The position numbers and the translations under genes are program-made. From the NCBI RefSeq assembly GCF_014199195.1, contig NZ_JACIJE010000002.1, forward strand, positions 310,001-374,000: a DNA stretch of 64,000 nucleotides, given 5' to 3'. This DNA is from Neoroseomonas alkaliterrae (GTDB lineage Bacteria > Pseudomonadota > Alphaproteobacteria > Acetobacterales > Acetobacteraceae). Of this stretch, positions 1-64,000 are shown one piece after another. The first letter of the stretch is position 1; the number at the start of each line of letters is the position of its first letter. The notes beneath the pieces were generated by a model. That model ran no database searches and had not been told where the DNA came from. It saw only the letters and a program-made list of their open reading frames with translations.

Positions 1-1041
1 CAGCGCCCCGCCGAGCGCCGCGGGATCGAGCCCGTCCAGCAGCGGATTGGCCGCGAGGTCGAGGCCCGTCAGCGCCGCCAGCGCGGTGACCACCGCGGCG
101 GTGACCGGCATCGCCACCCCCTTCGCCGCCGCAAGCCGCAGCCAGGCCGAGAGGCCGAAGGGGATGTCCTCGGTCAGGTAGCGCGTGGCCACCGCCGTCG
201 GCCCCATCACCGCCCCGGCCGAGGCCGCGATGGCCGCGGTCATCTCCGCCAGCGGGGCGAGCGGCACGCCATTGGCCCGGTGCAGATAGGCCGCGACGCC
301 GTCCACCCGCACGCCCCAGGCGGCCGCGAGCGCGGCGCGCTCGGCATCGAGCGCCTCCATCAGCCGGCAGACCGCGGGCGTCATCATCTCGTACTGGTTC
401 CAAGCCTCGGCCCGCTCCATGCGGGTGAGGTTGGCGAGCGCCAGCGCGCCATGGGTGATGGGGTTGGCGTTGCCGAGCGCGACTTCCAGCACGTTGGTCG
501 CGGCCGGGCAGAGCGTGCCGAACAGCTCCTGCACGAGCGCGCCCATCTCCGCCGCCGCCGCCGCCGGCAGGGCGGCGATCGGCACCTCGCTGCGCACCAG
601 CGTGACGCGCACCGCATCGGGGCCGATGCGCCGCCCGCCCGCGGGCGTGGTGGCCATGGCGCCAAGCGGCGCGCGGCCCGGCGCGCCCCCGAGGTCCGCG
701 CGCAGGCCATCGAGCACCAGCGGCGCGAGCGAGAGCGCCGGGGTCAGGACCAGCGGCAGGCTGTCGGGCAGCGCCGCGGCGATGCGCGGCAGCAGGGCGG
801 CATGGGCATGGGCCGGCACGGCGAGCAGCGCGGCATCGGCCCCCGCGAAGGCCTCGGCAAGCGTGGCGGCGACGGCGACCGGCACCTCGGCGGCGATCAG
901 CCCCTCCGCCCGCAGCCGCCCCCCGATCCCGCGCGTGCCGGCGCCCGAGGGCGAGAACAGCACCGCCTCATGCCCGCGCCGCGCGGCCAGCACCGCGCAG
1001 ATCGGCCCCACCGCGCCCGCCCCGAGGATCGCCACGCGCAT
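1..1041 (-). CDS. NAD/NADP octopine/nopaline dehydrogenase family protein (partial, C-terminus off the window)
   Basis: The reading frame runs from an ATG at 1041 off the left edge (347 codons visible). An N-terminal dinucleotide-binding loop GAGAVG lies at residues 7-12. Near residues 190-200 there is NANPITHGALALAN, like the Asn/His active-site region of the octopine/nopaline dehydrogenase helical domain. Near residues 280-290 there is RYLTEDIPFGL, also typical of that family. Such enzymes reductively condense an amino acid with a keto acid, or act on related substrates. The substrate here cannot be read from sequence. The gene is divergent from a Bug-type receptor 112 bp away, so the receptor may feed its pathway (inference). 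A ketopantoate-reductase-like role is the main alternative. Confidence 0.75.
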   Translation of the reverse strand, partial: MRVAILGAGAVGPICAVLAARRGHEAVLFSPSGAGTRGIGGRLRAEGLIAAEVPVAVAATLAEAFAGADAALLAVPAHAHAALLPRIAAALPDSLPLVLTPALSLAPLVLDGLRADLGGAPGRAPLGAMATTPAGGRRIGPDAVRVTLVRSEVPIAALPAAAAAEMGALVQELFGTLCPAATNVLEVALGNANPITHGALALANLTRMERAEAWNQYEMMTPAVCRLMEALDAERAALAAAWGVRVDGVAAYLHRANGVPLAPLAEMTAAIAASAGAVMGPTAVATRYLTEDIPFGLSAWLRLAAAKGVAMPVTAAVVTALAALTGLDLAANPLLDGLDPAALGGAL

Positions 1042-1153
1042 CGCCCGCCTCCCGCCGCCGGCCGGGTTCCTGCCCGGGCCGCTTGCCGCGCGCAATGCTT
1101 GCGGCCGGGGCCGGCGCGTTCCAGCATCGCGGGTCCATAACAGGAACCCCGCC

Positions 1154-2128
1154 ATGACGCTGCACCGCCGGGCGCTGATCGCCGCGCCGCTCGCCCTCGC
1201 CCCGATCGCCGCCGGCGCCCAGGGCCCATGGCCGGACCGCCCGGTGCGCCTCGTGGTGCCGACCGCCGGCGGCGCGGGCACCGCCGACACGCTGGCGCGC
1301 ATCCTGACCCAGGAGCTCGACAAGCGCCTGCCGCACCGGATGGTGGTGGAGAACCGGCCCGGGGCGAACGGCAATGTCGGCGCGACGCTCGTCGCGCGCA
1401 GCCCGGCCGACGGCTACACCTTCCTCTGGGGCTGGGCGGGCACGCTCGCCACCAACCCGAGCCTCTACCGCGAGACCGGCTTCGACCCGGTGCGCGACTT
1501 CGAGCCGGTGGTGCTGGTGGGCAACGTGCCGAACATCCTGGTGGTGAACCGGCAGCTCGGCCCGCGCACCCTCGCGGAATTCACCGCCTTCGCCCGGGCC
1601 AATCCGGGGCGGATCAATTTCGGCTCCACCGGCAACGGTTCCTCGATGCATCTCGCGGGCGAGCTCTACCGCCAGATGACCCGCACCGAGATGCAGCACG
1701 TGCCCTATTCCGGGCCGGCGGCGGCGGTGACGGACCTGCTCTCGGACCGCATCCAGGCGATGTTCAACCTGGTCACCGGCGCGCTGCCGCTGATCCGTGG
1801 CGGGCAGGTGGTGCCGATCGCGATCCTCGATGACCGCCGCGCGCCGCAACTGCCCGACGTGCCGACCACCGCCGAGCTCGGCATGGCGGGGCTGACCTTC
1901 GGCACCTGGTTCATGGTGATGGCGCCCAAGGGCACGCCCGAGCCGGTGGTGAACCGGCTGAACGCGCTCATCAACGAGGTGCTCGCCGAGGCCGAGGCGC
2001 GGCAGCGGATGGAGGCGGCGGGGCTGGTGCTGCTCGGCGGCACGCGCGCGCAGGCGGCGGAATTCCTGGCCGCCGAGCTGCGCCGCCATGCCGAGATCGT
2101 CCGCGCGAGCGGCGCGCGGGTGGACTGA
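1154..2128 (+). CDS. Bug/TctC family tripartite tricarboxylate transporter substrate-binding protein
   Basis: This 324-residue protein begins with a leader containing an Arg pair (HRRALIAAP) and a cleavage-like AGAQ near residue 20, followed by WPDRPVRLVVPTAGGAGTAD. That layout is characteristic of the periplasmic Bug receptors, which bind carboxylates or other small acids. Further family hallmarks are VVENRPGANGNVG, ADGYTFLWG and the late DVPTTAELG segment. Length matches the family. Membrane subunits (TctA/TctB) are absent nearby, as is common for orphan Bug receptors in this group. It is divergent from the opine-dehydrogenase-like gene. The open frame extends upstream of the chosen ATG, but the leader peptide fixes this start. 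Confidence 0.92.
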   Translation: MTLHRRALIAAPLALAPIAAGAQGPWPDRPVRLVVPTAGGAGTADTLARILTQELDKRLPHRMVVENRPGANGNVGATLVARSPADGYTFLWGWAGTLATNPSLYRETGFDPVRDFEPVVLVGNVPNILVVNRQLGPRTLAEFTAFARANPGRINFGSTGNGSSMHLAGELYRQMTRTEMQHVPYSGPAAAVTDLLSDRIQAMFNLVTGALPLIRGGQVVPIAILDDRRAPQLPDVPTTAELGMAGLTFGTWFMVMAPKGTPEPVVNRLNALINEVLAEAEARQRMEAAGLVLLGGTRAQAAEFLAAELRRHAEIVRASGARVD

Positions 2129-2158
2129 CCCGGGCGGAGCGGGCGGGCCGGCCCTGCC

Positions 2159-3013
2159 TCAGTCCGCCGCGCCCTGCTCCAGCCGGAAGCGGTGCGCCGG
2201 ATAGGCGCCGAGGACGCGGAACTCGCGCGAGAAGAAGGCGAGTTCCTCGAAGGCGCGCTTGAGCGGCGGGCTGTCGGGGTGGCCGTCCACGTCGCAGAGG
2301 AACTGCGTCGCGGAGAAATGCCCCCCCAGCATGTAGGATTCGAGCTTCGTCATGTTCACGCCGTTGGTCGCGAAGCCGCCCAGCGCCTTGTAGAGCGCGG
2401 CCGGAATGTTGCGGACGCGGAAGACGAAGGTGGTCACCGTGTCCGGCGCATCCACCGGCGGGTAGTGGAGCTCGCGCGACATCACGTAGAAGCGCGTCGT
2501 GTTGTGCGCCTCGTCCTCGACATTGCGGCGCAGGATCTCGAGCCCGTAGATCTCGGCCGCGAGCTCGGAGGCGATGGCGGCATCCTCGGGGTTGCCGCGC
2601 TTGGCGATGATGGCGGCGGCGCCGGCGGTGTCGGCCTCGATCACCGGCTCGAGGGAGAGTTCCTTGATCAGCCGCAGCACCTGGCCGAGCGCGACCGGGT
2701 GGCTGTGCGCGCGCCGGATGGTTGAGAGGCTCGCGCCCTTCGGCGCCAGCAGGCAGTGCTCGACGCGCTGGAAATGCTCGCCGACCACGTAGAGGCCGGA
2801 ATCGGGCAGCATGCGGTGGATGTCCGGCACGCGGCCGGCGAGCGAGTTCTCGCAGGGCAGCATCGCGAGTTCGCAGCGGCCTTCGCGCAGCGCCTCCATC
2901 GCCGCCTCGAAGGAGGGGCAGGGCAGCGTGGTCCAGCCGGGATAGGCGGCCCGGCAGGCGAGGTCGGAATAGGCTCCGGGCAGTCCCTGGAAGGCGATGG
3001 TGTGGCTCGGCAT
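2159..3013 (-). CDS. pheA: Prephenate dehydratase
   Basis: This is a 284-residue monofunctional prephenate dehydratase, converting prephenate to phenylpyruvate in phenylalanine biosynthesis. The catalytic domain covers about residues 5-180 and contains the catalytic TTRF motif at 172-175. A C-terminal ACT regulatory domain follows (about 194-275) and carries ESYM at 225-228, the local form of the phenylalanine-binding ESRP motif. There is no chorismate mutase domain at the N-terminus. The gene starts 11 bp after the kdsB stop, so the two are probably co-transcribed. Phenylalanine feedback through the ACT domain is expected from the family. Confidence 0.96.
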   Translation of the reverse strand: MPSHTIAFQGLPGAYSDLACRAAYPGWTTLPCPSFEAAMEALREGRCELAMLPCENSLAGRVPDIHRMLPDSGLYVVGEHFQRVEHCLLAPKGASLSTIRRAHSHPVALGQVLRLIKELSLEPVIEADTAGAAAIIAKRGNPEDAAIASELAAEIYGLEILRRNVEDEAHNTTRFYVMSRELHYPPVDAPDTVTTFVFRVRNIPAALYKALGGFATNGVNMTKLESYMLGGHFSATQFLCDVDGHPDSPPLKRAFEELAFFSREFRVLGAYPAHRFRLEQGAAD

Positions 3014-3024
3014 GGCGGGTCCGT

Positions 3025-3756
3025 TCAGCGCGCGAGCAGCGCGCGGGCGCGTTCGAGGTCGTGCGGCGTGTCCACGCCGAAGGGGCCGTGCTCGACGCGC
3101 GCGGCGGCGATGCGCATGCCCGCCTCGAGCGCGCGGAGCTGCTCGAGCCTCTCGCGCATCTCGAGCGGGCTTGCGGGCAGGCGCACGAAGCGGTCCAGCG
3201 CGGCGCGGCGGAAGGCATAGACGCCGATGTGGTGCCAGCGCGGCCCATCCCCCCAGGGGATCGGCAGGCGCGAGAAATAGAGCGCCGGGGCGACGCGCGC
3301 CTCGCCCGCGAAGGCGCAGGCGGCCTTCACGAAGGAGGGGGTGTTGGCCTCCTCCTCGTCGGCGATGGGGCAGACCAGCGTGCCGATGTCCACGCCGGGG
3401 TCCGCCAGCGGTTGCAGCACCGCGCGCAGCGTCTCGGGCGCGATGGTGGGGAAGTCGCCCTGCAGGTTCACCACCACATCGTGACGCCCCTCGGGGTCCA
3501 GCGCGGCCATGGCACGCTGCACGCGGTCGGTGCCCGAGGGCACGTCCTCGGCGACGAGCACGGCGGCCGCACCGGCATCCTTCGCCGCCGCAACGATCTC
3601 CGGCTCCCCGGCGGCGACGGCCACGGGGCCGATCCCGGCCTCGCGCGCGCGGTCGAGGACATGGGCGATCATCGGCCGGCCGTTGATGTCGGCGAGCGGC
3701 TTGCCGGGCAGGCGGGTGGCCGCCATGCGGGCCGGGATCACGACGATGGGGCGCAA
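3025..3756 (-). CDS. kdsB: 3-deoxy-manno-octulosonate cytidylyltransferase
   Basis: This 243-residue protein activates Kdo as CMP-Kdo for lipopolysaccharide inner-core synthesis in the cytoplasm. The N-terminal nucleotide-binding signature IPARMAATRLPGKPL lies at about residues 6-20. NLQGDFPTI, the region that holds the metal-binding aspartate, lies in the middle. HIGVYAFRRAALDRF is the characteristic KdsB segment. Length matches the family. It precedes pheA by 11 bp on the same strand and is divergent from the cytochrome c gene, with 117 bp between the two starts. Confidence 0.96.
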   Translation of the reverse strand: MRPIVVIPARMAATRLPGKPLADINGRPMIAHVLDRAREAGIGPVAVAAGEPEIVAAAKDAGAAAVLVAEDVPSGTDRVQRAMAALDPEGRHDVVVNLQGDFPTIAPETLRAVLQPLADPGVDIGTLVCPIADEEEANTPSFVKAACAFAGEARVAPALYFSRLPIPWGDGPRWHHIGVYAFRRAALDRFVRLPASPLEMRERLEQLRALEAGMRIAAARVEHGPFGVDTPHDLERARALLAR

Positions 3757-3873
3757 GAAGGCGGCTCCGGCTGCTTGTCGGGCGGGTTCGCGTTCACTAT
3801 GGTCCGCCGCGTTTTAGGCAAGCCGGTGCGGGGGCGCAAACCACTCCCGGGCCGCCGCGAGGGTTCGGGGCGC

Positions 3874-4410
3874 ATGCACTCTCTGGAAGGCAACAAGATC
3901 ATCGCCGCGGTGCTGACCGCCGGCATCACCTTCGGCCTGGCGGGTTTCGCCGGGCGGCTGCTCGTGGCGCCGAAATTCCCCGCCGAGGCGGTGGTCCGCA
4001 TCGGCGACGAGGCCCCGGCGCAGCAGGCGGCCGCGCCCGCCCCGGCCGCGCTCGACCCGATCACGCCGCTGCTGGCCAATGCCAATGTGGAGAACGGCCG
4101 GACCATCGCGCAGCGGCAGTGCGCCTCCTGCCACACGCTGAACGAGGGCGGGCGGTCGGGCGTCGGGCCGAACCTGTGGGGCATCGTGGGCGCGAAGCAC
4201 GCGCACATTGATGGCTTCAACTACTCGCCCGCGCTGCGCGCCATGGCCGACAAGCCCTGGACCTACGAGGAGCTGAACGCTTGGCTGCACAACCCGCGCG
4301 CCTATGCGCCGGGCAACCGCATGTCCTATTCGGGCCTCGCGAACGCGCAGCAGCGGGCGGACCTCATCGCCTTCCTGCGCTCGATCTCGCCGAACGCCCC
4401 CGCGCCGTAA
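3874..4410 (+). CDS. Membrane-anchored c-type cytochrome (CycM/c552-like)
   Basis: This 178-residue protein has an uncleaved N-terminal membrane segment (about residues 9-27), an Ala/Pro-rich linker, then a class I cytochrome c domain. The haem-binding CASCH motif is at 83-87, GVGPNLWGIVG follows, and the likely axial methionine is Met150 in NRMSYSG. It resembles the membrane-bound cytochromes that carry electrons from the bc1 complex to a terminal oxidase in alphaproteobacteria. The start MHSLEGNK was chosen because it sits just ahead of the anchor. The open frame continues far upstream, but that part is low-complexity and lacks domain content. It is divergent from kdsB. Confidence 0.93.
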   Translation: MHSLEGNKIIAAVLTAGITFGLAGFAGRLLVAPKFPAEAVVRIGDEAPAQQAAAPAPAALDPITPLLANANVENGRTIAQRQCASCHTLNEGGRSGVGPNLWGIVGAKHAHIDGFNYSPALRAMADKPWTYEELNAWLHNPRAYAPGNRMSYSGLANAQQRADLIAFLRSISPNAPAP

Positions 4411-4502
4411 CGTCCTGGCCGCCGCCGCCGCGCGCCGCCGGAGGGGGTTCTTGGCGCGGCGGGGCCTCGGGCCGCGGGCGCAGCCTGGAGTCGTGGGAAC
4501 GC

Positions 4503-5285
4503 ATGGTCGGGGATGACATCATCGCGGCGGCCGAGGATTTCGCCGACGCCGCCGGGGCGGTGATCCGCCCGCTTTTCCGCTCTGCCCTCCTGGTCGAGGC
4601 CAAGGGCGATGCGAGCCCCGTCACGAAGGCCGACCGCGACGCCGAGGCCGCGATCCGCGACCTGATCGCCGCGCGCTTCCCCGCCCATGGCGTGATCGGC
4701 GAGGAGCACGGCAGCCACCGCGCCGATGCCGAATGGGTCTGGGTGCTGGACCCGATCGACGGCACCCGCGCCTTCGTGACCGGCCGGCCACTCTTCGGCA
4801 GCCTGATCGCGCTGTTGCATCGCGGCGCGCCGGTGCTCGGCATCATCGACCAGCCGGTGACGGGCGAGCGCTGGGTCGGCGCGGCCGGGCGGCCGACGCG
4901 CTTCCGCGCCCCGCTCGGCGGCCGGGCCGCCTGCCGGCCCTGCGCCGGGGTCGGGGCGGCGGAACTCTCCTGCACCAGCCCCGACATGTTCCGCCCCGCC
5001 GACCGCCCCGGATTCGAGCGCCTGCGCGCCGCCGCCCGGCGCGTGACCTGGGGCGGCGACTGCTACGCCTATGGGCTGCTCGCGCTCGGGCTCGTGGACA
5101 TCGTGGTGGATGCCACGATGAAGATCTGGGACTGGGCCGCGCTGGTGCCGGTGGTCGAAGGCGCCGGCGGCCGCGTGACCGGCTGGCGCGGCGAGACGCT
5201 GACTGCCGCCGCCGACGGGCGCGTGCTGGCGGTGGGCGACCCCGCCCTGCTGGAGGAGGCCGCGGGCCTGCTCACCGATCGGTAA
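4503..5285 (+). CDS. hisN: Inositol monophosphatase family protein, probable histidinol-phosphatase
   Basis: This 260-residue protein has the metal-binding motifs of the inositol monophosphatase superfamily: GEEHG at 66-70, DPIDGTRAF from 83, and a late IWDWAALVPVVEGAGG. The long DPIDGTRAFVTGRPLFGSLI block matches HisN-type histidinol-phosphatases of alphaproteobacteria, which remove phosphate from L-histidinol phosphate. General inositol or nucleotide phosphatase activity cannot be excluded. It starts 92 bp after the cytochrome gene on the same strand. No other his gene is in the window, so the specific name rests on family resemblance alone. Confidence 0.85.
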   Translation: MVGDDIIAAAEDFADAAGAVIRPLFRSALLVEAKGDASPVTKADRDAEAAIRDLIAARFPAHGVIGEEHGSHRADAEWVWVLDPIDGTRAFVTGRPLFGSLIALLHRGAPVLGIIDQPVTGERWVGAAGRPTRFRAPLGGRAACRPCAGVGAAELSCTSPDMFRPADRPGFERLRAAARRVTWGGDCYAYGLLALGLVDIVVDATMKIWDWAALVPVVEGAGGRVTGWRGETLTAAADGRVLAVGDPALLEEAAGLLTDR

Positions 5286-5332
5286 GCGCGCGGACGTTGC
5301 CGCGCGGGGGCCGAACCCCCATCCTGCACAGC

Positions 5333-7192
5333 ATGCAGCGACGTGACCTCCTGGCGCTTGGCGCCTTCGCCGCCCTTCCCGCCATGCCCCGGCAGGCCCG
5401 CGCCGTCGTCCCCGCCGGCGGCGACCGGCCGGGCGAGGTGGTGCGCACCCATGCGCTCTCGCTGCTGGCCGAACCCAAGCTGCCGCGCGACTTCCCGCAT
5501 TTCGGCTGGGCCAATCCCGATGCGCCGAAGGGCGGGGAGGTGGTGCTCGCGCGCCTCGGCTCCTTCGACAGTTTCAACCCCTTCATCCTGCGCGGCACGC
5601 CCGATGCCGGCATCGGGCTGATCTACGACACGCTGATGGCCGGGAATGCCGACGAGGCCACGGCCGAATACGGGCTGATCGCCGAGACGGTGGAACTGCC
5701 CGCCGACCGTCGCGGCGTCGCCTTCGAACTGCGCGAGGCGGCGCGCTGGCACGACGGCCGGCCCGTCACCGCCGAGGACGTCGTCTTCACCTTCAACGCG
5801 CTGCGCACGCATGGGCGGCCCTTCTTCCGCGCCTATTGGGCCGACGTGGCGGAGGTGGTGGCCGAAGGCCCCCGGCGCGTGGTGTTCCGCTTCCGCACCC
5901 CGGACAATCGCGAACTCGCCCAGATCCTGGGCGACCTGCCGGTGATGCCGCGGCACTGGTGGGAGGGGCGCGACTTCGCCCGCCCCTCGCTCGACGTGCC
6001 GCTGGGCTCGGGGCCCTATCGCCTCGAGCGGTTCGAGCCCAACCGCAGCGTGGTCTATCGCCGGGTCGAGGACTACTGGGCGCGCGACCTCAATGTCCGC
6101 CGCGGCCTCTACAACTTCGACACCATCCGCTACGAGTACTTCCGCGACACCACCGTCGCCTTCGAGGCCTTCAAGGCCGGCCAGGTGGATTTCCGCACCG
6201 AGAACGTCGCGCGCGACTGGGCCACCGGCTACGACTTCCCCGCCGCGCGCCGCGGCCTCGTGCGGCGCGAGGAGATCCCGCACGAGATCCCGACCGGGAT
6301 GCAGTGCTTCGCCGTCAACCTGCGCCGGCCGATGTTCCAGGATGCGCGCGTGCGCCGCGCGCTGATCGAGGCCTTCGACTTCGAGTGGATGAACGCCAAC
6401 CTGTTCTTCGGCGCCTATACCCGCACGAGTTCCTACTTCTCGAACTCCGACTTCGCCGCGCGCGGGCTGCCCGAGGGGCGGGAGAAGGAGATCCTGGAAG
6501 GCTTCCGCGGCCGCGTGCCGGAGACGGTCTTCACCGAGGAATACCGCCTGCCGGTCACCGACGGCTCGGGCAACAACCGCGAAGGGCTGCGCCGCGGCCT
6601 CGCCCTGCTGCGCGAGGCCGGCTGGACGGTGCAGAACCGGCGCCTCGTGAACGCCCAGGGCCAGCCCTTCGAGTTCGAGATCCTGCTCCAGGGCGCCACC
6701 TTCGAGCGCGTGGCGCTGCCCTATGTGCAGTGGCTCGCCCGCCTCGGCATCACCGCCCGCGTGCGCACCGTGGACCCCGCGCAATACCAGGTCCGCACCG
6801 ACGCCTTCGACTTCGACATGACGGTCGAGAGCATGGGCCAGGGCTTCTCGCCGGGGAACGAGCAGCGCGACTACTGGACCTCGGCCAAGGCGGCCGAGAA
6901 CGGCAGCCGCAACACCGCGGGCATCGCCGACCCGGCGATCGACGAGCTGGTGGAGCTCGTCATCGGCGCGCCGAACTACGACGAGCTGGTCGCGCGGACC
7001 CGCGCGCTCGACCGCGTGCTGCTGCACCACAACTTCGTCATCCCGCACTGGCACACCCGCACCTTCCGCATCGCCTTCTGGGACAAGTTCGGCCGGCCCG
7101 AGCGCAACCCGCGCTACGGCCTCGCCTTCCCCTCGGCCTGGTGGAGCGACCCGGCGCGCGAGCGCGCGCTTGCCGAAGCGCGCCGCGGCTAG
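5333..7192 (+). CDS. yejA: Extracellular solute-binding protein of a microcin C/peptide ABC transporter
   Basis: This 619-residue periplasmic binding protein (SBP family 5) starts with a twin-arginine-like leader QRRDLLALGAF and a cleavage-like ARA near residue 24. It is unusually long, as is typical of YejA. FGWANPDAPKGGEVVLARLG near residue 60 and FDSFNPFILRGTP are strong YejA hallmarks. It delivers peptides, or peptide-nucleotide compounds such as microcin C in the best-studied relatives, to the YejBEF importer. It is the first gene of a yejA-B-E-F set, and yejB begins 6 bp after its stop. Confidence 0.93.
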   Translation: MQRRDLLALGAFAALPAMPRQARAVVPAGGDRPGEVVRTHALSLLAEPKLPRDFPHFGWANPDAPKGGEVVLARLGSFDSFNPFILRGTPDAGIGLIYDTLMAGNADEATAEYGLIAETVELPADRRGVAFELREAARWHDGRPVTAEDVVFTFNALRTHGRPFFRAYWADVAEVVAEGPRRVVFRFRTPDNRELAQILGDLPVMPRHWWEGRDFARPSLDVPLGSGPYRLERFEPNRSVVYRRVEDYWARDLNVRRGLYNFDTIRYEYFRDTTVAFEAFKAGQVDFRTENVARDWATGYDFPAARRGLVRREEIPHEIPTGMQCFAVNLRRPMFQDARVRRALIEAFDFEWMNANLFFGAYTRTSSYFSNSDFAARGLPEGREKEILEGFRGRVPETVFTEEYRLPVTDGSGNNREGLRRGLALLREAGWTVQNRRLVNAQGQPFEFEILLQGATFERVALPYVQWLARLGITARVRTVDPAQYQVRTDAFDFDMTVESMGQGFSPGNEQRDYWTSAKAAENGSRNTAGIADPAIDELVELVIGAPNYDELVARTRALDRVLLHHNFVIPHWHTRTFRIAFWDKFGRPERNPRYGLAFPSAWWSDPARERALAEARRG

Positions 7193-7198
7193 ACCGCC

Positions 7199-8320
7199 AT
7201 GGCGGCCTATCTCCTCCGCCGCCTGCTGCTGGTGGTGCCGACGCTGTTCGGCATCATCCTGATCAATTTCGCGGTGGTGCAGTTCGCCCCGGGCGGGCCG
7301 GTCGAGCAGATGCTCGCGGAACTGCGCGGGGAGGGGCAGTCCGTCCTCGGCCGCGTCACCGGCGAGGGCGGCGGCGAGGTCCGCGCCCCGGCATCCGAGA
7401 TGCGCGCGGGCACGGGGGCGGGCGGGGATGCGCCGGTCGGCACCTATCGCGGCGCGCGCGGGCTCGACCCCGCCATCGTCGCCGAGATCGAGCGCGCCTT
7501 CGGCTTCGACAAGCCCGCCACCACGCGCTTCATGGAGATGCTGGGCGGCTACCTGCGCTTCGACTTCGGCCGCTCGCTGTTCCGAGACAGGCCGGTGGTG
7601 GACCTGATCCTCGAGAAGATGCCGGTCTCGATCAGCCTCGGCCTGTGGTCCACCCTCATCATCTACCTCGTCTCCATCCCCTTGGGCATCCGCAAGGCGG
7701 TGCGGGACGGTTCGCGCTTCGATGTCATGACCTCGGGCGTGGTGCTGGTGGGCTACGCCATCCCGGGCTTCCTCTTCGCCATCCTGCTGGTGGTGCTGTT
7801 CGCGGGCGGGTCCTTCCTGCAGTGGTTCCCGCTGCGCGGCCTCGCGAGCCCCGGCGCGGCCGAGCTGCCCTTCCTCGAACGCGCGCTCGACTACGCCTGG
7901 CACATGGTGCTGCCCACGCTGACGCTGGTGATCGGCGGCTTCGCCGGGCTGACCATGCTGACCAAGAACTCCTTCCTCGACGAGATCGGCAAGCAGTACG
8001 TCGTCACCGCCCGCGCCAAGGGCAACACCGAGCGGCGCATCCTCTACGGGCACGTGTTCCGCAACGCGATGCTGCTGATCATCGCCGGCTTCCCGGCCGC
8101 CTTCATCGGCATCCTCTTCACCGGCGCGCTGCTGACCGAGATCATCTTCTCCCTCGACGGGCTCGGCCTGCTCGGCTTCGAAAGCGCCATCCGTCGGGAC
8201 TACCCGGTGATGTTCGCAACCCTCTACATCTTCACGCTGCTCGGCCTCGTGATGCAGATCGTGGGCGACTTCACCTACACGCTCGTGGACCCGCGCATCG
8301 ACTTCGAGGCGCGGCGGTGA
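7199..8320 (+). CDS. yejB: Peptide/microcin C ABC transporter permease
   Basis: This 373-residue inner-membrane permease belongs to the DppB/OppB family. It has an N-terminal membrane segment (about residues 9-27). A periplasmic loop of roughly 100 residues contains an extended YejB-type insert rich in Gly and Glu. About five further membrane segments follow. The permease/ATPase coupling loop is visible as [20 protein letters not shown]. Length is as expected for YejB, which is longer than ordinary DppB. Its stop is followed by 142 bp of hairpin-rich DNA before yejE, which is unusual inside this operon. Confidence 0.95.
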
Positions 8321-8351
8321 TGGGGGCGATGGTCGTGGCGCGGGTGTCGCC

Positions 8352-8448
8352 GCGGGAGGGCGCCGCCCTCCCGCCAACCAGCCAATCTCCGGTGTCCAGA
8401 GGCCTTTCGGCCTCTGGCGGGGGGTGCAGGGGGGCAGCGCCCCCCTGC
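8352..8448. repeat. Three perfect hairpins in tandem inside the yej operon (REP/BIME-like element)
   Basis: The yejB-yejE gap holds three perfect inverted repeats. The first has 10-bp arms GCGGGAGGGC at 8352-8361 and 8365-8374. The second has 9-bp arms CCAGAGGCC at 8396-8404 and 8409-8417 around a TTTC loop. The third has 10-bp arms GCAGGGGGGC at 8426-8435 and 8439-8448. No T-tract follows, so a simple intrinsic terminator is not indicated. Position inside an operon suggests an RNA-stabilising or attenuating repeat (inference). Confidence 0.8.
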
Positions 8449-8462
8449 CGCCGCGCCGTGCC

Positions 8463-9503
8463 ATGACCCTCACCCCGCTCACCCGCCGCCGCCTCGCCAA
8501 TTTCCGCGCCAACCGGCGCGGCTATTGGTCGTTGATGATCTTCGCGGTGCTGTTCTTCGTGACCCTGTTCGCGGAGTTCATCGCCAATGACCGTCCGCTG
8601 GTCGCGAAGGTGGACGGGCGCTGGTACTTCCCGGTGCTGGTGGACTATGCCGAGAGCGATGTGGTCCAGGATGGCCTGCCCACGCTTGCCGACTGGCATG
8701 ATCGCGGCTTCCGCGAGGACATCGAAGCCAAGGGCGGCTGGATGGTCTGGCCGCTGGTGCCCTATTCCTACCGCAGCGTGGTGCGGGATCTCGGCCAGCC
8801 CGCGCCCTCCCCGCCTTCGGCGCGCAACTGGCTCGGCACGGACGACCAGGCGCGGGACGTGCTGGCGCGGGTGATCTACGGCTTCCGCATCTCGGTGCTG
8901 TTCGGCTTCACGCTGACCATCGTCAGTTCCATCATCGGCATCGCCGCGGGCGCGGTGCAGGGCTTCTATGGCGGCTGGGTGGACCTGATCTTCCAGCGCT
9001 TCATCGAGATCTGGTCGGGCATGCCGCAGCTCTACCTGCTCATCATCCTCGCCAGCGTGATCGAGCCCTCCTTCTGGGTGCTGCTGGTCTTCCTGCTCCT
9101 GTTCTCCTGGATGGGGCTGACGGGCGTGGTGCGGGCGGAGTTCCTGCGCGGGCGCAACTTCGATTATGTGCGCGCGGCCAAGGCGCTCGGCGTCTCCGAC
9201 ACGGTGGTGATGTTCCGCCACATCCTGCCCAACGCGATGGTGGCGACGCTGACCTTCCTGCCCTTCATCCTCAGCGGCAGCGTCACCGTGCTCGCGAGCC
9301 TCGACTTCCTCGGCTTCGGCCTGCCGCCGGGCTCGCCCTCGCTCGGCGAGCTCGTGAACCAGGGCAAGAACAACCTGACCGCGCCGTGGCTCGCGATGAC
9401 CGGCTTCGTCGTGCTCGGCACCATGCTGACGCTGCTGATCTTCGTGGGCGAGGCGGTGCGCGACGCCTTCGACCCCCGCAAGCTGCCGGGGGGCGGGCGC
9501 TGA
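8463..9503 (+). CDS. yejE: Peptide/microcin C ABC transporter permease
   Basis: This 346-residue permease belongs to the DppC/OppC family. The N-terminal LTPLTRRRLANFRANRRGYW is typical of YejE, and a membrane segment follows at about 25-45. A long periplasmic loop contains the characteristic NWLGTDDQARDVLARVIYGF. Five or so further membrane segments come next, with the coupling loop VRAAKALGVSDTVVMFRHIL. The ATG at 8463 has no obvious Shine-Dalgarno sequence because the hairpin array runs almost up to it. A start 13 codons upstream would place coding sequence inside the third hairpin and is less likely. The stop overlaps the yejF start by one base. Confidence 0.94.
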   Translation: MTLTPLTRRRLANFRANRRGYWSLMIFAVLFFVTLFAEFIANDRPLVAKVDGRWYFPVLVDYAESDVVQDGLPTLADWHDRGFREDIEAKGGWMVWPLVPYSYRSVVRDLGQPAPSPPSARNWLGTDDQARDVLARVIYGFRISVLFGFTLTIVSSIIGIAAGAVQGFYGGWVDLIFQRFIEIWSGMPQLYLLIILASVIEPSFWVLLVFLLLFSWMGLTGVVRAEFLRGRNFDYVRAAKALGVSDTVVMFRHILPNAMVATLTFLPFILSGSVTVLASLDFLGFGLPPGSPSLGELVNQGKNNLTAPWLAMTGFVVLGTMLTLLIFVGEAVRDAFDPRKLPGGGR

Positions 9504-11110
9504 TGACGCTGCTGAGGGTCGAGAACCTCGCCGTCGCCTTCCGCGGCAAGCGCGTGGTCGAGGGCGTCTCCTTCACCGTCGAGCGCGGGGAGACGGTGGC
9601 GCTGGTGGGCGAATCCGGCTCGGGCAAGTCGGTCACCGCCCTCTCCTGCCTGAAGCTGCTGCCGGGCGCGGGCGGGAATCCGGAAGGGCGGATCGTGCTC
9701 GACGGGACGGAGGTGCTCTCGGCCCCCGATGCCGAGTTGCGTCGGCTGCGCGGCGGCGTGGCGGGGATGGTGTTCCAGGAGCCCATGACCTCGCTCAACC
9801 CGCTGCACACGGTCGAGCGCCAGGTGGGCGAGGCGATCACGCTGCACCAGGCGCTGGCGGGGCCGGCGCTGCGCGCGCGCATCATCGAGCTGCTGCGCCG
9901 CGCGGGCTTTCCCAATGCCGAGGAGCGGCTCGGCGCCTATCCGCACCAGCTCTCGGGCGGGCAGCGGCAGCGGGTGATGATCGCCGCCGCACTCGCCAAC
10001 GATCCCAAGCTGCTGATCGCCGACGAGCCGACCACCGCGCTCGACGTCACCATCCAGGCGCAGATCCTCGAACTGCTGCAGCGCCTCAAGCGCGAGAGCG
10101 GCATGGCGATGCTGCTCATCACCCACGACCTCAACATCGTGCGCAAGCACGCCGACCGCGTGGTGGTGATGAAGGACGGGCGCGCGGTGGAGCAGGGCAG
10201 GGTGGCGGAGGTCTTCGCCGCCCCGCAGCACGCCTATACGCGGATGCTGCTCGCCACCGAGCCGCGCGGCGCGCCGCCGCCGGTCACGGAGGATGCGGCC
10301 GAGGTGATGCGCGGCGAGCAGGTGAAGGTGCTCTTTCCCATCCGCCGCGGCCTGCTGCGCCGCGTGGTCGGCCATGTCCGCGCGGTGGACGGCGTGAGCG
10401 TGAGCGTGCGGGAGGGCGAGACGGTCGGCCTTGTCGGCGAATCGGGCTCGGGCAAGACGACGCTTGGCCTTGCGCTGCTGCGCCTCGAGGACAGCGAGGG
10501 CGCGATCCGCTTCGAGGGCGCGGCCATCCAGGGCCTTGGCCGGTCGCAGCTGCGCCCGCTGCGCCGGCGGATGCAGATCGTCTTCCAGGACCCGTTCGGC
10601 GCCCTTTCCCCGCGCATGAGCGTGGCCGAGATCGTGGGCGAGGGCCTCGCGGTGCACGAGCCCGGCCTGAGCCGGCAGCAGCGCGCGGCGGCGGTCGCCA
10701 CGGCGCTGGAGGAGGTCGGCCTCGAGCCCGCCATGGCCGAGCGCTACCCGCATGAGTTCTCGGGCGGGCAGCGCCAGCGCATCGCCATCGCGCGCGCGCT
10801 GGTGCTCAAGCCGCGCTTCCTCGTGCTCGACGAGCCGACCAGCGCGCTCGATGTCAGCGTGCAGGCGCAGGTGGTGGACCTGCTGCGCGCGCTGCAGGCG
10901 AAGCACCGGCTGGCCTACCTCTTCATCTCGCACGACCTGCGCGTGGTGCGCGCGATGGCGCACCGGATCATCGTGCTCAAGGACGGCAAGGTGGTGGAGG
11001 AGGGCGAGGCAGCGCAGGTTGTCGGCGCGCCGCGGGAGGCCTACACCCGCGCCCTGATGGCCGCGGCATTCGATCTCAGGGCCGAGGCGACGGCAGGGCT
11101 CAGGACTTGA
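9503..11110 (+). CDS. yejF: Peptide/microcin C ABC transporter ATP-binding protein (duplicated ATPase)
   Basis: This 535-residue protein carries two complete ABC ATPase domains. Each has a Walker A of the form GESGSGK (the first at about 36-42), an LSGGQRQR or FSGGQRQR signature, and a Walker B followed by DEPT. C-terminal oligopeptide/dipeptide-type extensions follow each half. Fusion of the two ATPases into one chain is normal for YejF. It energises the YejBE permease. Its ATG overlaps the yejE stop (TGATG), and its own stop overlaps the TTG start of the next gene. Confidence 0.95.
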
Positions 11111-11574
11111 ACGATCTCGAACGCCTCGAGGCGCTGATGGATGCCGGGCATGTGAAGCTCGGCGTGCATATCCGGCGCATGAACTCGCCCGGCTCCCCGG
11201 TCTATCGCTCGGGGGAGAACATCTGGCCGGCGGCGCTGGTGCTGCTCGTCTCCTTCGCCGCGCTGAAATGGGGCGGGGCGCCGCTGGAGGCGCTGGGCAT
11301 CGCGCAGGGCGGGGCCTGGGCGGGGACGATCGCGCTCGGCGCCGGCTGCTGGTGGTGGTTCTACAAGGTCATGCCGAAGGTGCGCGACGGCGTGTTCAAC
11401 CGCACCGCCGCCTTCGCGATGCAGTCGCCCGAGCATTTCGACGCGCTGTGGTCGAAGGGCGTGCTCACCCTCTACGCGAAACTGCCGGACGGGACCGAGC
11501 GCGTGGCGACGCGCAAGGACAGCTGGCGCGACTACGCGGCGTCCATCGAGGCATTGCTGAAGGATCCCGGCTGA
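11107..11574 (+). CDS. Small membrane protein of unknown function
   Basis: This 155-residue protein has two predicted membrane segments, at about residues 39-56 and 74-94, and a soluble C-terminal region containing WSKGVLTLYAKLPDGTERVA. I do not recognise the family. The proposed start is a TTG whose TTGA overlaps the yejF stop. An in-frame ATG ten codons later (11137) is an alternative. Its stop overlaps the ATG of the following dehydrogenase (TGATG), so it is translationally embedded between transporter and dehydrogenase and probably belongs to the same transcript. Codon use looks like that of its neighbours. Confidence 0.75.
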   Translation: MNDLERLEALMDAGHVKLGVHIRRMNSPGSPVYRSGENIWPAALVLLVSFAALKWGGAPLEALGIAQGGAWAGTIALGAGCWWWFYKVMPKVRDGVFNRTAAFAMQSPEHFDALWSKGVLTLYAKLPDGTERVATRKDSWRDYAASIEALLKDPG

Positions 11575-12506
11575 TGGCGGTTCTGCTCTCGACCAAGGCG
11601 CACACGATGGAGGACTGGAAGGCGGCGCTGCTCGCCGTGGATCCCTCCCTCGAGATCCGCCTGTTCCCCGAGGCCGGCGCGCCCGAGGACATCGAGGCCG
11701 CGGTGGTCTGGACGGCGCATGACATGATGGAGCTGCGCCGCTACCCGAATCTCAGGCTCATCGTCTCCATGGGCGCGGGCGTGGACCACCTGTTCCGCCC
11801 GCCCGGGCCGCCGCCCGGCGTGCCGGTGGCGCGCCTCGTGGACACGCGGCTGACCCAGGGCATGACGGAGTGGGTGCTGCTGAACGTGCTGCGCTTCCAC
11901 CGGCAGGACCTGGAATACCGTGACCAGCAGGCGCGCAGGGTCTGGCACGAACTGCCCGCGCCCGAGACCTCGGCGCGCCACATCGGCATCATGGGCCTCG
12001 GCGAGCTCGGCAGCGACGCGGCGCGGGCGCTGCGCGCGCTCGGCTTCCCGGTGATGGGCTGGTCGCGCCGGCCGAAGCAGGTCGAGGGCGTGGAGACCTT
12101 CCACGGGCCGGACGGCCTCCTCGCCATGGCCGCGCGGGCGGACATGCTGGTCTGCCTGCTGCCGCTGACGCCGCAGACGCGCGGGATCATCAACGCCAGG
12201 CTGCTCGGCGCCATGAAGCCCTGCGGCTACCTGCTGAACGCGGCGCGCGGCGGGCACCAGGTGGCGGCCGACCTGCTGGCCGCCCTCGACAGCGGGCACC
12301 TCGCCGGCGCCGCGCTCGACGTGTTCGAGCCCGAGCCGCTGCCGCCGGACAGCCCCTTCTGGTCGCACCCGAAGGTCATCCTGACGCCCCATGCGGCGAG
12401 CATCACCATCCCCGCCAGCGCGGCGCCGCAGGTGGTGGAGAACATCCATCGCGCCCGCGAGGGACGCCCGCTGATCAACCTGGTAGATTTCGCGGCCGGC
12501 TATTGA
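11574..12506 (+). CDS. ghrA: 2-hydroxyacid dehydrogenase, glyoxylate/hydroxypyruvate reductase A type
   Basis: This 310-residue protein belongs to the D-2-hydroxyacid dehydrogenase family. It has the nucleotide-binding loop GLGELG in the middle (about residue 140). The catalytic triad appears as Arg in LLNAARGG, Glu in FEPEPLPPDSPFW, and His in LTPHAAS. The early VSMGAGVDHL and the late arrangement resemble GhrA, which reduces glyoxylate and hydroxypyruvate with NADPH. Substrate choice within the family is uncertain. The ATG overlaps the preceding stop. Two hairpins follow the gene before the convergent marR. Confidence 0.9.
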   Translation: MAVLLSTKAHTMEDWKAALLAVDPSLEIRLFPEAGAPEDIEAAVVWTAHDMMELRRYPNLRLIVSMGAGVDHLFRPPGPPPGVPVARLVDTRLTQGMTEWVLLNVLRFHRQDLEYRDQQARRVWHELPAPETSARHIGIMGLGELGSDAARALRALGFPVMGWSRRPKQVEGVETFHGPDGLLAMAARADMLVCLLPLTPQTRGIINARLLGAMKPCGYLLNAARGGHQVAADLLAALDSGHLAGAALDVFEPEPLPPDSPFWSHPKVILTPHAASITIPASAAPQVVENIHRAREGRPLINLVDFAAGY

Positions 12507-12548
12507 GGACGCCAGGGCGCTTCCCGCGGGCCGGGCGCGGGAAAAGGG

Positions 12549-12570
12549 CGGGGCGGCCGGCGCCGCCCCG
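12549..12570. terminator. Hairpin downstream of the ghrA-like gene
   Basis: A perfect 9-bp inverted repeat (CGGGGCGGC and GCCGCCCCG, four-base loop) begins 42 bp after the stop of the dehydrogenase gene. There is no T-tract, which is usual in such GC-rich genomes, so termination activity is inferred from position and stem strength. Confidence 0.5.
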
Positions 12571-12672
12571 CATGCGCGGCATCATGCCGTCGCGCGAACG
12601 GCGAGGGCTTTCGCCCGCCGGTCCCGCGCGCGGGGCTGCTCGGGCGGCCGCGCGCGAGACCGGGAGGTGATG

Positions 12673-12708
12673 CCCGGCGGGCAAAGGGTCATCCCTTGCC
12701 CGGCCGGG
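12673..12708. terminator. Palindrome at the convergent ghrA/marR junction
   Basis: A long inverted repeat has outer arms CCCGGC and GCCGGG and inner arms GGGCAAAGGG and CCCTTGCCC around TCAT. One A bulges in the inner stem. It ends two bases before the marR stop triplet. It resembles the palindromes at 37213 and 59616 and probably acts as a bidirectional transcript end. Confidence 0.55.
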
Positions 12709-12710
12709 GT

Positions 12711-13112
12711 TCAGACCGCACGCAGGGCCGGCTCGCCGTTGCCCTGGGCCGGCAGCAGGCGGACCTCGGCGGTGCCCTTGGCCGCCTCGACCATCACGTT
12801 GCGCAGGTCGCGCAGGAAGGTCGTGCCCTTGGGCGTGCGCTGCACCAGCACCGAGCGGCGGTCAGCCGGATCCACCTTGCGGCGGGCGAGGTCGAGCTCG
12901 CCCAGCCGGTCGAGCGCGCGGGTGATCGCCGGCTTCGAGACGTTGAGGTCGGCGGCGAGGCCGCGGACCGTGTGCGGGCCCTCGCCCAGATAGACAGTCA
13001 GCAGCACGGCGAGCTGGCGGGCGGAGAGGTCCGGCCCGTCGCTGCGGACGAGGGCGACGATCGTCTCGCGCAGGATGCCGATCTGCTGGTCGGGGTTGGC
13101 GTGGCTGGTCAT
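12711..13112 (-). CDS. MarR family winged-helix transcriptional regulator
   Basis: This 133-residue DNA-binding protein has a central winged helix: HTVRGLAADLNVSKPAITRA is the helix-turn-helix, and the wing follows as RRKVDPADRRSVLVQ, with the Asp-Arg-Arg typical of MarR proteins. A good ribosome-binding site (GAAGGAAG) precedes the ATG on the minus strand. MarR proteins usually repress a nearby gene or themselves and respond to small aromatic or oxidising ligands. No target is evident here. The gene is downstream of the aminopeptidase on the same strand, with a short hairpin in between, and is convergent with ghrA. Confidence 0.92.
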   Translation of the reverse strand: MTSHANPDQQIGILRETIVALVRSDGPDLSARQLAVLLTVYLGEGPHTVRGLAADLNVSKPAITRALDRLGELDLARRKVDPADRRSVLVQRTPKGTTFLRDLRNVMVEAAKGTAEVRLLPAQGNGEPALRAV

Positions 13113-13136
13113 GTCGGTTCTTCCTTCGAAGTGTTG

Positions 13137-13153
13137 GGGCGGGATGCCCGCCC
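13137..13153. terminator. Short hairpin between the aminopeptidase and marR genes
   Basis: A perfect 7-bp GGGCGGG/CCCGCCC stem with a three-base loop lies between the stop of the M17 aminopeptidase gene and the marR start. It may separate the two transcription units. It lacks a T-tract on the minus strand. Confidence 0.4.
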
Positions 13154-13187
13154 GTGTTTTGCCGTCCGGCGAATGGTGTGGGGCGGC

Positions 13188-14573
13188 TCAGCGCCGCATC
13201 CCACGGCGGTAGAACTCAGGGAGCTGTTCGAGTAGTGCGTGCAGCGCCCTGGCGGCTTGCGCCTCTCCACCCTCCGGACGGCCCGGCCGGTTGGTGTCGT
13301 TCCACGCATATAGGTCGAGATGGAGCCAGGGCGTAGAAGGCGGAACGAAGCGTCGCAGGAACAAGGCCGCGATCACGGCGCCGGCCATGGGCTTCTGCGC
13401 CACGTTCGAAAGGTCGGCCGCCGCGCTGTCGAGCCAGGAATCGTAGCCGTCATGCAGCGGCAGGCGCCACAGCGGCTCGTGGACCGCCCTGCCGGCGGCG
13501 AGCAGCCGCTCGGCCAGCGCGTCGTCGTTGCTGAACAGGGCCGGCAGGTCGGGGCCGAGGGCGACCCGCGCCGCCCCGGTCAGGGTGGCGCAGTCGAGGA
13601 TCACCGCCGGCTGCTGCTCGGCCGCATAGGCGAGCAGGTCGGCGAGCACCAGCCGGCCCTCGGCGTCGGTGTTGCCGATCTCGACCTTCAGCCCCTTGCG
13701 GGTGCGCAGCACGTCCATCGGGCGCATGGCGGTGGCCGAGATGGCGTTCTCCACCGCGCCGACCAGCACCAGCAGGCGCACGGGCAGGGCGCTGCGCATC
13801 ACCATCTCGGCGACCGCGAGCACCACGGCGGCCCCGCCCATGTCCTTCTTCATCCGCAGCATGGCGGAGGAGGGCTTGAGGTCCAGCCCGCCGGTGTCGA
13901 AGCACACCCCCTTGCCGCAGAGCGCGACCAGCGGACCCTCCGCCGCGCCGGTCCAGCGCAGCACGGCCACGCGCGGGGCCCGGTGGCTGCCCTGCCCGAC
14001 CGCGGCGACCGCCGGGAAGCCCTGCTCCAGAGGCTCCCCGCTGATGACCTCCGCGCTGCCGCCGTGGCGGGCGGCGAGCGCGGTCACGGCGGCGGCGAGT
14101 TCCGCCGGGCCGAGATCGGCCGCCGGGGCGTTGATCAGGTCCCGTGCCGCGCAGATCGCCTCGGCCATCATCACGGCGCGTTCGCCGCCTTCGGGGATCT
14201 CGAGCAGCGCCGGGGCGGGGCCGCCGGCCTTGTGCCGGTGCGGGCGATAGGCGCCGAGCGCCCAGCCGAGCACCGCCATGGCCGCATCCTGCGGCCCCGG
14301 GGCGAGGCGCCAGGCCGAACCGGCGGGCAGCGCGCGCGAGAGGGCGCCGAAGGGCCAGGGCCCTTCATCGGTGCCGAGCCCGACCACCGCGCCGGCCAGG
14401 CCGTCCGGCCCGGGCAGCAGCGCGTGCTCGCCCGCCTTCGCGGCGAAGCCCGCCGCGCGCAGGAACAATGCGGTGGCGCCGGGCAGGGCCTCGAGGAAGC
14501 CCGTCAGCCCGTCCGGGCGCACCGCATGCAGCGGCAGCGCGCCCATCGCCCTGGCCGTCAGGCCGTCGAGCAT
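13188..14573 (-). CDS. Leucyl aminopeptidase family protein (peptidase M17)
   Basis: This 461-residue cytosolic aminopeptidase has the dinuclear zinc site of family M17. GKGVCFDTGGLDLKPSSAM supplies Lys, Asp and a second Lys. KKDMGGAA supplies another Asp. NTDAEGRLVLADLL supplies the Asp and Glu pair plus the conserved Arg. The N-terminal domain (about 1-160) is divergent and shorter than in E. coli PepA, as in many alphaproteobacterial paralogues. It removes N-terminal residues from peptides. The ATG is preceded by GGGAGAAGG on the minus strand, which supports this start. A pair of direct repeats lies upstream. Confidence 0.93.
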   Translation of the reverse strand: MLDGLTARAMGALPLHAVRPDGLTGFLEALPGATALFLRAAGFAAKAGEHALLPGPDGLAGAVVGLGTDEGPWPFGALSRALPAGSAWRLAPGPQDAAMAVLGWALGAYRPHRHKAGGPAPALLEIPEGGERAVMMAEAICAARDLINAPAADLGPAELAAAVTALAARHGGSAEVISGEPLEQGFPAVAAVGQGSHRAPRVAVLRWTGAAEGPLVALCGKGVCFDTGGLDLKPSSAMLRMKKDMGGAAVVLAVAEMVMRSALPVRLLVLVGAVENAISATAMRPMDVLRTRKGLKVEIGNTDAEGRLVLADLLAYAAEQQPAVILDCATLTGAARVALGPDLPALFSNDDALAERLLAAGRAVHEPLWRLPLHDGYDSWLDSAAADLSNVAQKPMAGAVIAALFLRRFVPPSTPWLHLDLYAWNDTNRPGRPEGGEAQAARALHALLEQLPEFYRRGMRR

Positions 14574-14601
14574 TGCCTTCTCCCAACCTCCCGCGACTCG
14601 A

Positions 14602-14624
14602 TCACGGAATCGTGGTCACGGAAT
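14602..14624. promoter_or_regulatory. Direct repeat TCACGGAAT upstream of the aminopeptidase gene
   Basis: The nonamer TCACGGAAT occurs at 14602-14610 and again at 14616-14624, a 14-bp step, within the 52 bases upstream of the aminopeptidase ATG. The position is consistent with a tandem operator, but no regulator can be assigned. Confidence 0.3.
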
Positions 14625-14733
14625 TGTTAAGCAGGTTGCTACACCGGACCGGCCCCGGCATCCAACGTTCCCTGGCCGCAACCGCGTTATGCAGCCAGTG
14701 CACCGGCGCGGGTCTTGAAACCTGCGAAGGTTC

Positions 14734-15501
14734 TTATTGTATCGGAACGTTCGATGCCCTGGAATGGACCGGCGTCAGCCCGTCCAGCAGGGCGGCGGCC
14801 AGCGCCTCGGCGAGGCAGGCATAGCCGCGGTCGTTGTGGTGCAGGTCGTCGCCGGTCAGCACCGCGCCGCCGGGCACGCCCGCCCGCGCCCAGGCATCCA
14901 TCAGCGCGCCGCGCGAGAACAGCGCGACACCCGGCACGGCGCGGGCGAGCTCGGCCGTGATGGCGTCGTAGGTGCGGTGGTTCGGCCGCGCGGCGATGCG
15001 CGGGGCGCGCTGGTTGTCCATCAGCACGACGGAGATGCCGGCCTGCGTCAGCCGCTCCAGCCCTTCCCGCACCAGGGCGCGATAGCGTTCGGGATCGGCC
15101 GAGCGCAGCGCGGAATTGCCGCCCACCTGCCAGATCACGAGGTCCGGCTGCGCGGCCAGCACGTCGCGGTCCAGGCGGGCGGCCATCTCCTCCGCCGCCT
15201 CGCCACCGATGCCGCGGTTCAGGACCGTCACCGGCAGGCCGAGGGCGTAGCGCAGCCGCCGCTCGAGCACGGCGGGATAGCTGCGCAGCGCCTCGGTCGC
15301 CCCCGCCCCGGCGGTGGAGGAGGAGCCGAAGGCCACGATCACCGGCGCGCGCCGCGCCGCCACCGCGGCCGCGAAGCTCGGTGCGGGCAGGGGGGCCATG
15401 GCCACGGGCGGGCAGGGGGCGGGCGGCGCCAGGGCGGCGGCGGGCGCGGCGGCGCCGAGCCCGGCCAGCAGCGCCAGGACGATCCTGTCCGGTGCCCTCA
15501 T
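14734..15501 (-). CDS. SGNH/GDSL-type hydrolase (secreted or periplasmic)
   Basis: This 255-residue protein has an N-terminal hydrophobic leader (MRAPDRIVLALLAGLGAA, Ala-rich to about residue 25). The SGNH fold motifs follow: block I as FGSSSTAGAGA with the nucleophilic Ser, block II with Gly in NRGIGGE, block III as VGGNSALR, and block V as DDLHHNDRGY carrying the Asp-His pair. Family members are esterases, lipases or carbohydrate O-acetyl esterases. As the last gene of the rhamnose operon (ATGA overlap with rfbD), it could act on acyl groups of the surface glycan (inference). No substrate is proven by the sequence. Confidence 0.85.
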   Translation of the reverse strand: MRAPDRIVLALLAGLGAAAPAAALAPPAPCPPVAMAPLPAPSFAAAVAARRAPVIVAFGSSSTAGAGATEALRSYPAVLERRLRYALGLPVTVLNRGIGGEAAEEMAARLDRDVLAAQPDLVIWQVGGNSALRSADPERYRALVREGLERLTQAGISVVLMDNQRAPRIAARPNHRTYDAITAELARAVPGVALFSRGALMDAWARAGVPGGAVLTGDDLHHNDRGYACLAEALAAALLDGLTPVHSRASNVPIQ

Positions 15502-16385
15502 GCCGCGTGCAGCGCCCGCATCACACGGGCGAGCCCCTCCTGCCAGGGCGGCAGCCGCACGCCGAACACCGCCGCGAGGCGCGCGCAGTCGAGCCGGCCA
15601 TCGGCCGGGCGCCGCGCGCGGGCGGGGTATTCCCCGGTGGCGATGGCGCGGATGCGCGGCGACGGCCCGCCATGGGCGCGGGCGGCGGCGAAGATGGCCT
15701 CCGCGAAGCCGTGCCAGGAGGTGTGGCCGGCGGCGGTGGCGTGGAAGACCCCGCCATGGGCCGGCCGCCAGCCTTCCGCGCGGATGCGCGCGAGGATGGC
15801 CGCGATCGCCTCCGCGAGGTCGGCCGCGGCGGTGGGCGCGCCGATCTGGTCGGCGACCACGGAGAGGTCCCTGCGCTCGGCGGCGAGGCGAAGCATGGTG
15901 CGCAGGAAATTGGTGCCTGCCGGCGCATAGATCCAGGAGGTGCGCAGCACGATGCTGCGCGGATTGCCCGCCAGCGCCGCCCATTCGCCCGCCAGCTTGG
16001 TCCGGCCATAGGCGCCGAGCGGGTTCGGCGGGTCCGCCTCGGCATAGGGCGCGCCCTTGGTCCCGTCGAAGACGTAGTCGGTCGAGAGCTGGACCAGCGG
16101 GATGCCGCGCGCCGCGCAGCCCCGGGCGAGCAGCGCGGGCCCGAGGGCATTGGCGCGGAAGGCGGCGGGCTCGTTCTCCTCGGCCGCGTCCACCGCGGTC
16201 CAGGCGGCGCAGTTCACCACCGCCTCGGGCGCCATCGCGGCCAGCAGGGCCTCGATGCTGGCGGGGCGGTCGAAATCGAGCGCGGGCCGCCCCGCGGGCA
16301 GCGCCTCGAACCCCTGGGCCGGCAGCGCGGCCAGCAGGGCCGAGCCGACCTGGCCGCCCGCGCCGGTGACCAGGATGCGGCGCAT
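15498..16385 (-). CDS. rfbD: dTDP-4-dehydrorhamnose reductase
   Basis: This 295-residue extended short-chain dehydrogenase begins with the nucleotide-binding loop GAGGQVGSALL. It shows the RmlD motifs NCAAWTAVDAAEE, STDYVFDG and the catalytic YGRTK. It carries out the last step of dTDP-L-rhamnose synthesis, an NADPH-dependent reduction. The ATG overlaps the rfbC stop by one base, and its own stop overlaps the SGNH hydrolase start by four bases. It is the final sugar-nucleotide gene in the run rfbB-rfbA-rfbC-rfbD. Confidence 0.96.
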   Translation of the reverse strand: MRRILVTGAGGQVGSALLAALPAQGFEALPAGRPALDFDRPASIEALLAAMAPEAVVNCAAWTAVDAAEENEPAAFRANALGPALLARGCAARGIPLVQLSTDYVFDGTKGAPYAEADPPNPLGAYGRTKLAGEWAALAGNPRSIVLRTSWIYAPAGTNFLRTMLRLAAERRDLSVVADQIGAPTAAADLAEAIAAILARIRAEGWRPAHGGVFHATAAGHTSWHGFAEAIFAAARAHGGPSPRIRAIATGEYPARARRPADGRLDCARLAAVFGVRLPPWQEGLARVMRALHAA

Positions 16386-16945
16386 CACCAGCTCCCGCGC
16401 GGGAAGGGGGGCGGGATCTCGGCGAGCAGCGGCGCGCTGTGGTCCTTCTCGGAGAGCACCGGCTCGGCGACCGGCCAGGCGATGCCGAGCGCGGGGTCGT
16501 TCCAGCGGATCGCCGCATCCGCCTCCGGCGCGTAATAGGCGTCGGTCTTGTAGAGCACCTCGGTGTCCGGCTCGAGCGTCAGGTAGCCATGGGCGAAGCC
16601 GCGCGGCACCCAGAGCTGGAGCCAGTTCGCGGCACTCAGTTCGATCGCGACATGCCGGCCATAGGTCGGCGAGCCCTCGCGGATGTCCACCGCGATGTCG
16701 AGGATCGCCCCGCGCGCCACGCGGATCAGCTTGCCCTGGGCATGCGGCGGGCGCTGGAAATGCAGCCCGCGCAGCACGTGGCGCGGCGCGGAGGCAGCAT
16801 GGTTGTCCTGCACGAAATCCGCCGCGATCCCGGCATCGGCCAGCGCGCGGCGCGACCACACCTCGCTGAAGAAGCCGCGGGCGTCGCCGTGGCGGACCGG
16901 CTCGACCAGCAGCAGGTCGGGGATGGCAAGCGGCGTGACCTTCAC
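16385..16945 (-). CDS. rfbC: dTDP-4-dehydrorhamnose 3,5-epimerase
   Basis: This 186-residue cupin-fold enzyme contains the RmlC hallmarks [18 protein letters not shown] (active-site region with the catalytic His), [18 protein letters not shown] and [12 protein letters not shown]. It epimerises dTDP-4-keto-6-deoxyglucose at C3 and C5. Its start overlaps the rfbA stop by four bases (ATGA), and its stop shares a base with rfbD. Length and order are normal for the pathway. Confidence 0.96.
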
Positions 16946-17823
16946 TGCAGGCGCCCGGCCGCGAGGTCCCGCAGATAGGTGCCATAGGCGGTCTTGCCGA
17001 GCGCATCGGCCTGGCGCGTCAGGGCCGCGGCGTCGATGAAGCCCATGCGGAAGGCGATCTCCTCCGGGCAGCCGACCTGCAGGCCCTGGCGGTCCTGCAC
17101 GGTCTGCACGAAGAGTGCCGCCTGCAGCAGCGAAGCCGGCGTGCCGGCATCGAGCCAGGCGCAGCCGCGGCCGAGCTGTTCCGCATAGAGGGATCCGAGG
17201 CCGAGATAGATCCTGTTGAGGTCCGTGATCTCGAGCTCCCCGCGCGCCGAGGGGGCGAGGTCGCGGGCGAGCGCGGTCACGCGGGAATCGTAGAAGTAGA
17301 GCCCGATCACCGCCCAGTCCGATCTCGGCTGCCGCGGCTTCTCCTCGAGCGAGAGCACGCGCCCCGCGGCGTCGAACTCGGCCACGCCGTAGCGTTCGGG
17401 GTCGGCCACGCGGTAGCCGAAGATGGTCGCCTCCCCGGCCCTGGCCCGCTCGGCCGCCGCCTTGAGGCTTTCCACCAGGCCATGGCCGTAGATGATGTTG
17501 TCCCCGAGCGCCAGCGCGCAGGGCTGCCCGCCGATCCAGTCGGCGCCGATGTGGAAGGCCTGGGCGATGCCCTCGGGCTTCGGCTGCTCGGCATAGGTGA
17601 TGGTCACGCCGAACTGGCTGCCGTCGCCGAGCAGGCGGCGGAACTGCGGCAGGTCGGCCGGTGTCGAGATCAGCAGGATGTCGCGGATGCCCGCCAGCAT
17701 CAGCGTGCCGAGCGGGTAATAGACCATCGGCTTGTCATAGACCGGCAGGAGCTGCTTCGAGGCCGCGAGCGTCATCGGATGCAGTCGCGTGCCGGACCCG
17801 CCGGCGAGCAGGATGCCCTTCAT
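16942..17823 (-). CDS. rfbA: Glucose-1-phosphate thymidylyltransferase
   Basis: This 293-residue nucleotidyltransferase starts with [18 protein letters not shown], the RmlA signature. It continues with [10 protein letters not shown], which contributes to the active site, and [10 protein letters not shown], which holds the metal-binding Asp. It forms dTDP-glucose from dTTP and glucose 1-phosphate and is the committed step toward rhamnose. Feedback inhibition by dTDP-rhamnose is known for the family. It lies 43 bp downstream of rfbB and overlaps rfbC. Confidence 0.97.
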
Positions 17824-17866
17824 TCACCTGTCCTTCGCGTGGGGTCGCCGCGCAGCGCCTGCGGCC

Positions 17867-18928
17867 TCATGGCTTGACCCCGCCCAGGCGCTCGCCGGCA
17901 TAGCGCCGCTCGCGGATCGGCCGCCACCAGGCCTCGTTGTCGAGATACCAGGCGATGGTCTCCGCAAGCCCGGTCTCGAAGTCGCGGCGGGCGCGCCAGC
18001 CGAGGGCGCGCTCGGCGCCCGAGGGGTCCATGGCGTAGCGGAAATCGTGGCCCGGGCGGTCCTTGACGAAGGTGATCAGGCGCTCGCGCGGGCCGGCGGG
18101 GTCGGGGCGCAGGCGGTCGAGCGTGGCGCAGATGGCGCGGACCACTTCGAGGTTGGTGCGCTCCTGCCGCGGGCCGAGGCAGTAGGTCGCGCCCGGTTCG
18201 CCGCGGAACAGCGCGAGCACGAGCGCCTCGGCATGGTCCTCGACATGGATCCAGTCGCGGATGTTGGAGCCGTCGCCATAGACCGGCAGCGGCCGGCCCT
18301 CGAGCGCGTTGAGCGTGACGAGCGGGATCAGCTTCTCGGGGAACTGCCAGGGGCCGTAGTTGTTCGTGGTGTTCGAGACGAAGGCGGGCAGGCCGTAGGT
18401 GTGCCGCCAGGCGCGCACCAGATGGTCCGAGGCCGCCTTGGAGGCCGAATAGGGGCTGCGCGGATCGTAGCGCGTATGCTCGTCGAAGGGCTTGTCGTCG
18501 CGGCTTTCGAGCGAGCCGAACACCTCGTCGGTGGAGACGTGGTGGAAGCGGAAGGCCGCCTTTTCCGCCGCCGGCAGGCCGGCCCAGTGTTCCCGCGCCG
18601 CCTCCAGCAGCACCTGGGTGCCGACGACATTGGTGCGGATGAACTCGGCCGGGCCGTCGATCGAGCGGTCCACATGGGATTCGGCGGCGAGGTGCATCAC
18701 CGCGCGCGGGCGGTGGGTGGCGAAGACCTCGCGCAGCGCCGCCGCGTCGCAGATATCGGCCTTCACATGGATGTGGCGGCGGTCGTGCAGCCAGCGGCCG
18801 AGCGCCTCGGGGCTCGCCGCATAGGTGAGGCGGTCGAGATTCACCACCACCTCCTCGGTCGTGGCGAGCAGGCGGCGCACCACCGCCGAGCCGATGAAGC
18901 CGAAGCCGCCGGTGATCAGGAGGGTCAT
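17867..18928 (-). CDS. rfbB: dTDP-glucose 4,6-dehydratase
   Basis: This 353-residue extended short-chain dehydrogenase has the NAD-binding TGGFGFIGS near the N-terminus, AAESHVDRSIDGP, STDEVFGSL, and the catalytic YSASKAASDHL. It also has the NNYGPWQFPEKLIPL block typical of RmlB. It converts dTDP-glucose to dTDP-4-keto-6-deoxyglucose. It is the first rfb gene in the minus-strand run, 68 bp downstream of a GT2 glycosyltransferase, so the rfb genes probably form one transcript with the upstream gmd-fcl and transferase genes. Confidence 0.97.
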   Translation of the reverse strand: MTLLITGGFGFIGSAVVRRLLATTEEVVVNLDRLTYAASPEALGRWLHDRRHIHVKADICDAAALREVFATHRPRAVMHLAAESHVDRSIDGPAEFIRTNVVGTQVLLEAAREHWAGLPAAEKAAFRFHHVSTDEVFGSLESRDDKPFDEHTRYDPRSPYSASKAASDHLVRAWRHTYGLPAFVSNTTNNYGPWQFPEKLIPLVTLNALEGRPLPVYGDGSNIRDWIHVEDHAEALVLALFRGEPGATYCLGPRQERTNLEVVRAICATLDRLRPDPAGPRERLITFVKDRPGHDFRYAMDPSGAERALGWRARRDFETGLAETIAWYLDNEAWWRPIRERRYAGERLGGVKP

Positions 18929-18996
18929 GCGGGCCGTTATTCGCCTGTCGGGGATACGGGAGGAAGCCTCCGCTTAGGGCAGGAAAGCGGCAGCAT

Positions 18997-19929
18997 CTAG
19001 ACGGCGCCGTCGCGGCGCTGGGCGCGGCCCCGCCAATGGCCGGGCAGGCGCGCCAGGAACCGGGCCGGCCAGAGGGGATCGGCCGCGAAGGCCGCGCCGG
19101 CGGTCGCGAGCGCGGCCGGCAGCGCCCCGGCCCGCGCCTGCAGCGCCGCCCGGTAGCCGGCCGCCCAGGCGTGCCAGCGACGATAGGTGGCGCGCTCGGC
19201 CGTCCCCGCCGCGCTTTCCCCGAGCCGCGTCCGCGCGAGGTCGAGCAGGTGGCGCGAGAGCTTGTCGCGCAGGTCGCCGGCCGCGAAGGTGAGCGAGCCT
19301 TCGTGGCTGCGATAGCGGATGACGGTGGCATCGAGCGTCGCGCAGCGCGGGCCGAGCAGGGCGAGCCGGAGCCAGAAATCCTTGTCGGCGGCGAGCGGGA
19401 AGCGGATGTCGAAGGGCCCCGCCCCGCCCCGCGCGCCCAGCCGGTCGAGCAGCGGGCGGCGGAAGAAGGCCGCGTTCATGGTGGTGATGCCGCCGATGGC
19501 GTTGTCCACCGAGAGCGCATTCGCCGCGCCCGAGAGGCGCTTCAGCACCACCTCCCGCCCCTCGCGCTCGGTGAAGAACTCCGCCGCGCCGAGCACCATC
19601 TCCGCGCCGGTGCCGGCGAGCGCCGCCTCGGCCGCGGCGAAGGCGCCGGGGGCGTAGAGGTCGTCGCTGTTGAGCAGGCCGATCACCGGCGCGCGCGCGG
19701 CGGCGATGCCCTTGTTGAGCGCGTCGTAGAGGTTGCGGTCCTTCTCGCGGATGACGGTGAGGTGGGGGTGGCGGGCCAGCACCTCGGCCGTGCCGTCGGT
19801 GGAAAGGCCGTCCACCACGATGTGCTCGACCGCGTCATGGCCCTGGGCGAGCACGCTGCCGATCGCCGCGCCGATCGTCGCGGCGCGGTTGAGGCAGGGC
19901 GTGACGATGGAAAGGCGGGGGGTGCTCAT
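18997..19929 (-). CDS. Family 2 glycosyltransferase
   Basis: This 310-residue GT-A fold transferase begins with LSIVTPCLNRAATIGAAIGS and has HIVVDGLSTDGTAEVL, NKGIAAARAPVIGLLNSDD (the DxD-like metal site) and a C-terminal helical region. It probably adds one sugar to the growing surface glycan at the cytoplasmic face. Donor and linkage are not predictable. It closely resembles the transferase at 23721 in domain type. It lies between a larger transferase (13 bp gap) and rfbB. Confidence 0.93.
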   Translation of the reverse strand: MSTPRLSIVTPCLNRAATIGAAIGSVLAQGHDAVEHIVVDGLSTDGTAEVLARHPHLTVIREKDRNLYDALNKGIAAARAPVIGLLNSDDLYAPGAFAAAEAALAGTGAEMVLGAAEFFTEREGREVVLKRLSGAANALSVDNAIGGITTMNAAFFRRPLLDRLGARGGAGPFDIRFPLAADKDFWLRLALLGPRCATLDATVIRYRSHEGSLTFAAGDLRDKLSRHLLDLARTRLGESAAGTAERATYRRWHAWAAGYRAALQARAGALPAALATAGAAFAADPLWPARFLARLPGHWRGRAQRRDGAV

Positions 19930-19942
19930 GGGCGCCGCGCCT

Positions 19943-21601
19943 TCACCGGCCCAGCAGCCGCGTGGCGAGGCGGCGCAGGCGCGGACTGTGGGCGAGCCGC
20001 TCGGCGAGGCGGCCGAGGGCCGGGTGCAGCCGGTCGGCGAGCCCGATCAGGGCCAGCGCCCGGCGCGCCGGGGCGGCGGCGCGCGCGGCCTCCCGCACGG
20101 CCGCATCGGCGGCGGCGAAGGCGGCGGCGAGGCGGGCGGCGGCGGCCTCGCCCTCGCGCCGCGCGGCGAGCGCGATCCAGCCGGGCCGGTCGGCCTCGGC
20201 GCTGGCCGGGCGGGTGGCGAGCACGGCGTCGGCGACATGCAGCGGCGCCCCGGCCTCGAGCAGGAGCGCGGCGAGCGCGGGGGCGGTCGCGGGCAGCGCG
20301 GCGGCGCGCTCGGCGAGGAAGGCCGCGCGGATCAGCGTGGCCTCGGGCACGCCCAGACCCTCGGGGCCCGCCTCGCCGGCCAGCAGGCGCGCCCAGGCGG
20401 CGGCGAGGTCATCGGCGCGGTGCAGCGTGGTGCTGCCATCGGGCCGGAGCGCGAGGTGATGGCCGCGAATGGCGACCGCCCCGGCCGGCGCTGCCATGGC
20501 GGCGGCGCGGAGCGCGGCGGCGTCCGGCGCGGCGCCGGGCGGGGCGTGCAGCAGCCAGGTCGCGCCCGGCGGGGGCGCGGCGCCGGGGGCGAGCGGCGCG
20601 ATGCCGGCGGCGGCGAGATCGCCGTCCGGCTCGGGCGCCGGCAGCGTCAGGCCGAGGCGGCCCGGGACGCGGCGGAGCCGCGCGGTGGGGGTGAGAAGGA
20701 ACTCGGCCAGGGCGGGCAGTGCGGCCTGCCAGCGCGCATGGCCGGCGGCGATGTCCTCCCGCGCGCGGGCGCCGATCTCTCGCGCGCGGGTGAAGTCGCG
20801 CGGCGTGGGGCGGCCGGGGGCGTAGAGAAGCCCGTTCACCCCGTGAGAGACGTATTCGTTCATCGTCGGCGCATCCGGGGCGACGACGCAGAGGCCGCGG
20901 GCCATCGCCTCGAGGAAGGACATGCCGATGCCTTCCAGCGGGCGGGGGGCGAAGAAGACGTTGGCCGCCTCCTGCGCGGCGCGGAAGGGGGTGCCATCCG
21001 GCGTCCAGACCGTGCGGTCGAGCCGCGCGAGATGCCCCGGCACGGCGGCGGGGAAGGGCGCCTCGTGGCCCGGGTCGGGGGCGTCGTGGATGGTCAGGCT
21101 GTCGAAGCGCGTGCCTGCGGTCAGGGCGAAGACGGAAGCGGGCGGGATCTCGCTGCGCCGGTACCAGAACACCCCGCGCAGGCCGGGGGCGGGGTCGGCC
21201 GGGCGGTGCCGCGCCGGATCGGGGTAGTATTGGGCGTAGGCATGGACCGGCGCGCGGCGCATCACCTCGGCATGCAGCGCGCGGGAGAAGCACAGCACCT
21301 TCGCCGTGTTGAAATGCGGCTTCCAGAGGAAGGCGCCGCCGCGCCACATCGCATCGTGCATCGGCGCGTAGGTGACGTTGGGATGCCGGCCCGAGAGCAG
21401 CGCGAAGGCCTCATGGAGCTGCAGCACCACGATGGCGTCGTAGTCGCGTTCGTCGAAGCCGGCGCAGGCTTCGCGCAGCTTCGCGGGGTCGGGCTCGGCG
21501 AAGAAGGCGTCCACCTGCGCGTGGTCGGCGAGCAGGTCGAGCAGGAAGCGCGTCGAGCCCGTCTTCGCGTGGTAGGCGAGGCCGAGATAGGCGACGCGCA
21601 C
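19943..21601 (-). CDS. Glycosyltransferase (GT4-like) with Ala-rich C-terminal extension
   Basis: The frame begins best at a GTG (21601), ten bases after the fcl stop, giving 552 residues. The N-terminus is MRVAYLGLAYHAKTGSTRF, a GT-B-like start, followed by VLQLHEAFALL and THNE-like loops. A nucleotide-sugar-binding C-terminal half is seen as FFAPRPLEGIGMSFLEAMAR with NEYVSHGVNGLLY. These are GT4 hallmarks and lie at about residues 230-300. The last 230 residues are Ala-rich, helical and of unknown role. An open frame extends 39 codons upstream of the GTG into fcl and is rejected for lack of domain content. Confidence 0.8.
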   Translation of the reverse strand: MRVAYLGLAYHAKTGSTRFLLDLLADHAQVDAFFAEPDPAKLREACAGFDERDYDAIVVLQLHEAFALLSGRHPNVTYAPMHDAMWRGGAFLWKPHFNTAKVLCFSRALHAEVMRRAPVHAYAQYYPDPARHRPADPAPGLRGVFWYRRSEIPPASVFALTAGTRFDSLTIHDAPDPGHEAPFPAAVPGHLARLDRTVWTPDGTPFRAAQEAANVFFAPRPLEGIGMSFLEAMARGLCVVAPDAPTMNEYVSHGVNGLLYAPGRPTPRDFTRAREIGARAREDIAAGHARWQAALPALAEFLLTPTARLRRVPGRLGLTLPAPEPDGDLAAAGIAPLAPGAAPPPGATWLLHAPPGAAPDAAALRAAAMAAPAGAVAIRGHHLALRPDGSTTLHRADDLAAAWARLLAGEAGPEGLGVPEATLIRAAFLAERAAALPATAPALAALLLEAGAPLHVADAVLATRPASAEADRPGWIALAARREGEAAAARLAAAFAAADAAVREAARAAAPARRALALIGLADRLHPALGRLAERLAHSPRLRRLATRLLGR

Positions 21602-21611
21602 GCCGCGCCCG

Positions 21612-23676
<2,065 letters not shown>

Positions 23677-23720
23677 CTAGCAGCCACGGCGCTGCCCCGG
23701 AAGGCCCGCGCCGCCGCGGG

Positions 23721-24743
23721 TCAAGAGGTCCGGAACCACTGCGCCATCGCGCGGAGCCGTGCCGTCAGCCCGGCGGGCAGGCGGCGCGCGAGCCTGCCGG
23801 GGAGGGAGGCGGGGGCCGCTGGCGCGCCCAGGGCTTCGCGCAGCCGGGCCGCCTCGATCCGCTCGCGCAGCCAGGCCTGCTGGAACATCTCGATCCGCCG
23901 CCTGTCCCATTCCGCGCTGCGATAGAGCGGCGCCGCGTTCTGGATGGCGAAGACCTCCGGCTGGCCCTTGGCGAGATCGGAGGAGGCGCCGCCCATCGCG
24001 AAGGAGGCGATGACGGTCGGGATCCGGCGCAGCCGGATCTCCGGATCGCCGATCACCGCGAGCCACCATGCGTAGTCGGCATGGCGCCGCCAGCGCAGGT
24101 CGAAGGGGCCGGTGCGCTCGAACACCGCACGCCGGGCGAGCGTCGCCTGGTGGGGCAGGCAGCCCAGCACCATCTCCTCGGCGGCCTTCTCGGGCGGCGG
24201 CGGGGCGTAGACGTGCCGCTCCCCGCCGATCCGCACCTCGAGCGAGCCGTAGTACACGTCGCCTCCGGGATCGGCGGCGATCGCGGCCATGGCGTCGCGC
24301 AGCGCATCCGGCCCGGCGAAGAGATCGTCGGCGTTCAGGAACAGCACGAACTCGCCCCTCGCGCGCGCGACGCCCTTGTTCATGGCGTCGTAGAGGCCCG
24401 AATCGGGTTCCGACACCAGGACGGCGAGCCGCGGGCGCCAGGCCTCCAGCATGGCGAGCGTGCCGTCGGTCGAGACGCCGTCGATGACGATGTGCTCCAC
24501 CGCCGGCCAGGTCTGGGCGGCGACGCTCTCGAGGCAGGCCTGCAGGGTCGCGGCGGCGTTGCGGCAGACGGTGACGACGCTGACGAGGGGCTTGCCCGGG
24601 TCGGCCGGGAGCGGGTTCGGGTCCACCTGGTCCTGGAACTCCTGACATTCGGCGCCGGCATGGGCGGCCCGCGCCTCATCATGCACGCCTCCCGCACCGC
24701 CGGGAAATCGGCCCGGCCGCGCGAAGCCGCTTGCGCGCGGCAT
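23721..24743 (-). CDS. Family 2 glycosyltransferase
   Basis: The domain is clear: LVSVVTVCRNAAATLQACLE at about residue 53, HIVIDGVSTDGTLAMLEAW, YDAMNKGVARARGEFVLFLN and NADDLF with the DxD-like site, then PHQATLARRAVFERTGPFD. This is a GT-A family 2 transferase of a WcaA-like type, probably adding a sugar to the surface glycan. The start is uncertain. The long form begins at 24743 (340 residues), but a GTG at 24686 sits just after GGGAGG on the minus strand and would remove a low-complexity leader. The gene is divergent from the FkbM methyltransferase. Confidence 0.9.
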   Translation of the reverse strand: MPRASGFARPGRFPGGAGGVHDEARAAHAGAECQEFQDQVDPNPLPADPGKPLVSVVTVCRNAAATLQACLESVAAQTWPAVEHIVIDGVSTDGTLAMLEAWRPRLAVLVSEPDSGLYDAMNKGVARARGEFVLFLNADDLFAGPDALRDAMAAIAADPGGDVYYGSLEVRIGGERHVYAPPPPEKAAEEMVLGCLPHQATLARRAVFERTGPFDLRWRRHADYAWWLAVIGDPEIRLRRIPTVIASFAMGGASSDLAKGQPEVFAIQNAAPLYRSAEWDRRRIEMFQQAWLRERIEAARLREALGAPAAPASLPGRLARRLPAGLTARLRAMAQWFRTS

Positions 24744-24799
24744 CGCGCCGCGCCAGCGTGCCGCCCCGAGACGAGAACGAAGGGGAGGGCCATCGGGGC

Positions 24800-25834
24800 A
24801 TGAACAATCCGGTGGCGCGGATCAAGGGGATCCTCGGCGAGTTGCTGCTGAACGGCCGGCAGGCGCTGGAAGTGATGCGCGCGCAGGCCATGCGGCTGGA
24901 CCGGATCGACGAGGGCCAGGCGCTGCGCCTCGGGCGTCTGGAGCGTGAGCAGGCGCGACGGTTCGCGGCGCTCGAGCGGAAGCTCGAGGCGATGGGCGCC
25001 CATGGCGGACTGCCCGGTGTGCCGGGTGCGCCGGTGGAGGCAATCGCAGCCGAACCGCTCGACGAAATTGCCAGCTTGAGCCGCGAGCGCGCGCGCATCC
25101 TCCGGCTCGCCGCGCTGCTCGCGCCGTTCCGTCCGCGCGATGCGCGCAAGGTCAGGGTCGGCCCGCCCCGGGATGGCGGCTATGTCATGGTCGAGGACTG
25201 GGGCGGGCTCGCGGGGGCCATCTCGATCGGCATCGGCGATGACGATGCCTGGGACCGCGCGATGCTCGGCCATGGCTGCCCCGTCGCGCAATTCGACCAC
25301 ACCATCACCGCGCCGCCGGGCACCGCCCCCGGGCTTGCCTGGCAGCCCCTCGGGATCGGCACCGTGGATGTGAACAACATCCGCACGCTGCGCTCGCTGA
25401 TCGCGCTCTCCGGTTTGCCGGAGGCCGGCGACCTGGTGCTCAAGATGGATGTCGAGGCCGCCGAGTGGCCGGTCCTCGCGGCGGGGGAAGCCACGGCGCC
25501 GCTCGAGCGGTTCCGGCAGATCCTGATCGAGTTTCACTGGTTCGACCGGATCGGCGGGGACCGCTGGTTCGCGGAGGCCGAGGCCGCGCTGACGCATCTT
25601 ACGCGCAGCCATGCGGTTGTGCATGTGCACGCCAACAACTGGGGTGGCGCGGCGCTGATCGGGGGCGTCCCCTTCCCCTGCGTCCTCGAGGTGACGCTCC
25701 TGCGCCGCGACGTCGCCGAACTGGAGCCGGAGACCGGCTTCTTCCCGACGCCGCTCGACGCGCCCTGCAATCCTTCGCGGCCCGACATATTCCTCGGCAC
25801 CTTCCGCTTTCCGCAGCCTCCGGCGGACGAGTGA
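24800..25834 (+). CDS. FkbM family methyltransferase
   Basis: This 344-residue protein has an N-terminal helical, Arg/Glu-rich segment (about 1-100) likely to form a coiled coil. An FkbM-type SAM methyltransferase domain follows. It shows ISIGIGDDDAWDRAM (binding loop region), LVLKMDVEAAEWPVL (the FkbM D-E-E hallmark) and ILIEFHWFD. Such enzymes O-methylate sugars or other small groups in polysaccharide loci. AAGGGGAGGG upstream supports the ATG. The long upstream frame overlaps the divergent gene and is discarded. It is the first gene of a plus-strand group with the 993-residue protein, the sulfotransferase and a GT4. Confidence 0.88.
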   Translation: MNNPVARIKGILGELLLNGRQALEVMRAQAMRLDRIDEGQALRLGRLEREQARRFAALERKLEAMGAHGGLPGVPGAPVEAIAAEPLDEIASLSRERARILRLAALLAPFRPRDARKVRVGPPRDGGYVMVEDWGGLAGAISIGIGDDDAWDRAMLGHGCPVAQFDHTITAPPGTAPGLAWQPLGIGTVDVNNIRTLRSLIALSGLPEAGDLVLKMDVEAAEWPVLAAGEATAPLERFRQILIEFHWFDRIGGDRWFAEAEAALTHLTRSHAVVHVHANNWGGAALIGGVPFPCVLEVTLLRRDVAELEPETGFFPTPLDAPCNPSRPDIFLGTFRFPQPPADE

Positions 25835-25850
25835 GGGCGAGCGGCGGACC

Positions 25851-25879
25851 TTGACCTTTCCCACTGCGTCAACTAGCGC
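25851..25879 (+). promoter_or_regulatory. Possible sigma-70-type promoter before the 993-residue gene
   Basis: TTGACC at 25851-25856 is followed by a 17-base spacer and TAGCGC at 25874-25879, in the 123-bp gap upstream of a TTG-start gene. The -35 match is good and the -10 match is weak, so this is a tentative call. Confidence 0.35.
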
Positions 25880-25957
25880 ACCACCCCAGGTTGCAGCCTT
25901 TCGGGTGCGCATTCGGCGCGTGCCCACCCCATCCCCCGGCGCGCGGAGCGGACCCCC

Positions 25958-28939
25958 TTGACGAGCACGAGCCCATCCGAAGCCGTTTCGGACCTCGACC
26001 GCATCATTCCTCCCGAGATCAAGAACGACGCCTTCTACCGGCTGATCACGGAGCTCTCGGCGACCGAGGATCTGCGCCATGTCCTCGAGATCGGCTCCTC
26101 CGCGGGCGGCGGCAGCACCGAGGCCTTCGTGGCCGGGCTCGCGAGGAATCCGGGCCAGCCGAAGCTGTTCTGCATCGAGGTCTCTAGGCCGCGCTTCGAG
26201 GTGCTGCGCCAGACCTACGCCGACCGGCCCTTCGTGCACTGCTACAACATGTCCTCTGTCGCACCCTCGGAGTTCCCGAGCGAGGACGACGTCAAGAATT
26301 TCTACCATAACGAGAAATCGGGCCTGCGGAAGTTCCCGCTTGACGAGGTGCTGCGCTGGCTCGAGCAGGACATCGCCTATGTCGAGGGCGCGGGCGTCGA
26401 AGCCGGCGCGATCGAGCGCATCAAGGCCGAGCACGGCATCGAGCATTTCGACCTGGTGCTGATCGACGGGTCGGAATTCACCGGCGAGGTCGAGCTCGAG
26501 AAGGTGCTCGGCGCGCGGCTGATCCTGCTCGATGACACCAACACCTACAAATGCTTCCGGGCACGCCAGCGGCTGCTGCTCGACCCGAACTACGAGCTCA
26601 TCGCCGACGACCAGAGCCTGCGCAACGGCTATTCGGCCTTCCGCCGCCGCGCGGATGCCGAAGACCTGCCGGTCCACTTCTTCACCATCGTCCTCAATGG
26701 CGAACCCTTCATCCGCTATCACGAGACGATGCTGGCGAAACTGCCCTTCCGCTGGCACTGGCACGTGGTGGAGGGCGTCGCCGCGCTGAAGCACGATACC
26801 GCCTGGAGCACCGCCAACGGCGGCAAGGTCACCGATTCCATCCACCGGGAGGGCCGCAGCACCGACGGCACGAGCGAATACCTCGACGATCTCGCGCGCC
26901 GCTTCCCCGACCGCGTCACGCTCTACCGCAAGCCGCCCGGCGCCTTCTGGGACGGCAAGCGGGAGATGGTGAACGCGCCGCTGCCCAACATCCGCGAGAC
27001 CTGCCTGCTGTGGCAGATGGACGCCGACGAGCTCTGGACCGTGGAGCAGGTGAGCGAGATGCGCCGCCGCTTCATCGCCGAGCCGACGCGCGGCGCCGCC
27101 TACTACTGGTGCTGGTACTTCGTCGGGCCGGAGAAGGTCATCGCCACGCGCAACAACTACGCGCAGAACCCGGCGGTGGAATGGCTGCGGACCTGGCGCT
27201 TCCGGCCGGGCGACCACTGGGCCGCGCATGAGCCGCCGACGCTGGTCCGCCCCGCGCCCGATGGTTGCGCGCCCGTGGACATCGCGACGCTCGCGCCCTT
27301 CACGCAGGACGAGACCGAAGCCTTCGGCTGCGTGTTCCAGCACTTCGCCTATGTCACGGAGGCGCAGCTCGCCTTCAAGGAGAGCTACTACGGCTATGCC
27401 GGCGCGACGGCGCGCTGGCGTGCGCTGCTCGCGCGGCCTGGCCCTGGGCTGCTCGCCGACCACTTCGACTGGGTGAACGACGGGACGGTCTTCGACGACG
27501 CCACGGTGCTGCGCGTCGCCCCGCTCGCGCGCCAGGGCGCGGATGGCGCCTGGTCGTTCAGCGCGCCCGATGCCGCGCCGGAACCCCCGCCGGTGCCTGT
27601 CCGGCCGCGCATCGTGGTGGACGGCATCTATTGGCAGTATCTCGCCTCGGGCATCGGGCGCGTCTGGCACTCCATGCTCGAGGAATGGGTGAAGGCCGGG
27701 CTTGCCGACCACTTCGTGCTCCTCGACCGCGCCGGCACCGCACCGCGCATCCCGGGGGTGCACATGCGCGGCATCGCGGCGCATGACTACGCGCGCACCG
27801 GCGAGGACAGCCTGCTGCTCGAACGGATCTGCCGGGAGCTCGGCGCGGACCTTTTCGTCTCGACCTACTATTCGTCGCCAACCGCAACGCCCTCCTTCTT
27901 CTTCGGCCACGACATGATCCCGGAGATGACGGGCGAGGACCTCTCGGAGGAGGTGTGGCAGGAGAAGGCGCGCGCCATCCGCCATGCATGCGGGCACGCC
28001 ATGGTCTCGGCGAGTTCCGCCCGCGACCTCGCGCGGCTGCATCCCGAGGTCGCGGAGGCCGATATCACCATCGCCCTTAATGGCCTGCCGCCCGGCTTCA
28101 GCCCGGCGACGGAGGCGGAGATCGCCGAGACGCGCCGCGCGCTCGGCATCAGGGGCGACTATCTGCTGATGGTGGGCGACCGCAGCGGCGCGGGCGGCTA
28201 CAAGAACGGCATCCTCGCCTTCCGCGCGGCCGCGCTCGCCGCCGCGAAGGGCCATGCCTTCGAGATCCTGTGCGTCGGCGGGGCGGAGGAGGTCGAGGCC
28301 GCCTTCCGCGCCGCCGTGCCCGAGGTGAAGGCGCGCCGTGTCAAGGCGGATGACGAGACCCTGCGCCGTCTTTACTCGGGCGCGCATGCGCTGGTCTACC
28401 CGTCGCGCTACGAAGGCTTCGGCATGCCGGTGCTGGAGGCGATGGCCTGCGGCTGCCCGGTGGTCACCTGCGCCAGTTCCTCGCTGATCGAGGTGGGCGG
28501 CGAGGCGGCGATCTTCGTCGAGCCCGAGGATGCGGAGGCCGCGGCCGCTGCGCTGGTCGCGCTCGCGGATCCGGCGGCGCGGGCTGCCCGCCGCGCCGCC
28601 GGCATCGCCCAGGCGGCGCGCTTCACCACGGCGGCGCAGGCCGCGACGGCGATGTCGGCCTTCCGCGCCGCGCTCGCGGGTGTCGAATCCGGCGCGCGGC
28701 CCCGGCCCGGCCCCGGCTGGGAGGAGTTCCGCCGCTACCAGGCGGGCATCCAGGCCTCGCTTGCCGAGGGCGCCGGGTTCCTGCAACGCGCGCGGCGCCG
28801 GGGTGGCTCGGGCCGCGTTGCGGGCGAGCTGCAGCGCGCGCTGATCGAGATCGCGTCCATGAAGAACAGCCCGTTCTGGAAGCTGCGCGGCGTTGTCATC
28901 GGCGTCCTGCGCCGCCTCGGGCTGCGTCAGCGCGGATGA
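25958..28939 (+). CDS. Three-part protein: SAM-methyltransferase-like, GT2-like and GT4 glycosyltransferase domains
   Basis: This 993-residue protein starts at TTG because no earlier in-frame ATG exists. Residues about 20-230 form a Rossmann-like region with [16 protein letters not shown] (42-57) and [14 protein letters not shown] (164-177), like a class I SAM methyltransferase. Residues about 235-510 resemble a GT2-like transferase, with [22 protein letters not shown] and the MDADELW metal motif near 355. Residues about 545-930 are a GT4 domain, with [26 protein letters not shown] and [19 protein letters not shown]. The tail SPFWKLR (971-977) is shared with the next protein. It probably performs two glycosyl transfers plus a modification on one chain. 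Activity of the N-terminal part is uncertain. Confidence 0.85.
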
Positions 28940-28976
28940 GCGGCGCCCATACCGCCGCGACGCCGCCGCCCCGCGC

Positions 28977-29867
28977 ATGATCGTCTGGCTCGCCTCCTAT
29001 CCGCGCTCCGGCAATACCCTGCTGCGGATGCTGCTGAGCCGGCATTTCGGGCTCCGCAGCTGGTCGGTGCATGGCGACGGCGACGCGCGGGACATCGGCG
29101 CCGAACTTGCGTCCATCGTCGGCTTCGAGCCGCATGGGCCGCTCGGCGAGGATGCCCTGGCCGAGATGGCCGCCTCCGACGAGACGTTTCTCGTCAAGAC
29201 GCACAACCTGCCGCCGCCCGGCCGCGACTGGCCTGCGATCTGCGTGGTGCGCGACGGCCGCTCGGCGCTGGCCTCCTACTGGCACTACCGCAATCGGCCC
29301 GGCGATGTCGGGCATACGATGCCCGAGGTGGTCGCGGGCGCGGTGCAGTTCGGCTCCTGGTCGGCCCATGTCGCGGCGTGGCTGGATGCGCCGCTGAGCC
29401 GCCGCCTGGTGCTGCGCTACGAGGATCTCGCTGGGCCTTCGCCCGGCGCGCTTGCGGCGATCGGGGATTTCCTCGGACATGCGCCGGCCCCGGCGCCGCC
29501 GGCGGAGTTCGCGACGCTGAACGCGCTTGCGCCGACGCACTTCCGCGGCGGAAGCGATGCGCGCAACATCGCCGAGCTGCAAGCCTGCTGCCCCGCGCTG
29601 TTCGATGCGCTGCACGGCCCCATGCAGGCACGGCTCGGCTATCCGCCCGCGATGGCCGCCGGCGATCCCGAGGCGGCGCTGGCCGCTGAACTCGCCGCGG
29701 CGATGACGGCGCTGCGCGAGGCGCGCGATGCGGACCGCGCCGGGCTCGAGGCAGCGCTGTCCACGCTGCGGCAGGAACTCGACGGCATGCGCCGAAGCCC
29801 CTTCTGGCGGGCGCGGGAGCGCGTGGTCGGGCTGCTGCGATCGGCCGGCCTGCGCCGGCGCGGCTGA
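28977..29867 (+). CDS. Sulfotransferase domain protein
   Basis: This 296-residue protein begins MIVWLASYPRSGNTLLRMLL, in which YPRSGNT (8-14) is the 5-prime phosphosulfate-binding loop of PAPS-dependent sulfotransferases. CVVRDGRSALASYWHYRN supplies the 3-prime phosphate-binding Arg and Ser, and LVLRYEDLAG follows. It would transfer sulfate to a glycan or other acceptor in the cytoplasm. The last 60 residues are a helical extension ending in SPFWRARERVVGLLRSAGLR, matching the tail of the preceding protein. The start was chosen at the family N-terminus. The frame open upstream overlaps the preceding gene. Confidence 0.88.
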   Translation: MIVWLASYPRSGNTLLRMLLSRHFGLRSWSVHGDGDARDIGAELASIVGFEPHGPLGEDALAEMAASDETFLVKTHNLPPPGRDWPAICVVRDGRSALASYWHYRNRPGDVGHTMPEVVAGAVQFGSWSAHVAAWLDAPLSRRLVLRYEDLAGPSPGALAAIGDFLGHAPAPAPPAEFATLNALAPTHFRGGSDARNIAELQACCPALFDALHGPMQARLGYPPAMAAGDPEAALAAELAAAMTALREARDADRAGLEAALSTLRQELDGMRRSPFWRARERVVGLLRSAGLRRRG

Positions 29868-29876
29868 GGCCGCCTC

Positions 29877-30965
29877 ATGCGCATCCTGCTCTGGTACTGG
29901 GGCCGCAAGGGTGCCGGCGGGCAGCTCGCCCTCGCGCTGGCCGATGCGCTGCGCCGGCGCGGTGATGTCGGGCTGGCGCTCTCGCTCTCCGCCCAGGCCG
30001 ATCTGCTGGGCCCGATGCGCGCGCTCGGCATGCCGCTCGATGCGGTGCCGACCTATGCCAGCGCCGCCGGATTCGCCGCGGGCTTCCTGCGCCTGCCGCT
30101 GCTCGCGCGGCGGCTGCGGCGCCAGGCGCTGGACTTCCGCGCCGATGTCGTGGTCTCGGTGATGACCCACCTCTGGACGCCGCTGGTCGCGCCGGGGCTG
30201 AAGCGCGCCGGCCTGCGCTTCGTGCCCATGGTCCATGACGCCGATCCGCATCCCGGCGATCCCGGCGCCTTCTGGGAATGGCGCCTGACCCGCGAGCTCG
30301 ACGCTGCGGAAAGCGTGATCGCCTTCTCCGACAGCGTCGCGGCGGGCATCGCCCGGCGGCGGCCGGGCCTTGCGGTGCATCGGCTCGAACTCGGCGCGCT
30401 TCTTCCCGCCCCGGTTGCCGAGCGGCCTCGCGCGGCGGACGGCACGGTGCGCTTCGTCCATGTCGGGCGGATGCGCGCCTACAAGGGGCTCGACTTGTTG
30501 CGCGACGCCTGGCGGCTGCTCGCCCCGCGCCATCCCGAGGCGCGGCTTCTCGTCGCCGGGGAGGGCGATGTCGAGGCCCTCGCGCCCGGCCTCGCCGCGC
30601 TGCCGGGCGTCACGGTCGAGGCGCGCTGGCTGTCCGAGTCCGAGATGGCCGCCATGGTGGCCGGCGCCGATGCGGTCGTGCTGCCTTATCGCGAGGCGAG
30701 CCAGAGCGGCGTCGCGCCGGTCGCGCACGGCCTCGGCGTGCCGGTCGTCGCGACGCCGGTGGGCGGGCTGGCCGAGCAACTGCGCGATGGTGTGGACGGC
30801 CTGCTCGCGCGCGCGCTCACACCCGGGGCGCTGGCGGAGGCGATGGCCGCGCTGTGCGATCCGGCGCGGCGGGCGGCGCTGGCCGAAGGCGCGCGCGAGA
30901 CCGGGCGGCGCCTGAACGACTGGGACGCCACGGCGGCGCGGCTGGTGGAGATCCTGCGCGGCTGA
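29877..30965 (+). CDS. Family 4 glycosyltransferase
   Basis: This 362-residue GT-B transferase begins MRILLWYWGRKGAGGQLALA and has a C-terminal Rossmann half with FVHVGRMRAYKGLDLLRDAW, ARLLVAGEGDVEAL, and the nucleotide-sugar loop YREASQSGVAPVAHGLGVPV followed by TPVGGLAEQLRDG. These features are typical of GT4. It would add a hexose or deoxyhexose to the surface glycan. It lies 9 bp after the sulfotransferase gene and ends the plus-strand group. It is convergent with a methyltransferase gene 120 bp away. Confidence 0.93.
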   Translation: MRILLWYWGRKGAGGQLALALADALRRRGDVGLALSLSAQADLLGPMRALGMPLDAVPTYASAAGFAAGFLRLPLLARRLRRQALDFRADVVVSVMTHLWTPLVAPGLKRAGLRFVPMVHDADPHPGDPGAFWEWRLTRELDAAESVIAFSDSVAAGIARRRPGLAVHRLELGALLPAPVAERPRAADGTVRFVHVGRMRAYKGLDLLRDAWRLLAPRHPEARLLVAGEGDVEALAPGLAALPGVTVEARWLSESEMAAMVAGADAVVLPYREASQSGVAPVAHGLGVPVVATPVGGLAEQLRDGVDGLLARALTPGALAEAMAALCDPARRAALAEGARETGRRLNDWDATAARLVEILRG

Positions 30966-31085
30966 GAACCGGCACAGGACTTGCGGATGGCGGTGCCGGA
31001 GCCGCTCGTCCCGCCTCGCGGCCGTGTCTGCGTGTTGCGGGCCTCGTTCATCCGTCCGGGCGATCCGATCGGCCCGGAATCCGCT

Positions 31086-32609
31086 TCAGGCCATTCCGGC
31101 CAGTCGCCGCAGCCGACGCGGCAGGAGGTCCCTCAGCCTGGCGCCCAGCGCGGCGCGCGCAGCCGGCAGCCGGACCTCGAAGCAGCCGGCGTCGAAATCC
31201 GGCGGCTCCCCCTCCCGCTGGAACTCGAGCACGAAGGGCTCGCCTGGCGGCACGGCGGAGATGTCGGCCTCGAGCGCGGTCCAGTCGGCGCCGATCGGGG
31301 TCGTGCCGGCAGGCACGGCGTTGACGAGCAGCGTGATCCGCGCGGGCTGGTTGCTGCGCGCCTCGAATCGCAATCGGGGCTCGGCGCCGCGGCTGCGGAA
31401 CAGGCGCGCACGCCGGTAGGCGGTGCGCGTCGTCGCGGTGGATCGAGCGACGCGCCAGCCGTTGATGAGATCGAACTTCGCGGGCGCGCCTGGGAAGGGC
31501 GTGTCGAGCATGGCGCGCGGAATGATGCGCGCGATCTCCGCCACGGCGCGCGCGGGATCCCGCAGCCATCCGACGAAGGTTGCGGGCGGCAGCACGCCCT
31601 CGCGCTGCAGCGCGCGAGGATGCGGCCAGGGCGCGGTCAGGCGGATGCGCATCGCGAGGCTGCCGGCGCGGGCCTTGAGCATCGGCGCATCGGCATCGAG
31701 GTCCCAGGCCGTCCACTCCTCGAGCGCCGGGCCGCTGCCGGAGCGGCCGCCGTGCAGCACCTGGGTGAAGATCTCAGGCGCCAACACGGCGCGGTTGCGC
31801 TCGATGGTGAGGAGGAAATCCGACAGGGGCGGAATCTGCTCATTGATGCCGAGCAGGACCGCCTCGTGCCGGTCGAACACGTCGAACTCCAGCGCAGGGC
31901 CTGTCGTGTCGGCGCGGAACGGATCCCCGCTGGTGATCAGGCAGCCGCCGGGGCGGAGCACGCGCAGCGCCTCCGCGATGGTCGCCGGCAGGTCGCGCAT
32001 GTGGTGCAGGGCGGCGTTGATGAAGACATGGTCGAAGGAGGCGTTGCGGAACGGCAGGGCATGGGCGAAGCCGCCTATCCAGCGCAGCTCCGGGAAGCTC
32101 TGCGCGCCCGCCTCGGCGACGATGGGGCTGAACTCCAGGGCGGTCACGCGGGCGCCGCGCAGGGCGAGCCGCCAGGCGTCGAAGCCCTGACCGGCACCGA
32201 TGTCGAGCACCGCTGCGCCGGCGATGTCGAGCCCTTCGAGCAGCGTCTCCACCGCGCGCCATTCGGCGTAGCGATGGCCGAACCACCAGGCCTGCGTTTC
32301 CGCGTGCGCGGCGCGGAACGCCTCCTTGTCGGGGGCGGCGTGGTAGGAGGCGCAGAGGGCGTCGAGGCGCGCCACGGTGTCTGGCTCGAGGCGCAGGCTG
32401 CCACGGTTCGGCGCGTTCGCGACGATCTCGATCAGGCCCAGCGCGTCCGCGGGTTCGAAGGCGCCGAGGAAGGGCACGCCGAGCACCCGGGGGAATGTCG
32501 CGCCACAGCCATCGCAGCGCCATTGCACGACGGGGGCGCCACAGTGCGGGCACTCGAGGTCGTCGTTCGCGGCGGCCGACGGAGATGCGGCGGGAGGCAG
32601 GGGCGCCAT
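31086..32609 (-). CDS. Class I SAM methyltransferase with N-terminal zinc ribbon
   Basis: This 507-residue protein has a short zinc-ribbon-like N-terminus (CPHCG at 20-24, CDGCG at 32-36). A class I methyltransferase domain follows, with VLDIGAGQGFD (134-144), the acidic loop ALEFSP, and FDHVFINAALHHMRDLP. The C-terminal 200 residues are not recognised; their last part looks beta-rich. The target is unknown. Its location beside the glycosyltransferases suggests glycan or lipid-linked sugar modification (inference). It is divergent from another methyltransferase gene 140 bp away. Confidence 0.85.
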   Translation of the reverse strand: MAPLPPAASPSAAANDDLECPHCGAPVVQWRCDGCGATFPRVLGVPFLGAFEPADALGLIEIVANAPNRGSLRLEPDTVARLDALCASYHAAPDKEAFRAAHAETQAWWFGHRYAEWRAVETLLEGLDIAGAAVLDIGAGQGFDAWRLALRGARVTALEFSPIVAEAGAQSFPELRWIGGFAHALPFRNASFDHVFINAALHHMRDLPATIAEALRVLRPGGCLITSGDPFRADTTGPALEFDVFDRHEAVLLGINEQIPPLSDFLLTIERNRAVLAPEIFTQVLHGGRSGSGPALEEWTAWDLDADAPMLKARAGSLAMRIRLTAPWPHPRALQREGVLPPATFVGWLRDPARAVAEIARIIPRAMLDTPFPGAPAKFDLINGWRVARSTATTRTAYRRARLFRSRGAEPRLRFEARSNQPARITLLVNAVPAGTTPIGADWTALEADISAVPPGEPFVLEFQREGEPPDFDAGCFEVRLPAARAALGARLRDLLPRRLRRLAGMA

Positions 32610-32749
32610 GATTGTTCAGGCTAGCACCATCCTCGCATCGGCCGGCAGGAAAATCGGGCCACCGCCCTGGCGGTCCGGCCGCCCGCGCGCCATAAGCCCC
32701 GGCATCGCCCGGCCGATGGCCGCGAGAGAGGGAGCCGCGCCGCCCGCGC

Positions 32750-33406
32750 ATGACCGAAGACCGCAGCTACCGCGCCGAACTGCGCCTGCGCCGCCTCCTG
32801 CCGGAGGGGCTCAAGGCGCTCGGCCGTCTCGCGCGCCTCGCCTTCCAGCCGCCGCCGCCCTCCGCGCCCGACATCCCGCAGGCGCAACTCGACGGCGGCC
32901 GGCTGATCTCGAGCCGCTGGGAGATGCTTCGGCACTTCCCCAAGGGCGGGCGTGTCTGCGAACTCGGCACCTGGCGGGGCGATTTCGCGCGGCACATCCT
33001 CGACACCGTGGAGCCGGAGGAGCTCCATCTCGTGGATGTCAGCTTCGCCCTCTGCCGCGCCGACGTGCTCGCGGACCCGCGGGTGCGGCGGCACGAGACG
33101 ATGACCACCGCCTTCCTCTCGGGCCCCGGGGCCGGCGTGTTCGACTGGATCTACGTGGACGCCGACCATTCCTACGAGGCGGTGGTCGCCGACATCGCCG
33201 CCGCGGCCCCGCGCGTGAAGCCGGGCGGGATGCTGGTGTTCAACGACTTCGCGCGCATCGTCCGCCCCGGCTTCGGCGTCTTCGGCGTGCACCAGGCGGT
33301 GTGCGAGTTTGCCGTGCGCTCGGGCTGGCCGGTTGCCTTCCTCGCGCTGAACGGCGAGGCGCTCTACGACATCGCGCTGCGCCGGCCCCCGGAAGGGGCC
33401 GGCTGA
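32750..33406 (+). CDS. Class I SAM-dependent methyltransferase (Methyltransf_24-like)
   Basis: This 218-residue protein has a basic N-terminal helix, then CELGTWRGDFARHILD as the SAM loop, HLVDVSFALC, WIYVDADHSYEAVVADI and VKPGGMLVFNDF. This arrangement matches the small Methyltransf_24 group often found in polysaccharide loci, which methylate sugars. It is the last gene of the surface-glycan region. It is convergent with the LivK-like receptor gene, whose stop lies 14 bp beyond its own. Confidence 0.88.
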   Translation: MTEDRSYRAELRLRRLLPEGLKALGRLARLAFQPPPPSAPDIPQAQLDGGRLISSRWEMLRHFPKGGRVCELGTWRGDFARHILDTVEPEELHLVDVSFALCRADVLADPRVRRHETMTTAFLSGPGAGVFDWIYVDADHSYEAVVADIAAAAPRVKPGGMLVFNDFARIVRPGFGVFGVHQAVCEFAVRSGWPVAFLALNGEALYDIALRRPPEGAG

Positions 33407-33420
33407 GCGGCGCGCCGCCT

Positions 33421-34641
33421 TCAGCGCACCAGCGGGCAGCCGCCCTCGTTGAGCGGGCGGAAGGCCTCGTTGCCCGGGATGGTCTGCACCACCTCGAGGA
33501 GATCCCATTCGCCGCGGTTCTGTCCCGGGCGCTTGGCGCGCATGAGGTACATGTCGCGGATCACGCGGCCATCGGCGCGGATCGTGCCGTTGTTCGTCAT
33601 GAAGTCGTTGATCGGCATCTCGCGCATCTTCGCCATCACCGGCTCGGTGGCATCCGTGCCGGCGGCCTGCACCGCCTTGAGGTAGTGCGTCACCGCTCCC
33701 CACATGCTCGCCTGGAACATGGTCGGCGGGCGGCCGTGGATGCGGGCGAAGCGCTCGGCATAGGCGCGCGTGGCGTCGTTCTGGTCCCAGTAATAGGCCT
33801 CGGTGAAGACCATGCCCTGCGCCGTCTCGAGGCCGATCGCCTTCACGTTGGTCAGCAGGCAGAGCAGGGCGGCGGGCTGGATGCCGCGCCGCATCAGGCC
33901 GAACTCGCCCATCTGCTTGACGATGTTGATGAAGTCGGTGCCCGCCGCGGCGATGCCCACGACATTGGCCCCCGAGCCCGCCGCGCGCACGAGGTGCGAG
34001 GAATAGTCCGTCTCGCCCAGCGGCACGCGGGCGCCGCCCACCACCTGCCCGCCCAGGGCGCGGATCGCCGCGGTGGCGTTGGCTTCCAGCGAATGGCCGA
34101 AGGCGTAGTCGGAGGTGATGAAGAACCAGCGCCTGCCGCCACCCTGCATCACCGCGCCCACGGTGCCGCGCGAGAGCGCGTAGTTGTCGTAGGTCCAGTG
34201 CACGCCGTAGGGCGAGCAGCCCGGGCCGGTGAGGTCGGTGGTGCCCGCGGCGACCACCACGTCGATCTTGCGCCGCTCTCGCGAGAGGTTCTGCACGGCG
34301 AGCGCCACGGCCGAGTTGCCCAGGCCGAAGATGGCGTCCACCCGCTCCTGGTCGTACCAGCGCCGCGCGATCGCCATGCCGACATCGGGGCGGTTCTGCA
34401 GGTCGCCATGCACGAGCTCGATCGGCATGCCGTTCACCCGGCCGCCGAAATCCTCGATCGCGAGGCGGGCGGAGACGACATCGCCCATTCCCTGCTGGTC
34501 GGCGAAGACGCCCGACATGTCGTCGAGCACGCCGATCTTCACCACGCCGTCGGAGATGCCGGATTGCGTGCGGCCTTCGGTCGGCCTGATGGCGGCCAAC
34601 GGCAGAGCCGCCGCCCCGGCCAGGAGCAGCCTGCGATTCAT
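33421..34641 (-). CDS. ABC transporter substrate-binding protein, branched-chain amino-acid (LivK) type
   Basis: This 406-residue periplasmic receptor of the Peripla_BP_6 family has an Arg-pair leader (MNRRLLLAGAAALPLAA). It continues with VKIGVLDDMSGVFADQQGMG, a family hallmark, then GRVNGMPIELVHGDLQNRPD and TDYAFGHSLEANAT-type blocks. It would bind an amino acid, urea, amide or aromatic acid for an ABC importer, but no LivH/M/G/F genes are adjacent, so it is an orphan receptor. Its gene is divergent from the PEP-CTERM-like protein gene, with a 251-bp gap. Confidence 0.92.
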   Translation of the reverse strand: MNRRLLLAGAAALPLAAIRPTEGRTQSGISDGVVKIGVLDDMSGVFADQQGMGDVVSARLAIEDFGGRVNGMPIELVHGDLQNRPDVGMAIARRWYDQERVDAIFGLGNSAVALAVQNLSRERRKIDVVVAAGTTDLTGPGCSPYGVHWTYDNYALSRGTVGAVMQGGGRRWFFITSDYAFGHSLEANATAAIRALGGQVVGGARVPLGETDYSSHLVRAAGSGANVVGIAAAGTDFINIVKQMGEFGLMRRGIQPAALLCLLTNVKAIGLETAQGMVFTEAYYWDQNDATRAYAERFARIHGRPPTMFQASMWGAVTHYLKAVQAAGTDATEPVMAKMREMPINDFMTNNGTIRADGRVIRDMYLMRAKRPGQNRGEWDLLEVVQTIPGNEAFRPLNEGGCPLVR

Positions 34642-34813
34642 GGGTTCGTTTCCTCCGGGATTGCGTGTCCCGGGGCCATCATGCCACGCGCCCGGCGGGC
34701 CGCCAGGTGCCGCCGCGGTCCCGCATGGCGGCCGTGTCGGGAAACCTTACAGTTGCATCGGCGCGGCCGGATCGTATCAAAAAATACCTCATAGAATCAG
34801 ATTGCTACGCTTC

Positions 34814-34829
34814 TGGCATGGGAGGTGCA
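34814..34829 (+). promoter_or_regulatory. Sigma-54 (-24/-12) promoter candidate
   Basis: TGGCATGGGAGGTGCA matches the RpoN consensus TGGCACGrnnnTTGCw at the invariant GG and GC dinucleotides with the correct 10-base spacing, and misses at two other fixed positions. It lies 63 bases upstream of the ATG of the PEP-CTERM-like gene, in a conspicuously AT-richer patch (about 34745-34835). That patch also holds a weaker TTGCAT-N16-TATCAA sigma-70-like pair at 34753-34780. RpoN control is known for several PEP-CTERM/exosortase systems. Confidence 0.6.
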
Positions 34830-34892
34830 TATCCCGTGAGAGGCGCGAGGGGGAATTCGCGCCTGACGTTCAGAATGAAGGGGACCTTCCGC

Positions 34893-35456
34893 ATGAAGCG
34901 ACTTCTCTTGGCGACCGCGCTCGCCGCCGGCCTCGCCGCCGCGCCCGGCGGCGCCGAGGCGGCCTATCTCGACGTGCCGGTGCCGACGAACGCGTACATC
35001 ACGCGCGGCGGGCTCGACTGGGCCTGGGCCTTCCCGCTCCCGGCGGCCTCGGGCCTCGACCTCTCCTACCAGTCCACCCAGGGCTGGCGCCTGCCGACCG
35101 CGGCCGAACTCGCCTTCGCGCCGCTCGCGACGGATTTCGTCTTCGCGGGCGCCAATGTGCCCTTCGGCGGCTCGGACCCCGTCTCGGGCGCCCTCTTCGC
35201 GGCCACGAACGCCAACCTGACCGGCGCGGCCGCCTGCGCGACGCCGTATTTCAGCAACACCTACCGCCATTGCGACTGGCAGGACGGCAACGGCCAGCCC
35301 TATGGCCCATGGGCGGGGACGGAGGGCGCCTTCTTCTTCGCCGACCAGCTCGTCGTGCGCGCCGCGGCGGCGGTGCCGGCGCCCGCCTCGCTGGCGCTGT
35401 TCGGCGCGGGCCTGCTCGGCCTCGGGGCGGTGACGCGCCGCCGCAAGGCCGCCTGA
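34893..35456 (+). CDS. PEP-CTERM-like secreted protein (VPAPAS variant)
   Basis: This 187-residue protein has a Sec signal (MKRLLLATALAAGLAA, cleavage near AEA at 21-23). A secreted middle domain with two cysteines follows (ACATPYFS and YRHCDW). The C-terminal sorting tail has VPAPAS, a hydrophobic stretch LALFGAGLLGLGAV and a basic end RRRK. This is the tripartite PEP-CTERM layout with Ala in place of Glu. Exosortase would process it for export to the surface or extracellular matrix. An ATG 18 bases upstream is also possible, but AAGGGGA precedes the chosen start. No exosortase gene is in the window. The domain function is unknown. Confidence 0.8.
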   Translation: MKRLLLATALAAGLAAAPGGAEAAYLDVPVPTNAYITRGGLDWAWAFPLPAASGLDLSYQSTQGWRLPTAAELAFAPLATDFVFAGANVPFGGSDPVSGALFAATNANLTGAAACATPYFSNTYRHCDWQDGNGQPYGPWAGTEGAFFFADQLVVRAAAAVPAPASLALFGAGLLGLGAVTRRRKAA

Positions 35457-35541
35457 GAAGGGGGCTGGCGCGGCGCCCTGCCGCGCCACCTTGCCCGGGC
35501 GCGCCATGGCGGCGATCCTGCCTCCGCCGGAGGAGATCACC

Positions 35542-36330
35542 ATGGCCCATGCCCTCGGCGCGCCCGCCGCGCCCGCTGTTCTGCGCAACACCGAACTCGA
35601 CGCCGAGGCCGTGCGCCAGGCGCGCGTCGATCTCGCCGCCTGCTTCCGCATGGCGGCGCGGCTCGGGCTGCACGAGGGCATCTGCAACCACTTCTCCTTC
35701 GTGGTGCCCGGGCGCGACGACCTGTTCCTGGTCAATCCCTATGGCTGGGCGTTCCGCGAGATCACCGCCTCGCGGCTGCTGGTCTGCGACTTCCACGGCA
35801 ACGTCATCGCCGGCGACGGCGTGCCGGAGGCCACCGCCTTCTACATCCACGCCCGGCTGCACCTGAACAAGCCGCGCGCCAAGGCGGCCTTCCACACGCA
35901 CATGCCGAACGCGACCGCGCTCGCGATGCTCGAAGGCCCGCCGCTCGTCTGGGCGGGGCAGAGCGCGCTGAAGTTCTACGGCCGGACGCTGGTGGACGAG
36001 GACTACAACGGCCTCGCCCTCGACGAGCGGGAAGGCGACCGCATCGCGGCGAGCATCGGCGATGCCGACATCGTCTTCATGAAGAACCACGGCGTGATGG
36101 TGGTCGGCCCCTCCATCGCCGAGGCGTGGGACGACCTCTACTACCTCGAGCGCGCGGCGGAGGTGCAGCGCCTCGCCATGGCGACCGGGCGGCCGCTCAA
36201 GCCCGTGCCAGAGGCGATCGCGCGCCGCACCTACGAGCAGATGCGCGAAGGCGACCGCGAGAGCGCGCGCCTGCACCTCGAAAGCATCAAGCGCATCCTG
36301 GCGCGCGAAGAGCCGGACTTCATGCATTGA
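35542..36330 (+). CDS. Class II aldolase/adducin family protein
   Basis: This 262-residue protein has the adducin/aldolase fold. LHEGICNHFSFVVPGRDDLF is near the N-terminus. AFHTHMPNATALAML carries the His-x-His metal pair, and FMKNHGVMVVG supplies the third His. Family members are metal-dependent aldolases, epimerases or decarboxylases. The specific reaction is unknown, and the sequence is closer to the catabolic adducin-like group than to fuculose aldolase. GGAGGAG six bases ahead of the ATG at 35542 decides the start over the ATG 51 bases upstream. Its stop is overlapped by the next gene. Confidence 0.88.
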   Translation: MAHALGAPAAPAVLRNTELDAEAVRQARVDLAACFRMAARLGLHEGICNHFSFVVPGRDDLFLVNPYGWAFREITASRLLVCDFHGNVIAGDGVPEATAFYIHARLHLNKPRAKAAFHTHMPNATALAMLEGPPLVWAGQSALKFYGRTLVDEDYNGLALDEREGDRIAASIGDADIVFMKNHGVMVVGPSIAEAWDDLYYLERAAEVQRLAMATGRPLKPVPEAIARRTYEQMREGDRESARLHLESIKRILAREEPDFMH

Positions 36331-37214
36331 CGGCCCCGCCGGCGCGCGGTGCCGACGCCGCCGGCCTCGCCCTGCTGCTTGCCACCACCATCGGCTGGGG
36401 CCTGAACTGGCCGGCGATGAAGGTGCTGCTGGCGGAACTGCCGGTCTTCACCACGCGCGCGGCCTCGGGCGGGCTCGGCTTCCTGGTGCTGCTGGCGGTG
36501 GCGCTGGCGCTGCGCGAGCGCATCGCGGTGCCGCTCGCGCTCTGGCCGCGCCTCGCCCTCGTCTCGGTGCTGAACGTGACGGCCTGGATGGGGCTCGCCT
36601 CCTTCTCGCTGCTGTGGCTCGCGGCGGCGGAGGCGACGATCGTCTGCTACACGATGCCGGTCTGGGCGGTGCTGATGGCCTGGGCGATCCTGGGCGAGAG
36701 GCCGCGGCCGCGGCGCCTCGCGGGGCTGGGGCTGGCCTTCGGCGGGCTCGCGGTGCTGGTGCTGGGCAGGGGCGTGGCGGTGGGGCTCGAGAAACTGCCC
36801 GGCGTGGCGCTCGGTCTCGGCGCGGCGGTGCTGTTCTCGCTCGGCACGGTGGTGACGAAGCGGTGGCCGCTCGGCCTGCCGCCCACGACCTCGGCCGTGT
36901 GGCAGGTCGGGCTCGGCATCGCGCCGCTGGCGGTGGCCGCGGCGGTGATGGACCCGCCGGCCCTGATGGCGCTGTCCTGGCCGGGCTGGGCGCTGGTCGC
37001 CTATGGCGGCGTCTTCGCGCTGGGGCTGTGCTACCTGACATGGTTCGCCGCGCTGCGAAGGCTGCCGGCCTCGCTCGCGACGCTCGGCACGCTGCTCACG
37101 CCCGTGATCGGCGTGGCAAGCGCGGCGCTGCTGCTGGGCGAGCCCTTCGGCTGGCGCGAGGCCGGAGCGCTGGCGCTGACGCTGGCGGGCGTGGGGCTCG
37201 CGATCCGCGACTGA
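36327..37214 (+). CDS. EamA family (drug/metabolite) transporter
   Basis: This 295-residue inner-membrane protein has ten predicted membrane segments arranged as two EamA repeats. The first starts with LLLATTIGWGLNWPAMKVLL. The second contains AVLFSLGTVVTKRW and LPASLATLGTLLTPVIGVAS. Such transporters usually export amino acids or metabolites. The proposed start is a TTG overlapping the upstream stop (TTGA), which suggests translational coupling to the aldolase-like protein. There is no ATG before the first membrane segment. The stop is fused to a large palindrome. Confidence 0.88.
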   Translation: MTAPPARGADAAGLALLLATTIGWGLNWPAMKVLLAELPVFTTRAASGGLGFLVLLAVALALRERIAVPLALWPRLALVSVLNVTAWMGLASFSLLWLAAAEATIVCYTMPVWAVLMAWAILGERPRPRRLAGLGLAFGGLAVLVLGRGVAVGLEKLPGVALGLGAAVLFSLGTVVTKRWPLGLPPTTSAVWQVGLGIAPLAVAAAVMDPPALMALSWPGWALVAYGGVFALGLCYLTWFAALRRLPASLATLGTLLTPVIGVASAALLLGEPFGWREAGALALTLAGVGLAIRD

Positions 37215-37255
37215 TGCCCTGCGGACACAGGATCACCCTGTGCCCGCTCGGCATC
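37213..37255. terminator. Palindrome abutting the stop codon of the EamA gene
   Basis: Outer arms GATGCC and GGCATC and inner arms CACAGG and CCTGTG form a 43-base imperfect palindrome. The left arm begins inside the TGA stop codon. It sits between convergent genes (EamA and panC) and resembles the elements at 12673 and 59616. It is a likely bidirectional transcript end. Confidence 0.6.
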
Positions 37256-37305
37256 ATCGCCTGGTTCCGCGCGCGGCGGACAAGCCGCGTCCACGCCCTT
37301 CGGGA

Positions 37306-38148
37306 TCAGACCGCGATGTTGTCGAGCAGCCGCACCGTGCCGAGGCGTGCGGCCGCGATCAGCCGCATCGGCCCCTGCTCGCGCCGCGCGGCGAGGGGCC
37401 GCATCGTCTCGGCCTCGACCAGCGCGAGGTAATCGGGCGCGAAGCCCGCGCCGCGCAGCCTCGCGAGCGCGCCCTCGAGCGTCGCCGCAACCGGCGCGCC
37501 GGCCCCGATCGCCGCCGCCGCCTCCGTCATCGCGCGGTGCAGCAGCGGTGCCGTCGCCCTTTCCTGCGGCGAGAGGAAGCGGTTGCGCGAGGACATGGCG
37601 AGCCCGTCGGCCTCGCGCACCGTCGGCACCGGCAGGATGCGGATGGGGATGTCGAGGTCGGCGGCCATGCGCGTGACCACCTGCAACTGCTGCCAGTCCT
37701 TCTCCCCGAAGGCGGCGAGCTCGGCCTGGGATTGCAGGAACAGCTTGCAGCACACGGTGGCGACGCCGCGGAAATGGCCGGGCCGCGCATCCCCCTCCCA
37801 TCCCGCCGAGGGGCCCGCCACCTCGATCACCGTGGCATTGCCCGGCGGATACATGACCTCGACCGGCGGCAGCCAGGCGAGGTCGCATCCCGCCGCGCGC
37901 AGTTTGGCGAGGTCGCCCTCCTCGTCGCGCGGATAGCGCGCGAGATCCTCGTTCGGCCCGAACTGGAGCGGGTTGACGAAGATCGAGGCGGCGACGGCAC
38001 CCGCCCCGGCGGCGCGCGCCGCGCCGATCAGGGCGAGGTGCCCTTCGTGCAGCGCGCCCATGGTCGGCACGACGGCGAGCCGCCGCCCGGCGGCGCGGAA
38101 GGCGGCCGTGGCGGCGCGGAGGGAGGGCAGGTCCCGGCAGATCTGCAT
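37306..38148 (-). CDS. panC: Pantothenate synthetase
   Basis: This 280-residue enzyme condenses pantoate with beta-alanine using ATP. It has the nucleotidyltransferase motifs PTMGALHEGHLALI (HxGH type) and AMSSRNRFLSP (the KMSKS equivalent), plus FVNPLQFGPNEDLARYPR. Length matches the family. It is the only pantothenate gene in the window, although the partial dehydrogenase at the left edge belongs to a distantly related reductase fold. It is divergent from the RlmI-like gene. Confidence 0.97.
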   Translation of the reverse strand: MQICRDLPSLRAATAAFRAAGRRLAVVPTMGALHEGHLALIGAARAAGAGAVAASIFVNPLQFGPNEDLARYPRDEEGDLAKLRAAGCDLAWLPPVEVMYPPGNATVIEVAGPSAGWEGDARPGHFRGVATVCCKLFLQSQAELAAFGEKDWQQLQVVTRMAADLDIPIRILPVPTVREADGLAMSSRNRFLSPQERATAPLLHRAMTEAAAAIGAGAPVAATLEGALARLRGAGFAPDYLALVEAETMRPLAARREQGPMRLIAAARLGTVRLLDNIAV

Positions 38149-38209
38149 GGAAGAACCCTACTGCGCATGCGTGGACGGAACACCCGCGCCCCGGCATGGT
38201 CCCCATGCC

Positions 38210-39427
38210 ATGACCGCATCGCAAGACCGTCCGCTGATCCGCCTTCTGCCCGGCCGCGACCGCCGCGTGAAGGCCGGGCACCCCTGGGCCTTCTCGAACG
38301 AGATCGCCATGACGCCCGCCGCGAGGGCGCTGCCGCCGGGCAGCGTGGTGCGCCTCGAGGGCGATGACGGCGTGCGGCACGGCGCCTGGCATTTCAACCC
38401 GCACAGCCTGATCGCGGCGCGGCGGCTCGATGCCGACCCGGCCGCCGCCTGCGATGCCGCCTGGTTCCGGGCGCGGCTGGCCGATGCGCTGGCGCTGCGC
38501 GAGCGCCTGTTCGGCGCGCCGCACTACCGCCTGGTCCATGCCGAGGCCGACGGCCTGCCCGGCCTGGTGGTGGACCGCTACGGCGACGTGCTGGCGGTGC
38601 AGGCGAACACCGCGGGGATGGAGGCCGCGACGCCGCACATCGTCGCGGCGCTGACGGCGCTGCTCGCCCCGCGCGGCATCGTCGCGCGCAACGATGCCGG
38701 CGTGCGCGCGCTGGAAGGCCTCGCGGAGGAGACGCGGCTGCTGCAGGGCGATGCCGCCGGCGCGGTGGTGGAGGAGAACGGGCTGCGCTTCCCCGTGGAC
38801 CTGCTGGGCGGGCAGAAGACCGGCTGGTTCTTCGACCAGCGCGAGCACCGCGCGCGCGTCGCGCGCCTCGCGGCGGGGGCGAGCGTGCTCGATGCCTTCT
38901 GCCACACGGGCGGCTTCGGCATCGGCTGCGCCGCGGCGGGTGCGGCGGAGGTGACGCTGCTCGACCGCAGCGAGCATGCGCTCGCGACGGCGCGGGAGGC
39001 GGCGGCGATGAACGGTGTCGCGGACCGCGTCACCGTGCTGCGCGCCGAGGCGATGGAGGCGCTGGAACGCCTGGGCGCGGAGGGCCGGCGCTTCGGCGTG
39101 GTGATCGCCGACCCGCCCGCCTTCGCCAAGACGCGCAAGGACCAGCCGGCGGCGCTGCGCGCCTACGGCAAGCTCGCCCGCATGGCCGCCACGCTGGTCG
39201 CGCGCGGCGGCTTCCTCTTCATCGCCTCCTGCTCGCACCATGTCGGCGCCGGCGATTTCGCCGATGCCGTCGCCTGGGGCGTGCAGCGCGCGTCGCGCCA
39301 GGGGCGCGGCGGGCAGGGGCGGGAGGCGCGCATCCTGCACATGGGCGGCGCGGGGCCGGACCATCCGCTGCACCCGATGCTGCCCGAGAGCCAGTATCTC
39401 AAGGGCATGCTGCTGCACCTGCCGTGA
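38210..39427 (+). CDS. Class I SAM-dependent rRNA methyltransferase (RlmI-like)
   Basis: This 405-residue protein has an N-terminal PUA-type RNA-binding domain (RLLPGRDRRVKAGHPWAFSN). A middle EEHD-like region contains VVDRYGDVLAVQ. The C-terminal SAM methyltransferase has VLDAFCHTGGFGIG, IADPPAFAKTRKDQPAALRA, and the catalytic-cysteine region FIASCSHHV. E. coli RlmI makes m5C in 23S rRNA; the target here is inferred from that family. It is divergent from panC and overlaps the DUF3293 gene by four bases (GTGA). Confidence 0.9.
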   Translation: MTASQDRPLIRLLPGRDRRVKAGHPWAFSNEIAMTPAARALPPGSVVRLEGDDGVRHGAWHFNPHSLIAARRLDADPAAACDAAWFRARLADALALRERLFGAPHYRLVHAEADGLPGLVVDRYGDVLAVQANTAGMEAATPHIVAALTALLAPRGIVARNDAGVRALEGLAEETRLLQGDAAGAVVEENGLRFPVDLLGGQKTGWFFDQREHRARVARLAAGASVLDAFCHTGGFGIGCAAAGAAEVTLLDRSEHALATAREAAAMNGVADRVTVLRAEAMEALERLGAEGRRFGVVIADPPAFAKTRKDQPAALRAYGKLARMAATLVARGGFLFIASCSHHVGAGDFADAVAWGVQRASRQGRGGQGREARILHMGGAGPDHPLHPMLPESQYLKGMLLHLP

Positions 39428-39948
39428 GCCGCAGGGCCACCATGGACGCCGCGCCCGGCCCGCGCCTCGCCCGCGCCTGGCGCGCGACGCTGTTCGAGGC
39501 CGATGGCATCGCCGTGCCGATCGCGCCCGGCCCGCGCCTCGCCCGCGCCTGGCGCGCGACGCTGTTCGAGGCCGATGGCATCGCCGTGCCGATCGCGCCC
39601 GATCCGCGCCTCGCCGCGGCATGGCGCGCGCGCCACGCGGCGGTCGCCGCGCTGCTGGCCGGCCTGGGCGTGCGGCAGGCGGCCTTCACGGGCGCGTGGA
39701 ATCCCTTCAGCACGCGCCATCCGCCCGGCTGGAACCGCCGCCGTCTCGGGCGCCTGCGCGCGGTCGCGCGGCGGCTGCCGCAGCGCGAGGGGATGGGCCG
39801 CGCCTGCCGCCCGCGCCCCTGGGGCGAGGAACACCTGCTGATCGGCGCCCCGGCGGCGCGCTGCGCCGTGCTGGCGCGGCGCTTCCGGCAGGATGCCATC
39901 GTGGTGATCCGGCAGCGCGGCCCCTCGCGCCTCGTGCGGCTGCGCTGA
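39424..39948 (+). CDS. DUF3293 domain protein with duplicated N-terminal segment
   Basis: This 174-residue protein shows the DUF3293 core: FTGAWNPFSTRHPPGWNRRR, a terminal WGEEHLLIGAP, and FRQDAIVVI. The function is unknown. The N-terminus is unusual: a 24-residue segment that includes ARAWRATLFEADGIAVPIA occurs twice in a row, encoded by a perfect 72-bp direct repeat, before the normal start of the domain. The GTG start overlaps the preceding stop. An internal ATG at 39442 would shorten the leader but keep both copies. Confidence 0.8.
   Translation: MSRRATMDAAPGPRLARAWRATLFEADGIAVPIAPGPRLARAWRATLFEADGIAVPIAPDPRLAAAWRARHAAVAALLAGLGVRQAAFTGAWNPFSTRHPPGWNRRRLGRLRAVARRLPQREGMGRACRPRPWGEEHLLIGAPAARCAVLARRFRQDAIVVIRQRGPSRLVRLR
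39451..39600 (+). repeat. Perfect 72-bp in-frame tandem duplication
   Basis: Two identical 72-base units lie at 39451-39522 and 39523-39594, and the first bases of a third unit continue to 39600 before diverging. The unit length keeps the frame. The identity at synonymous positions indicates a recent event, or an assembly artefact. Confidence 0.9.
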
Positions 39949-39976
39949 TGCACGCGCCAGCGGATGCCGGGCGGCG

Positions 39977-41125
39977 ATGAGCGTCGTCGCCTTCCTCGTG
40001 GCGGTGTTCCTGGTGCGCGCCGCGCTCGGCGCCTTCTTCCAGGCGCCGGGGGCCTCCGGGCCGCTGCTCGTGCCGGCCTTCGGCATGGACTGGACGCAGT
40101 TCGGCACGCTGGTGGGGCTGTTCTGGCTGCCGGGCCTCGTGCTGGCCTTCCCGCTCGGCCTCGCGGCGCGGCGGCTCGGCGACCGGACGGGCGTGCTGCT
40201 CGGCCTCGGGCTGCTCGTCGCGGGCGGGCTCGTCTCGGCGGCGGGGACGCTGCTGCTGCTGCATGCGGGCCGGCTGCTGATGGGCACGGGCACGGTGCTC
40301 GTCATCCTGCTGCTGACCAAGATGATGCAGGACCGCTTCCAGGGGGCCGACCTGTTCCCGGCGATGTCGGTCTATGTGGTCGGATGGCCCATCGGCATCG
40401 CGGCGGCGCAGGCGATGCTGCCGGGGCTCGCGCTCTCGGCCGGGTGGCAGGCGCCCTTCCTGGTGGCCTCGGCGGCGGGGGTGGCGGCGCTGCTCGCGCT
40501 CGCCGCGGCCTCGCGCCCGGCGGCGCGGGCGTCGGCGCCGATGCCGGCGGGCGGGCGGCTCTCGCGCCGCGAATTCGGGCTGATGTGCCTCGCCGGCGCC
40601 TGCTGGGCGGCGATCAACGGCACCTACATGGTGCTTGTCACCTTCGCGCCGCTGCTGCTGGTCGAGCGCGGCCTCGGCGTGGCGGAGGCGGGGCACGCGG
40701 CCTCCCTGATGTCCTGGGTGAACCTGCTCGCGGTGCCGCTGGGCGCGGTGCTGGCGCGGCGCGCGCGCATGGTCTGGCCGATGGTGGCGGTGTGCATCCC
40801 GCTCGCCGCGGCGCTGGCGGTGGCGCTGACGCTGGCCGGAACGGCGTGGTCGGCGGCGATCCTGGCCGCGCATGGCGTGCTCTACGCGCTGCCCATCACC
40901 GTCTTCGCCGCCCTGCCGGCCATGGCGGTGCCGCCGGAGCGCCGCGCGCAGGGGCTCGGCGTCTATTTCGTCTGGTTCTATGCCGGCTGCACGGGCTTCC
41001 CGCCGCTGGCGGGCCGGCTCGCGGATGCCACTGGCGGGGCGGCGGCGCCGGTGCTGCTGGCGGCGGGGCTGCTGGTGGTGGCGCTGGCGCTGTTCCTGGC
41101 GTTCCGCCGGGTGGTGAGGCGCTGA
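39977..41125 (+). CDS. MFS transporter
   Basis: This 382-residue inner-membrane protein has about 12 predicted membrane segments and the MFS loop motif LAARRLGDRTGVLLGLG between segments 2 and 3. It looks like the CynX/NimT-type or general metabolite/H+ group. It has the usual two-half layout, with a charged loop around residue 190. The substrate is unknown. It starts 28 bp after the DUF3293 stop. The ATG is the natural start because the first membrane segment follows directly. Confidence 0.9.
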   Translation: MSVVAFLVAVFLVRAALGAFFQAPGASGPLLVPAFGMDWTQFGTLVGLFWLPGLVLAFPLGLAARRLGDRTGVLLGLGLLVAGGLVSAAGTLLLLHAGRLLMGTGTVLVILLLTKMMQDRFQGADLFPAMSVYVVGWPIGIAAAQAMLPGLALSAGWQAPFLVASAAGVAALLALAAASRPAARASAPMPAGGRLSRREFGLMCLAGACWAAINGTYMVLVTFAPLLLVERGLGVAEAGHAASLMSWVNLLAVPLGAVLARRARMVWPMVAVCIPLAAALAVALTLAGTAWSAAILAAHGVLYALPITVFAALPAMAVPPERRAQGLGVYFVWFYAGCTGFPPLAGRLADATGGAAAPVLLAAGLLVVALALFLAFRRVVRR

Positions 41126-41185
41126 ATCGCTTCCTGGCGCAGCGCCGGGCGAAGCGCGATGATGGCCCGCAGGAGGACGCTGCGC

Positions 41186-41827
41186 ATGGCCAGATACACC
41201 CTCTACGGCATCGGCGATGGGCCGTTTCACAGCTTCGAGGATGTCGGCGCCTATTTCCGGTACAAGTTCCCGATCACGGTGCAGGTGCCAGAGGGCTACG
41301 AAGGCGCGGGCGCGAGCCACAAGACCGAGACGCTCTTCAAGGAAGCCTTCGAGGAGATCGCCGCCTGCGCGAAGCAGCCCGCCTGTGACCGTGCGTTCCG
41401 GGAGCTCGGCCTGCGGATGGGGCTCAAGGATGTTCTGGCGCGCTGGACGCTGCATCTGTTCGCCTTCGCACCCTATGGGGAGCAGGAGCGCTGGCCGCCC
41501 ACCGACGACGGCATCACCTTCGCCCAGGTCACGGTGGAGAAGCCGAATGCCAGCCCGCCTTATGCGGAGATCGGCATCCACATCTGCGCCATGCGCTCGG
41601 CCGGCTTCCTCGCGGCAACCCTGCTGCACGAGCTTGCGCACATCGCGGGCGCGCCGGGTGCCTCGGCGGCCGACTTCGCGGCCTCGGCAGCAGGCAAGTT
41701 GCCGCAATCCGAGTTCCGCCGCCTGCACGCGGCCGAGCGCGCCGTCTGGGCCTGCGGCCTGGTCGATCACTACAAGAAGCACGTCATCGGCGCGCTGGAG
41801 CGGATCGGCGGGCGGCGGCCGGTGTGA
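41186..41827 (+). CDS. Protein of unknown function with HExxH (HELAH) motif
   Basis: This 213-residue protein is not recognised. It has HELAH at 148-152 within ATLLHELAHIAGAPG, a zincin-like motif, and later acidic and His residues (AAERAVWACGLVDHYKKH) that could supply further ligands. There is no signal peptide and no membrane segment. The N-terminal half has YFRYKFPITVQVPEGYEG. AGGAGG nine bases ahead fixes the ATG at 41186. Its stop lies 9 bp from the convergent sirtuin stop. A metallopeptidase-like role is plausible but unproven. Confidence 0.75.
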   Translation: MARYTLYGIGDGPFHSFEDVGAYFRYKFPITVQVPEGYEGAGASHKTETLFKEAFEEIAACAKQPACDRAFRELGLRMGLKDVLARWTLHLFAFAPYGEQERWPPTDDGITFAQVTVEKPNASPPYAEIGIHICAMRSAGFLAATLLHELAHIAGAPGASAADFAASAAGKLPQSEFRRLHAAERAVWACGLVDHYKKHVIGALERIGGRRPV

Positions 41828-41836
41828 GGCCCGGCG

Positions 41837-42592
41837 TCAGTTGACGCCGACCGCCCCGCCCATCACCTCGCCGATGCCGTGGCGGATCACGAGGTCCGCG
41901 ATGTCGTCGAGCGGCGTGTCCTGGCGGTTGACGATGACGAGGCGCGCGCCGTTGCGCTTGGCGATCTCCGGGAAGCCCGCGGCCGGATAGACCACCAGCG
42001 AGGAGCCGAGGACGAGGAAGAGGTCAGCCGCCAGTGTCTCCTGCTGCGCGCGGGCCATCGCCTCCTCCGGCATCGCCTGGCCGAAGGAGATGGTCGCCGT
42101 CTTGACCAGCCCGCCGCAGGCCGCGCAGTCCGGCACGTCGCCCTCCCGCAGGAAGGCCTCGTGCAGCGCCGCGATCTCGTGGCGCGCGCCGCAGTCGAGG
42201 CAATGCGCGTAGGTCGAGTTGCCGTGCAGTTCGATCACCCTGTCCTCGGGGATGCCGGAGGCCTGGTGCAGCCCGTCAATGTTCTGGGTGATGACGCTGC
42301 TCGCCTTGCCCTGGCGCACCAGCAGCGCGACGGCGCGGTGGCCGCGGTTGGGCTGCGCGGCGCGCATCACGGGGTCGCTCTCGAAGCGGCGGCGCCAGGC
42401 CTCGCGCCGGGCCTCGGGCGAGGCGAGGAAATCCTGGAACAGGATCGGGCGCATCTGCGCCCAGGTGCCGTTCGGCCCGCGGAAATCGGGAATCCCGGAT
42501 TCCGTGCTGATGCCCGCACCGGTGAAGACGACCACGCGGCGCGCGGCGTGCAGCATCTCGCGCAGGGCGGCTGTGTCGCGGGCGGCGTCCAT
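41837..42592 (-). CDS. cobB: Sirtuin family NAD-dependent protein deacylase
   Basis: This 251-residue sirtuin has the NAD-binding [27 protein letters not shown], and the catalytic-His region [12 protein letters not shown] zinc site follows from CLDC and CAACGG, and [11 protein letters not shown] closes the fold. It removes acetyl or other acyl groups from lysines using NAD and is expected in the cytoplasm. The ATG at 42592 begins just before the first domain residues. The upstream open frame is low-complexity. It is convergent with the HExxH gene. Confidence 0.94.
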
Positions 42593-42696
42593 GGGGCGAA
42601 TCTGGCGCGCGCCGAGGCCCTTGTCGAGCAAGCGGCGCCTTCGGCCACCCATCCCGCCTCGGCCCAGCCGGCGGCCGAACCGGCGCGGCGCGGAGG

Positions 42697-43164
42697 CTAC
42701 AGCAATCGCGAGCCGCGCATGCGCAGCCACGCGAAATGGCTGCCATCGGCGCGCCAGGCGATCACCTCGTAGATCTCCGGCGGCTGCCCCGGAACCTCCA
42801 TCCCCGGCGTTCCCACCGGCATCGCGGGGACGGCGAGGCCGACCACGCCCGGCAACCGTGCATCGAGGGCGCGGCGGATGGCGAGCGCGGGCACATGCCC
42901 CTCGATCGCGAGCCAGCCCGCGATGCGCGCCGCATGGCAGGAGAGAAGGTCCGCCGGCGTGCCGAGCATCCGCCGGAACGGCGCGACCGAGGAGACCACC
43001 CGATCCGTGACCGCGAAACCCTCGCCGCGCAGATGCTCGACCCAGCCGCCGCAGCAGCCGCACTGCGGGTCGCGCCACACCTCCGCGCGCTCCCGCGCCT
43101 GGGCGAGCGCCGGCGCGGCGGCGAGGGAAAGTGCCGCGATCGCCAGGATCCGTCGTGGCATCAT
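42697..43164 (-). CDS. DUF411 domain protein, periplasmic metal-binding
   Basis: This 155-residue protein has a signal peptide ([17 protein letters not shown], cleavage near ALAQA) and the DUF411 core: [13 protein letters not shown] with a CxCC cysteine cluster at 35-38, later [20 protein letters not shown], and a C-terminal PGMEVPG segment. DUF411 proteins are found in copper resistance loci and are thought to bind copper in the periplasm. It is the third gene after copC and copD on the minus strand, 15 bp downstream of copD, and may share their copper-inducible transcript. Confidence 0.92.
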
Positions 43165-43179
43165 GGGGGCTTCCTCCCG

Positions 43180-44088
43180 TCAGCTCTGGACACGGTGCCC
43201 GTAATCGACCGGATGGACGGAGACCATCTCGGCCGCGGCGTAGAAGGCGAGAGCGACGACGATGATCTCGAGGCGGATCGCCGCCGCGAGCCGCATGCCC
43301 GCGCCGGGCTCGCCTCGCGCCAGCGCCGGCGTGTGGCGCAGCCGGTTCCCCAGCGCGAGGCCGAGGGCGGCCAGCACCGCCGCCACCTTCCAGGCCAGCG
43401 CCCAGCCGTGCCAGGCATCGAGGATGCGATCGAGGCGCACCGTCAGGTACCAGGTCAGCAGCAGGCCGGTGACGATCATCGCGAGCACGGCGATCGTGGC
43501 GGCGCGGCTCCAGGCCTCGATCAGCGCAGCGGCGCTCGCGCCGTCGCGCCGTCGCGCGACCCACAGCAGCGGCGGCAGGGAGCCGACCCAGAACGCCACC
43601 ACGGCGAGATGGAGCACGACGAGCCCCGCGATCTCCTGGCGCGGGCCGTAGAGCATGGAATGGCCCATGGCCGCGTAGGAGGCGAGGACGAGCAGCGCCC
43701 CGGCCGCCGCGATGGCGGGGCCGGCCCGCCATGCCGTGGCCGCCGCCGCCACCAGGAGCAGGCCGCCGGCGCGCAGCCAGAAGGCGTCGCCGATGCGGGA
43801 GCGCATCACCGCCGCCCAGACATCGGGGTCGGCGACGCTGGCGCCGGCCGTCAGGACCAGCACGCGCAACCCGAGCGCCAGCACGGAGAGCGCGAGCCCG
43901 GCCGCGATCGCAAGCAGCAGCGTCCGGCGCAGCCGCCCGGCTTCCTCACCCTCGAGCCGGTGGCCGAAGCCGATGGCGAACATCGCGAGGCCGGCCGCTC
44001 CGATGGTCGCGACGTAGTAGAGCGCCCGCACGACCACGGTCAGGCCGTCCAGGATCGAGGGATCGGGCTGCAGGTATTCCAGGATCAT
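43180..44088 (-). CDS. copD: Copper resistance D family membrane protein
   Basis: This 302-residue inner-membrane protein has about eight predicted membrane segments. The CopD domain includes YAAMGHSMLYG and AVVAFWVGSLPPLLWVARR near the middle, with conserved His and Trp, and IVTGLLLTWYLT after it. CopD works with CopC in periplasmic copper handling or copper uptake. The start overlaps the copC stop by four bases. The open frame upstream runs through copC in another frame and is rejected. Confidence 0.93.
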   Translation of the reverse strand: MILEYLQPDPSILDGLTVVVRALYYVATIGAAGLAMFAIGFGHRLEGEEAGRLRRTLLLAIAAGLALSVLALGLRVLVLTAGASVADPDVWAAVMRSRIGDAFWLRAGGLLLVAAAATAWRAGPAIAAAGALLVLASYAAMGHSMLYGPRQEIAGLVVLHLAVVAFWVGSLPPLLWVARRRDGASAAALIEAWSRAATIAVLAMIVTGLLLTWYLTVRLDRILDAWHGWALAWKVAAVLAALGLALGNRLRHTPALARGEPGAGMRLAAAIRLEIIVVALAFYAAAEMVSVHPVDYGHRVQS

Positions 44089-44537
44089 GGGCTGCGGGAC
44101 GGCTCGATGCGGAAGGGGATGACGCCGCCGACCGGATGCCCGTCCTGCGAGATGATCCGCCACTCGGCGCGATACTCGCCCGGGGCGAGCGGCGGGAGCG
44201 CGATCGTCTCGGCGGTGGCGGCGCGGATGGCGCGGCGCGGCAGGGGGATTTCCTCCCCGCCCACGCGGCGCAGCCGCAGCGCGGTGAGCTGGACCCGCTC
44301 GTTGAAATGCAGCTCGATCCTCTCGGGCGGGGTGGTCAGGACCGCGCCGGCGGCAGGCACCGAGCGGCGCAGTTCCGAATGCGCGCCGGCCGGCCGCGGT
44401 GCGGCGAGCAGCGGCAGGAGAAGCAGGGCGCGGCGTCCCGTCGCGCGGGTGCTGCCCGGAGCGGCGGCTGCGCGCTGCGGCGAGGGTGCCGCTGCTCCGC
44501 ATCCCGCGGCCCCCTTCGGCGGCGAAGGCACTTGCAT
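44085..44537 (-). CDS. copC: CopC domain periplasmic copper-binding protein
   Basis: This 150-residue protein has a long Arg- and Ala-rich leader. A hydrophobic segment (RRALLLLPLLAAPRP) ends before HSEL at 53-56, the expected mature N-terminus with the first copper ligand His53. The CopC beta-sandwich follows (VLTTPPERIELHFNERV), ending with SQDGHPVGG, in which Asp132 and His134 complete the Cu(II) site. GGGAGG eight bases ahead of the ATG supports this start. It leads the copC-copD-DUF411 operon and is preceded by a CueR-like promoter. Confidence 0.93.
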   Translation of the reverse strand: MQVPSPPKGAAGCGAAAPSPQRAAAAPGSTRATGRRALLLLPLLAAPRPAGAHSELRRSVPAAGAVLTTPPERIELHFNERVQLTALRLRRVGGEEIPLPRRAIRAATAETIALPPLAPGEYRAEWRIISQDGHPVGGVIPFRIEPSRSP

Positions 44538-44566
44538 CCATCCGGCCTCCCGTCGCCGGCAAGCCG

Positions 44567-44597
44567 GATATCAGGTTTCCCACCGTGTGAAGGTCAA
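44567..44597 (-). promoter_or_regulatory. CueR/HmrR-type copper-responsive promoter candidate
   Basis: On the minus strand TTGACC (44597-44592) is followed by a 19-base spacer to GATATC (44572-44567). The spacer begins TTCACACGGTGGGAAACC, which overlaps the dyad CCTTCC-N7-GGAAGG recognised by copper-sensing MerR-family activators (5 of 6 and 4 of 6 bases). The long spacer is the diagnostic feature of this family. It lies 30 bp upstream of copC. No cueR gene is nearby. Confidence 0.65.
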
Positions 44598-44786
44598 GGC
44601 GCCCGCGCCGGAGAAAACCCGCGGCGAGCGCGTTCCGGCCGCGCCCGCCGCCGGGCGTGCGCGGCACGATGCCTCGGCGGCGTTGCCCGCCACGATGCGG
44701 CGACGCCGCAGGGCGGGCGCAGCAAGCACCGGCGCTGGCCACCTCCCGGCGGATGCCCGCGCGCGGAAGCCGATGACCGCGGCGCC

Positions 44787-45557
44787 TCAGCCCATGCGGG
44801 CGAGGATGAACAGCCGGCGGAACGGCAACAGCACCGCGCCGTCCGCCCGCGGCGGATAGGCCGCGCGCATCGCGGAGCGGTAGGCCGCGAGGAAGCCCTC
44901 CCGCAGCGTGCCCTCCAACGCGTCGAGGAAGGGGCGCAGGCTCGTCCCCATCGCCCATTGGACCACGGGATCCTCGCCGCGCAGGACATGGACGTATTCC
45001 GTGACCCAGAGGTCGAGCGCGGCGACGCGCGGGCGAAGCAGGTCGTAGTAGTCGCCGGGTTCGAGGATCGGCGGCGCGCTCGCCACGCGCGCGAGCGCAC
45101 CGGCCCAGGGGCCTTCGCGGGCGATGCGGTCCTGCTCGGCGCGCAGGGGGGCGGCGTGCATCGCCGGCATCTGCACCGCCAGCACGCCGCCGGGTGCCAG
45201 ATGCGTGAGCAGGCGCGGGAACAGCGCCGCATGGCCGCCGAGCCATTGCAGCGCGGCGTTGCTGAACAGCACGTCCACGGGCGCGTCCGGCGCCCAGGCC
45301 GCGATCTCGGCCTGCATGGTCGCGAAGCCGGTCGCGGCGGCCTTGGCGAGCATCGCCGCGCTGCCGTCCACGCCGGCGACCGCCGCGCCGGGGAAGCGCG
45401 CCGCGAGCAGCGGCAGCGCATTGCCCGCCCCGCAGCCGAGGTCCACCACGCGCCGCGCCGCGGGATGCGCGATGCGGCCGATGAGGTCGATGGCGGGACG
45501 CAGCCGCTCATCCTCGAAGCGCAGATACTGCGCCGCGTCCCAGCTGCTGCCGCTCAT
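44787..45557 (-). CDS. tam: Trans-aconitate 2-methyltransferase
   Basis: This 256-residue class I SAM methyltransferase begins SGSSWDAAQYLRFEDERLRP and has RVVDLGCGAGNALPLLAARF, VAGVDGSAAML, and FSNAALQWLGGH, which match Tam. LWVTEYVHVLRGEDPVVQW is another Tam hallmark. Tam methylates trans-aconitate, which would otherwise inhibit aconitase. The ATG at 45557 is at the family start. The longer open frame upstream is Arg-rich and discarded. It stands alone, with a 249-bp gap to copC. Confidence 0.92.
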   Translation of the reverse strand: MSGSSWDAAQYLRFEDERLRPAIDLIGRIAHPAARRVVDLGCGAGNALPLLAARFPGAAVAGVDGSAAMLAKAAATGFATMQAEIAAWAPDAPVDVLFSNAALQWLGGHAALFPRLLTHLAPGGVLAVQMPAMHAAPLRAEQDRIAREGPWAGALARVASAPPILEPGDYYDLLRPRVAALDLWVTEYVHVLRGEDPVVQWAMGTSLRPFLDALEGTLREGFLAAYRSAMRAAYPPRADGAVLLPFRRLFILARMG

Positions 45558-45675
45558 GCCGCGATCCCCGCTGCCCCGAAGGCGGCCCGATGCGGCGCAC
45601 CGGGCCGGGAGCGCACGGCGCGACCGCGCCCGACCCGTCCGTGGCCGCCGACGCGCCAGTGCCCGGTGCCGGGGG

Positions 45676-46746
45676 TCACAGGAACCTCGCGCGGATGTCC
45701 ACGCTGCTCTCGCGCCCGAGCTTGTCGAAATGCTCGGCGAGCCAGGCATCGGCCGCCTCGCGCCCGTAGCGGCGCAGCGTGCAGAGGAAGTCCCAGTCGC
45801 CGTTGAACTTCGTGCTGAGCTTGAACTTCCGCATCCGGTCCTCGTCCTCGATGAGGTGGATGAAGAGCCGGCGATAGCGCGGCTGCTCGAGCCGGCCGGA
45901 ATCGAGCAGGCGCTGCACGAAGTCGATGGCGCGCACCTCGGCCATCAGGGAGCCGTTGAAGGTGATCTCGTTCAGCCGGTTCACGATGTCCGAGGCGGTG
46001 GTCGGCGCCTCCTCGCGCACCGTGGGGTTGAGCTGCACCAGCACGATGTCCGGCGGCCCGCCCTGGTCGTAGAGCGGCCAGAGCGCCGGGTTGCCGAGAT
46101 AGCCGCCGTCCCAGTAGGGCTCGCCGTCGATCTCCACCGCCTTGAACACCTGGGGCAGGCAGGCCGAGGCGAGCAGCGCGTCCACCGTCAGCTCGCGCCG
46201 CGTGAAGACGCGCGGCTTGCCCGTGCGCACCGAGGTCGCGGAGACGAACAGCCGCGGCGCCTTCGCCTCCATGCGCAGCCGCTCGAAGTCGATGCTGTCG
46301 CGCAGCGCGTCGCGCAGCGGGTTGAAGTCCCATCCGAAGGGATTGATCTGGTAGGGCGAGAGCACGCGGGAGAGCGTGTCGAAGGTGCGGTAGGCGACCG
46401 ACCAGGTGAGGTCGTGGCCCCAGACCAGCTTCTCCATCGGCGTGGCCTGCAGCGGGCTGATCGCGAGCTTGCCGGCCATGGTCCGCCAGAAGCGGTCGAG
46501 TGCTGCGATGGCCGCTTCCGGCCCGCCCTCCAGCAGCCCCTCGACCAGCATCGCGCCGTTGATCGCGCCCGCCGAGGTGCCCGAAAGCCCGTCGATCTCG
46601 AGCCTGTCGTCCTCGAGCAGCCGCTCGAGCACGCCCCAGGTGAAAGCGCCATGCGTGCCCCCGCCCTGCAGCGCGAGGCTGATGCGCCGGCGCGCGGGCG
46701 GCCGCGCGACGGCCGGCGCGGCCGGGCCGTTGGTCCCCTCGCTCAC
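45676..46746 (-). CDS. Patatin-like phospholipase family protein (DUF3734 type)
   Basis: This 356-residue protein has the patatin fold: the oxyanion loop QGGGTHGAFTWG, the nucleophile motif GLSGTSAGAING, and the catalytic Asp in YWDGGYLGNPAL. The C-terminal third (NEITFNGSLMAEVRAIDFV onward) resembles the DUF3734 extension that accompanies patatins next to 3-hydroxybutyrate dehydrogenases. It probably hydrolyses acyl lipids or granule-associated substrates. The start is GTG in a GTGA overlap with the bdhA stop, indicating translational coupling. Confidence 0.9.
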   Translation of the reverse strand: MSEGTNGPAAPAVARPPARRRISLALQGGGTHGAFTWGVLERLLEDDRLEIDGLSGTSAGAINGAMLVEGLLEGGPEAAIAALDRFWRTMAGKLAISPLQATPMEKLVWGHDLTWSVAYRTFDTLSRVLSPYQINPFGWDFNPLRDALRDSIDFERLRMEAKAPRLFVSATSVRTGKPRVFTRRELTVDALLASACLPQVFKAVEIDGEPYWDGGYLGNPALWPLYDQGGPPDIVLVQLNPTVREEAPTTASDIVNRLNEITFNGSLMAEVRAIDFVQRLLDSGRLEQPRYRRLFIHLIEDEDRMRKFKLSTKFNGDWDFLCTLRRYGREAADAWLAEHFDKLGRESSVDIRARFL

Positions 46747-47537
46747 GCCGCCAGCCAGCCCCCGTCCACCGAGAGCGCGGCGCCGTTCACCCCGCCCGAG
46801 CCCGGCCCGCAGAGCCAGGTGGCCAAGGAGGCCACCTCCTCCGGCTCGATCCAGCGCTTGGAGGGCTGCTTCTCGAGCAGGTAGTCGGTCAGCGCCCTCT
46901 CCTCGCTCACGCCGTGCTTCTCGGCCAGCGGCTTCACCTGCGCCTCGGCGAGCGGGGTGCGCACGAAGCCGGGGCAGATGGCGTTGCAGGTGATGGGCGT
47001 GCGCGCGACCTCGAGCGCGACCACCTTCGTCAGCCCCACCACACCGTGCTTGGCCGCGACATAGGCGATCTTGAACGGGCTCGCGACGAGGCCGTGGGCG
47101 GAGGCGATGTTGACGATCCGCCCCCAGTTGCGCGCGCGCATGCCCGGCAGCGCGGCGCGGATGGCGTGGAAGTTCGAGGACATGTTGACGGCGATGATCG
47201 CGTCCCATTTCTCCGGCGGGAAATCCTCGACCGGGGAGACGAACTGGATGCCCGCGTTGTTGACCAGGATGTCGCAGGCGCCGAGCGTCCTCGCGCAGTC
47301 CGCGACCATGGCGCGCACCTCGTCGGGCTTCGCCATGTCGGCCGCCGAATAGGGCGCCTCGCCGCCGCCCATCGCCGCGCCGACCTTCGCGCGCGCGGCG
47401 GCGATCTCCTCCGGCCTGCCGAAGCCGTTCAGCATCACCCGCGCGCCCGCCCCGGCCATCATCAGCGCGATGGCGAGGCCGATGCCGGAGGTCGAGCCGG
47501 TGACGAGGGCCGCGCGGCCCGCGAGAGTCTTTTCCAT
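46743..47537 (-). CDS. bdhA: 3-hydroxybutyrate dehydrogenase
   Basis: This 264-residue short-chain dehydrogenase has ALVTGSTSGIGLAIALMM at the N-terminus, NNAGIQFVSPVEDFP, IVNIASAHGLVASPFKIAY and the catalytic YVAAKHG. CPGFVRTPLAEAQV and RWIEPEEVASLATWLC are typical of D-3-hydroxybutyrate dehydrogenases. It interconverts 3-hydroxybutyrate and acetoacetate in polyhydroxybutyrate turnover. An ATG 12 codons upstream (47573) is possible. The chosen ATG has GGAAG at a normal distance. It is coupled to the patatin gene. Confidence 0.93.
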   Translation of the reverse strand: MEKTLAGRAALVTGSTSGIGLAIALMMAGAGARVMLNGFGRPEEIAAARAKVGAAMGGGEAPYSAADMAKPDEVRAMVADCARTLGACDILVNNAGIQFVSPVEDFPPEKWDAIIAVNMSSNFHAIRAALPGMRARNWGRIVNIASAHGLVASPFKIAYVAAKHGVVGLTKVVALEVARTPITCNAICPGFVRTPLAEAQVKPLAEKHGVSEERALTDYLLEKQPSKRWIEPEEVASLATWLCGPGSGGVNGAALSVDGGWLAA

Positions 47538-47576
47538 AGGCGTCACTTCCGTCCCTTGAGGGGTCGGCATCAAGGC

Positions 47577-48998
47577 TCAGGGCAGGCGTTTGAGCAAGCC
47601 GAGGATGCGCTTGACGGCGGGCGAGAGCAGTTTCGGCGCGTAGAACTCGCCCGCCGCGCGCTTGGCCGCCTCCTGCGCCGTCGGGTAGGGCAGCACCGCG
47701 CCGGCCAGGGCCGACAGCCGCCGCCCGATGGCCAGCGCGAACATCCCCGCCATCTCCCCCGCGCCCGGCCCGACCACCGAGGCGCCGAGCAGCCGCCCCT
47801 TGCGGTCGGCCACCAGCTTCACCAGCCCCTCCGCCCGGCCCTCGGCGACCAGCCGGTCGTTCTCGGCGAGCGGCCAGCGGGTGATGACGAGATCCTCGCG
47901 GCCCGCGGCGCGCAGTTCCGCCTCGGTCGGGCCGATCTGGGCGATCCCGGGGTCGGTGTAGGTCACGCGCGGCAGCGCGTCGTAGGAGAGGCGCGCGGGC
48001 AGGCGGAACAGCATGGCGCGCGCGATGATGCCCGCATGCTGCGAGCAGACATGGGTGAAGGCGCGCGGGCCCAGGCCCTCGGGGTCGGCGATGTCGCCCG
48101 CCGCCCAGACGCGGCGGTTGGTGGTGGAGCGCAGGGCGCGGGTGGTGGCGATCCCGCGCGGGGAATGCGCGATGCCCCCCGCATCGAGCCCCAGCCCGGC
48201 GAGGCGCGGCGCCCGGCCCACGGCGAGCAGCAGATGCGTGCCATGGATGCGCGTGCCATCCCCCAGCACCACCGCGATGCCCGGCCCGTCGCGGGAGACG
48301 GCGGCGACCTCCGCGCCCTCGTGCAGCGCCACCCCGTCCTCGAGCAGCGCGGCGCGCAGCGGGGCGATGCATTCGGGATCCTCTCGCCCGGCGATGCGCG
48401 CGCTCTCGATGAGCGAGACGCGGCAGCCGAGCCGCGCATGGGCCTGCGCCATCTCGAGCCCGATCGGCCCGCCGCCGACGACCACGAGATGCCCGGGCGG
48501 CGCATCGAGGGCGAAGAGCGTCTCGTTCGTCAGGAACGGCACCTCCGCGAGGCCGGGAATCGGCGGAACGATGGCGGCCGAGCCCGCGGCCACCACGGCG
48601 CGGCGGAAGCGGAAGCGCCGGCCGGCGGCCTCGATCGCCTCGGGCGCCACGAAGCGGGCGGCGGCGCGCACCACCGTCACCCCCATGGCGGTGAAGCGTT
48701 CCTCGGAATCGTTCGGCGCGATGGCGGCGATGGCGCCCGCGACATGGGCGCGCACCCCGGCCCAGTCGATCGCGGGTGGCGGCAGCACCACGCCGAAGCG
48801 CCCGGCCCGGCGCGCCGCATGGGCGGCATGGGCTGCGGCGAGCAGCGCCTTTGACGGCACGCAACCATGGTTCAGGCAATCCCCGCCCATCGCCGCCCGC
48901 TCGAAAAGCGCGACCTTCAGGCCGAGCCCCGCCGAGATCGCCGCGACCGAGAGCCCCGCGGCCCCCGCGCCGATCACCGCCACGTCGCAGTCAGTCAT
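47577..48998 (-). CDS. FAD-dependent pyridine nucleotide-disulfide oxidoreductase (mercuric-reductase/Lpd-like)
   Basis: This 473-residue flavoprotein begins DVAVIGAGAAGLSVAAI with the FAD loop and has the redox-active disulfide motif GGDCLNHGCVPSK (Cys41 and Cys46). The NAD(P) loop is VVVGGGPIGLEMA, and the second FAD motif is VWAAGDIAD. The C-terminal dimerisation domain has PYPTAQEAAKRAAG where dihydrolipoamide dehydrogenases carry a His-Glu pair; here Tyr replaces the His. There is no MerA-type C-terminal Cys pair. Its ATG overlaps the DedA-like stop by eight bases. Its substrate is unknown. Confidence 0.88.
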   Translation of the reverse strand: MTDCDVAVIGAGAAGLSVAAISAGLGLKVALFERAAMGGDCLNHGCVPSKALLAAAHAAHAARRAGRFGVVLPPPAIDWAGVRAHVAGAIAAIAPNDSEERFTAMGVTVVRAAARFVAPEAIEAAGRRFRFRRAVVAAGSAAIVPPIPGLAEVPFLTNETLFALDAPPGHLVVVGGGPIGLEMAQAHARLGCRVSLIESARIAGREDPECIAPLRAALLEDGVALHEGAEVAAVSRDGPGIAVVLGDGTRIHGTHLLLAVGRAPRLAGLGLDAGGIAHSPRGIATTRALRSTTNRRVWAAGDIADPEGLGPRAFTHVCSQHAGIIARAMLFRLPARLSYDALPRVTYTDPGIAQIGPTEAELRAAGREDLVITRWPLAENDRLVAEGRAEGLVKLVADRKGRLLGASVVGPGAGEMAGMFALAIGRRLSALAGAVLPYPTAQEAAKRAAGEFYAPKLLSPAVKRILGLLKRLP

Positions 48999-49743
48999 TG
49001 CGTGTCCTTCCGCGCCACCAGGCGCCGAACAGGGAAAGCGCCGCCAGGCCGAGCAGCGGCAGCAGGATGGGCGGGGAGAGGATGACCGCCAGATCCGGCC
49101 GCCCCCCCGCCGCCAGGATCTCGCCCAGGCCCGCGCCGATCCCGGAATAGACCGCCGTGGCCGGAATGATGCCGAGGGCGGTGGCCGCCGCATAGGCGCC
49201 GAAAGGCATGCCGAGAAGGGCGGGCGCGAGATTGGCGAGCCAGAAGGGTACGACCGGGATCAGCCGCAGCGTCAGCAGGTAGAAGAAGCCGTCGCGCTCG
49301 AGCCCCGGCCGCAGCCTCTCGACCAGCCCCGCCGCGCGCCCCGCGACGAGCGGCGCGAGCGCCGTGCGGGCGGCGAGGAACAGGGCGCAGGCCCCGAGCG
49401 TCGCCCCCAGGACGGCGAGCGCGGTGCCGATCCAGGCGCCGAACAGGAAGCCCCCGGCGAGCGTCATCACCGCCCCGCCGGGCAGGGAGAGCGCGACCAC
49501 CGCGACATAGAGCCCGACATAAGCCGCCGCCGAGACCCCCGGCCGGGCCGCGACCCAGGCGGTGAGCGCGGCGCGATGCTCGGCGAGCGTTTCGAAGGAG
49601 AGCAGGCGCGCCGCCCCGCTCGCCCAGGCGAGGGCGAGGAGCCCCGCGACCAGCAGCAGGGGCCAGGCGCGGGCGAGCGGGTTGCGGCGGGCTGGGCTTT
49701 CCATGTCCTGGTCCGGCAAGGGGTGGCGAAGGGTTGCGGGCAT
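48991..49743 (-). CDS. TVP38/TMEM64 (DedA/VTT) family membrane protein
   Basis: This 250-residue membrane protein has a hydrophobic segment at about 29-46 and the VTT domain core: [20 protein letters not shown], then [20 protein letters not shown] and [23 protein letters not shown] proteins are linked to lipid scrambling and proton- or phospholipid-dependent membrane homeostasis. A second ATG at 49704 is an equally good start. It is coupled to the flavoprotein gene, a pairing also seen in other bacteria, which suggests a joint redox and membrane role (inference). It is divergent from rpmH. Confidence 0.9.
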
Positions 49744-49886
49744 CGGGGCCCCGCGCGGTTGACGCGCCGCACCCCGCCTCCCTATACCTCCGCGCCTTGC
49801 CGGGGCACCCCAGGGTCGGGGTGCCGCCGGCCCGTTCTGCTGGCGGCATGGCCCGCGCGCCGGCGCCGAGGTTCAGGAGACTTGTC

Positions 49887-50021
49887 GTGAAGCGTACCTA
49901 CCAGCCCTCGAAGCTTGTCCGGAAGCGCCGGCACGGGTTCCGCTCCCGCATGGCGACGGTGGGCGGCCGCAAGGTGATCGCCAACCGCCGCGCCAAGGGC
50001 CGCAAGCGCCTCTCGGCCTGA
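49887..50021 (+). CDS. rpmH: 50S ribosomal protein L34
   Basis: This 44-residue basic protein reads [18 protein letters not shown] at the N-terminus and ends with GRKRLSA, an exact L34 pattern. The start is GTG, with AGGAGA ten bases upstream. L34 is part of the large ribosomal subunit. It heads the conserved rpmH-rnpA-yidD-yidC group. The upstream open frame is discarded because L34 never carries an N-terminal extension of that kind. Confidence 0.98.
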
Positions 50022-50046
50022 CCGGCCGCGCCGGGCGGAGGCTTGC

Positions 50047-50421
50047 ATGCCGGGCAGCGCCGACCCGGCCACGCCCCCCGCGGGCGCGGCCCCGGAGCGG
50101 CTGAAGAAGCGCCGCGACTTCCTCCGCGCCGCCCAGCGCGGCAAGCGCGCCGCGCGCCCGGGCCTCGTGCTGCAGGCCGTGCCCGGCGAGGCGCGGCACC
50201 TGCGCCTCGGCTTCACCGTGACCAGGAAGGTGGGCAATGCGGTCACGCGCAACCGCGCGCGGCGGCGGCTGAAGGAGGCCGCGCGGCTCGGCCTGCCGGG
50301 CATGGGCCTCGCGGGCTGGGATCTCGTGCTGATCGGCCGCGACGGCACCCTCACGCGCCCCTTCGCGCTGCTGGTCGAGGACCTGCGCGGCGCGCTGCGC
50401 CAGGCGGGCGTGCTGCGATGA
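50047..50421 (+). CDS. rnpA: Ribonuclease P protein component
   Basis: This 124-residue basic protein contains [20 protein letters not shown], the RnpA N-terminal hallmark, and [20 protein letters not shown], the RNR motif that contacts the RNA subunit. It assists 5-prime tRNA processing by the RNase P RNA. It starts 25 bp after rpmH. Its stop overlaps the yidD ATG (ATGA). Confidence 0.97.
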
Positions 50422-50657
50422 GCCTCGCGGCCGCCGCGCTGAAGGGCTGCGTGCACTGCTACCGCTACACGCTGCGCGGCGTGATCGGCGCGAATTGCCG
50501 CTTCTTCCCCTCCTGCAGCGACTACGCGCTCGAGGCGCTGTCGGTGCATGGCGCGGCCCGCGGCACGCTCATGACTGCCCGGCGCATCCTGCGCTGCAAC
50601 CCCTGGAATCCGGGCGGCTACGACCCCGTGCCCGGCCCCCGAACGCCGAAAGGCTGA
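50418..50657 (+). CDS. yidD: Membrane protein insertion efficiency factor
   Basis: This 79-residue protein has the YidD hallmarks [31 protein letters not shown] and [16 protein letters not shown], with three conserved cysteines. It assists insertion of membrane proteins next to YidC. The ATG overlaps the rnpA stop by four bases, and yidC follows after 11 bp. The frame is hidden inside a longer out-of-register open frame, but motif match and overlap decide the start. Confidence 0.97.
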
Positions 50658-50668
50658 GACCCGTCCCG

Positions 50669-52483
50669 ATGGACCAGAAGCGCCTCTTTGCCGCCATCGC
50701 GCTCTCGATCGGCATCCTGCTGATCTTCGACGTGTGGAACCGGACGAACCAGCCGCCCCCGCCGCCGCCCGCGCCCGCGGCGCAGCGCGCCGAGGTGCCT
50801 GTCCCGGCCGCCCCGGCCGCGGCCCCCGGCGGCGTGCCCGTGCCCGCCGCGCCCGGGGCCATGCCGGGCGAGGCCCGGGCGAGTGCTGCGCCCCAGCGCC
50901 CGCCCGCGGCGCGCATCGGCGTCGAGAGCCCGCGCCTGGCCGGGACGCTCAACCTGCGCGGCGCGCGCCTCGACGATCTGGTGCTGACCACCTATCGCGA
51001 GACGCTCGCCCCCAACTCCCCCAATGTGCGGATCTTCGCCCCGCGCGACGGCCAGAACCCCTATTTCGCCCAATGGGGCTGGACAGCGGCGGACGGGCGG
51101 ACCCGCGTGCCGGAATCCGAGACCGACTGGACCGCCGAGGGCGGGCCGCTCGCGCCGGGCCGGCCGGTCACGCTCTCCTGGGACAACGGCCAGGGGCAGG
51201 TCTTCGAGATCCTGCTCTCGATCGACGAGGCCTACATGCTCTCCGCCGAGCAGCGGGTCCGCAACAGCGGCCCCGAGGCCGTCTCGGTGCTGCCCTGGGT
51301 GCGCGTGCGGCGCGACTACACCCCGCCCACGGCCGGCTTCTTCATCCTGCATGAGGGCTTCACCGGCGTGCTCGGCGGCCGGCTGCACGAGGTGACCTTC
51401 TCGGATGCGAAGTCCGAGGGCTCGCGCCGCGGCGGCACGGCGCTCGAGCAGGAGACGACCGGCGGCTGGGCCGGCATCACCGACAAGTACTGGCTGGCCG
51501 CGGTGATGCCCGCCGCCCCCGACCAGACGCTGCGCGCCGCCTACCGCCACGTGAACGAGGGCGGCGGGGCGGCGGGCGACCGCTGGCAGGTGGACCTCGC
51601 GGCGCCGCAGCCACTCAGCATCGCCCCCGGCGCCTCCGCGGCGATGCCGACGCGCCTCTTCGCCGGCGCGAAGGAGGTCGGCCTGCTCGATTCCTACATG
51701 AGCCGGCTGAACATCACGGATTTCGACAAGGCGATCGACTTCGGCTGGTTCTACTTCTTGACCAAGCCGTTCTTCCACGCGCTGCACTGGCTGGCCGAGA
51801 TGTTCGAGGCGATGGGCAGCTCGGCGCCCTACGGCCTCGCGATCCTGGCCTTCACCCTCATCATCAAGATCCTGTTCTTCCCGCTGGCCAACAAGGCCTA
51901 CCACTCGATGGCGAAGATGAAGGTGCTCGCGCCGAAGATGACGGAGATCCGCGAGCGCTACAAGGACGACCCCCAGAAGGCGCAGCAGGAGATGATGGCG
52001 CTCTACCGGGCGGAGAAGGTGAACCCCGCCTCGGGCTGCCTGCCGATCCTGATCCAGATCCCGGTCTTCTTCGCGCTCTACAAGGTGCTCTTCGTCTCGA
52101 TCGAGATGCGCCACCAGCCCTTCTTCGGCTGGATCAGCGACCTCTCGGCGCCGGACCCGACCAACCTGTTCAACCTCTTCGGCCTGCTGCCCTTCGACCC
52201 GGCGCAGTGGAGCGTGTTCCTGCACATGCCCGCCTGGGCGGTGATCATGGGCTTCACGATGTGGCTGCAGATGAAGCTGAACCCGCAGCCGCCCGACCCC
52301 ATCCAGGCCAAGATCTTCGCCTGGATGCCGGTGATCTTCACCTTCATGCTGGCGTCCTTCCCGGCCGGCCTGATCATCTACTGGGCCTGGAACAACACGC
52401 TCTCGATCGCGCAGCAGTACTACATCATGCGCCACGAGCGCGCCGCGGCGCGCGCGGCCAAGGCCGCGGGCAAGGCGAAATAG
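50669..52483 (+). CDS. yidC: Membrane protein insertase YidC
   Basis: This 604-residue insertase begins MDQKRLFAAIALSIGILLIF with the first membrane segment. A Pro- and Ala-rich linker and a large periplasmic beta domain (about 90-360) follow. The conserved core comprises FFHALHWLAEMFEAMGSSAP, MAKMKVLAPKMTEIRERYKD, NPASGCLPILIQIPVFFALY and the last segments to about 590. YidC inserts and folds inner-membrane proteins with or without SecYEG. Order and length are typical for alphaproteobacteria. engB follows after 90 bp. Confidence 0.98.
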   Translation: MDQKRLFAAIALSIGILLIFDVWNRTNQPPPPPPAPAAQRAEVPVPAAPAAAPGGVPVPAAPGAMPGEARASAAPQRPPAARIGVESPRLAGTLNLRGARLDDLVLTTYRETLAPNSPNVRIFAPRDGQNPYFAQWGWTAADGRTRVPESETDWTAEGGPLAPGRPVTLSWDNGQGQVFEILLSIDEAYMLSAEQRVRNSGPEAVSVLPWVRVRRDYTPPTAGFFILHEGFTGVLGGRLHEVTFSDAKSEGSRRGGTALEQETTGGWAGITDKYWLAAVMPAAPDQTLRAAYRHVNEGGGAAGDRWQVDLAAPQPLSIAPGASAAMPTRLFAGAKEVGLLDSYMSRLNITDFDKAIDFGWFYFLTKPFFHALHWLAEMFEAMGSSAPYGLAILAFTLIIKILFFPLANKAYHSMAKMKVLAPKMTEIRERYKDDPQKAQQEMMALYRAEKVNPASGCLPILIQIPVFFALYKVLFVSIEMRHQPFFGWISDLSAPDPTNLFNLFGLLPFDPAQWSVFLHMPAWAVIMGFTMWLQMKLNPQPPDPIQAKIFAWMPVIFTFMLASFPAGLIIYWAWNNTLSIAQQYYIMRHERAAARAAKAAGKAK

Positions 52484-52573
52484 GCAGGGCGGGGGCACTC
52501 TGCCCCGCGCGCGCCGCGTCGTCCTTCGCCGGCGGGCCGGGCGTGGCGGCGCGGCCGCCGCGGCGAAAGGACG

Positions 52574-53239
52574 ATGATGACCGGACTTGCCGACACCCGG
52601 GACGAGGCCGAGCGCGCCGCGCTGATCGAGGCGGGGCGGCTGCTTTTCGCCCGGCCCTGCGCCTTCTTCCACGCGGCGCAGAAGACCGACCAGCTCCCGC
52701 CGCCCGGCCTGCCCGAGATCGCCTTCTGCGGGCGGTCCAATGTGGGCAAGTCCTCGCTGATCAACGCGCTCACCGGGCAGAAGGCGCTCGCGCGCGTGTC
52801 CCAGACGCCCGGGCGCACGCGCCAGCTCAACTTCTTCGATCTCGCCGGCCGGCTCGTGCTCGTGGACCTGCCGGGCTACGGCTATGCCAAGGCGTCGAAG
52901 GACATGCAGCGCGACTGGCAGGGCGTGATGTTCGACTACCTGCGCGGCCGGCCGAACCTGATGCGCGTGATGCTGCTGCTCGATGCGCGGATCGAGACGA
53001 AATCCGCCGACCGCGCGGCGATGGCCCTGCTCGATGCCGCCGCGGTCGCCTTCCAGATCGTGCTGACCAAGGCCGACGATGTCGGCCCGCAGAAGCTCGC
53101 CGCGCGCTTCGCCGAGGCCGAGGCGCTCGCCCGCGGCCACACCGCGGCGCACCCGCTGGTGCTGGTGACGAGCAGCGCGACCGGCCTCGGCATCCCGGAA
53201 CTGCGGGCGGAGATCGCGGGCTTCGCGCAGCCCGGCTGA
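52574..53239 (+). CDS. engB: Ribosome biogenesis GTPase EngB (YihA/YsxC)
   Basis: This 221-residue GTPase has the P-loop [18 protein letters not shown], the switch region [28 protein letters not shown] (G3) and [12 protein letters not shown] (G4). EngB acts in 50S subunit assembly and is usually essential. AAAGGACG lies just ahead of the ATG-ATG pair. It sits in the conserved yidC-engB-argB order found in this group. Confidence 0.97.
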
Positions 53240-53354
53240 TGGCGGGGCGGGACGCCGCCCTTCCCTCGCAGGCGGGTCCGGGCGCGGCGGCTTGACCGGC
53301 CCGCCGCCCGCGGCCAGAAACCGCCGACCCCCGGAAAGGGGGCGAGGAACGCTG

Positions 53355-54245
53355 ATGACCGAGCCTGCCCACACGCCCGATGCCATGGCCATCCTGGCCG
53401 GCGCGCTGCCCTTCCTGAAGCGCTACGACGACGCCACCGTGGTCGTGAAGTATGGCGGCCACGCCATGGGGGAGGAGGAGACGGCGCTGCGCTTCGGCCG
53501 TGACATCGCGCTGCTCGAGCAGGTCGGCGTCAACCCGGTGGTGGTGCATGGCGGCGGGCCGCAGATCAACGCCATGCTCAAGCGGCTGAACGTGAAGTCC
53601 ACCTTCGTGCAGGGCCTGCGCGTGACCGACGCCGAGATGCTCGACGTGGTCGAGATGGTCCTCGCCGGCCCGGTCAACAAGCAGGTGGCCGAGGCCATCA
53701 CGCGCGCGGGCGTCATGGCGGTGGGCATCTCCGGCAAGGATGGCGGGCTGATCCGCGCGCGCAAGCTGACGCGCACCTACCGCGACCCGGATTCGAACAT
53801 CGAGAAGGTGCTCGACCTCGGCTTCGTGGGCGAGCCCGCGAGCGTGGACCCGAAGGTGCTGCGCCTGCTGATCGGGGCCGACATCGTGCCCGTGGTGGCG
53901 CCCGTGGGTGTGGGCGAGGACGGGCAGACCTACAACATCAACGCCGACACCGCGGCCGGCGCGATCGCCGGCGCGCTCGCGGCGGAGCGGCTGCTGATGC
54001 TGACCGACGTGCCCGGCGTGCTCGACACCGACAAGCGCCTGATCCCCGAGATGACGGTGGCCGAGGTGAAGGCCGGCATCGAGGCCGGCTGGATCAATGG
54101 CGGCATGATCCCGAAGGTCGAGACCTGCATCTACGCCATCGAGCGCGGCGTGAAGGGCGCGGTGATCCTGGACGGGCGCGTGCCGCACGCGATCCTGGCC
54201 GAGCTCTTCACCGATGCCGGGCCGGGCACGCTGATCCGCCCCTGA
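53355..54245 (+). CDS. argB: Acetylglutamate kinase
   Basis: This 296-residue amino-acid kinase has [11 protein letters not shown] near residue 35, [29 protein letters not shown] and [20 protein letters not shown]. It phosphorylates N-acetylglutamate in arginine synthesis. AAGGGGGCGAGGAAC upstream supports the ATG. Its stop is immediately followed by the stop triplet of the convergent DUF2336 gene, with no intervening base and so no terminator. Confidence 0.97.
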
Positions 54246-55457
54246 TCAGCGTGCGGCGGCGCGCGAGAGCGCGTCCATCCGCCATTTCAGCTCCCCGTCG
54301 CCGACCAGCGCGGGCGTGACGGCGGTGCCGGCCTCGGGCATGGCGGGGCAGAGCATGCCGAGCACGGCCTCGGCCGCGGGCCTGTGCAGCCCGGCCTGGC
54401 GGCACAGCCCGGCGAGGGATTTCGTGCAGCGCGTCGCGACCGCGTGCTCGACCGTCCGGCGGGGCACGCCGGCGAGGCCCGCGAGCCCGGCGGTGACGAA
54501 GGCCGCCTCGCCGGCCTGCGCGGCGCGCAGCATGACCGCTTCGGTGAGGGCGCCCGCGCGCAGCAGCAACTCGGCGCGCAGCGCGGCGTCCTCGGCGGTC
54601 TCGCCGCCGCGCGGCCGCGCGGCGAGGCGGCCGACGACCGTGCTGCGGATCTGCGCGGCGGTCTCGGGCGGCAGGTCGGGGCGGTCGAGCAGCGGCGCGA
54701 GAATCTCCTCGGCCACGAAATGCGCGAGCGCGAGGGCCGCGCGCGCGGGCAGCGCCGGGCGGCGGACCAGCGGCTCCTGCCAGGAGGTGCGCTCGGCCGC
54801 CTGCACCACGAGGGCATCGAGCGTGCTCTCGCGGATCGCGGCCCGGCCATTGGCGAGCAGCGCGCCGATCGCCGCGACATCCCCGGTGGCGACGAGCGCA
54901 TCGGCCACGGCCTCGCTGATCTCGGGGCGGCGGGCGACGGCGGTGAGCGTCTCGGCGACCGGCGGCGCGGCGACGAGGCCGAGCAGGTCCTCCTCGGTGA
55001 GCAGCGGGGAGAGGCGGATGACAGGCTCGGCGACGCGGAAGGAGGTGTCGTGCGCCAGCGCCAGGACGATCTCGCGCGGGGCCTCGGGCAGATCCTTCAC
55101 CGCCTCGGCGATGGTGGCGCGGATCTCCTCCGCAGCATCGCCGGCGAGCCGGGCGAGCGCGTCCCATGCGGCCTGGGCCAGCCGGTCCCGCTGCGCCCCG
55201 CCGAGGCCCGGCGCGAGCGTGGCCAGCCGCGTCGCGAGCGCGTGCCGCACCCCTTCCTCGGTGTCCCCGGCCAGCGCCGGGAAGGACTGGTGCGGCGTCG
55301 CGGGATTGCCGGCGACTGCGCGGCGGATCTCCGGGGAGGGGTCGGCCATCAGGTAGTAGAGCGCCTCGGGCGGCGCCTGCTCGTCGCAGGCGAGCGCAAG
55401 GCGCGCGGCGGGCGGCCCTTCGGCGAGGATGCGCGCGGCGTCGCTGCCGGTCGTCAT
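54246..55457 (-). CDS. DUF2336 domain-containing protein
   Basis: This 403-residue protein is built of HEAT-like helical repeats: ALYYLMADPSPEIRRAVAGN, HALATRLATLAPG and LAHDTSFRVAEPVIRLSPLL match DUF2336. Such proteins are widespread in alphaproteobacteria and of unknown function, often near signalling genes. No signal peptide or membrane segment is visible. Its ATG overlaps the stop of the GGDEF gene by four bases, so the two are translationally coupled. That link suggests a role in a c-di-GMP output (inference). Confidence 0.88.
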   Translation of the reverse strand: MTTGSDAARILAEGPPAARLALACDEQAPPEALYYLMADPSPEIRRAVAGNPATPHQSFPALAGDTEEGVRHALATRLATLAPGLGGAQRDRLAQAAWDALARLAGDAAEEIRATIAEAVKDLPEAPREIVLALAHDTSFRVAEPVIRLSPLLTEEDLLGLVAAPPVAETLTAVARRPEISEAVADALVATGDVAAIGALLANGRAAIRESTLDALVVQAAERTSWQEPLVRRPALPARAALALAHFVAEEILAPLLDRPDLPPETAAQIRSTVVGRLAARPRGGETAEDAALRAELLLRAGALTEAVMLRAAQAGEAAFVTAGLAGLAGVPRRTVEHAVATRCTKSLAGLCRQAGLHRPAAEAVLGMLCPAMPEAGTAVTPALVGDGELKWRMDALSRAAAR

Positions 55458-56806
55458 GCGGCGGGCTCCGCAAGGCGCCAGGAGCCGCGCGCGCCGCGCT
55501 TGGCGGCATAGAGCGCGGCGTCGGCGCGGGCGAGCAGCGCGCGGGCGCTCTCCGGGCTGCCCGGCGGGCGGCAGGCGATGCCCATGCTGAAGCGCGGGGC
55601 GTGCGGCGTGCCGGCCAGGGCGGCGGCGCGGGCGCGCAGGGCCTCGGCGCGCGCCTTGGCGGCGGCGATGTCGGCCTCGGGGATCCACAGCGCGAACTCG
55701 TCCCCGCCCAGCCGGGCCGCGACCTCGCCCGCGCCCGCATCCGCCCGCAGCAGCGCCGCCAGCGCCCGCAGCGCGGCGTCGCCCGCCTCGTGCCCGTGGC
55801 GGTCGTTGATCGGCTTCAGGTTGTCGAGGTCGAAGGTGAGCAGGGCCCCGCTGCCGGCCGATGCCAGCGCGGCGAGGAAGGCGCGGCGGTTGGCAAGGCC
55901 CGTCAGCGCATCCGTCGCGGCCTGGTGCTCCAGTTCCTCCTGCAGGCGCGCGAAGCCGAGCACAGCACCCAGCATCGCGGCCATGGAGCGCAGCACGGCG
56001 AGGTCCTCGGCGTCCCAGTCGCGCGAGCCCGCGCCGCGCCAGGCGGCCAGCGCCGAAACCCGCGGCCGCCGGCCGTGATGATGCAGCAGCGCGGCCGGCT
56101 CCCGCCCGTCGAGGCGGCCGGCCCAGTCCTCGACCGCATCCAGCGCGGCGGCGGCGCGCTCTGGCAGGCCGGCGGGCACCGCGCCATTCGCCTCCACCAG
56201 CGCCGCGCCTTCGGCCTCGGGGACGATCATGGCGGTGCCGGCGCAGCCCAGCGCGTCGCGCAGGCTGGAAAGGCCGCGCGCCAGCGCCTCCCGCGGGGTG
56301 CCGGCGCGGCGGACGGTCTCGGCCAGCGCGTCGAGCAGCGCCGCGCGGCGCAGGCCCGCGGCCGCGGCGGCGGCGGCTTCCTCCTGTTCCGTCACGTCGA
56401 GCGCGGCGCCGCGCAGCCCGGCGAACTGGCCCCGCGCATCGCCGATCGGGACCACGGAGAAGGCGAGGCAGCGCGGCTTCCCCCCGGCCCCGGCCACCCA
56501 GGCGCGTTGCCGGCGCACCGGCTGGCGCAGCGCGAAGGGATCGGGGCCGGTGCCGAGCAGCAGCGAGGCCGCCCGGCGGCCGAGAAGGCTCGTCGCCGGG
56601 TGGCCGATGACCGTCTCGGGCCAGAGGAAGGAGAAGCGGCCGGCGCTGTCCGTCTCGAACACGAAGTCCGCGGCGAGGCCGGCGAGGTCCTGCCAGCGCT
56701 GACGCGATTCCAGCAGCGCGCCGTGCAGCGCCGCCGCCGCCGCCGCCGCGGGCGGGACCGTCGCGCATCGTTCCTCGGGGCGCAGCGCCATCGTCATCGG
56801 CGCCAT
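55454..56806 (-). CDS. PAS-GAF-GGDEF diguanylate cyclase
   Basis: This 450-residue signalling protein has an N-terminal PAS-like domain (about 30-140, ending LDVTEQEE), a GAF-like middle (about 150-300) and a C-terminal GGDEF domain. The GGDEF domain has [36 protein letters not shown] and the intact [11 protein letters not shown]. It should make c-di-GMP from GTP. The RxxD inhibitory site five residues before GGDEF is not seen, so product inhibition may be absent. No membrane segment is present, so it is likely cytosolic. It is divergent from dapD and coupled to the DUF2336 gene. Confidence 0.92.
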
Positions 56807-56848
56807 GGAAGCCCGGGGGCGATGAATCGCCGGTTAGCGCCACCCGCG

Positions 56849-56877
56849 TTGACAGGGCGCCGCCGCCGCCGCAAGGA
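56849..56877 (+). promoter_or_regulatory. Possible dapD promoter
   Basis: A perfect -35 TTGACA at 56849-56854 lies 60 bp upstream of the dapD ATG, in the 107-bp divergent gap to the GGDEF gene. The region 17 bases downstream has only a weak -10 match, so the call rests on the -35 element and position. Confidence 0.3.
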
Positions 56878-56913
56878 ACCCCGCCCAACCCGACCCGCCG
56901 GAGGATGCCGCCC

Positions 56914-57750
<837 letters not shown>

Positions 57751-57763
57751 GCGGCCGCGGCGC

Positions 57764-58903
57764 ATGGCGACCGACCCGATCCCGCTCGCCCAGGCGCTGA
57801 TCCGTTGCCGCTCCGTCACGCCGGCCGATGACGGGGCGCTCGACGTGGTGCAGCGGGCGCTGGAGCCGCTGGGCTTCGCCTGCACCCGCCTGACGTTCGG
57901 GCCGGACGACTACCGGGTGGGCAACCTCTTCGCCCGGCGCGGTGGCGGTGGGCCGCATCTCTGCTACGCGGGGCATACGGATGTGGTGCCGCCCGGCGAC
58001 CTCGGCGCCTGGTCCGACGACCCGTTCGGCGGGGTGGTGCGCGACGGGCTGCTGTTCGGCCGCGGCGCCTGCGACATGAAGGGCGGCATCGCCGCCTTCA
58101 TCGCGGGGCTGACGGACTACCTCGCGGCGCGGCCCGATCATCCGGGCTCCATCTCGCTGCTCATCACCGGCGACGAGGAGGCGCGCAGCGTGGACGGCAC
58201 CGCGAAGGTGCTGGAGTGGATGCAGGCCGAGGGAAAGGTCCCGGACATGGCGCTGGTGGGCGAGCCGACCAGCCGCAGGGCGCTCGGCGACACCATCAAG
58301 ATCGGCCGCCGCGGCAGCCTGACCGCGCGCATCGCGGTGCAGGGCCGCCAGGGGCACAGCGCCTATCCGGCGCAGGCCGACAACCCGATCCACCGGCTGG
58401 TCGCGGCCCTGGGCCCGCTGCTTGCCGCGCCGCTCGACAACGGGTCCGAGTTCTTCCCGCCCTCCACGCTGCAGGTCACCGGCTTCGATGTCGGCAACGC
58501 GGCCTCCAACGTCATCCCGGCGCAGGCGCGGGCGATGCTCAATATCCGCTTCAACGACCTGCACACGAGCGAGGCGCTGACCGAGCGCCTGCACGCCGCC
58601 CTGCGCGCCGCGGGATGCGCCTACGAGATGCAGGCCGAATGCTCGGGCGAGAGCTTCCTCACCCGCCCCGGGCCCTTCGTGGAGGCGCTATCGCGCGCCA
58701 TTGCACGCAGCACCGGCGTCGAGCCCGCGCTCGACACCGGCGGCGGCACCTCGGATGCGCGCTTCATCGCGCGCTACTGTCCGGTGGCGGAGTTCGGCGC
58801 GGTCGGTGCCACGCTGCACCAGGTGAACGAGCATGCGCCGGTCGAGGAACTGCGGCGGCTGGCCGCCGCCTACCGTGCGGTGCTCGAGGAGATCCTCGGC
58901 TGA
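57764..58903 (+). CDS. dapE: Succinyl-diaminopimelate desuccinylase
   Basis: This 379-residue M20 metallopeptidase-family enzyme has CYAGHTDVVPPGD with the first zinc ligand, RGACDMKGGIAAF, TGDEEARSVDGT with the catalytic Glu, and the late TGGGTSDARF. The last zinc ligand is the His in LHQVNEHAP. It releases succinate from N-succinyl-LL-diaminopimelate, the step after dapC. It is paired with dapD. Its stop lies directly before the next membrane protein. Confidence 0.97.
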   Translation: MATDPIPLAQALIRCRSVTPADDGALDVVQRALEPLGFACTRLTFGPDDYRVGNLFARRGGGGPHLCYAGHTDVVPPGDLGAWSDDPFGGVVRDGLLFGRGACDMKGGIAAFIAGLTDYLAARPDHPGSISLLITGDEEARSVDGTAKVLEWMQAEGKVPDMALVGEPTSRRALGDTIKIGRRGSLTARIAVQGRQGHSAYPAQADNPIHRLVAALGPLLAAPLDNGSEFFPPSTLQVTGFDVGNAASNVIPAQARAMLNIRFNDLHTSEALTERLHAALRAAGCAYEMQAECSGESFLTRPGPFVEALSRAIARSTGVEPALDTGGGTSDARFIARYCPVAEFGAVGATLHQVNEHAPVEELRRLAAAYRAVLEEILG

Positions 58904-59007
58904 GCGGCGCGGCCCCCCCGCCGCCCGGCCCGCTGGCGCGCGGCATCGCCGGGGCGCTGCTGCTCGCGCGCGGGCGGCCCGAGGGGGCCGACGTCTTCGC
59001 GCCGACG

Positions 59008-59490
59008 ATGGAGGAGGCGCGCGGCTCCTTCCTCGCCGCGGCGATCTGCCTGCCGATCTTCCTGCTGCTGCGCGCGATGACGGGCGGCGGCGCGGCCGCG
59101 GTGGCGGGCGCGGACCCGGCCCGGGTCCTGGCCGCGGAGCTGATCGCCTTCGCCTGTTCCTGGGCGGGCTTCGCGCTCGCCTCGATCCCGCTGGCCGAGG
59201 CGATGGGCCGGCGCGCGCTCTGGCCGCGCTTCATCGCCGCGTGGAACTGGTCGAACCTGGTGCAGTATCTGGTGGTGACGGCGCTGACGCTGCCCGTGCT
59301 GGCGGGCGCGCCGCGCTTGATCGCCGATGCGCTGGGCCTCGCCGGGCTCGCCTATGCCGTCTGGCTGCAATGGTTCGCCACCCGCGCGGCGCTGCGCGTC
59401 ACGGGGCTGCAGGCGGCGGGCTTCGTCATCCTCGACATCGGCATCGCGGTCTTCCTCTCCGGGCTTGTGGTGCAACTCGCGCGCGGGTGA
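59008..59490 (+). CDS. Small membrane protein of unknown function
   Basis: The ATG at 59008 gives 160 residues with about four predicted membrane segments (FLAAAICLPIFLLLRAM, LIAFACSWAGFALASIPLA, YLVVTALTLPVLAGA and a last one ending near the C-terminus). No family is recognised. The coding pattern continues upstream in frame for 36 codons to a CTG at 58900 that overlaps the dapE stop (CTGA), with text such as GPLARGIAGALLLARGRPEG that looks protein-coding. There is no ATG, GTG or TTG in that stretch. The true start may therefore be the CTG. Confidence 0.7.
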   Translation: MEEARGSFLAAAICLPIFLLLRAMTGGGAAAVAGADPARVLAAELIAFACSWAGFALASIPLAEAMGRRALWPRFIAAWNWSNLVQYLVVTALTLPVLAGAPRLIADALGLAGLAYAVWLQWFATRAALRVTGLQAAGFVILDIGIAVFLSGLVVQLARG

Positions 59491-59498
59491 GGGCCGCG

Positions 59499-59519
59499 GG
59501 CAGGGGGTGATCCCCTGCC
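59499..59519. terminator. Hairpin downstream of the membrane protein gene
   Basis: GGCAGGGG and CCCCTGCC arms flank a short TGAT-type loop eight bases after the stop codon. It is the first of three hairpins in the 165-bp convergent gap before truA. Confidence 0.5.
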
Positions 59520-59531
59520 GGCCGCCCCTCA

Positions 59532-59570
59532 TGCCAGCGGGCGAAAGGCCAAACCTCGCACCCGCTGGCA
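59532..59570. repeat. Perfect 10-bp inverted repeat in the convergent gap
   Basis: TGCCAGCGGG at 59532-59541 pairs with CCCGCTGGCA at 59561-59570 around a 19-base loop. It is the middle of three hairpins between the membrane protein gene and truA. Its function is unknown. Confidence 0.5.
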
Positions 59571-59615
59571 GGGCGCGCGGGGCTGGCGGGGCGGCCGCGC
59601 GCGGAACCGGATCCA

Positions 59616-59657
59616 GATGCCCTGCGGACAAAGATCGAGCGTTCTCCGCAGGGCATC
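59616..59657. terminator. Palindrome fused to the truA stop codon
   Basis: Perfect 13-bp arms GATGCCCTGCGGA (59616-59628) and TCCGCAGGGCATC (59645-59657) form a strong hairpin whose inner arm contains part of the truA stop codon. The arm is nearly the same sequence as at the EamA stop (37213) and related to that at 12673. Confidence 0.65.
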
Positions 59658-60417
59658 AGGCCCAGGCGATCGGCGGGTCGTAGCGCACCCCGGTCAGGCT
59701 CAGCCCCTCGGCTGGCGCGGTCTGGCCGGCGCGGGTGCGGTCGCCGCCGTCGAGCACCGCCCGCGGCCAGGAGGCGGGGCGCCTGCCCAGCCCCACCTCG
59801 ACCAGCGTGCCGACCATGTTCCGCACCTGGTGATGCAGGAAGGAGCGCGCCTCGGCGACGATCACCACCTCCTCCCCCAGCCGCGAGACATCCAGCCTGT
59901 CGAGCGTGCGCAGCGGCGACTTCGCCTGGCAGGCGGCGGCGCGGAAGGCGGAGAAGTCGTGCCGGCCGAGCAGGCCCTGCGCGGCCGCGTGCATCGCCGC
60001 GGCATCGAGCGGGCGCTGGATGTGCCACACGCGCCCGGCGTCGAGCGCGGGCCGGGCGCGGCGGTTGAGGATGCGGTAGCGATAGGCGCGGCCGATGGCC
60101 GAGAAGCGCGCCGACCACGCCGCATCCACCACCGCCGCGCCGAGCACGGCGACGGGGTGCGGACGGGTGTGGAAGTTCAGCGCCTCCCGCACGCGTTCGG
60201 GCGGGAGCGCGGCCACGAGCGTCACCTGCGCGACCTGGCCCTCGGCATGCACGCCGGCATCGGTGCGCCCGGCCGCCGAGACGAGGGGCAGGGCGCCGCC
60301 GTTCAGGCGCGCCGCCGCCTCCTCCAGCACCTGCTGGACGGACAGGCCGCTCTCCTGCCGCTGCCAGCCGACGAAGGGCGCGCCATCGTATTCGAGCAGG
60401 AGGGCGTAGCAGGGCAT
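59656..60417 (-). CDS. truA: tRNA pseudouridine synthase A
   Basis: This 253-residue enzyme has YALLLEYDGAPFVGWQRQ at the N-terminus, the catalytic aspartate in AAGRTDAGVHAEGQVAQV, and FLHHQVRNMVGTLVEVG near the C-terminus. It makes pseudouridine at positions 38-40 of tRNA anticodon arms. Its ATG shares its first base with the last base of the fmt stop. It ends the minus-strand set def-fmt-truA. Confidence 0.97.
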   Translation of the reverse strand: MPCYALLLEYDGAPFVGWQRQESGLSVQQVLEEAAARLNGGALPLVSAAGRTDAGVHAEGQVAQVTLVAALPPERVREALNFHTRPHPVAVLGAAVVDAAWSARFSAIGRAYRYRILNRRARPALDAGRVWHIQRPLDAAAMHAAAQGLLGRHDFSAFRAAACQAKSPLRTLDRLDVSRLGEEVVIVAEARSFLHHQVRNMVGTLVEVGLGRRPASWPRAVLDGGDRTRAGQTAPAEGLSLTGVRYDPPIAWA

Positions 60418-61322
60418 CAGCCGAGCACGCTGCCGCGCGGCAGGGCATAGCCGCGCAGGAAGGCGTCGGCGGGCTGCGGCGCGCGGCCCGGGCGCTGCAG
60501 CCGCGCGAGGCGCAGCGCCCCGCTGCCGCAGGCGATCAGCCCGGCGTCGTCCAGCACCGTGCCGGGCGCGCCGCTGCCGGACTCGGGATGGGCGGCGAGG
60601 ACGCGGATCTGCTCCCCGCCATGGGTGAAGAAGGTGCCGGGCCAGGGGTTGAGGGCGCGCACGCGGCGCTCCAGCGCGGCCGCATCCTGCGTCCAGTCGA
60701 GCCGGCCGTCCTCCTTGGTGAGTTTCGGCGCGTAGGTGACGCCCTGCTCGGGCTGCGGAATGGCGGGCGGATCCTCAGCCAGGGCGCGCAGGATGAGCCG
60801 CGCGCCGATCGCGGCCAGCCGGTCGTGCAGCTCCTGCACGGTGGTGTCCGGGCCGATCGGCGTCGCCTCCTTCAGCAGCATGGGGCCGGTGTCGAGGCCT
60901 TCCTCCATGCGCATGATGGTCACCCCGCTCTCCGCATCGCCGGCGAGGATGGCGGCGTGGATCGGTGCCGCGCCGCGCCAGCGCGGCAGCAGGGAGGCGT
61001 GGATGTTCAGGCAGCCCCGGCGCGGCGCGTCCAGCATGGCCTTCGGCAGGATCAGCCCGTAGGCGGCGACCACCGCGGCATCGAGGCCGAGCGCGGCGAA
61101 GGCCGCGTGCTCCGCCGCGTCGCGCTTGAGGCGCGCGGGCGTGCGCACCGGCAGGCCGAGCTCCAGCGCGGCGCGATGGACGGGGCAGGGCGTCTCGCGC
61201 TGGCCGCGGCCGGCCGGGCGCGGCGGCTGGCAATAGACGGCGGCGATCTCGTGCCCCGCCCCGTGCAGGGCGCGCAGTGCGGGGACGGCGAAATCCGGGC
61301 TGCCCATGAAGGCGAGGCGCAT
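60417..61322 (-). CDS. fmt: Methionyl-tRNA formyltransferase
   Basis: This 301-residue enzyme begins [20 protein letters not shown] and has [20 protein letters not shown] with the formyl-donor site His, plus [15 protein letters not shown]-terminal OB-like tRNA-binding domain contains [15 protein letters not shown]. It formylates initiator Met-tRNA. It lies 25 bp after the def stop and abuts truA. Length is normal. Confidence 0.97.
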
Positions 61323-61347
61323 GGCGGGGCGTCCCTCCGGCGCGGCC

Positions 61348-61875
61348 TCAGGCCCGCTGCCTGGCCTTGAGCTCCTTGGCGAGCTTGCGCAGCAGCATGT
61401 TCCGCTTCAGCGCGCTCAGGTAGTCCACGAAGAGCACGCCATCGAGGTGGTCGATCTCGTGCTGCAGGCAGGTCGCGAGCAGGCCGTCGGCCTCGATCTC
61501 CCGCCGCGCGCCCGCGAGGTCCTGGTAGCGCACCTTCACCCGCGCGGGGCGCGTCACCTCGGCATACTGGCCGGGGAGGGAGAGGCAGCCTTCCTCGCGC
61601 GTCGCCGTCTCGGCGCTGGCGGCGAGGATCTCGGGGTTCACCAGCACCATCGGGTCCCGGCTCTCCTCCTTCTGGAGGTCGATGACCACGAGGCGCAGCA
61701 TCTCCCCCACCTGCGGGGCGGCTAGGCCGATGCCGGGGGCGGCATACATGCTGGCGAGCATGCGCGGCGCGAGGGCGCGCACGCGGTCCTCGTCGGCGGG
61801 GCCGACGGGCTTGGCGCGCGCGCGCAGCCGCGCGTCCGGGACGATCAGGATGGGCAGGGTTTCGGCGTCGGTCAT
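61348..61875 (-). CDS. def: Peptide deformylase
   Basis: This 175-residue metalloenzyme has the three deformylase motifs: [20 protein letters not shown] with the metal-binding Cys, and the [11 protein letters not shown] site with both His ligands and the catalytic Glu. It removes the N-formyl group from nascent proteins, undoing the work of Fmt downstream. The ATG at 61875 is the first in the frame at the family start. It heads the def-fmt-truA set and is divergent from the Hsp20 gene. Confidence 0.97.
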
Positions 61876-62018
61876 GGGGGCGGGGATCCTCTAGCGGCCC
61901 GGCATGGCCGTTGCAACGCACCCCCTTGCAGCGGCGCAGGCGGCTGCCAAGATCTGGCGCGGCGGGGCGCTTCGGGCTCCGCCGGATGCTTCGCTCTCGG
62001 ACGAGGAGGCCCTGCTTC

Positions 62019-62474
62019 GTGTCACGCCAGTCCCTGTTCGGCTCGCCGCTGTTCCTCGGCTTCGACCACCTCGAGCAGATGCTCGACCGCGTGGGCAAGA
62101 ACGCCGACGGCTACCCGCCCTACAACATCGAGCAGATCGGCGAGAACCGCCTGCGCATCACGCTCGCCGTCGCCGGCTTCGGGATGGACGACCTGCAGAT
62201 CACGCAGGAGGACAACCAGCTCGTGATCCGCGGCCGCCAGAAGGATGACGGCGAGGGCCGCGTCTTCCTCCATCGCGGCATCGCCGCCCGCCAGTTCCAG
62301 CGCGCCTTCGTGCTTGCCGAAGGGATGGAGGTGGAGGGCGCCTGGCTCGACAACGGGCTGCTGCATCTCGAACTCCGCCGCCCGCAGCCGGAAAGCCGCG
62401 TGAGGACCATCCGCATCGGCGCGAAGGGCAATGGCGGCGCGACCATCGTCGAGGGCCGCCCCGCCAAGGCGTGA
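62019..62474 (+). CDS. Hsp20/alpha-crystallin family small heat-shock protein
   Basis: This 151-residue chaperone has an N-terminal LFGFDHLEQML-like block (SPLFLGFDHLEQMLDRVG) and an alpha-crystallin domain with YNIEQIGENRLRITLAVAGF, LVIRGRQ and a late GLLHLELRRPQPES. It closely follows the IbpA layout. It holds unfolded proteins during heat stress. The GTG start at 62019 has GAGGAGG nine bases upstream; a longer frame to 61911 lacks domain content. No CIRCE element is visible. The DUF1150 gene follows, as usual in this group. Confidence 0.93.
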   Translation: MSRQSLFGSPLFLGFDHLEQMLDRVGKNADGYPPYNIEQIGENRLRITLAVAGFGMDDLQITQEDNQLVIRGRQKDDGEGRVFLHRGIAARQFQRAFVLAEGMEVEGAWLDNGLLHLELRRPQPESRVRTIRIGAKGNGGATIVEGRPAKA

Positions 62475-62554
62475 AGCATGTTCTTGCAACCGGGCCCGCC
62501 ACGGGCCGGACATTCCGCACGGGCCTCCGGGACGTGCCGGAAGGAGACCAGACA

Positions 62555-62824
62555 ATGACCAAGGACGACATCGACATCGAACGGATCGAGGAGGAGGGCG
62601 AGGAGGCCGCGCTGCCCGCCGAGGTGCTCCGCTCGCTCTCCCCGCTGGCCTGGGCGCGCTATGGCGCGACCACGATCGCCTATGCCCGCCCCGTGGTGGT
62701 GAACGGGCAGAGGGCGGTCGCCATCCATGCCGCCGACGGCACGCCGATCGGCGCCGCGCCGACCATCGCGCTCGCCACCGCGGCCATCCTGCAGCACGGG
62801 CTCGGGCCGGCGCTGGTGCATTGA
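62555..62824 (+). CDS. DUF1150 family protein
   Basis: This 89-residue acidic protein reads MTKDDIDIERIEEEGEEA at the N-terminus and contains WARYGATTIAYARPVVVNGQ and IHAADGTPIG, matching DUF1150. Its function is unknown. It is almost always next to an ibpA-type gene in alphaproteobacteria, which fits here. AAGGAGACC precedes the ATG. Its stop overlaps the ATG of the following gene (TGATG). Confidence 0.9.
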   Translation: MTKDDIDIERIEEEGEEAALPAEVLRSLSPLAWARYGATTIAYARPVVVNGQRAVAIHAADGTPIGAAPTIALATAAILQHGLGPALVH

Positions 62825-64000
62825 TGGGCGGGGCCGGGGATGACGGGCCACCGCAGGATCCGCACCCATCGCAGGCGCTGAGCGGCGCGGCCGCGCCGCC
62901 GCCGCGCGCCCGGCCCGAAGCCCCGGCCATCGCCGCGCCCCCGGCGCGCAGCGCGGGTGAAGGCCGGCCCTGGCCGCTGCTCGCGCCGGCCTTCAAGGAC
63001 TGCCTCGAGCGGGCCGATCACGCGGGGCTCTGCGCCCTTGTCCTCGCGGCGCGGCCCGCGACGATGCCGAACTGGGCGATCGGCCAGTTCCTGCGCGCCG
63101 CCCTTGCCGCGCGCGACGAGCAGGCGCTGCGGCGCGCGGTGGAGATGGCCGTCGCGGCCCCCCTGCAGCCGGCGCTCCGGGCGCGCCTCGCGCTCGCCCT
63201 CGTGCGCCACCGGCAGGCCGGCCTCGCCTTGGAGCTGCTGGGGGACATGCTGGACGCCGCGCCCGAGCCGGCCGCCCGCCCGGCGCTGCTAACCGCGCTC
63301 GCCGCCGTCACGCTCGACGGAACCGCCCCGGCGGACCTCCGGCGCTGGGCGGCGGAACGGCGCCGCGCCCTTTCCGGCGTGGTCGAGGGCGGCTTCGCCC
63401 TCGCCGCCATCCGCCCCAGGCGGCAGGCGCCGAGCCCCTCCCTCGCGCCGCTTCTCGGCATCGCCGCCGCACCCGGGGCTGGGCCCGGGACGGCCGCCGC
63501 CCTGCTGGAGACGCTGGAGCGGAGAGCCGCCTGGGATTCGGCGGAGGAGCCCGCCGCGCGCGTGCGCATCTACCGCGACGTCTTCGCCAACCGGCTCGGC
63601 GCGATCTGGCGGCCGGACGGGACCGTCCTGCGCGAGCCGCTGCCGACGGCGCGGCCCCTGCCGGCCGTGGCGCCGGGCGACGTGCCGCAGCATGACCGCG
63701 CGATCCTCGCCACGGGGAACACGAACAACCTCTACCACTGGTTCGGCGGCATCTTCCGCGGCCTCGGCTGGCGCTTCGAGGCCGGCGCCGAGGCGCTGCC
63801 CATCGCGTTGCGCGACGACGCGCTGCCCGCCCAGGCGCAGAGCCTGCGCCTGCTCGGCGGGGAGGCGGCGCCGCTGATCGCCCTCGGCGACTGCGCGCAT
63901 TTCGGCGAATTGCACGTGCCCGACTGGGGCGGTCTCGGCATGCACCGGGGCGGTGCGGCGCGCTTCCTGTTCGATCGCCTCGTCGCGGCGGCGGGCCCGG
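62824..64000 (+). CDS. Probable GT61 (DUF563-like) glycosyltransferase, partial at the right edge
   Basis: The frame runs from an ATG that overlaps the DUF1150 stop to the window edge (392 codons visible). The N-terminal 150 residues are Ala- and Pro-rich and helical. From about residue 280 there is LPAVAPGDVPQHDRAILATG, then NTNNLYHWFGGIFRGLGWRF near 298, resembling the N-x-x-HW region of GT61 transferases. HVPDWGGLGMHRGGAARFLF follows near 365. The match is moderate, and the rest of the domain lies outside the window. The GT61 assignment is therefore tentative. Confidence 0.55.
   Translation, partial: MGGAGDDGPPQDPHPSQALSGAAAPPPRARPEAPAIAAPPARSAGEGRPWPLLAPAFKDCLERADHAGLCALVLAARPATMPNWAIGQFLRAALAARDEQALRRAVEMAVAAPLQPALRARLALALVRHRQAGLALELLGDMLDAAPEPAARPALLTALAAVTLDGTAPADLRRWAAERRRALSGVVEGGFALAAIRPRRQAPSPSLAPLLGIAAAPGAGPGTAAALLETLERRAAWDSAEEPAARVRIYRDVFANRLGAIWRPDGTVLREPLPTARPLPAVAPGDVPQHDRAILATGNTNNLYHWFGGIFRGLGWRFEAGAEALPIALRDDALPAQAQSLRLLGGEAAPLIALGDCAHFGELHVPDWGGLGMHRGGAARFLFDRLVAAAGP

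Follow-up and report, generated by a model that had tools for sequence, protein, structure and literature searches.

A conserved fusion of a methyltransferase-like domain with two glycosyltransferase domains, apparently a modular system for assembling methylated glycans

A single open frame in a 64,000-nucleotide stretch of Neoroseomonas alkaliterrae DNA (the window, meaning the whole stretch that was analysed) encodes a 993-residue protein (25958..28939, plus strand, TTG start) that joins a methyltransferase-like domain (MT), a GT-A domain and a GT-B domain of the GT4 type. The fusion is real and conserved; with its methyl part variously kept, missing, decayed or separate in distant relatives, it seems to be a modular system for assembling methylated glycans. 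We consider it probable that the protein is a soluble trifunctional glycan-assembly enzyme, whose GT-A and GT4 domains add sugars and whose MT domain O-methylates one of them, contributing to a cell-surface glycan. The evidence consists of the domain make-up, the predicted folds, the intact motifs, the co-occurrence of the parts in relatives and the context of the locus; the domain identities are predicted ones, drawn from fold modeling and motifs.

An AlphaFold2 model of the whole protein, built on a 26-row alignment, has a mean pLDDT of 85.6 and contains three confidently folded domains followed by a tail. The model agrees with a preliminary description of this DNA, which had placed three units in one chain and proposed structure prediction as a check. 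The domain searches proposed there gave a divided answer, as the GT4 part alone passed its Pfam cut-offs, whereas GT2, Methyltransf_24 and FkbM did not. The GT4-type GT-B domain (residues 548-911; 27599..28690, plus strand) matches PF13692 at 70.3 bits (cut-off 27) and PF00534 at 60.8 bits (cut-off 26.4), and its best structure match among those listed is MshA (3c4q, Z 34.0); in the search with the whole protein, GT-B chains filled the matches listed. The SRYEGFG sequence noted earlier near residue 820 lies at 816-822. It overlaps the EX7E motif of the GT4 active site (E819..E827; 28412..28438, plus strand), which is present in 40 of 42 aligned GT-B rows, a set that takes in L053 and L054 through their separate GT4 frames; from the two rows without it (L050 and L051) this half is absent. 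MshA and PimB' have the GT-B fold and EX7E in common with the window GT4 domain, which unlike them sits in a larger chain.

The chain closes with a helical tail ending SPFWKLRG... (28712..28936, plus strand), much of it modeled at low confidence, with helices at residues 919-947, 954-969 and 972-986. A similar short tail (SPFWxxR...GLRxRG) ends both the fusion (28862-28936) and the downstream sulfotransferase (29790-29864), and SPFW-type stretches also occur in L031, within its sulfotransferase homologue, and in L050, L058 and L059. This tail is possibly a docking or membrane tail shared by unrelated enzymes.

The GT-A domain (residues 235-541; 26660..27580, plus strand) was modeled alone by AlphaFold2 with a pLDDT of 93.9 and a pTM of 0.91. 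Among the matches listed, its closest solved chain is ThuS (Z 13.3, 175 residues aligned, 2.9 A), with RmlT, PcManGT, TarS and WrtF within Z 1 of it; over the best 50 matches, 166-234 of 312 residues are aligned. The domain has the GT-A fold, SxDGT and DxD of GT2 enzymes, and we term it GT2-like without filing it as GT2, because its Pfam GT2 score is below the cut-off (14.1 versus 23.3 bits). The DADEL metal motif reported near residue 355 is found at 355-359, and its DxD (D355-x-D357; 27020..27028, plus strand) is present in all 46 aligned GT-A copies, which are invariant at S301, D303, D355, D357, E358, H424, H462 and K474. The unusual motif spacing remarked upon in the preliminary description corresponds to a 27-residue insertion (274-300; 26777..26857, plus strand) between strand 2 and SxDGT. 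Four residues in or around the insert, E272, W283, S301 and D303, are retained in 45 or 46 of the 46 copies. ThuS, RmlT, TarS and WrtF have the GT-A core with DxD in common with the window domain, but not this insertion.

The GT-A family of the window protein is rare. At E 1e-8 its profile matched 2 of 385 genomes of the class, namely that of the window and that of a distant member, and the MT profile matched 1 of 385, again the window's own. The GT-A domain had no match among 50,697 phage records (E 1e-5), and sequence-profile searches of the PDB with the GT-A and MT domains returned nothing significant (none to E 10; best E 0.2). A distant GT-A relative at L064:1168-2280 ([10 protein letters not shown]..., with HRPP replacing HEPP) lies beside a GT4-like gene and hints at a broader family around the window GT-A.

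The SAM-binding-like region originally drawn at residues 42-177 belongs to a larger domain, extending over about residues 12-231 (25991..26650, plus strand) according to alignments, the AlphaFold2 model and hhalign. The model shows seven strands, whose order and motifs are of the class I methyltransferase type: strand 1 is followed by [12 protein letters not shown], strand 2 by E74, strand 4 by LIDGSEFTG and strand 5 by LLDD. D170, after strand 4 (26465..26467, plus strand), is a candidate metal or acceptor aspartate and is D in 26 of 27 MT copies; D192-D193, after strand 5 (26531..26536, plus strand), form a candidate metal-binding pair, present in 26 and 25 of the 27. These three residues and E44, G46, G52 and E74 are each found in 25 or 26 of the aligned copies, and 25 copies, the window protein among them, have intact SAM and acidic motifs. 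The alignment leaves out 14 partial or near-duplicate loci in favor of full or single copies, and L059 and L049, which fall below the profile cut, are absent from its 27 rows. D170, D192 and D193 lie where strands 4 and 5 end, the place of the metal ligands in NovP and MycF, which are metal-dependent sugar O-methyltransferases. The metal-site reading rests on this comparison, for which a search of the open-licence literature returned nothing.

Methyltransf_24 and FkbM had been suggested as labels for the domain, and of these the domain may weakly resemble the first. The window MT domain has no match to the Methyltransf_24 Pfam, which 2 of 14 MT members match (best E 0.049). Its hhalign comparison with a Methyltransf_24 set was moderate (prob 65, E 6.1e-5; 20 loci selected, 8 removed by a frame and motif filter, 12 used): motif I, IDG and DD align, and the window MT has in addition an extra segment at about 102-141. 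The controls were weak, all scoring below 1 against FkbM, GT-A and GT-B profiles and 0.85 against FkbM inserts (only 3 sequences); they say little, because Methyltransf_24 against FkbM, two undoubted methyltransferase families, itself scored just 0.14. An FkbM identity found no support: PF05050 has no match to the window protein and is missing from the family lists of the 14 MT members, and the comparison with FkbM inserts is uninformative.

The fusion lies among genes for sugar nucleotides and glycosyltransferases. To its left, the minus strand carries genes for a GT2 glycosyltransferase (23721..24743; PF00535 E 3.7e-24), GDP-mannose 4,6-dehydratase (GMD, 22564..23619; TIGR01472 602.5 bits, cut-off 415), GDP-L-fucose synthase (Fcl, 21612..22571; NF047922 511.8 bits, cut-off 500), a GT4, a further GT2, an RmlA-like nucleotidyltransferase (16942..17823; PF00483 E 1e-68; 66% over 174 residues to the annotated rfbA of L058) and an RmlD-like dTDP-4-dehydrorhamnose reductase (15498..16418; PF04321 E 5.7e-100). 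On the plus strand, a weakly FkbM-methyltransferase-like gene (24800..25834, start by inspection; PF05050 E 0.0064, below cut-off; counterparts at 58% in L030 and 54% in L031) precedes the fusion, which is followed by a sulfotransferase (28977..29867, start chosen by inspection; PF00685 E 1.9e-12) and a GT4 gene (29877..30965) conserved at 66-80% in eight Roseomonas-group loci. The GMD, Fcl and GT4 genes recur with the downstream GT4 in Roseomonas-group loci, and the sulfotransferase has a homologue in L031 and L042 only among the compared loci. In Geothrix (L054), the separate MT gene is flanked by GMD (520 bits, cut-off 415) and Fcl-like (302 bits, cut-off 500) genes. The link to GDP-fucose is not general, because none of the examined upstream genes of L043 and L046 is for sugar nucleotides. 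About 9 kb from an Azospirillum trio lie cysD and cysC, for sulfate activation (L059:23818-26585); they match the sulfotransferase beside the window trio, and a sulfated glycan is possible.

In the assembly reaction that we favor, the GT-A domain, metal-dependent, GT2-like and probably inverting, would add one sugar, and the GT4 domain, retaining, would add the neighboring one. The MT domain would be a SAM-dependent O-methyltransferase, probably with a metal held by D170, D192 and D193, and would methylate one sugar of the chain, either during its growth or once it is complete. Here the likely product is a glycan of the cell surface, built from GDP-L-fucose/GDP-mannose and/or dTDP-rhamnose and perhaps further sulfated. 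By analogy with WsaE and the modular O-antigen polymerases, the two glycosyltransferase domains would most likely make consecutive linkages and the MT domain act on the same chain. All three activities, with the linkage types, the order of steps, the methylated position, the sugars and the solubility, are what we would predict for the window protein. The intact motifs (25/27 for MT, 46/46 for DxD, and EX7E in the GT4 domain) argue for this trifunctional enzyme, as do the ties between MT and GT-A through fusion, through separate genes in the same locus (once directly adjacent) and through correlated divergence. Against it, the window MT and GT-A domains are both below Pfam cut-offs. In the open-licence literature we found no activity data for any family member.

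The full MT/GT-A/GT4 trio is found in Roseomonas-group genomes, on Azospirillum plasmids, in cyanobacteria and in a Desulfuromonadales genome. Homologues in several phyla therefore keep all three parts, but in others the MT is missing or separate. Among 35 genomes of the same genus, the GT-A domain is present in 11 and the MT in 6, every one of these MTs sitting in the fusion; the other five GT-A carriers have no MT match genome-wide (E 1e-6). An MT-like match is present in 15 of 291 evenly drawn cyanobacterial genomes. All 11 strong matches, 2 of which are seeds of the MT query, and a divergent, weaker copy (L089/L119) are fused to GT-A; three weak copies (G512, G648 and G674) are in proteins without a window-type GT-A, in frames of about 800 residues, that of G648 with a Glyco_trans_1_2 domain N-terminal to the MT-like domain. 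A paralogous MT-like domain ends frames of about 800 residues without window-type GT-A at L115:68-2452 and L116:3-2408, preceded in L115 by a Glyco_trans_1_2 domain. In three genomes, one from an actinobacterium and two from acidobacteria, the locus has a gene of its own for the MT, adjacent to the GT-A gene in L052 and about 5 kb off in L053 and L054.

Other combinations occur around the same GT-A domain. It stands alone in L054 and L057, is joined to a GT9-annotated half in L055, L056 and L060, is preceded by an N-terminal GT2 in L047, and is accompanied by a truncated GT4 in L050 and L051; by inspection, the second protein of L041 has a GT-A with an apparent methyltransferase C-terminus. 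The GT9-annotated combinations at L055:4311-6425 and L060:8031-9959 are from Azospirillum, and no other annotated glycosyltransferase lies within 8 kb of the L060 copy. In five cyanobacterial loci (L043, L044, L046, L082/L121 and L083/L118) an FkbM domain separates MT from GT-A, and in L120 an FkbM domain (same profile, E 9e-110) is encoded by the following gene together with a Methyltransf_24 domain. A trio relative at L049:5614-10080 combines a putative MT remnant with a long C-terminal run of FDxxFYxxxYPDV-type repeats.

The GT-A tree requires at least 10 switches of the MT label, and well-supported branches force 6 of them; the figure of 10 overstates pure gain or loss, because the rows scored as lacking MT include the separate genes of L052-L054, decayed or weak copies, and L045, with a frame truncated at a contig end. 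Three end branches of the tree are long (L064, L041 and L041_b), and its clean sister pairs with and without MT are L028/L036 (Neoroseomonas marina and N. oryzicola) and L029/L038. Across 23 rows, MT divergence correlates with GT-A divergence (Spearman 0.65; 0 of 2000 permutations as high in a Mantel test, which ignores tree structure). Consequently, the MT module may be old within the partnership and repeatedly lost, a mildly surprising pattern for the family; the tree by itself does not distinguish gains from losses.

This pattern bears on an alternative in which the glycosyltransferase pair is the working enzyme and the MT-like domain is structural, regulatory or vestigial, already lost or decaying across the family. 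In two alphaproteobacterial clades, the fusions of L058 and L042 have decayed MT motifs with intact glycosyltransferases, a decay read in their sisters L059 and L049 from alignment alone (L049 has no MT-like tblastn match), and no MT-like DNA is left in the loci fetched from sister species, L036 and L038 for example. Methylation is thus not essential to the glycosyltransferase pair, because five same-genus genomes have no MT and two clades have a decayed one. We nevertheless regard this alternative as unlikely, since 25 of 27 copies retain the SAM and aspartate motifs. These copies come from Roseomonas, cyanobacteria, Desulfuromonadales, an actinobacterium and two acidobacteria, and among them are three stand-alone genes and the divergent L089/L119. 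The preliminary description had raised the prospect of a non-catalytic N-terminal unit; the decayed motifs belong to other family members, and nothing in the predicted window domain, with its motifs intact, marks it as such.

A second alternative concerns the acceptor: the trio would extend and methylate a protein-placed sugar in the cytoplasm, and not build a lipid-linked polysaccharide. It originates in two fusions to an OGT/SPINDLY-like GT41 at the C-terminus. L117 has a 1977-residue frame (1158-7088) with the trio, then TPRs and then GT41, and L118, from a genome of the cyanobacterial class, has one 2747-residue frame (1739-9979) with the order MT-FkbM-GT-A-GT4-GT2-GT2-GT41. The L118 fusion is on a 6.7 Mb contig; the L117 genome has two more GT41 frames within about 4 kb, listed with L117:7079-7999. 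Counting these two, 7 of 26 genomes have GT41 no more than 10 kb from the trio, with 0.18 expected under a null of uniform placement that ignores the clustering of glycan genes; in the cyanobacterial subset, which includes the seeds G420 and G424, the count is 3 of 12. This proximity hints at protein-linked glycans in those seven genomes. In the same direction, the window contig (C2) has no match to the PF01061 exporter, the genome's four matches being on contigs C1 and C3. Against it, the window's own genome has no GT41 match, 6 of the 26 searched genomes have none, 13 more have none within 10 kb of the trio (for G427 and G431 the search covered the fetched stretch only, and several contigs are short), the uniform null disregards how glycosyltransferase genes cluster, and the window locus resembles an ordinary surface-polysaccharide locus. 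We judge protein glycosylation an unlikely role for the window protein.

We also offer, tentatively, a broader proposal that we hold to be doubtful. The trio would be both the extending and the capping core of a modular methylated-glycan assembly line; the GT41-fused cyanobacterial chain, as one soluble protein, could start, extend and methylate a protein sugar in the cytoplasm, and the Roseomonas version would be the same core working on a glycan that contains fucose, its methyl step being turned on in some sister species and off in others. We found no description of single-chain cyanobacterial protein glycosylation of the GT41-fusion type in the open-licence literature.

A chance or assembly fusion of unrelated genes, in keeping with Pfam recognizing the GT4 part only, is already refuted by the relatives, as the identical domain order recurs in many independent assemblies from several phyla and the coding signal is uniform. 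The claim of one uninterrupted 993-residue frame holds throughout. The entire frame is found in four same-genus genomes at 73-76% identity, and in a fifth (75%) it runs to residue 912, the end of its contig; in alignment, the TTG start lines up with the starts of relatives L028 and L029. The G+C content at codon positions 1, 2 and 3 is 0.69, 0.50 and 0.91, and the third-position value stays between 0.89 and 0.98 in all 10 blocks of the gene, which is coding-like throughout; nothing therefore suggests a frameshift join or a missed stop, the refutation that the preliminary description had envisaged, and a sequencing or gene-calling artefact is ruled out. The window's own genome contains a single full-length match to the protein. 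An overlapping 1532-residue frame on the minus strand was rejected as the true gene, having no Pfam match (E 0.1), while the plus-strand frame is kept in relatives. An anti-phage function was also rejected, with no PADLOC match at E 0.01.

The fusion adds a cross-phylum family to the few methyltransferase-glycosyltransferase fusions that we found described, and Pfam leaves two of its three domains unnamed in the window protein. The natural versions with, without and with decayed MT make the role of the methyl step testable by comparing the glycans of sister species, and the GT41 fusions suggest that cyanobacteria may glycosylate proteins with a single-chain system.

Within the open-licence literature, the relevant precedents found are WsaE and work on Klebsiella. 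In Klebsiella O7 ORF6, O12 WbbB and Escherichia coli O9 WbdA/WbdD, polymerase and terminator modules are fused or split by serotype (PMC11231755). The O7 and O9 methyltransferases are described there as paired with a kinase and their chain length as set by an extended coiled coil, whereas we found no kinase in the window system and its protein has a short helical tail only. WsaE of Geobacillus stearothermophilus NRS 2004/3a is described as a trifunctional enzyme with an N-terminal O-methyltransferase and two rhamnosyltransferase domains, acting on an S-layer glycan (PMC2943079, PMC3898925). Compared by description, the window protein has a WsaE-like domain make-up in fold and motifs. WsaE methylates the glycan it builds, and its cluster has rml genes, as the window locus has RmlA- and RmlD-like ones. 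WsaE differs in lying beside a Wzm/Wzt exporter, absent from the window contig by PF01061, and in making its linkages from dTDP-Rha, while the window fusion is flanked by GDP-sugar genes. The preliminary description had presented the combination as one not seen before, but the kind has a precedent in WsaE (PMC2943079). A methyltransferase joined to two glycosyltransferases is already known, and the window fusion is a variation on it.
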